The translations under genes were made by a program, and so were the position numbers. DNA of 23,873 nucleotides from a virus, in IMG/VR virus record IMGVR_UViG_3300023216_000765, positions 1-23,873 of that record; one strand, given 5' to 3'. Positions 1 through 23,873 of the stretch are shown here, piece after piece. The notes beneath the pieces are model-generated. The model saw nothing but the letters and a program-made list of their open reading frames with translations. It did no database searches and was not told the origin of the DNA. Position 1 is the first letter of the stretch, and every line of letters begins with the position of its first letter.

Positions 1-1
1 G

Positions 2-3000
2 GCAGTTAAGTCCCGTATACAAGACAGAGATTATGAACCATTAACTACAATGGAACATGTTCTAATGATGTCTGCTACATTCCCCCTTATTCGTGGTATT
101 CCTAATCTATTTGGAGCAGGTGCAGCTGGTCATGGCTCCCTTAAACAGGGTTGGAAATCTATGATGGGCAAATATGCTAGTGCTGATTACAAAGCTTTAA
201 CTAAAAACCATGGTCCAGAAACTACTCGTGGGTTGTTAGAAATTCTGACAAAGGGTGGTAAATATAATATTATTAATCAGTCACAGCTATCGGATAGAGT
301 ATGGGATATTGGTAAAGGATATACTCAATCTACTATTCTTAGTGGATTACGTGCAGGTAAAAATAAAGCTGGTGGGTATATTATGCCAATGGATGATGTC
401 TATGGATTATTAAAAGCTTATCAGGTTGAAGCTGGTAAGGCTGGTACTTCTGCATGGGCGAAAGGTTATGCTGCTGACTACTTAGCATCTGCTCCTCGTA
501 TGATTATTGGGGCTGGAGCTATGAACTTTGAGTTGATTAAATCTGGTATGATGGACAAGATGGATCCACGTGAGCTGATGACACATATGTTTATTGCTGG
601 CTTGATGACAAAGAGCCGTGGTGCATGGGGCAGAGAAACAATGCGTGAATATGTCATGGACTTCCAGGGACATAATGAAGTTATGGATCTGTTAAATATC
701 AAGCATGAAGGTATCACCGATATGATTCAGACCTACAATGAAGGACAGACTACGGCTGCCTTTGGTGGTGCTTTCAGGTCTCAAACTGTGGGTAATCAAA
801 TAGAGAAAATATTTAGTGAACATTCAAAGGATCAAACATTCCTTGAAAGTGAATTTAATCCATCACATAAGATTGTAGAAGATATAGGTCGTCTTGCTAA
901 TATCATGGGGATGAGCGGTCATGCTGACCCACGTGAATATAAGATGATTGAGGTGCGTAGGTTAGGAAGAGCTAATCTGGATGCTATGAAGGAGAAGCTG
1001 GAGGCTATTCAATTCAGTGATGGTACTACTATAGGCGAACATGGTTATGATGGCACTGCAGCTAGGCTTTCAAAGGATGTAGCTGAAGGTGTGAAGAGGA
1101 TATATTTCAATGCGATGGTTGAGCTTGGTGAAAAGACAGGTATGCCAATTACAGAAACATCTGATGGTAAGAGATTAGAGATTGGTGTAATGAATATACC
1201 TATGAATACTAATCTTGGTGAGTTTGGAACTATCCAATCTACCTTAGCTGTATTACGTGAGCTTGGATTAGCCCGTGAAACAACGTCTCCTCAAAAGGTT
1301 GGATTTCGTATGAATGAAAAGGGTGAACTAATTCGTACTGATATTAAAGACCAAAATGATCCTTTATATAATGTAGATCTTATGCCTATCGTTGAGGGAA
1401 TTGTAGATAGAACTACTAGCCAGCTCATTAAAGAAAATCATGGAAAGAATTTTAATAAGTATGTAGCATTGGATGGTGCTGATAATCCATACCTTAAATC
1501 TCTCATCCATAGTGTTGGTATTGATGCATTGGAACGTATATATCATATGTCCACTAAGGACTTAGATAAATTAGATACTACGGAACAGAACTTTGTCATA
1601 GCATCTGATCGTGCTCTTCGTGTGAAAGATAAATGGGAAGATCTGAATACTGTGGGCAGAATATTGGCGAATCCTAATCAATATAAGGTAGGAAGACGTG
1701 ATTTAACTGCTAAGGAGGAGCGAGTTGAGGATACTGTTAAAGAAGCTATAGATGAAGCTACTAATTTAGAACTTGTTATTCAACAGGAGATTCATCCTAT
1801 CATTGCAGCTGCTGAGATGCAGGCAAAGGATACCAGAACACAGCAGACTATTCCATTTGATGTAGCAAGAGCTTTGGTTGAAGGATTTGAAAAGCTTGAT
1901 CTTATACGTCCAGCAGATGCATATCTAGCATCATTTGGTAGAGATTTTCCTGAAGCTGTCCAGAGTTATACACAGCAAAGGTTATTACGTGATTGGAATT
2001 ATAGTAACGAAGCATTAGGTATGGTTATGACGGCCCAGGATAGAGGAATGTTGACAGTTGATCCTATTCAGGGTCTACAGATACAATCTGCCGCAGCCAT
2101 CAAGGAGCAAGCATCTAAAGAGGGCTTAGATATTGACCGTCAAAATGATTTGGCGCGTAAGCAGGTAGAAATTATTAAAGCTATTGATGGGCCTAATGTT
2201 CATCAGGTACCAACTTTATTTAAACCCGATCCAAAGACAGGTGAACAACCTTTTTATGTTAGCGATGTAGATAAAGTATATAATATGTTGGATGCCGTAT
2301 TTGCTAGACGTGTTTCTGAACAGGCTACTAAAGTTATGGAATTTCTTGACACAGATCCACAAGGTGTTGAACTGCAAAGTAATCGTGCACTGTTAATGGA
2401 AGGACTGGATATATTTAATAGAACAAAAGATCCAGAGAGCTTAACACAAATTGATATTGCATTGAAAGGATTACGTAAATATTATGGTGGAGATGAAAAG
2501 TATGAACCTTTACTTAAATCTATGGAGGGAGAAGTATCACGTTTTGTAGAGCTACGATCTGCTTCAGATAAAGTATTGGTTGAAGGTATCGAAGGTTATA
2601 CTATGTCTATTGGTGAAGGTATCAATGCTATTGCTACAACTACCGAAGGTGGACGTAACTATATTGGTGTTATCATGGATAAAATTAATAACCTTGGTAA
2701 GTTTGCTGGTACTCGTGGTGAAGCATTGAAATATAAAGATATGTTAATGGATAATCTAACCAGTGAGCTTGGTAGTAAAGAAAATATGCGTAAGCTAACC
2801 TTGGATGATGCTGTCCAAGAGTTTTTAAAGGTTAAAACTTATGATGCATTAGCTGAACTGATGTTGAGTGTGAATAAAAAGATTGAGATGGGGAGATCAT
2901 TTAATGTAGATCAGGCTGAGCAGATGAAAGCAGATGCTGGTAAGTTTGGTGAGTTATATAAACGTAGTATGGCTCATGTGATAATTGAAAAAGATATACA

Positions 3001-6000
3001 TGTTGCAAAGAAGTATGGTTTAGTTGATCCAGATAATATCAATCAGATTGATCCTGCTTGGATAAAAGATATGGTAGATAAAGGTATTCATCAGAGTATC
3101 CAACGTGTTCGTGATCATATATATGCTAACGATAAAGATTATACTAATGATAATCAGAAGAAGAATGCTTGGCAGACCTTTAGGAATGAAGAGTTACCAG
3201 TATTAATTAAAGGTGCTTTTGCATCTCTTGGTGGCACACGTAATACAGCAAGGGTATTCGGTAATACAATTGTCATTCAAAAGGATGTTCCTGGTCGTTC
3301 CAATAAATCAGATGATTTCTTTAATGCTCCTGGTGTATCTGGGAAGGGATATGATGTTTTCTTTTTAGAAAAAGAAGGTATACTTAATGATCGGACTGAA
3401 ACAGTTGAAGGCAGAAAAGATCTACATAATATATTAAATGGTGAGAAACCAGAAGAACGTAAGCCTCGTGTTAATAAGGAATACACTGAGTACTTTGAAA
3501 AAGAGGGAAGGAATCTGGATGAGTTCCAGATGGCAGAGAAGATACAGGAATATGTAGAAGGTATGCCAGCTAATGAACTTGTTCCTATGGATCTTAATTC
3601 TGGTCGTACAGTACTATTCCATTGGTCTGCTGATAATAAAGCTAAACTTAATACTGATTTCTCCAGCTGGTATGAAGTTAAACGTCAAAGGTTAACAGGA
3701 GATGTTAGAACTAATTTTGAAAATAGCTTTGGACATTTAGCTGAGCTAGCAAGCCCTGGATTTAAAGATGCTGAGCTTAAGATGCAACTTATGTATACGG
3801 ACTTTACCAATACATCAGGTTTTAATAGATTCCTTGATACCAGAGTATTATTTGATCCAGCTCTTCGTGCTACTTGGTATGGTAAGTTTTTCAAGTATAG
3901 TAAAACTTCTGAAGGTGGTAATACATCCAGGATGTCCTATGAAGTGTTGGAATATATGTCAAAACATCATGCAGATAGAGATACAAAGGATGCTTTCAGG
4001 ACTATTATAGATAGGGGTATTAATTTATCAGCTGTACGTGATGAAGAGTTTGTTGCAGGTAATCCATTTTATAATCTAGGTAATATTAGACGTAATATAG
4101 AAGCCATCTCTAATGATCCGACCAGATCAGATGCAGAAAGATTAAATGCAATGGAGTTTATGAATGAATTAATTCCCGAGCTCAAACCCAGTGCGCAATC
4201 AAGTTCGATTGATGGGGGTATATATATAGATCAAACCTTAGCTCGTGTTATCTGGGCATTAGATGGTAAAAGTATAGGTGATTTCAATGGTAAAAAACCT
4301 GCGGTATTTCATAATAATCCAGAAGCTGGTACTACTGCTATATTAAAAGGCTTTATGGTATATGATCCAGACATAGCAGGTAGAATGGGTGATGCTAATA
4401 TGTTTATGGGTGAATCTACTGCTAAGGAGTTCTTTAGGGAAGGTTTAATACCAATGAATTTTACATCATCTGATTGGCGTGCAGATATGGTACAGATAGG
4501 TGCAGATAATATAATTAATATTTTGCCTACAGATATAGGTTTAGGTTTCAGAGGAGAAGCAGGAAAAGGTGTTGTATTGTCTCATACATTAAATGACTTC
4601 CATGATGTACGGATGACTCAGGCTGTACGTGCATGGCAAGGACTGGAAGGCCTTGTACAGGAGATAGGAGGATATAATACAGAGCTATTGGGTAGATCCA
4701 ATAATGAATTGGCCAGGATATTATATGATCTGAAAACTCAGGATGGATTTGAATTTGACCAGGGTATTAATTCATTAGCACAGAAATTATTACATTATGG
4801 CATGGATTCTAATGATGCTACTATTAAAAGAGCGATAGGTAAATTATATCGTGGCAAAATGGTAGAGATATTACGTAAGCCTATCACATCCAAAGGAGCA
4901 GATGCATATATTATACCTGAGGCTGGTTATGTTCATCGCAATCCAGTAATACGGAAGATATCTACATTGGATAGTCAGGGTAATGAAATAGATACTGGTG
5001 CTAGGATTTATACTAGCTTTGGTGGTATGACTGTGGGGAATAGTTATTATAAAAAAGTGGTTACAAATGTAAAAGATCTTGATTTTGTTTACAAAGATAA
5101 TGGTATTGATATAGTAATACGTAAGGATGGTGATCAATGGCTTGTACATAATGTGTATGAAGAGATGGTTCGTAATCGTGGTGCCAGACTATCAAATATG
5201 GATTCATATGATGGGTATGATTTTGCTGCCCGTAGTGGTGTTAGGGGTGTGATCAATCAGATCGATGCATACATTAAAGATGGTACAATAGAGGTTACAT
5301 ATGGTGATGTATTTAACCTATTAAATAGTGGTGTTGCTAATGTCCGTGACGCTAAGGGTAATCGTGTACAAAAGAAACTGCAACACTTGCGTGAAAAGGT
5401 TAAAAAATATGATATACAACTTGGTGCTAATGCTGTTGCCATACCTAAAAAGTCATATGATATAGGTTTTCATAGGGTGGAACGTATTAGTAATAAGATA
5501 ATGGCAGAGACAGCATCAGTTAATGCTTATGATCTGCGTGTATTGCATCAACGTGATATGGATGGAGATAAATTATACACATGGTTTGGTGCTCCATTTG
5601 AAGTAATGGCACACAATATTAATAAGATGGCTATTGTTTCAGATTATTATCAGATGGATAAAGTAGATCATGATATAGATCCAATGGGATTTGGTAAATC
5701 TATTGAAAGTGGAAAACCTAGGGCTGGTACAATGAATCAATCTATTGGATATTCAGAGCTGAAACGATTACAGCAGACTAAAGCTATGGCTGTTGGTGCC
5801 AATATAGGTATGAAGAATGTAATAAATTGGATGCAAAATGTAGGATTCCGTATTGGTACACATGTAGAAATGCGAAACCTTAATGATGTTGCAGGAGATT
5901 ATAATAATTCTATTGATAAGATTGGTACATTGATGCGTATGGGTAATATTAATCAGTCATCAGTTGATCAATTTGGTGGTGTCAATGATGTATTAATGTC

Positions 6001-8098
6001 AAACATGCGTAACTACCTGCTTTTTGGTGACATTCCAGATGGTATGACCATTGATCCTACCAAACATCATATGAATCATCAGTCTATGTTTAGCATGGAG
6101 TATGGCAACCAGCCACAAAGAGCTGGTACTGCTCATCAGACTATAGATAGAGATATTATTACTACGGTAGTACAGGCATTACGTAAGCCTTCTTCTATCT
6201 TTAATGATATTTATGATGCTGGGGGTAAACATACGCCTGAAAGTTGGGAGCTGCGTAAGATACAGAAAGATCTTCGTAAGTTATTTGCAGATCCTAATAC
6301 ATATGTAGTCGAGAAATTATTATGGAAGTATCGTAAAGATCCAAAGAATAGAATGGCATTAGTTAAGATGTTTTATGATGCTGGAAGTCATGCAAAGGAC
6401 TTTAGATTAGGTGATCAGTATGCACTGGGTCAGATTATGAAACAGATTGCTAAAGGAAGGGTACCTACTCCTACTAATGAACTGATTAGATTCAGTGCTA
6501 AGGCTCCAGAGAAAGATCCTACTGGTAAGAAAATTAGTCAGGAAGATTGGTTAATGCAGCTTAATAACTCAGGTTATTTAATTAATAAACTACTTAGTAC
6601 CAGTGCCTTTGATGATCAGGCAATGTATGGATCTCTACCAAAAGATCGTATATCATCTGTGGCTACATTTACCAGCCAGTTAGTTGAACGGGTGTCGTTC
6701 CTTCAGGGGTTTGGTCAAGATGTATTCAAACCAATAGAACATTTAGATCAAGCTGGCAATCTTATTACTACAGATTTTGATCTTCAATATAAAGATGGAT
6801 TAGGTAGGGGTTATAAAGGTGCTCGTAGAATGCAGCTTGAAGGTGCAGTGTATAATTTGTTAGAGCATGAAGGATCTCGATTGGCTAGAAATATACGTAA
6901 GTATTCAGCTGGCGGTAAGTTTATGAGGTTTGATTTAGAAATGGCCAATGAAAGATTTTCTGCTGTTGAAGCTGCGATGGGTCTGGTAGAGAAACGTGCG
7001 ATGACTGTAGTGAAAGATGTAAAGACCATTACATATCGTGTGAAGACAGCTAAAGGATATATACCTAAAGCGCAAAGACGTAACTTATTTGAAAACAAAT
7101 ATGTCTACAGATATAAAGGGGATGTATTAGATAAAGAAAAGCTTGGTGAGATCAGGTATGATGATTTAGATAATCGTATAGGTTTTGTTCCTAAAGGTGA
7201 GAGTTATTTAGCTGAACCTGGGTGGACATATTTAGAAATTCAACGACCCATCATACACCAAAGTTTAAACCATGATGATTCTCGTGCAGGTTTTTCATTA
7301 TACAAAGCCACTAATCATGTTGTTCCTGAAAATTTTCTTGGACTTACCCAAGCACGTAATTTCAGGGAACATACAGCAGTAGTGCAAAGTGAAATCTCTG
7401 AAAATTATAGGGATGTATTAGAGACAATGAAACGTGCAGCTAAATCAGGTACAGCATATACTAATGAGATATTTGGTGAGGGTACCAATAGAGATCAATG
7501 GTTGTTAGATCAATATTTTAAACGTTGGGCAGGTGAAGATCTTATGCAGCACGCTGACTTATTAAATGCGGTTCAATATTTAATTAAACCAAGACCATTA
7601 CAGGGTAAGTTTATACCAACAAGAGGTGAGGTTCCTGGTGTTCCTGAAATACCATATCTATCTGTTAATAGACGACTTGTTAGTGAAGTTATGCAATGGT
7701 TGAACAATAATAAATTCATGGAAGTTAATGCAGATGGCACAGTAAATGAAACATTGCCTGGTTTAGAATTGATGGTACAAAATTGGATGAAGTATGATAA
7801 GCAGTTTAAAAATGGTAAAGACTGGGAGTTTGAAGATATCAATAGAAGTATGGGTTCTCGTTCATTAATGTTTATGAATAATTATAATGCTAATCTTCAG
7901 AAGTTGGGTAAAGATCAGCTTAGTCTGGTTGGTCACTTTTTATCTGATATATCATTATATGATCCGGCTATGGAGATGATGATGCAGGAGATGGATCTAT
8001 TACCTGGGGGCAGGGAGATGTCTAAGTTTATAACAGATGGCTTGAAAACAGAAGAGATCAAGGTAGAACTCAAAGATAGAGGATGTAAGAAGAGATAA
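2..8098 (+). CDS. Giant virion-type RNA polymerase candidate, 5' partial
   Basis: The frame is open from the left edge (16 codons before the first ATG at 50), so the true start lies outside the window and the protein exceeds 2,698 residues. Numbered from the Met at 50, residues 1836-1840 read D-M-D-G-D within the context R-D-M-D-G-D-K-L-Y-T-W. The three aspartates match the Mg-binding DxDGD motif of the second double-psi barrel in RNA polymerases of the beta-prime, QDE-1, YonO and crAss-like phage types. The upstream context (G-F-H-R-V-E-R then about 25 residues to the motif) is compatible with that barrel. The first 35 visible residues are hydrophobic and Gly-rich; most of the rest is helical with no other motif I recognise. 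It lies just before two more very large genes, as expected for virion-packaged and ejected polymerases. The call rests mainly on one motif plus size and context; a large polyvalent internal virion protein is the alternative. Confidence 0.62.
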   Translation, partial: AVKSRIQDRDYEPLTTMEHVLMMSATFPLIRGIPNLFGAGAAGHGSLKQGWKSMMGKYASADYKALTKNHGPETTRGLLEILTKGGKYNIINQSQLSDRVWDIGKGYTQSTILSGLRAGKNKAGGYIMPMDDVYGLLKAYQVEAGKAGTSAWAKGYAADYLASAPRMIIGAGAMNFELIKSGMMDKMDPRELMTHMFIAGLMTKSRGAWGRETMREYVMDFQGHNEVMDLLNIKHEGITDMIQTYNEGQTTAAFGGAFRSQTVGNQIEKIFSEHSKDQTFLESEFNPSHKIVEDIGRLANIMGMSGHADPREYKMIEVRRLGRANLDAMKEKLEAIQFSDGTTIGEHGYDGTAARLSKDVAEGVKRIYFNAMVELGEKTGMPITETSDGKRLEIGVMNIPMNTNLGEFGTIQSTLAVLRELGLARETTSPQKVGFRMNEKGELIRTDIKDQNDPLYNVDLMPIVEGIVDRTTSQLIKENHGKNFNKYVALDGADNPYLKSLIHSVGIDALERIYHMSTKDLDKLDTTEQNFVIASDRALRVKDKWEDLNTVGRILANPNQYKVGRRDLTAKEERVEDTVKEAIDEATNLELVIQQEIHPIIAAAEMQAKDTRTQQTIPFDVARALVEGFEKLDLIRPADAYLASFGRDFPEAVQSYTQQRLLRDWNYSNEALGMVMTAQDRGMLTVDPIQGLQIQSAAAIKEQASKEGLDIDRQNDLARKQVEIIKAIDGPNVHQVPTLFKPDPKTGEQPFYVSDVDKVYNMLDAVFARRVSEQATKVMEFLDTDPQGVELQSNRALLMEGLDIFNRTKDPESLTQIDIALKGLRKYYGGDEKYEPLLKSMEGEVSRFVELRSASDKVLVEGIEGYTMSIGEGINAIATTTEGGRNYIGVIMDKINNLGKFAGTRGEALKYKDMLMDNLTSELGSKENMRKLTLDDAVQEFLKVKTYDALAELMLSVNKKIEMGRSFNVDQAEQMKADAGKFGELYKRSMAHVIIEKDIHVAKKYGLVDPDNINQIDPAWIKDMVDKGIHQSIQRVRDHIYANDKDYTNDNQKKNAWQTFRNEELPVLIKGAFASLGGTRNTARVFGNTIVIQKDVPGRSNKSDDFFNAPGVSGKGYDVFFLEKEGILNDRTETVEGRKDLHNILNGEKPEERKPRVNKEYTEYFEKEGRNLDEFQMAEKIQEYVEGMPANELVPMDLNSGRTVLFHWSADNKAKLNTDFSSWYEVKRQRLTGDVRTNFENSFGHLAELASPGFKDAELKMQLMYTDFTNTSGFNRFLDTRVLFDPALRATWYGKFFKYSKTSEGGNTSRMSYEVLEYMSKHHADRDTKDAFRTIIDRGINLSAVRDEEFVAGNPFYNLGNIRRNIEAISNDPTRSDAERLNAMEFMNELIPELKPSAQSSSIDGGIYIDQTLARVIWALDGKSIGDFNGKKPAVFHNNPEAGTTAILKGFMVYDPDIAGRMGDANMFMGESTAKEFFREGLIPMNFTSSDWRADMVQIGADNIINILPTDIGLGFRGEAGKGVVLSHTLNDFHDVRMTQAVRAWQGLEGLVQEIGGYNTELLGRSNNELARILYDLKTQDGFEFDQGINSLAQKLLHYGMDSNDATIKRAIGKLYRGKMVEILRKPITSKGADAYIIPEAGYVHRNPVIRKISTLDSQGNEIDTGARIYTSFGGMTVGNSYYKKVVTNVKDLDFVYKDNGIDIVIRKDGDQWLVHNVYEEMVRNRGARLSNMDSYDGYDFAARSGVRGVINQIDAYIKDGTIEVTYGDVFNLLNSGVANVRDAKGNRVQKKLQHLREKVKKYDIQLGANAVAIPKKSYDIGFHRVERISNKIMAETASVNAYDLRVLHQRDMDGDKLYTWFGAPFEVMAHNINKMAIVSDYYQMDKVDHDIDPMGFGKSIESGKPRAGTMNQSIGYSELKRLQQTKAMAVGANIGMKNVINWMQNVGFRIGTHVEMRNLNDVAGDYNNSIDKIGTLMRMGNINQSSVDQFGGVNDVLMSNMRNYLLFGDIPDGMTIDPTKHHMNHQSMFSMEYGNQPQRAGTAHQTIDRDIITTVVQALRKPSSIFNDIYDAGGKHTPESWELRKIQKDLRKLFADPNTYVVEKLLWKYRKDPKNRMALVKMFYDAGSHAKDFRLGDQYALGQIMKQIAKGRVPTPTNELIRFSAKAPEKDPTGKKISQEDWLMQLNNSGYLINKLLSTSAFDDQAMYGSLPKDRISSVATFTSQLVERVSFLQGFGQDVFKPIEHLDQAGNLITTDFDLQYKDGLGRGYKGARRMQLEGAVYNLLEHEGSRLARNIRKYSAGGKFMRFDLEMANERFSAVEAAMGLVEKRAMTVVKDVKTITYRVKTAKGYIPKAQRRNLFENKYVYRYKGDVLDKEKLGEIRYDDLDNRIGFVPKGESYLAEPGWTYLEIQRPIIHQSLNHDDSRAGFSLYKATNHVVPENFLGLTQARNFREHTAVVQSEISENYRDVLETMKRAAKSGTAYTNEIFGEGTNRDQWLLDQYFKRWAGEDLMQHADLLNAVQYLIKPRPLQGKFIPTRGEVPGVPEIPYLSVNRRLVSEVMQWLNNNKFMEVNADGTVNETLPGLELMVQNWMKYDKQFKNGKDWEFEDINRSMGSRSLMFMNNYNANLQKLGKDQLSLVGHFLSDISLYDPAMEMMMQEMDLLPGGREMSKFITDGLKTEEIKVELKDRGCKKR

Positions 8099-8110
8099 TG
8101 AAAGTTAACG

Positions 8111-8194
8111 AAAAAGTTATGTCATATATGGGGTATTTTCAAACTCAAAACAAAAAGGTGCCCTACCCTATAAACAAAATTGTGAAAACTTTTT
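8111..8194 (+). promoter_or_regulatory. Nested inverted repeats in the gap before the 891-residue gene
   Basis: The 140-base gap after the giant gene can fold. AAAAAGTT at 8111-8118 pairs with AACTTTTT at 8187-8194. Inside it, TATGGGGTA at 8127-8135 pairs with TACCCTATA at 8164-8172 (nine pairs, one G-U). The loop is A-rich. A Shine-Dalgarno-like GGGAG follows directly at 8195-8199. It has no hairpin-plus-U-tract form, so a leader structure acting on translation of the next gene, or an RNA processing site, fits better than an intrinsic terminator. The pairing is visible; its role is inference. Confidence 0.4.
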
Positions 8195-8206
8195 GGGAGA
8201 TTATTT

Positions 8207-8242
8207 ATGTTTTGTAATGATATACTACCAGAAAGAAATTGA
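8207..8242 (+). CDS. Possible 11-codon leader peptide
   Basis: ATG at 8207 follows GGGAG at 8195-8199 with a normal 7-base gap and opens an 11-codon frame (MFCNDILPERN) ending in TGA at 8240-8242. That stop overlaps the TTG at 8239 which begins the large downstream frame (TTGA). The leader has a better ribosome binding site than the large gene itself, which suggests translational coupling. A frameshift joining the two frames in the A-rich GAAAGAAATTG stretch is the alternative, as is a sequencing indel. Confidence 0.33.
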   Translation: MFCNDILPERN

Positions 8243-10914
8243 TTGTTCAGATGTATGGAAAAGCTGAAACTGACCTAGGAAGGGAAATGGTAACCTATTT
8301 TGCAGAAGATGTGCTGCAAAGCAGTAAAAAGCCTTACCATGAGCATTATATCTTGTCAGAACCTGAGATTAAACGTATTAAAAATGCTATTGATTCACAG
8401 GAAAAACAAATAGCTAAAGGTTCTGTAGGTTGGGTTAGGCGTAAAACATTGATTGTACCAGCTGCAGTTGCTCGTATGTCACCTGCTACAGGTAAGTTTT
8501 ATGATAATATGAATTTAGGTAAGAATTATGAACGAACGCAGGGCAATAAGCAAGTACAGGCTTCCAGGGTTATTGCTATGCATATGCGTAAAGCACATAT
8601 AGATGAAGCGAGAAAAGACAGACAAGCTGGTAAGCCTAAAAAAGATCGTCTTCCTCAAACCAGATATATGCCTGGGATAGATGTATTACGGACAATAGAT
8701 GAATTACAATATAAAATACAAGACTCTACTAATTCATCAGATGTATTTAAGTATGAAAAAGCAGTTGAAGAGCTGATTGCTGGCGATAAAGGTAGATTAG
8801 TTCGTCAATTTATGGATCTTATGGAAATGAATCAAGGTGATTTTCGTAATATCAAGAAGCATAGGGGAGAATATAATGAAGATATTATACAAGCAGCTGA
8901 GGCTGGCAAAGTATTAATGCAGGAAATGGCTCCAGTAATGACAGCCGGCCTGAGAAATATGCGTGACGTGGTATCACTCAGATTTATCGGAGAGCGATAC
9001 AATGAAAACAATCCGCAGTCATCGTTACTCACCAATGGATACGCGAAGAGCACAATCAGGGCTATTAATGATGCCATTGATCGTGTTAATGTTGGTAAAA
9101 AAGGTCGTGACTATATGCCACACCTTATTCTGGATGATTTAGTTAGGGTAAAGCATGATTTTGATAATTTTGCAGCAATTAAGCAAACAAAAGATCAAGA
9201 GAAAGCTTTAGCTACCATGTCACAAACATTAGATGGAATATTACAGCACCAAGGTAGCCAGCCAGAGACTGCTCGTGCTCGTAATGATTTAATAGAAAAC
9301 TATTGGAATAAGAATCCACTTTTTATAATGCAACAGTATGCCCAAGATGTAATAGGGTTTAATCATGTTAATAAAATACAGGTAGATTACTTAGAGGTGA
9401 TGAAGTCTTTTGGTAAATCTGGTGTAGATACACCATTTGTAACCGGTATGCGTGAATGGATTAATGATGAGTTTATGATAGCAACCAGGGGTTTAAAGGA
9501 TAGATCTGACTGGGTGAATAATACTGTTAGATTGATTACAGCTGCTGAAACCATTAAAGCTATGGGCTTATCTGTTACTGGTACAATACGTAATGCTGTA
9601 TCAGCCATGTATTTCTTTACTGATATTGGTTTTTTAAATGTGAAAAGATCTATGCATGAGTATAATAATGATGGCATGAAAATAACAGATAGAGATGATA
9701 ATACTAGTACGATATCACAACGACTAGATAAGGTAGAAGCTGAACAGGGCTTCAAATTTGGTGATATAGGCGCGGAACTCTATGCAGAGGGTCTACTACC
9801 AGCGGAAGGAATAAGTCAGTCAGACGTCCGATTTAACCCCTTAACGGGCAATGTGGAGTATGCACAGAATAAATCATGGCGTGTAATGAATAAAGGTATC
9901 GACTGGTCTGTATCTAAGGCTTTAACCTTTCATAGGATCACTGAAAACTGGTCTCGTAACTATATGTTCAGGGTTGCATATATTATGGCAGAACAACAAT
10001 ATCGTAGTCAACCTGGGTATGCTGAGTCTATGGGTGAGGTATCACTTAGTAGGAAGGCTACCAATGTAGCATTGAAAGCTGTGAATACTTTTGCATTTGA
10101 ATATGCAGCACATGCTAAACCAAGACTTATGTCCGGGTATCCCGGTAAGATTGATTCAAAAACAGGTCAAATAGTAAAAGATCCATTGTCTGGACTTGGA
10201 GCATCTGGTCAATTGATGTTTCAGCTTCTGCATTATCCTTTATCCTTTGTAGATATGCAATATCAGATATTAAAGGGAAGTAAGGATTCTATGCTAGCTG
10301 GACAATGGGATTCACCAGAGAACATGTATATATTGAAGTATGCTGGGTTGGCCTTTGCTATTCAGGCTCTCTCTGTAGGTCTAAATGCAGATCTTAACAC
10401 AATTGCAGAGAATGATACCTGGAGAAAGATTATGTCTATTAAGGAGCATTTTGAGGAAGATTCTGAAAAGACCAGAAGGGGCTTGTTATCTGAAATTACT
10501 GGTCCATTTCCTGGGGATGTACAATATGCACTTATGATGTCTGGTCTTATGCAGATGCCTGATTCAGACTTTGGTAAGATTGTATTAGGATATGAAGATT
10601 ATGCTAACAAGAAAAAGGATGAACAACAGGTAGATTTCTGGAACAAGATTGGTACTGAAATAGGTAGATGGAACTCAAAGATTATACCTGCCGTAAAGGA
10701 TGGCCGAGGTACGGATGTATTCAGGCATTGGCTTGCTATGTACCCCAGAGATTGGACTAAAAAGTATCATGAAAAGTTATTTGGTAGAAAACGTAAACGT
10801 TATCCAAGACATATAGCTATAGCCAGGAAGAAAGCTGGTTTGTCCTTGAAGTATGAGGAGCCATCTGGAGATATTAAGGCTGCATTAGGTTCTCTGGATT
10901 TATTAGGTAGATAG
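8239..10914 (+). CDS. Large internal or ejected virion protein, 891 aa
   Basis: The family is not recognised. The frame has no stop after the TGA at 8218, and the possible starts are TTG at 8239 (overlapping the leader stop) or ATG at 8251; neither has a strong ribosome binding site of its own. The protein is mostly helical and charged. About residues 435-466 contain an amphipathic stretch with M-G-L-S-V-T-G-T-I-R-N, and about residues 699-718 form a membrane-like segment containing A-G-L-A-F-A-I-Q-A-L. The C-terminus is basic (R-K-R-K-R-Y). Its size, its position directly after the polymerase candidate and its membrane-like parts fit an internal head or ejection protein that enters the cell with the DNA. 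It may also be the separated C-terminal part of the same giant polypeptide as the gene before it. Function is inferred from context only. Confidence 0.7.
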   Translation: MIVQMYGKAETDLGREMVTYFAEDVLQSSKKPYHEHYILSEPEIKRIKNAIDSQEKQIAKGSVGWVRRKTLIVPAAVARMSPATGKFYDNMNLGKNYERTQGNKQVQASRVIAMHMRKAHIDEARKDRQAGKPKKDRLPQTRYMPGIDVLRTIDELQYKIQDSTNSSDVFKYEKAVEELIAGDKGRLVRQFMDLMEMNQGDFRNIKKHRGEYNEDIIQAAEAGKVLMQEMAPVMTAGLRNMRDVVSLRFIGERYNENNPQSSLLTNGYAKSTIRAINDAIDRVNVGKKGRDYMPHLILDDLVRVKHDFDNFAAIKQTKDQEKALATMSQTLDGILQHQGSQPETARARNDLIENYWNKNPLFIMQQYAQDVIGFNHVNKIQVDYLEVMKSFGKSGVDTPFVTGMREWINDEFMIATRGLKDRSDWVNNTVRLITAAETIKAMGLSVTGTIRNAVSAMYFFTDIGFLNVKRSMHEYNNDGMKITDRDDNTSTISQRLDKVEAEQGFKFGDIGAELYAEGLLPAEGISQSDVRFNPLTGNVEYAQNKSWRVMNKGIDWSVSKALTFHRITENWSRNYMFRVAYIMAEQQYRSQPGYAESMGEVSLSRKATNVALKAVNTFAFEYAAHAKPRLMSGYPGKIDSKTGQIVKDPLSGLGASGQLMFQLLHYPLSFVDMQYQILKGSKDSMLAGQWDSPENMYILKYAGLAFAIQALSVGLNADLNTIAENDTWRKIMSIKEHFEEDSEKTRRGLLSEITGPFPGDVQYALMMSGLMQMPDSDFGKIVLGYEDYANKKKDEQQVDFWNKIGTEIGRWNSKIIPAVKDGRGTDVFRHWLAMYPRDWTKKYHEKLFGRKRKRYPRHIAIARKKAGLSLKYEEPSGDIKAALGSLDLLGR

Positions 10915-10915
10915 T

Positions 10916-11938
10916 ATGCCAGGTATTCTAGAAATATTTAAGTTAGCAAAAGATGCAATTACTACTGCTACTGAAGGTGGAAATGTTGGTGAGATGATTG
11001 ATAAAATGACTATGGATGAAGCAGATGCTGCCTCTGTAGCCTTACGAGCATTGAATGATTATGATATGAAACATCCTTACCTTTCTCGCATGTTGAGAAT
11101 AAATAAATTAGTTGATTTTGTAGATGAACAGGCATATAATATAGGTTCCACAAGTGGTAAGCCGCTTAGAGACCCAGGAGAAATTGATTATAATGTAAAT
11201 ATAGGTTCTGCAAAATATGGAGCTATAGATAATTATACGGGGATTGAGAATGCCGCTAATCCTCCTAATTTATTGAAGATATATTTGGGTATAGACAAAA
11301 ATGTTTTACCAGAATCGGATGTAAAGCCATCATCTTGGACTAAAGGGGATCCTGAACAGGGATGGAGAAGTATAAAGGAATATTCTACATTTAGTTTACC
11401 AGATGAGTCGGATATGCAATATCATAAGGAATGGTTTGATAAAGCTTCAAAAGAATCAACGGAAGGGTATGGCGTCAATATGGAAGCATTTAAAAAACTC
11501 AAAACTTCAGTGGAGGAAGGTACATATGATCCTTCCGAACATGCAATTAAACTAGATCAACCTGGATATGGTTCAGTCTCAGCTCCTGGATTATGGTATA
11601 CGTCAGATGTAGACACAGGAGCACGAACAGAATCAATAGGTTATGATGTGGATAAAGAGGAATATTATTTTAGTATGACTGATGTATGGGATTTTGAACC
11701 TGAAGGGTATGACAAAGGTTGGGGTGATGCTAGATATAGCAAGGAAGGTATTGATAGGACAACTGAAAGTTCACAAGCTTATACTCAAGCAGCATTAATG
11801 CATGGAGTTGGTAGGCCTATTGGATTATATGATCGTTATCCGATACCTAAAGAAACTATTGATTTTTGGGCTAAGGAAGGTCCTGTTTGGGATACTACTA
11901 TTGAGGATAAGTTAGTTAGCGCATGGAACCAAGATTAA
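10916..11938 (+). CDS. Hypothetical virion-associated protein, 340 aa
   Basis: ATG at 10916 comes one base after the upstream TAG, with only a weak AGGT upstream, so translation is probably coupled. The N-terminal 60 residues are helical (L-E-I-F-K-L-A-K-D-A). The rest is rich in Gly, Asp, Tyr and Trp and looks like beta structure. Residues about 235-310 carry I-G-Y-D-V-D-K-E and V-W-D-F-E-P, then a helix and G-R-P-I-G-L-Y-D-R-Y, a layout I have seen at the ends of large phage internal proteins. No catalytic motif is visible. It is the last plus-strand gene; its TAA overlaps the stop of the convergent 58-residue gene. A structural or ejection role is inferred from the neighbours. Confidence 0.72.
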   Translation: MPGILEIFKLAKDAITTATEGGNVGEMIDKMTMDEADAASVALRALNDYDMKHPYLSRMLRINKLVDFVDEQAYNIGSTSGKPLRDPGEIDYNVNIGSAKYGAIDNYTGIENAANPPNLLKIYLGIDKNVLPESDVKPSSWTKGDPEQGWRSIKEYSTFSLPDESDMQYHKEWFDKASKESTEGYGVNMEAFKKLKTSVEEGTYDPSEHAIKLDQPGYGSVSAPGLWYTSDVDTGARTESIGYDVDKEEYYFSMTDVWDFEPEGYDKGWGDARYSKEGIDRTTESSQAYTQAALMHGVGRPIGLYDRYPIPKETIDFWAKEGPVWDTTIEDKLVSAWNQD

Positions 11939-12111
11939 AACTTATCATCTGTTTTTGATCCAATAAAGATCTTGAAGTGAAAGATTGCCACTTCAAAGAT
12001 TATCCCACATACATCATCCATTGTTAAACAAAAACTAAATGGGAACAAACTGATCCGCCAGTAGTTAGTATCGTAATCCACCCCAAAATAATAATGTCCT
12101 ATTTGATTCAT
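11935..12111 (-). CDS. Small hypothetical protein, 58 aa
   Basis: This short gene fills what looks like the convergent intergenic space. ATG at 12111 overlaps the TGA of the upstream nuclease gene as ATGA, the usual sign of coupled translation, and the frame stays open for 58 codons to a TAA at 11935-11937. That stop overlaps the TAA of the plus-strand 340-residue gene, so the two operons meet with no spacer. The product is rich in Phe, Ile and Tyr (for example F-E-V-A-I-F-H-F-K-I-F-I-G) with two Cys, and looks like a compact beta-rich domain. I do not recognise the family. Confidence 0.65.
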   Translation of the reverse strand: MNQIGHYYFGVDYDTNYWRISLFPFSFCLTMDDVCGIIFEVAIFHFKIFIGSKTDDKF

Positions 12112-12440
12112 TTGATTAATCCTATAAATTGATCTAATTCAATAACAGCATATGTCTTGCTGTTGTTACGTTTTAATACTAATACCGGTATACCTTCCCC
12201 AGCATTATCTTCAGCTTGCTGTAGGCTCTTCCATAAATCCATACGCTCCTTGTTCTTACATTCAAAACTATATGGAATAGATTTCCTAGCTTTAGGAGAT
12301 AATACAATATCCATACCAGTCATACCCATGGTTTGGGATTTAATATCATCTTCATGGAGTTTAGGAAATGTGCTACGTAATACATCACGCAGCATGTTCT
12401 GCAGCCGACGGCCTTTCGCTTTTACTGATTTAGTATTCAA
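12108..12440 (-). CDS. PD-(D/E)xK nuclease, 110 aa
   Basis: A small nuclease of the PD-(D/E)xK fold, of the type phages use for recombination intermediates, branched DNA or host DNA. The motif is visible: G-M-D44-I-V-L, then E60-C-K62 on the next strand, then a helix with Q74-Q75. N-terminal residues 10-30 form a basic helix (G-R-R-L-Q-N-M-L-R). The length is typical of single-domain members. The frame begins at TTG (12438-12440), overlapping the preceding TGA as TTGA; the only alternative is an internal Met at residue 16, which would cut the N-terminal helix. Placement among replication and recombination genes fits a resolvase-like role, but the exact substrate cannot be told. Confidence 0.75.
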   Translation of the reverse strand: MNTKSVKAKGRRLQNMLRDVLRSTFPKLHEDDIKSQTMGMTGMDIVLSPKARKSIPYSFECKNKERMDLWKSLQQAEDNAGEGIPVLVLKRNNSKTYAVIELDQFIGLIK

Positions 12441-12649
12441 GGATTTAGACCAGTTCCAGCATTCATATCATCTTCTAGTTGTTGATTAGCTTTAAATTGC
12501 GTGCCTAACCATCCATCAATGCATTTTAGATCATGCTGTATACGTGGAGGTGAGAACTCCATTGGTACTTTCGTAGGTGGTAGTGGAGTCAGATCCCTCG
12601 CATAGATCACTAGACGAGATATCTTCCGTAGTATGTTGTTCTGTATCAT
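12437..12649 (-). CDS. Small hypothetical protein, 70 aa, nested in the preceding gene
   Basis: ATG at 12649 has a strong AAGGAG six to nine bases upstream, although it lies inside the 112-residue reading frame (overlap 12531-12649, different frame). The product is basic at the N-terminus and has a Pro-rich middle (L-T-P-L-P-P-T-K-V-P), then F-S-P-P-R-I-Q-H-D-L-K-C-I-D. The stop TGA overlaps the TTG start of the nuclease gene. I do not recognise the family. The ribosome binding site and the tight junction with the nuclease support a real gene. Confidence 0.6.
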   Translation of the reverse strand: MIQNNILRKISRLVIYARDLTPLPPTKVPMEFSPPRIQHDLKCIDGWLGTQFKANQQLEDDMNAGTGLNP

Positions 12650-12869
12650 ATTCTTCTCTCCTTGTTTGTGGTTTTAATTTAAAATACATTTCTAATCTTA
12701 TCAAAGCATTTTTTATTGCATCTGGCGGTGGGGTGAATCCAAGTGTTTTTAATTCAGATTCCAACTCTATTTTATGCAATTTTATTGCTACTAAATTTTG
12801 TTCAGTTTGTATAATATCTAACTTTAGGTCTTCAATTGTTTTAAGTAATGTTTGTTCGTTAAATTTCAT
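12531..12869 (-). CDS. Coiled-coil hypothetical protein, 112 aa
   Basis: ATG at 12869 is preceded by AAAGGA at a normal distance. Residues 5-45 are a heptad-like helix (L-L-K-T-I-E-D-L-K-L-D-I-I-Q), followed by F-T-P-P-P-D and a second helix to about residue 70. The last 40 residues are Ser/Thr/Glu-rich and low in complexity, and they are encoded by the DNA that also encodes the start of the 70-residue gene in another frame. The tail may be a by-product of that overlap, or an indel may have altered the true end. Function unknown; a short coiled-coil adaptor or spanin-like helper cannot be excluded. Confidence 0.6.
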   Translation of the reverse strand: MKFNEQTLLKTIEDLKLDIIQTEQNLVAIKLHKIELESELKTLGFTPPPDAIKNALIRLEMYFKLKPQTRREEYDTEQHTTEDISSSDLCEGSDSTTTYESTNGVLTSTYTA

Positions 12870-12909
12870 TTTATTCCTTTATTTTAAATAAATTTAATAG
12901 ATAGAGGCC

Positions 12910-13113
12910 CTACTCATGCAGAGCCTCCATCTTCATCTTCCACCTCTTCCCCAATTCACGTTTGGCACATTTTTTACAGATTATTAAGGAGTCCCAATCA
13001 GCCAATAGGGGGAGGCTGGGAACTATTTTGTAAGTATGCATTTTATAGGATGTAGTATGACACATTTGGCATTTACCTTCAGGTAAAATACCAATGTACT
13101 TACTTACCTTCAT
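12910..13113 (-). CDS. Small zinc-ribbon protein, 67 aa
   Basis: Two CxxC knuckles, C15-Q-M-C18 and C46-K-K-C49, are 27 residues apart, as in small zinc ribbons. The C-terminus is basic and helical. The reading frame extends to 13152, but the ATG at 13113 is the better start: it overlaps the end of the upstream gene by only 14 bases and has GGGG about 10 bases upstream. The stop TAG sits in a short hairpin (GAGGC at 12904-12908 pairing with GCCTC at 12923-12927), which may separate it from the next cistron. The role is probably nucleic-acid or protein binding; no family assigned. Confidence 0.65.
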   Translation of the reverse strand: MKVSKYIGILPEGKCQMCHTTSYKMHTYKIVPSLPLLADWDSLIICKKCAKRELGKRWKMKMEALHE

Positions 13114-13405
13114 CAACCATGCCCCAAAGTAGGCATAGATAGACAATCGCATCAGTTATACGTCCAGTCACATCTTCACGCTGTGAAGTATGACCATTAA
13201 TATACGATGCTATGCCATCAATATGTTTCATGAAATATGTCATTAGCACTGCTTCCTTAGGTTGACCCGTATAGGATCCAACTCTACGAAAGTTTGCAAA
13301 TACATCTTCATCAGCACGAGCATACTCTGCTTGTCCTGCATCACGAGTTTTATTGACAATTGAGAAGATCTTCTTCATCAATATATCCATTTCGGGCTTA
13401 GTCAT
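13100..13405 (-). CDS. Nmad1/DUF1599-like small helical protein, 101 aa
   Basis: An all-helical protein with the layout E-Y-A-R-A-D-E-D-V-F-A-N-F-R-R, a middle helix ending K-H-I-D-G-I-A-S-Y-I, a polar loop (G-H-T-S-Q-R-E-D), and a last helix G-R-I-T-D-A-I-V-Y-L. This resembles phage proteins annotated as nucleotide-modification-associated (Nmad1/DUF1599), a group related in fold to MazG-like NTP pyrophosphatases. That assignment is from memory of the pattern and is not certain. The frame reaches 13423, but the Met at 13405 has AAGGA at the right distance and overlaps the primase-helicase stop by 8 bases, so it is the likely start. It may tune nucleotide pools for replication. Confidence 0.6.
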   Translation of the reverse strand: MTKPEMDILMKKIFSIVNKTRDAGQAEYARADEDVFANFRRVGSYTGQPKEAVLMTYFMKHIDGIASYINGHTSQREDVTGRITDAIVYLCLLWGMVDEGK

Positions 13406-15146
13406 AAGGTAATATCCTTGCATTCTCTACTTTTAGTTCCACTCTTATTTGTTCTCTTTCTCGATTTTTATCACTTTTCAGTAATAATGTATCAATAAGA
13501 CCTTCTTCATTTCTGAAGGGCTTTAAAGATAACAACTTATTTGCATTATATGCAATACGAAAGGAACCTCTGGCAGAGGCAATATCCATACCTTCTCTGA
13601 AGGCTGACTTTGATATCTCAGATACAGCAAACACAACAATGTTATGTTTAACTGCAAGCTCCATCAATGCCTGGGATGCTTCCTCTACTTTCATGTTATT
13701 ATCCTTCTGTTTACTCCTAAATAATCCCAGATGGTCTACAACTACAATCTCAGGTTTAGTAGGGAGCATGGAAATGCGTTTTTCAAGCTCAAACGGATAA
13801 CATGGTGAATAATCAACAGTTAACCATTTAAACTCCTTGTCAATTCCATTTTGGAAGGTTTTGTAATGTGCTGCGAGTTCCACTTCGCTCCACCCTTTAG
13901 CAATCATTACGAACCTACTCCATATTTGACGTGGAGACATCTCCATTTCCATAAAGTATGTAGGTCGTTTAAAGTGCGTCATCCAATTCTGAAGTAACAT
14001 TGTCTTCATGGATGCAGGTGGTGCTTGTAAGATTACCACTTCACCAGGATATATAGGAAAGGTTTGTCCATAGATTTTACCGATATCTATTGGTGCTAGA
14101 TCTTTACGGAGAAATTCTATCAATTCCTTTTCCATTGAAGAGGCATCCATCGTGGATTGGGATTTCTTGGCCTTGTATAGCCTACAGGTATTTTTGCAAT
14201 ATTCATCCATTATAGGATCATTACAACCATACCGATATCCATGTCCACCATGGCCATCGTAGCAATTTGTTACTATTTTATCCATTTCAGCTTTTTTAAA
14301 TGGACTGCGAGGATTGTCGACTTTCTGTCTCCAACCTTCCAGTACATATCTTACTACACCTTCTGGATAAAGCCATCTAAACCATGCAGCTAATCTTAGT
14401 GCTACATTGTGTCTTTTTCCCATAGGTTGACTTTCCAACATACCACCAATACAGGGATAGTTAGAAGGATCAGGTACCCTACCCTGGTTCACTATGGTAT
14501 CGGTTTTAGACGATTCTTGGGGTGTAGAAGACGATAACGTATCAAATACAGGGTTACACTCCATCACGTTATTTAACAGCTTCTGTGGGTGTTTGGCGTA
14601 TTCTAGTATCTGATCAGTTGGTTCCAGATTTTCTAACCATTTGTTAGGAATCTGTACCTTATATAGACCAGATTTACTATTTCTAGTATTTACAATACGT
14701 ATCAATCTTGGTTTATCTGTTACAGCTGGGTCAGCATATTCAAATATACCTGCTTTAGTTAGTGCTTGCTTAACTAATATATGTAAATCTGCGGCTGGTT
14801 TCCATCTAAAGGCATCTGTTGGAATGCCTAGATGAAACCCAGTACCACTGAAATAGGTATTAAATGGTATATCTACATCATTAAGGTATAATGATAATCC
14901 ATATGCTTTTTCTTTAGCATTATCCACATTAGCTCCATCTACATCTAAGATAAACTCATCTGGTAAGTAAATTAAGCCATCATATCCTGCTAATGTTTTA
15001 TGGCTAGCAAAGAACTCCTTTACATAATCATCATATTCATATAATGACATAAATGTATCGGAATCTAAACCTTGCCATTCTGATTCTTTATCAGCCTCCT
15101 GAAAGTAATGTCTTCTATGTAGGCTGAATGCAAATTCTCTTGTCAT
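13398..15146 (-). CDS. Primase-helicase fusion (AEP primase + RecA/DnaB-like helicase), 582 aa
   Basis: This is the replicative enzyme that primes and unwinds DNA at the fork. Residues 60-170 look like an archaeo-eukaryotic primase: F-I-L-D68-V-D70-G holds the metal-binding acidic pair, S100-G-T-G-F-H105 the nucleotide-binding motif, and R147/R150 lie in the third motif region. Residues 230-325 carry C232, C308, C317 and C321 in a P-C-I...C...C...C layout like a PriL-type metal or iron-sulfur module. Residues 365-560 are a RecA/DnaB-type ATPase: Walker A A375-P-P-A-S-M-K381-T382, Walker B I-V-V-V-D471, and a later S-E-I-S-K strand end. The two glycines usual in Walker A are Ala and Met here. 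ATG at 15146 has AAGGAG upstream. Confidence 0.88.
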   Translation of the reverse strand: MTREFAFSLHRRHYFQEADKESEWQGLDSDTFMSLYEYDDYVKEFFASHKTLAGYDGLIYLPDEFILDVDGANVDNAKEKAYGLSLYLNDVDIPFNTYFSGTGFHLGIPTDAFRWKPAADLHILVKQALTKAGIFEYADPAVTDKPRLIRIVNTRNSKSGLYKVQIPNKWLENLEPTDQILEYAKHPQKLLNNVMECNPVFDTLSSSTPQESSKTDTIVNQGRVPDPSNYPCIGGMLESQPMGKRHNVALRLAAWFRWLYPEGVVRYVLEGWRQKVDNPRSPFKKAEMDKIVTNCYDGHGGHGYRYGCNDPIMDEYCKNTCRLYKAKKSQSTMDASSMEKELIEFLRKDLAPIDIGKIYGQTFPIYPGEVVILQAPPASMKTMLLQNWMTHFKRPTYFMEMEMSPRQIWSRFVMIAKGWSEVELAAHYKTFQNGIDKEFKWLTVDYSPCYPFELEKRISMLPTKPEIVVVDHLGLFRSKQKDNNMKVEEASQALMELAVKHNIVVFAVSEISKSAFREGMDIASARGSFRIAYNANKLLSLKPFRNEEGLIDTLLLKSDKNREREQIRVELKVENARILPYD

Positions 15147-15154
15147 AGTTCTCC

Positions 15155-15343
15155 TTATTTATCTTCTTCATCTACATAATCTTCCATATCAATGTATTTA
15201 CATAGGCAATCATCTTCCATTTTCTTACAAATTCCACAGATAGCTCCATCTAATACATCTTGACAGAAACCACAAACTATTCCTTCTGTTATTGGTTTAT
15301 CACATTCAATACAGTGATCAGGCAATGGCTTTAATCTCATCAT
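15155..15343 (-). CDS. Eight-cysteine double zinc-ribbon protein, 62 aa
   Basis: Cysteines fall at 11, 14, 24, 27, 36, 39, 46 and 48, giving three CxxC pairs and one CxC. This is enough for two zinc sites in a 62-residue protein. The C-terminus is very acidic (D-M-E-D-Y-V-D-E-E-D-K). The start ATG at 15343 (or the adjacent Met at 15340) has GGAG upstream and overlaps the preceding gene by 26 bases. It is 8 bases before the primase-helicase start, so the two are co-translated. A zinc-bound adaptor for the replication machinery is a reasonable guess; no family recognised. Confidence 0.68.
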   Translation of the reverse strand: MMRLKPLPDHCIECDKPITEGIVCGFCQDVLDGAICGICKKMEDDCLCKYIDMEDYVDEEDK

Positions 15344-15617
15344 TTAATCTCCAGCAATAGCATGGTCTTCCATATGGTCCCATAACCTTTACAGTAGTTT
15401 TGATTAATCGACCATTTCTGGTCAATGTATTCATAGATCTTCTAATGCTTGTAATGGGAGCATCAGTATTCATCTCTTCTTTTACTATCCATGGACTTAA
15501 CATAGCAGCTACTCCATGGGCTGCGAACACAGCATAAACTCTGCTATCTTGCTTTGTAGCAGAATCACGAGCTTTTTCTAGCTCTATGCTTCGTTCATTG
15601 GTTGTATTATAGTACAT
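15318..15617 (-). CDS. Winged-helix DNA-binding protein, 99 aa
   Basis: Residues about 35-90 have a winged-helix layout: a first helix, E-E-M-N-T-D, then a recognition helix P-I-T-S-I-R-R-S-M-N-T-L and a two-stranded wing, G-R-L-I-K-T-T-V-K-V then G-P-Y-G-R-P-C-Y-C-W. Small proteins of this kind occur beside phage replication genes and may load helicase or regulate transcription. ATG at 15617 follows AAGGAG with a six-base gap. It overlaps the next gene by 26 bases. The fold is a sequence-pattern judgement; the DNA target is unknown. Confidence 0.65.
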   Translation of the reverse strand: MYYNTTNERSIELEKARDSATKQDSRVYAVFAAHGVAAMLSPWIVKEEMNTDAPITSIRRSMNTLTRNGRLIKTTVKVMGPYGRPCYCWRLNDEIKAIA

Positions 15618-15625
15618 AGTTCTCC

Positions 15626-15721
15626 TTATTTAATTAACCAAAATAATATGACCATTATTACTTTATCCAAAAGCCATAAGATTATCAGTATTGTTAACTT
15701 AGTATCATTATTTACATGCAA
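15626..15721 (-). CDS. Possible small membrane protein, about 31 aa, TTG start
   Basis: A frame open between the zinc-ribbon gene and the winged-helix gene encodes a hydrophobic helix (L-T-I-L-I-I-L-W-L-L-D-K-V-I-M-V-I) and ends in L-I-K-TAA directly against the AAGGAG of the next gene. There is no upstream ATG; the only standard start is TTG at 15719-15721, inside the last codons of the 73-residue gene. Without this gene the space would be an unusually long gap for this tight operon. No Shine-Dalgarno is visible, so it depends on coupling. Confidence 0.33.
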   Translation of the reverse strand: MHVNNDTKLTILIILWLLDKVIMVILFWLIK

Positions 15722-15929
15722 AACACAATTGATTATATAATCCTCTTCTTGGGAAGTTTTTATAATAATGTGTTGTTGAAATTTTCTTATACTGATTAGG
15801 TGTTATTTCATACACACGATTACATTCTGGACATAATTTAACAGCAAATGATTCTTTTTCATTTATTCTTTGTTTACTTTTAGCTACAGGATGTGTATGA
15901 TTATACATTAATCCCCAATCATTTATCAT
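15708..15929 (-). CDS. Zinc-ribbon protein, 73 aa
   Basis: Two CxxC knuckles, C33-P-E-C36 and C69-F-A-C72, bracket a basic, Tyr-rich middle (Y-K-K-I-S-T-T-H-Y-Y-K-N-F). The second knuckle is almost the C-terminus. ATG at 15929 is preceded by AAGGAG at 15935-15940; a GTG one codon earlier is less well spaced. It is the first gene after the hairpin-rich stretch, so transcripts reading through that stretch or starting in it would express it. Probably nucleic-acid binding; family unknown. Confidence 0.68.
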   Translation of the reverse strand: MINDWGLMYNHTHPVAKSKQRINEKESFAVKLCPECNRVYEITPNQYKKISTTHYYKNFPRRGLYNQLCFACK

Positions 15930-15955
15930 CACTTCTCCTTTTAGTGTTTTACTAT

Positions 15956-16323
15956 TTAGTGAAATTTATGGGGAAGTAACCATTTACGTATCTCGGTTTC
16001 CATGGCTCCGACTACTTCCCCGCCTCTTAGGGTTTTCACCCAATTATATTACAACTTGGGCAGGTACTCAGACAGGTGCTACCTGTAGAGATGCCCTACC
16101 CATTAACTAGCAGAGACATCGTTTTTCTCGTGCACTGCTCACGCAAGCGTTGTAATTGAATGCGCCCAAATTGTCGACACGCAGACTTACTTGGCAGTCA
16201 ACCAATGCAGTGTACCTCTTCGAGCGCAAAATATTGAGCAGATAGCTGTGAGGATAATACGAATGTATTGTCTGTCAAATCGTAAGGGAGCGTATCTACT
16301 CAGGCAGATTAATTAGAGTTAAA
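15956..16323. other. Hairpin-rich, GC-richer stretch with no convincing gene
   Basis: About 370 bases between the 51-residue gene and the zinc-ribbon gene. Hand counts of three 60-base lines give 43-48% G+C, clearly above the neighbouring genes. Visible hairpins include GGGGAAGTA (15970-15978) with TACTTCCCC (16013-16021), ACAGGT-GCT-ACCTGT (16071-16085) inside GGGCA (16058-16062) and TGCCC (16092-16096), ACGC-AA-GCGT (16141-16150), and GATAATAC-GAAT-GTATTGTC (16253-16272). The longest minus-strand frames lack a good start: one of 27 codons from GTG at 16039 (ending 15956), and a stop-interrupted frame further up. I favour a structured non-coding RNA or a structured leader on the minus strand. 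A decayed gene is the alternative. Confidence 0.45.
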
Positions 16324-16479
16324 CTAATCTTTATTTAAATCAGTCTTTTTAGCTCTAATCTTATGTTTACCGGTTCTATCATATTTCCAACCTTCCAGTT
16401 CTATTATATCATTAATACGTTCATAATATTCTGGATTATTGCTCATATCCTCTATGAGTTTACTTTTAAAGTATCCCAT
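16324..16479 (-). CDS. Small hypothetical protein, 51 aa
   Basis: ATG at 16479 lies 6 bases after the stop of the SSB-like gene and opens 51 codons ending in TAG at 16324-16326. The product is charged and helical, starting M-G-Y-F-K-S-K-L-I-E-D-M, with a middle E-L-E-G-W-K-Y-D-R and a basic C-terminus (K-I-R-A-K-K-T). No Shine-Dalgarno is visible, so it is probably translated by coupling to the gene before it. Composition and spacing are gene-like; no family recognised. Confidence 0.65.
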   Translation of the reverse strand: MGYFKSKLIEDMSNNPEYYERINDIIELEGWKYDRTGKHKIRAKKTDLNKD

Positions 16480-16484
16480 AATCG

Positions 16485-17000
16485 TTAAAATGGTACTTCT
16501 GCAGGTGTATTTTCACGCATAGGTGTACTATTATCAGTTTTTAATACATATTTATGATAGTATGCTTCAGCTTTCTTTTGCCAGAACACAATATCATCAT
16601 CACTAAATGAATCTACAGCATTGTTAAATACTGTTGGTGCTGTTTGTTTTAATACACGTAAATAATCTCCATCTTTATATAGATAAATATTTAACGTACA
16701 TCCATTGAGATTTTCAGGTTCATCAGACAATTTAATTACCATATTACCATCAGGTCCTTCTAATCCTTCAACTATTCCAGCATTTGCAAATCTAAATAGC
16801 TGTCCAACGGCAAACTCTTCCCCTTCTTTGTTATGAGTTTCATAAATTCTCATGTTTAAAGATTCAGGAAATCCGTCAAACCATACATCAATGAATTTAG
16901 TTCCATTATATGTACCGTATTCAGCTCTTTGGATTATTGTTGTATTCCATCCAGGATGAAAGTTTCCACCTCCACCCTTTTTGACTGTCAATGTTCTCAT
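16485..17000 (-). CDS. SSB-like single-stranded DNA-binding protein candidate, 171 aa
   Basis: The start ATG overlaps the ERF stop by one base (TAATG), so the two are translated together. Residues 1-120 look like beta strands with aromatic residues (G-W-N-T-T-I-I, F-I-D-V-W-F-D-G-F, F-R-F-A-N-A-G-I), compatible with an OB-type fold. A helix follows, and then a disordered end finishing A-E-V-P-F, which resembles the E/D-x-P-F tail by which bacterial SSBs recruit partners. Pairing with an annealing recombinase is a standard arrangement in phages. The SSB call is therefore likely but based on layout and tail, not on a recognised family. Confidence 0.55.
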   Translation of the reverse strand: MRTLTVKKGGGGNFHPGWNTTIIQRAEYGTYNGTKFIDVWFDGFPESLNMRIYETHNKEGEEFAVGQLFRFANAGIVEGLEGPDGNMVIKLSDEPENLNGCTLNIYLYKDGDYLRVLKQTAPTVFNNAVDSFSDDDIVFWQKKAEAYYHKYVLKTDNSTPMRENTPAEVPF

Positions 17001-17551
17001 TATGCAGTAACTCCTTTATTTGTACTGTTAGTTGTTCTACGATGAGGTGCAGTTTCTACTTTAATGTTTTCAGCATGAGTTTTTGTTAACCCAGTTGTTA
17101 CATTACTATTACCATCATCATCATGTTGTGCTATCCCAATTAACGCTGACAAACCATAACGTCTTCCATATGTACATGCAGAACCAATAGCATGTGCATC
17201 TTTCTTACCACCAACAGGCATTCTAATTTCACTACGAATCCATTGGCCAGATTCATGTAATAATGTTGTAGTTACATAAAATCCATTTGTTACTGTACAG
17301 AATCTATTACCTTGCAACATTGATAATCCATGCTTTGTTAATGATGGCAGGGATGATTGTATTACAGCATGTAGATCTGCATATTTACTATTGAAGAAAG
17401 GATTTGTACTTGATACCTGAGCTCCTTTAATTTCAGCCTGTGCTTTTGTTAAGGCCTGAGCTAATTTATCAATATGTTCTGATTTCCATTCTTCAGTTGT
17501 TGTTGTTTGAGTTGTTGTTACTTCTTCAGTAACAGGTGTTGTATTATCCAT
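17000..17551 (-). CDS. erf: ERF-family single-strand annealing recombinase, 183 aa
   Basis: ERF proteins anneal complementary single strands in phage recombination and in genome circularisation or end repair. The family hallmarks are visible: N50-P-F-F-N-S-K-Y-A-D-L, the strand pair around T-T-L-L-H-E-S-G-Q-W-I, and A-I-G-S-A-C-T-Y-G-R-R-Y-G-L at 121-134, followed by D144-D-D-G. N-terminal residues 3-20 are a Thr-rich disordered stretch, and the last 35 residues are a basic disordered tail. The length is normal for the family. ATG at 17551 has AAAGGAG upstream. It is the first gene after the terminator that closes the ubiquitin-like cassette, so it opens a new transcription unit. Confidence 0.88.
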   Translation of the reverse strand: MDNTTPVTEEVTTTQTTTTEEWKSEHIDKLAQALTKAQAEIKGAQVSSTNPFFNSKYADLHAVIQSSLPSLTKHGLSMLQGNRFCTVTNGFYVTTTLLHESGQWIRSEIRMPVGGKKDAHAIGSACTYGRRYGLSALIGIAQHDDDGNSNVTTGLTKTHAENIKVETAPHRRTTNSTNKGVTA

Positions 17552-17575
17552 TTTCTCTCCTTTAATTAACTATGT

Positions 17576-17604
17576 AATTTACTAAATTCTAAATTCCAAT
17601 GCAA
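17576..17604 (-). promoter_or_regulatory. Weak sigma70-like promoter candidate before ERF
   Basis: On the minus strand a TTGCAT (17599-17604) and a TAAATT (17576-17581) are 17 bases apart. Neither hexamer is a good match. A start near 17569 would leave a leader of about 18 bases containing the AAAGGAG of the ERF gene. Its position just after an intrinsic terminator is the main support. The phage may use its own polymerase here. Confidence 0.25.
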
Positions 17605-17645
17605 GTAAAATGTGTCTATCATCACACCTTATGTGGTAATTTAAG

Positions 17646-17673
17646 AAAAAAAGGTGAGCGAAGCTTCTCACCT
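17646..17673 (-). terminator. Intrinsic terminator after the E1-like gene
   Basis: Read on the minus strand, AGGTGAG and CTCACCT form a perfect 7-pair stem around an 8-base loop, followed by a run of seven T. It lies 10 bases beyond the E1-like stop codon. This is a textbook Rho-independent terminator and marks the end of the transcription unit carrying the Ubl-E2-JAB-E1 genes. Confidence 0.9.
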
Positions 17674-17682
17674 GATTTTCTC

Positions 17683-18336
17683 TTAATCTGTTTGTAACAT
17701 CATTGTTGGAAAATTAAATATAATCTTCTTTTCATACGGTTGATTAGTAATTAACTTTCTAACTGCATTTACTATGAAGCTACCACTCATGTTTGAACAA
17801 TAACTGGTAGCCTTACTGTTACAAGGTTCAACATCACCTTCGGTATCTGAATACCATGTTGCCTTGTACTTCTTTAACGTAGGAGCTTTAAACACATACT
17901 GTTGGTAGTGTTCTGCTCCCATCCTCCCGTCAATTATGAATAACGGGCGTGTACCTCCCGTACACAGCGCCTCTACTGCGTGTAACCTAGCTTCCATTGA
18001 ATCAAAACCCAATATGGCTACATTACGTTCACCAGCACACAATTCTTTAAATTTTTCATTAAATTGTTGTATATTGATATCTGGATTAATGTCTTCTAAT
18101 ATATAAGATAAAGCTTTCACTTTATCTATACCAATATGACGCATATCATATTGTGAAACTCCGACATTTTCTATGCTTACTTTATCATAATCATATAAAC
18201 ATAGATCAGTTGCACCCATTCTAACAAGTTGAAGAGCTGCGGAACTACCAATAGCTCCGCAACCCAATATGTGATAGGTGTATTCATGCATGGTATTAAC
18301 TATACCATCATACCTTGAAGTTAAGTCAGTTGCCAT
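17683..18336 (-). CDS. ThiF/E1-like activating enzyme, 217 aa
   Basis: E1-like enzymes adenylate the C-terminal glycine of a ubiquitin-like protein and pass it on as a thioester. The Rossmann nucleotide-binding loop G25-C-G-A-I-G30 is followed by L-Y-D49-Y-D51-K-V, N57, Q62, K72, and the conserved acid in F-D112-S-M-E-A-R, all in E1 order. The usual N-x-x-R-Q is N-V-G-V-S-Q here, as in several small phage and JAB-associated E1s. C172 and C180 precede the helix S-G-S-F-I-V-N-A-V; either could be the thioester cysteine. The length is that of a minimal E1 without extra domains. The start at 18336 has AAGGAG and overlaps the JAB gene by 16 bases. It is the last gene of the cassette. Confidence 0.9.
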   Translation of the reverse strand: MATDLTSRYDGIVNTMHEYTYHILGCGAIGSSAALQLVRMGATDLCLYDYDKVSIENVGVSQYDMRHIGIDKVKALSYILEDINPDINIQQFNEKFKELCAGERNVAILGFDSMEARLHAVEALCTGGTRPLFIIDGRMGAEHYQQYVFKAPTLKKYKATWYSDTEGDVEPCNSKATSYCSNMSGSFIVNAVRKLITNQPYEKKIIFNFPTMMLQTD

Positions 18337-19208
18337 TGCTTCTCCTTATCTATATCTTCAAGAAATTGATAAGGATATTTATGCTGAGCAGCATTAAATA
18401 ACATACCTTCTGATTCACAGTGAACTCTAATTGTAGATTTAACTTCTACTAATTCCCCATTTAATTTACTAATAGCTTCAACATAATCTTTGTACTTTAA
18501 AGTACCATCCATGTAAGCATCATTCAATTCATCAATAGCACTACAAGCCCAAGTTTTAGCATTATGCCTGGTTAATGCTAAAGTATCATGAGGATAATGA
18601 TAATCATTATAACCATAAACATCTGCTTGCCAATTATCTCCAAAATTATCATTATCCAATAATGATGTTTGTTTACCATTAGCTTTAACAGTAGTCCATA
18701 CATGAGTACTGCATTTATTTTCTACTTCTTTAGTAACGCTATCTGGTATTTTCTTTAAAGTAACACCAAGTATTTCTAATTCAGTATCAACAAACATATG
18801 TTGTGGTTTCCATACCATAACACGAAATTTATATTCCTCTTTAATGTTAACTACGAGAAATACACTCCACATACCACTAGCATATTCATCCATTGTCTTT
18901 GTATCTGTACCAGACCAGAATGCACCCATATTACCATGACTATGCCACCACATGAATTGTACATCATTTCCATGTTTTAATGCCATGTCTACATAATATT
19001 CAGCTAATGCTTCTTTATCCAGAACACAATTACCACCTGAAGTTTCTTGTTTCAAGATAGTAGGATGTGAAATAAGATATTCATCTTCACCTGATACAGG
19101 TTTTACTATTGCCATTCCACCAATTTCATCTTTTTCATCAATGTATCTGGCTCTAGCATAATTAATAATCTTATTCCAATCTTTCTTACTGATTGTAAAT
19201 GTTGCCAT
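18321..19208 (-). CDS. JAB/JAMM (MPN+) metallo-isopeptidase, 295 aa
   Basis: JAMM proteases are zinc enzymes that cut isopeptide or peptide bonds after ubiquitin-like glycines. The full catalytic set is present: E28 in E-I-G-G, then H89-S-H91, seven residues, S99, two residues, D102. The JAMM core ends near residue 145. Residues 150-295 are an added segment with a linker, a Tyr/His-rich patch (Y-G-Y-N-D-Y-H-Y-P-H) and a helical tail ending in a region with C-E-S-E-G. Phage tail JAB proteins usually carry NlpC/P60 instead, which is absent here. ATG at 19208 has AAGGAG upstream; the gene starts 15 bases after the E2-like gene. With a Ubl that already ends in Gly-Gly, this enzyme most likely removes the modifier rather than maturing it. 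Confidence 0.93.
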   Translation of the reverse strand: MATFTISKKDWNKIINYARARYIDEKDEIGGMAIVKPVSGEDEYLISHPTILKQETSGGNCVLDKEALAEYYVDMALKHGNDVQFMWWHSHGNMGAFWSGTDTKTMDEYASGMWSVFLVVNIKEEYKFRVMVWKPQHMFVDTELEILGVTLKKIPDSVTKEVENKCSTHVWTTVKANGKQTSLLDNDNFGDNWQADVYGYNDYHYPHDTLALTRHNAKTWACSAIDELNDAYMDGTLKYKDYVEAISKLNGELVEVKSTIRVHCESEGMLFNAAQHKYPYQFLEDIDKEKQWQLT

Positions 19209-19223
19209 GTTCTTTCTCCTTGT

Positions 19224-20765
19224 TTAAAATGGTTGATTTTGATTAACATCAGGATTTCTAGAAACTGCCCATGTTATCATTTCATTTTCTAACTTAACTT
19301 GTTCTTTATCATTATCTGGATTAGCTGGGACATTCATATCCCACCAATCTTCTTCAAATCCAAAATGATCTGTAATCATACCAAGACATTTATTACGAAT
19401 TAAATACTTCCAATCATTAGATGTTAAAGTATGATATCTAAGCATTAATTCTTCATTACTTTTAGCTAAACACATATCTGATAGTCGATTAAATATATGA
19501 TTTACTTGTTGGCTTTCAAATGGTGTTTCTATCTCATCTATTTCGGTTATATTAGGAATAGCTTTGATAATGTTTGTAGCTCTTTCTTCTTCATGCTTAA
19601 ATCCATCACATGTTTTCATCATTTGACATTCTATTTCCTTACAATAGCCATGTTTTTTAAATGATAATTGTTCAACAGATGATTGTAATACTTGGTCTAT
19701 GCACCAACTTGTACGTATTCCAATGGCATCAATATAATCTGCATTCCAATCCTTTGGCATACCAATATGCATATAATTAGGTTGATTTAATGGTCCTGTA
19801 TATCCTGCAACAAATTCAGTTAACCACATTGTAAGTAAATTATACATACTTACCCAATCACATTTCATAAATGCATCAGCAATACCATTACCTAAATCAC
19901 CTGTACATACATTAGTCCAAGAATGAAGACGATGTTGACTAATATATGGATGAGCTAAATTATCATGAGGAGGAGAAAATCTACCACGTATTGACCATGG
20001 TCTATTATTTCCAAAACTACGATTAACTTGTGCCCATTTTCTACCAGATCCATGATATTGGTTAAACCATTTTATCATATTACATTTCAATTGGATAGCA
20101 GTATTCCATCCAGGTATTGTTTGTAATAATTTACGATCTGTATTACTTACATTAAGATCTAAACGATCCCAATATATTTCTACTACAATTACTGCATCAC
20201 GTAACTCATCATGCAAATCACTTGTTTCAGGAAGAGTTATATAACATTGAACATCAGGATTCTCATGATTTTTAGGTAAATCATTAAAATAACACATTAA
20301 AGTGGATAATTCCATTGATAAATCATCTTTGAATTGATTAAAATCTGAAACTAATTGTTCACTATCTTCAGCCCATACTGCACCATTCCATCTTCTTTGT
20401 GTCATTAATCGTTCAATTGAATCTAATGTTTGTAACATTTGACGATGATAATAATCACGTCTTCTATTAAATAATGAAGCTACACCACGAGGGCGAATTT
20501 GCCATCTCATAACATAATGTTCATACATTTTCTTTACTTTAGCATATGTTCCAGGTTTCCATCTAAATTTCTTTGTTATTTCTAATGGATCCAATTTCTC
20601 TCGTCCATCTCTATAATTATGTAACTGACCATTATAGTTGGTATAACTTTGATTAAAATTATCTAATAATTCTAATATTTGTCCTTGTGGACCAAGATAC
20701 ATTTGATCAGCCATCTCTGACATATCTGGTGAATAATCTTCTATAGATATTTCTCTAGCTTGCAT
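19224..20765 (-). CDS. E2/UBC-like conjugating enzyme in a multidomain protein, 513 aa
   Basis: Residues about 172-320 have the layout of the E2 fold: strands (Q-C-Y-I-T-L-P, A-V-I-V-V-E-I-Y-W), then P265-P and H272-P-Y-I-S, a short insert, N285-V-C287-T-G-D-L, and W304 followed by an amphipathic helix to E317. In ordinary E2s this is H-P-N-I...I-C-L...W followed by a helix, so C287 is the predicted catalytic cysteine. Residues 1-170 are helical and basic in part. Residues 330-513 form an unknown region with C375, C380 and C386, which could bind metal. The frame extends to a TTG at 20813, but the ATG at 20765 has TTGGAGGG at the right distance and is the likely start. The E2 call rests on this motif order plus the neighbours; an enzyme with added E3-like function is possible. 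Confidence 0.72.
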   Translation of the reverse strand: MQAREISIEDYSPDMSEMADQMYLGPQGQILELLDNFNQSYTNYNGQLHNYRDGREKLDPLEITKKFRWKPGTYAKVKKMYEHYVMRWQIRPRGVASLFNRRRDYYHRQMLQTLDSIERLMTQRRWNGAVWAEDSEQLVSDFNQFKDDLSMELSTLMCYFNDLPKNHENPDVQCYITLPETSDLHDELRDAVIVVEIYWDRLDLNVSNTDRKLLQTIPGWNTAIQLKCNMIKWFNQYHGSGRKWAQVNRSFGNNRPWSIRGRFSPPHDNLAHPYISQHRLHSWTNVCTGDLGNGIADAFMKCDWVSMYNLLTMWLTEFVAGYTGPLNQPNYMHIGMPKDWNADYIDAIGIRTSWCIDQVLQSSVEQLSFKKHGYCKEIECQMMKTCDGFKHEEERATNIIKAIPNITEIDEIETPFESQQVNHIFNRLSDMCLAKSNEELMLRYHTLTSNDWKYLIRNKCLGMITDHFGFEEDWWDMNVPANPDNDKEQVKLENEMITWAVSRNPDVNQNQPF

Positions 20766-20788
20766 AATACCCTCCAATATCGAGATAG

Positions 20789-20840
20789 GGAGTCGGGGAG
20801 TAGCATTGACCAATGTGGTATAACTACAAGGACCGACTCC
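20789..20840 (-). promoter_or_regulatory. Stem-loop between the Ubl and E2-like genes
   Basis: GGAGTCGG at 20789-20796 and CCGACTCC at 20833-20840 form a perfect 8-pair stem. Inside it are a GTAG/CTAC stem and the palindromic CATTGACCAATG (20804-20815). It lies between the Ubl stop and the E2-like ribosome binding site and has no U-tract. A hairpin here could protect or process the Ubl message and keep Ubl more abundant than the enzymes. Its role is inferred. Confidence 0.45.
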
Positions 20841-20859
20841 ATATACTCTCAGTTATTAA

Positions 20860-21069
20860 TTAACCACCGGTTTTATTAGATGTTACTGCAGCAATGTGCA
20901 TCCCATCTTCAACCACGTGATCGTCACCTACCACAACTCGGTTGACATTAATTGTCGCATTACCAAGTTCGTGTCTTTCCCTCAACTCACGAATTGTATT
21001 TGCTGTTGTTTCTACTTCAGCAAATGCAGATGAATTATGAAGAAGGAATATTTTCTTGACTGTCGCCAT
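20860..21069 (-). CDS. Ubiquitin-like beta-grasp protein ending in Gly-Gly, 69 aa
   Basis: A small ThiS/MoaD/ubiquitin-like modifier. The sequence order fits the beta-grasp fold: strand K-K-I-F-L-L, a second strand, helix T-I-R-E-L-R-E-R-H, strand A-T-I-N-V-N-R-V-V-V, then E-D-G-M-H-I-A-A-V. The C-terminus is N-K-T-G68-G69 followed at once by TAA, so the di-glycine is exposed without processing. ATG at 21069 has AAGGAG upstream. It is followed in order by the E2-like, JAMM and E1-like genes, which is the context expected of a protein-conjugated modifier rather than a sulfur carrier: no thiamine or molybdopterin genes are near. The lack of an internal lysine near the C-terminus other than K66 and the short length are normal for ThiS-like Ubls. 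Confidence 0.87.
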   Translation of the reverse strand: MATVKKIFLLHNSSAFAEVETTANTIRELRERHELGNATINVNRVVVGDDHVVEDGMHIAAVTSNKTGG

Positions 21070-21226
21070 GTTGATTCTCCTTGTTAATAAGTTTACTATC
21101 TCTGACTTTCATTTTCCATTCCTCTTTAGAAATGTACTTCCAATCTCCAGCGGAGACCATCAGAACTGCGGCTTTATCATTCGTGCGCACTATTTTATCT
21201 GTAGCGATCTGTTTAATACACTTCAT
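21035..21226 (-). CDS. Small hypothetical protein, 63 aa
   Basis: ATG at 21226 has AAGGAG upstream, five bases away. Residues 1-45 read as a compact domain (A-A-V-L-M-V-S-A-G-D-W-K-Y-I-S-K-E-E-W) with a basic end. The last 20 residues are polar and overlap the start of the Ubl gene by 35 bases, including its ribosome binding site. Translation of this gene would therefore influence Ubl translation. No family recognised; it may be an accessory of the cassette or just a neighbour. Confidence 0.6.
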   Translation of the reverse strand: MKCIKQIATDKIVRTNDKAAVLMVSAGDWKYISKEEWKMKVRDSKLINKENQHGDSQENIPSS

Positions 21227-21241
21227 GATTAACTCCTTGTT

Positions 21242-21733
21242 TTACAACAGTTTAGTTCCTAAGTCGTTTAATAGTTTGAGTGTGTCTTTTGTTAACATGA
21301 ACTTTGTACGGGATCCAAGGCTAACTATTATTTCATTAGCATAGGCTTTTCCGTCAACAAGTTCAAAACTACCTGCTATCTTAATATCCGTTAATTCAGC
21401 AGGTTTATCAACTAATGGAAGCTTTATTGTTTCAGCTTCATTCATTTGATTAATAAATTGCTGTGGATCTACTGGTGTAGTACCATTATTAACTACTACT
21501 TCTTGTACACCAGATTTTGTTACCCTTACACCATATCTATTACGCAATCTTGGTGTAATTGTAATACCATTACGAGCTTTTTTATAATGTTTATGTGCCC
21601 AACCATATATTGTGGTATAATGCACACCAATACTATCAGCTACTCGTTGTGGTGATGTTCCAGATAGATAGTCTTTTACTGCTTTTATGCGTGCATCCAT
21701 AGTGATCCACGGCTTGGCGTAGTATTTTGCCAT
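21242..21733 (-). CDS. Helix-turn-helix DNA-binding protein, 163 aa
   Basis: Residues 14-49 form a helix-turn-helix of the transposase/resolvase-like type: A-V-K-D-Y-L, S-P-Q-R-V-A-D-S-I-G, then the recognition helix H-Y-T-T-I-Y-G-W-A-H-K-H. A basic linker follows. Residues about 110-163 form a separate small domain (S-F-E-L-V-D-G-K-A-Y ... L-T-K-D-T-L-K-L-L). There is no nuclease or recombinase catalytic triad, so a transcription regulator is more likely than a transposase. ATG at 21733 has AAGGAG. It lies directly upstream of the Ubl cassette and downstream of the PC4-like gene, and could regulate this operon. Confidence 0.7.
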   Translation of the reverse strand: MAKYYAKPWITMDARIKAVKDYLSGTSPQRVADSIGVHYTTIYGWAHKHYKKARNGITITPRLRNRYGVRVTKSGVQEVVVNNGTTPVDPQQFINQMNEAETIKLPLVDKPAELTDIKIAGSFELVDGKAYANEIIVSLGSRTKFMLTKDTLKLLNDLGTKLL

Positions 21734-21766
21734 CGTTTCATCTCCTTGTTTGTTATTGTTAAAGGT

Positions 21767-22027
21767 TCAAACTTTAGATATATTATTAATCATATCAAAG
21801 AAATCACCTATTTGATTATATGGTATCATAAATCCCTTCTTAGTTGGATGATATACACCATCATCACCCATATGAAATTGTCTGAAATCCATATAAAGCT
21901 GGTCTTTCCACATCTTTGCTACTACAACTATCCTGGTAACCTTTCCTTTTTGAAATGATCCAAGTATTGTTGCGTCATCTTCTACTACTAATGACTTTTT
22001 ATCCAGACTTTTGGTTTTGTTTGCCAT
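21767..22027 (-). CDS. PC4/Sub1-like ssDNA-binding transcription cofactor, 86 aa
   Basis: PC4-like proteins are small dimers that bind single-stranded DNA and act on transcription or replication. The signature is clear: a strand V-T-R-I-V-V-V-A, M-D47-F-R-Q-F, D-D-G, P61-T-K-K-G65, then the amphipathic helix I-G-D-F-F-D-M-I. The first 25 residues are a basic, disordered lead. Two adjacent ATG codons exist; the second (22027) gives AGGAG a seven-base gap and is preferred over 22030. It starts the group HTH-small-Ubl and may help a phage polymerase at promoters or coat displaced strands. Confidence 0.83.
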   Translation of the reverse strand: MANKTKSLDKKSLVVEDDATILGSFQKGKVTRIVVVAKMWKDQLYMDFRQFHMGDDGVYHPTKKGFMIPYNQIGDFFDMINNISKV

Positions 22028-22054
22028 CATCTTTCTCCTTTATTGTTTAAATTC

Positions 22055-22110
22055 AATGCCTACACGCTATCTCTCCAGAATAGCCCTCGCCCATCCAGCT
22101 CCTCGGCATT
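22055..22110 (-). promoter_or_regulatory. Structured leader before the PC4-like gene
   Basis: AATGCC (22055-22060) pairs with GGCATT (22105-22110), enclosing GCTAT (22066-22070) with ATAGC (22080-22084) around a 9-base loop. The element is GC-richer than its neighbours and lies about 15 bases upstream of the AGGAG of the PC4-like gene. An 18-codon frame also fits in it, but has no good ribosome binding site. An untranslated structured leader is the simpler reading. Confidence 0.35.
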
Positions 22111-22126
22111 TTGTTGAGGTTATCTC

Positions 22127-22315
22127 TCACTCGCTCCAGATATCAGTAATCAATATGATTATAATTGATACTCCTACAGAACTGAGAGCATACGGTAACA
22201 TATCTAAATCTTTTATTACCAACGAGTAACACGATATCCAAGATCCTATTACAATTATTGCCAGTGACAACCACACAATTATCACTGACAATTTAATACT
22301 AATTAGCAACTTCAT
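22127..22315 (-). CDS. Small two-helix membrane protein, 62 aa
   Basis: Two hydrophobic segments, about residues 6-30 (V-I-I-V-W-L-S-L-A-I-I-V-I-G) and 42-58 (A-L-S-S-V-G-V-S-I-I-I-I-L-I), are separated by a short polar loop K-D-L-D-M-L-P. The start has AAAGGTGA about eight bases upstream and overlaps the stop of the upstream gene by 17 bases. Its location in the early region, away from lysis genes, argues for a host-membrane or superinfection-type role rather than a holin, but this is a guess. Confidence 0.55.
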   Translation of the reverse strand: MKLLISIKLSVIIVWLSLAIIVIGSWISCYSLVIKDLDMLPYALSSVGVSIIIILITDIWSE

Positions 22316-22826
22316 CGTCTAAATCACCTTTATCTACCATGTCTTTCATGATTTTAGATAAGGCTTGTTCACGTGATTTGCTTTCAATCTTACTTAATAC
22401 TTCACCAAATAGATCTTTACCCAATACATCTTTTACCTTTCTTTCAAGGTGTTTAGCATCTTCAGGTGATCTAACTAGTTCTTCAGCAGTCATCTTCATT
22501 ACTCGATCAAAATCTTTTTCAGCTTTATAAATACCTAATTCATCATCTGATTTTTTATCAAGTGCTTCACGATATTCATCTTCCCATTTATCAAGATTTT
22601 CCATAAATTCTTCAGCTTCTCGTTTCATTTCATCATTATCTATATTTTTGAACTTAAAGTTCATTAATTGAGCCATCCTTAATAGATCTTTAAATATTAT
22701 ATCATATTGAGCAAATAATATTGCTGGGAACTTATCTTCTCGAATCAAATGATTCAATAGATTATTAACTTTTGCCATATATTCCAATGCAACAAACAAT
22801 GGAATTTGTTTTGTTTCGTTAGTCAT
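22299..22826 (-). CDS. Charged helical protein, 175 aa
   Basis: The frame can begin at a GTG at 22838, but that GTG is part of the GGAGG ribosome binding site of the ATG at 22826, which is clearly the start. The protein is nearly all helix: a hydrophobic N-terminal half (P-L-F-V-A-L-E-Y-M-A-K-V, A-Q-Y-D-I-I-F-K-D-L-L) and a very acidic/basic second half with coiled-coil character (E-E-F-M-E-N-L-D-K-W-E-D-E-Y). No motif I recognise. It is followed by the membrane protein with a 17-base overlap. Confidence 0.75.
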   Translation of the reverse strand: MTNETKQIPLFVALEYMAKVNNLLNHLIREDKFPAILFAQYDIIFKDLLRMAQLMNFKFKNIDNDEMKREAEEFMENLDKWEDEYREALDKKSDDELGIYKAEKDFDRVMKMTAEELVRSPEDAKHLERKVKDVLGKDLFGEVLSKIESKSREQALSKIMKDMVDKGDLDDEVAN

Positions 22827-22910
22827 AATGACCTCCACAATTTAATTGATTAATGTTTAATTATGTATGCTTGAACAGGATTTAATCTTTACCTGCAAGG
22901 CTACCGCTTC

Positions 22911-23012
22911 TATTCTACGTTATTCTTTCGTTGAATTAGTCGTTCTACATTTATATCCTCTGTCGAGAGAAATACATCATGCAAGGCTATCACAGCCAAT
23001 TGAAAGTTCATA
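22911..23012 (-). CDS. Possible tiny protein, 33 aa
   Basis: ATG at 23012 overlaps the stop of an 18-codon frame as ATGA and runs 33 codons to TAG. The product has a hydrophobic start (M-N-F-Q-L-A-V-I-A-L-H-D-V-F-L) and a charged end (V-E-R-L-I-Q-R-K-N-N-V-E). There is no clear ribosome binding site, and a 40-codon frame on the other strand covers part of it, so this is weak. Confidence 0.25.
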
Positions 23013-23105
23013 CTACCATGAAGAATGGATTATATATGTTTAATAACGGGAAAAGACTGATCATTTTCAGTTTATCGGCTCCTACTATCTGTGTGGATTA
23101 AACTT

Positions 23106-23171
23106 CACTCTGTCATTTGACAGTTGGTGCGAGTACAACCTCTACATTTATGCTTGCAGGCAATCTTCATC
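23106..23171 (-). CDS. Possible cysteine-rich micropeptide, 21 aa
   Basis: ATG at 23171 has AAGG six bases upstream. The frame is 21 codons with cysteines at 5, 9, 12 and 17 (M-K-I-A-C-K-H-K-C-R-G-C-T-R-T-N-C), enough for one zinc site. Small cysteine-rich proteins are common elsewhere in this block, which supports it slightly. Very short frames arise often by chance. Confidence 0.28.
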
Positions 23172-23250
23172 CACTACCTTACACAAGCTTCCAAGTTAAC
23201 CTAACACAACCAACCGTCGTCAGATGCATGTTAGAACATACAATTATTTG

Positions 23251-23312
23251 GAGAGTCGTCAATATCCTTAATTGAACCCCAATCATAGGCTTGACCCTTC
23301 CATTACTCTCCA
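23251..23312 (-). repeat. 62-base foldback downstream of the DUF6717-like gene
   Basis: On the minus strand GGAGAGT pairs with ACTCTCC (seven pairs), and inside this GTCAA pairs with TTGAC, CCT with AGG, and ATTG with CAAT around GGGTT. It follows the stop at 23331 by about 18 bases. There is no U-tract, so it is not an ordinary intrinsic terminator; it may protect the 3' end of the message. The 7-pair closing stem recalls a tRNA acceptor, but no anticodon or T arm fits. Confidence 0.4.
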
Positions 23313-23330
23313 TGTTTATTGTTTCTCTCT

Positions 23331-23777
23331 TTACTTTACTTGTAAGTATATTTCTTTGGGAATATCACCCTGGAAGTAATACTTAACAACAGCACATAAC
23401 CAACCATGTTTAATATTAGTTATATCAACACAATCATCATTAGCTGCTAATTCATTCAACATATACCAAGCTCCTTGGCCTTCATCATAGGTCTTGTTCA
23501 ACCTATATTTATTACCAGGGAATGGTTTATTACTGAATAATATGGTACATTTAATGCTATAACCTGATACAAAATCAAGTATTTCATCAGCACCTGATAC
23601 AAATGGTTCCTTGACAATATCTTTATCTCTATCATCAAATACCCACATGCCTGCTATTTTATATGGATGTATTACATGTATTGCATTAGCATCCACTACT
23701 GGTTTACTACTGTTCCGTTGTTTCTTAATATCAACAAAAGAATGTATTACATTACTTATACTTTGTAACCATTTCAT
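23331..23777 (-). CDS. DUF6717-like protein, 148 aa
   Basis: The frame extends to 23810, but GGAGG at 23785-23789 fixes the start at the ATG at 23777. After a basic N-terminal segment of about 28 residues comes a domain with H-V-I-H-P-Y-K, G-M-W-V-F-D-D, K-E-P-F-V-S-G-A-D-E-I-L-D, then F-S-N-K-P-F-P-G, and near the end H-G-W-L-C. I recall this order from bacterial proteins annotated DUF6717, whose function is not known; the family name is from memory. The neighbours do not reveal a role. Confidence 0.68.
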   Translation of the reverse strand: MKWLQSISNVIHSFVDIKKQRNSSKPVVDANAIHVIHPYKIAGMWVFDDRDKDIVKEPFVSGADEILDFVSGYSIKCTILFSNKPFPGNKYRLNKTYDEGQGAWYMLNELAANDDCVDITNIKHGWLCAVVKYYFQGDIPKEIYLQVK

Positions 23778-23797
23778 TGGATAACCTCCATAGTTAA

Positions 23798-23831
23798 TAC
23801 TGGCTGACATTAATTAAAACATCAGCCAATA
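23798..23831 (-). promoter_or_regulatory. Intercistronic hairpin before the DUF6717-like gene
   Basis: TACTGGCTGA (23798-23807) and TCAGCCAATA (23822-23831) form a 10-pair stem with one G-U on the minus strand, with a 14-base AT-rich loop. It lies between a stop at 23835 and the GGAGG of the next gene. No U-tract follows, so it may be a processing or stability element. Confidence 0.4.
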
Positions 23832-23834
23832 GTG

Positions 23835-23873
23835 TTAATCACTTAGCTGGATTGAACCACCGTTATTAGTAAC
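23835..23873 (-). CDS. 3' end of an upstream gene, partial
   Basis: From the right edge the minus strand has an open frame of 12 codons (V-T-N-N-G-G-S-I-Q-L-S-D) ending in TAA at 23835-23837. Its position, just before a hairpin and the ribosome binding site of the next gene, fits the end of a preceding gene in the same operon. Too short to identify. Confidence 0.35.
   Translation of the reverse strand, partial: VTNNGGSIQLSD

Follow-up and report, generated by a model that had tools for sequence, protein, structure and literature searches.

A giant phage protein converging on an early gene block as a candidate ejected single-chain two-barrel RNA polymerase

The giant gene and its genomic context

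The stretch of DNA analysed, hereafter called the window, comprises positions 1 to 23,873 (23,873 nucleotides) of the virus record IMGVR_UViG_3300023216_000765. The phage is a small, tailed and unclassified one, and the first part of the window is occupied by a giant gene, which is placed after tail, fibre and internal-protein genes and converges on a block of early genes (Table 1). The gene forms a single open frame of 2,698 residues out of about 2,970, around 280 being missing, since the intact relative found in the 38 kb contig of genome G001 (L004:9188-18121) has 2,977. The preliminary description of this DNA had set the giant next to large ejection-type proteins, and in substance this holds, the gene being the third-last of the structural operon, followed by those coding for 891 and 340 residues.

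The giant contains exactly one DxDGD motif, at residues 1852-1856 of the open frame, in the context LHQ-R-DMDGD-KLYTWFGAP. The motif had been described as R-D1836-M-D1838-G-D1840-K-L-Y, and both residues and coordinates proved correct, taking into account that the numbering 1836-1840 counts from the ATG at nucleotide 50, whereas 1852-1856 counts the whole open frame. Since 7.9% of shuffles of the giant's composition also yield a DxDGD, the bare motif is weak evidence on its own.

Table 1. Location of the genes and candidate elements discussed in the text (residues counted along the whole open frame)
Feature	Coordinates	Strand	Remarks
Giant gene for a putative ejection protein, the second half of which would hold a single-chain two-barrel RNA polymerase	2..8098	+	Truncated at the 5' end by the contig edge
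Candidate DPBB-B region, residues 1399-1530, IDGGIYI...ILKGFMVY...STAK...GKGVV	4196..4591	+	Most conserved block, 0.74-0.84
Variable connector between the candidate barrels, residues 1531-1794	4592..5383	+	0.60-0.61 identity at 1601-1800
Candidate DPBB-A region, residues 1795-1870, NAVAIPKK...VNAYDLRV..RDxDGDxLYxW	5384..5611	+	Second conservation peak; profile tests against flank shuffles
DxDGD motif (DMDGD), candidate Mg-binding active-site loop	5555..5569	+	DFDGD in close relatives, DxDGD in 11/11 syntenic giants covering the site
VGANIGMKNVINWMQN, candidate bridge-helix start, 79 residues past the motif	5792..5839	+	Nearly invariant in the family
891-residue gene, candidate partner ejection protein	8239..10914	+	72% identical to G001; weak relative of the ~1,200-residue gene
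340-residue gene, last of the structural operon	10916..11938	+	43% identical to G001
Convergent early block (primase-helicase, Erf, E1, JAB, Ubl, others), presumed polymerase target	12108..23810	-	
ThiF-type E1 (Ubl cassette)	17683-18336	-	
JAB protease (Ubl cassette)	18321-19208	-	
529-aa protein (Ubl cassette)	19224-20813	-	
ThiS-like 69-aa Ubl (Ubl cassette)	20860-21069	-	

No meaningful match was obtained anywhere along the giant when it was compared with Pfam, PHROGs, NCBIfam and PDB sequences, and tblastn against 50,697 phage records returned only two chance-level pieces, both in tape measures, so that the earlier proposal of a divergent branch stands. Pattern scans of viral and bacterial collections, based on a number of conserved stretches as well as on D[hydrophobic]DGDx[hydrophobic]YxW, recovered three relatives already known and otherwise chance hits, the patterns used finding no relatives of the giant in bacterial genomes. 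Likewise, the PF05183, phrog_4291 and PF00940 profiles had no match in the contigs.

Divergence from G001 shifts sharply along the window, with 86% DNA identity in the early block (11931-19313) and 70-80% in the structural part (2-11900). At the protein level most early products are 80-91% identical and a few 64-78%, against 59% for the giant as a whole. Immediately after the giant (8099-8238), the downstream gene of G001 starts at the giant's stop and carries 30 extra residues, and the window copy has no start there, a difference that could possibly be due to a frameshift or a sequencing error. The structural operon of G001 also encodes a 508-residue protein with an N-terminal HINT/intein-like domain (L021:14253-15779; PF07591, E=1.4e-10). 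At the end of contig L002 (IMGVR_UViG_3300022693_001164), the piece of the 891-residue gene that lies on the reverse strand after the giant breaks off corresponds to an inverted chimeric assembly end.

As regards the early block, sigma-70-like sites are not enriched (49 found versus 62 expected), no strong repeat was found that would represent a common early promoter motif or a phage promoter, and Rfam returned nothing. Two stretches of about 500 nucleotides each (15933-16484 and 22839-23330) contain no long genes and have no Rfam match and an ordinary folding. The primase encoded at 13398-15146 (minus strand) is related to P23-45-type primases and is fused to a DnaB-like helicase. Among phages, the E1 gene has its closest relatives in crAss-like and Flavobacterium phages, which suggests, although it does not prove, that the host of the window phage belongs to the Bacteroidota. 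Genome G004 also has E1 and JAB, next to a giant protein with DxDGD, and crAss001 has an E1.

Conservation of the giant and of its motif

Only three close relatives of the giant were found in the viral collection. Both of those covering the site have RDFDGDHLY at the motif, DxDGD being thus present in 3/3 close-family members that cover it. The identity to G001, calculated per block of 100 residues, lies at 0.47-0.68 in most of the protein, and peaks at residues 1401-1600 (0.74-0.84) and 1801-1900 (0.78), with 0.60-0.61 between these two peaks (residues 1601-1800); the only other block as high is that of residues 1-100 (0.77). Two conserved blocks joined by a variable connector are the pattern that two catalytic barrels should give. 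Read by eye, the first block has IDGGI(Y/F)I...ILKGFMVY...STAK plus GEAGKGVVLSH, with K1449, K1475 and K1522 invariant in the close family, and the second reads NAVAIPKK...SVNAYDLRV..RDxDGDxLYxW, followed by VGAN(I/V)GMKNVINW. The element VGANIGMKNVINWMQN could be matched, by eye only, to post-motif elements in gp66 (GKSGVGITAN) and in other families.

A lineage of phages of about 40-60 kb has structural and early genes in common with the window phage, at 25-45% identity. A scan for DFDGDH found four of them with giants (L064, L072, L044 and L046, corresponding to G004, G008, G009 and G010), each with DFDGDH at the same gene position as in the window giant and with sizes of 2,704-3,229 residues where the contig is long enough (G010 2,704; G009 3,229). 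The relationship is seen in a 738-residue protein shared with G010 (30% over 799 aa, E=1e-79) together with other structural genes, in a series of structural genes shared with G009 and G008, and in the E1 (44%, E=1e-62) and JAB (44%, E=1e-43) of G004. In these four phages the giant is followed by a gene of about 1,200 residues and then by convergent early genes, an order comparable to that of the window (giant, 891, 340, early block), and the HMM of the ~1,200-residue family matches the 891-residue protein weakly (E=0.0024). Across the lineage, convergent early genes are seen wherever the contig reaches that far. Taking into account this common gene layout and the related neighbours, the syntenic giants can be regarded as positional orthologues of the window giant, although BLAST does not align them.

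G004, G008, G009 and G010 cannot serve to assess the conservation of the motif, having been found through it. A motif-blind search was therefore based on the downstream ~1,200-residue family, which returned 14 loci, five of them on contigs already in the set (L198, L199, L201, L205 and L209) and nine new. DxDGD is present in 6/6 of the new giants covering the site (L203, L204, L206, L208, L210 and L211), as DNDGD once, DWDGD four times and DYDGD once; in L200, L202 and L207, which are outside this count, the giant is absent or too short to reach the site. Altogether, the motif is found in 11/11 syntenic giants covering the site, six of them recovered without it, and the preliminary description, which had named conservation among homologues as one test of its proposal, is upheld on this point. 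A second position that varies while D, D, G and D remain fixed is the behaviour of an active-site loop.

An Arg-x-Pro some 38 residues ahead of the motif, a usual but not a defining trait of these enzymes, is present in 11/11 syntenic giants, including each of the six motif-blind ones, as well as in gp96 and crAss polymerases, and is absent in the window branch, which has A-I-P (placed by eye) where relatives and proven enzymes have R-x-P.

Pure chance was dropped as the origin of the motif, D, D, G and D being invariant in independently found positional orthologues. A calcium loop was also discarded, since no G follows the third D, unlike in the common DxDxDG.

As for the lineage itself, most contigs are below 60 kb, with one of 111 kb. 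It was absent from INPHARED in a tblastn search with one member (L072). The portals of G004 and G008 belong to phrog_156 and the terminase of G008 to phrog_38, and the window-family contigs contain no recognisable capsid, portal or terminase genes.

Sequence links to proven polymerases

Direct comparison of the window family with crAss-like, gp96 and phrog_4291 profiles by hhalign and hmmsearch gave no significant match. A bridging test was built on a profile made from the 11 giants over the 80 residues that surround the motif, each protein being compared with 3,000 shuffles of its flanks in which the motif was kept. The window family was beaten by 3, 6 and 4 of the 3,000 shuffles, gp96 by 10, a phrog_4291 protein by 16, and eight crAss-like polymerases by 1, 1, 2, 3, 6, 12, 18 and 54. 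Among the decoys, L070 fails (1448/3000) and L041, prohead-protease-like by eye, passes (9/3000); two further DxDGD proteins of unassigned function, L065 and L067, do not pass. The test is not fully specific, because gp66 itself fails (734/3000) and one clear decoy passes. Nevertheless, since the window family, gp96 and the crAss-like polymerases beat nearly all flank shuffles, there is indirect support for the 60 residues before the motif carrying DPBB-A-like sequence beyond the motif itself. Comparing profile with profile, the window family matched the giants with a probability of 80% (P=1.3e-5), in a single comparison that includes the motif. Scored with the profile of the syntenic giants, two DFDGDH proteins, L085 and L039, on contigs of 18 and 107 kb, exceed every one of the 3,000 shuffles, and the separate large DxDGD family that they form may possibly represent further two-barrel polymerases.

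With respect to the other barrel, the profile test of the DPBB-B candidate gave 19, 6 and 4 of 1000. The DG...[hydrophobic]K[G/T] signature of DPBB-B is common to gp96, phrog_4291 proteins and the syntenic giants, but is only suggestive, because 5-7% of shuffles also carry DG...LKG.

Structure prediction by AlphaFold reached a pLDDT of 32 on 1,001 residues and of 42 on 131 residues, too low to show a double-psi barrel, and Foldseek on the 131-residue low-confidence model gave E values above 1, which are meaningless. The authors of the gp96 study report that, beyond the motif, no significant similarity links many of the two-barrel families (PMC10770324). Thus, neither the failed profile searches nor the AlphaFold runs refute a polymerase, since the proven families, too, hardly resemble one another beyond the motif.

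Proposed mechanism and comparison with known systems

Taking these data together, it is proposed that the giant is an internal virion protein of the ejection type, which would carry a single-chain two-barrel DNA-dependent RNA polymerase at residues ~1240-2200. The block 1399-1530 would form the beta-like barrel, source of basic residues, and the block 1795-1870 the beta-prime-like barrel, whose DxDGD loop would hold the catalytic Mg. The polymerase would be carried inside the particle and ejected together with the DNA and the neighbour proteins, and once in the cell it would at once transcribe the opposite-strand early block, from promoters presumed to lie there, before or without the host polymerase. 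We consider this mechanism as a whole, with a highly divergent enzyme, very probable. Virion packaging, suggested by analogy and gene order, is its less certain step, although still a likely one.

Several alternatives have to be weighed against this proposal. There is a small but real chance that the giant is an ejection protein devoid of polymerase activity, in which DxDGD forms a loop of metal-binding or structural function or survives as a dead remnant, taking into account that 7.9% of shuffles contain the motif, that it often occurs in unrelated proteins, calcium-type loops among them, and that the AlphaFold models, at pLDDT 32 and 42, yielded no fold. However, D, D, G and D are invariant and x is variable in positional orthologues that cannot be aligned elsewhere, the pre-motif region matches proven polymerases through the syntenic orthologues, and the third D lacks the following G of the calcium loop DxDxDG. 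It is also unlikely that a genuine two-barrel polymerase is made late, outside the virion, and serves late or middle transcription. Phages can indeed encode non-virion single-chain polymerases, such as YonO (PMC5467207) or P23-45 gp64 (PMC10770324), but the gene studied here is among the last of the structural operon, immediately preceded by tail and internal-protein genes and followed by a further large gene of structural type, and the proven non-virion enzymes are far smaller and stand-alone (YonO, about 100 kDa, PMC5467207), whereas the virion ones lie within giants (gp66, gp96).

A direct membership of the gp66 family, the phage being a small crAss-like phage, would agree with the similar layout and with the closest phage relatives of E1 being in crAss-like and Flavobacterium phages. 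Against it, the core has no detectable match to any crAss-like or other phage record, the crAss motif is DFD[I/V]D where DxDGD is found here, the portals of G004 and G008 belong to phrog_156, and most lineage contigs are below 60 kb (one of 111 kb) versus 90-104 kb for crAss-like genomes, which makes this reading quite improbable. An N4-type virion RNA polymerase, with a T7-like single-subunit fold and an incidental DxDGD, would fit the size class and the ejection role (N4 vRNAP has about 3,500 residues, PMC12633501), but no Pfam match was obtained, nor one to PF00940, the T7-like domain, this last result being of little weight since the control genomes gave none either, and the motif conserved here is that of two-barrel enzymes; this possibility is extremely remote. 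The ejected two-barrel polymerase is thus retained as the preferred interpretation.

All cellular RNA polymerases belong to the two-barrel class, and to our knowledge very few injected single-chain members of it are known. If the proposal is true, it explains how these phages begin transcription, the injection of a two-barrel enzyme becomes a recurrent phage strategy, and a further family, in small phages, in which little but DxDGD survives lets the minimal two-barrel active site be tested on a natural example. The syntenic giants (L198-L211, G004, G008-G010) supply intermediates that structure prediction and phylogeny had lacked.

Among the known systems, N4 vRNAP has a T7-like fold and is not known to have the DxDGD two-barrel core. 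The resemblance of the window giant to this enzyme, and to those of the Schitoviridae, is that of a giant ejected polymerase (PMC12633501). SP-beta YonO and the eukaryotic QDE-1/RDR enzymes share the single-chain two-barrel class (PMC5467207, PMC7281927), but they are not giant and are not known as virion proteins. The proteins of phrog_4291, annotated as 'RNA-dependent RNA polymerase', are also of the two-barrel class and have DGLIYV...YLKGMAVY...ADFDGDH, although they are stand-alone, of about 900 residues, and without a direct profile match to the window family.

P23-45 gp96 is a virion polymerase fused to a tape measure, which transcribes the pre-early genes (PMC10770324). Its likeness to the window giant comprises DFDGD, an upstream DG...LKG, the fusion of the polymerase to a giant ejected protein and the result of the bridging test, and its elements (DGALGIL...GLKGTVIVDP, then RNPV...VDFDGD) follow the same order; moreover, the P23-45 primase is a distant relative of the window primase-helicase. 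In contrast, gp96 belongs to a long-tailed phage, its polymerase is N-terminal in a tape measure of 5,002 residues, and its KG-to-DFDGD distance is 231 residues versus 403.

The example given by the preliminary description was crAss-like gp66. The gp66 of phi14:2 (gp077 in KC821624, PDB 6VR4) is also a giant single chain (2,180 aa) with a three-Asp motif, and is annotated, on the basis of mass spectrometry, as a virion protein; its gene is flanked by large structural genes and lies at the end of a structural module converging on early genes, and a giant gene in a structural block that converges on early genes is likewise seen in the window, G009 and G010. It reportedly has two DPBBs and, once injected, transcribes the early genes, and crAss polymerases are described as evolving unusually fast (PMC7886860), a feature mirrored by the window giant when its identity to G001 is set against that of most early proteins. 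The systems differ in the motif, DFDID or DFDVD in gp66 versus DxDGD in the window family, and in genome size, about 100 kb in Crassvirales versus mostly less than 60 kb in this lineage. Thus, the suggestion of a gp66-like virion polymerase is partly supported, by motif conservation, by flank likeness to DPBB-A through intermediate families and by gene placement; direct homology to gp66 is undetectable. It seems fairly likely that an unclassified lineage of ~40-60 kb phages uses its own very divergent family of injected two-barrel polymerases, a third case beside the crAss-like phages and P23-45, in which the window branch would have replaced the pre-motif arginine. In sum, the best reading is that the giant works like crAss gp66, homology to which is undetected, and represents a new and very divergent family of a kind already known.
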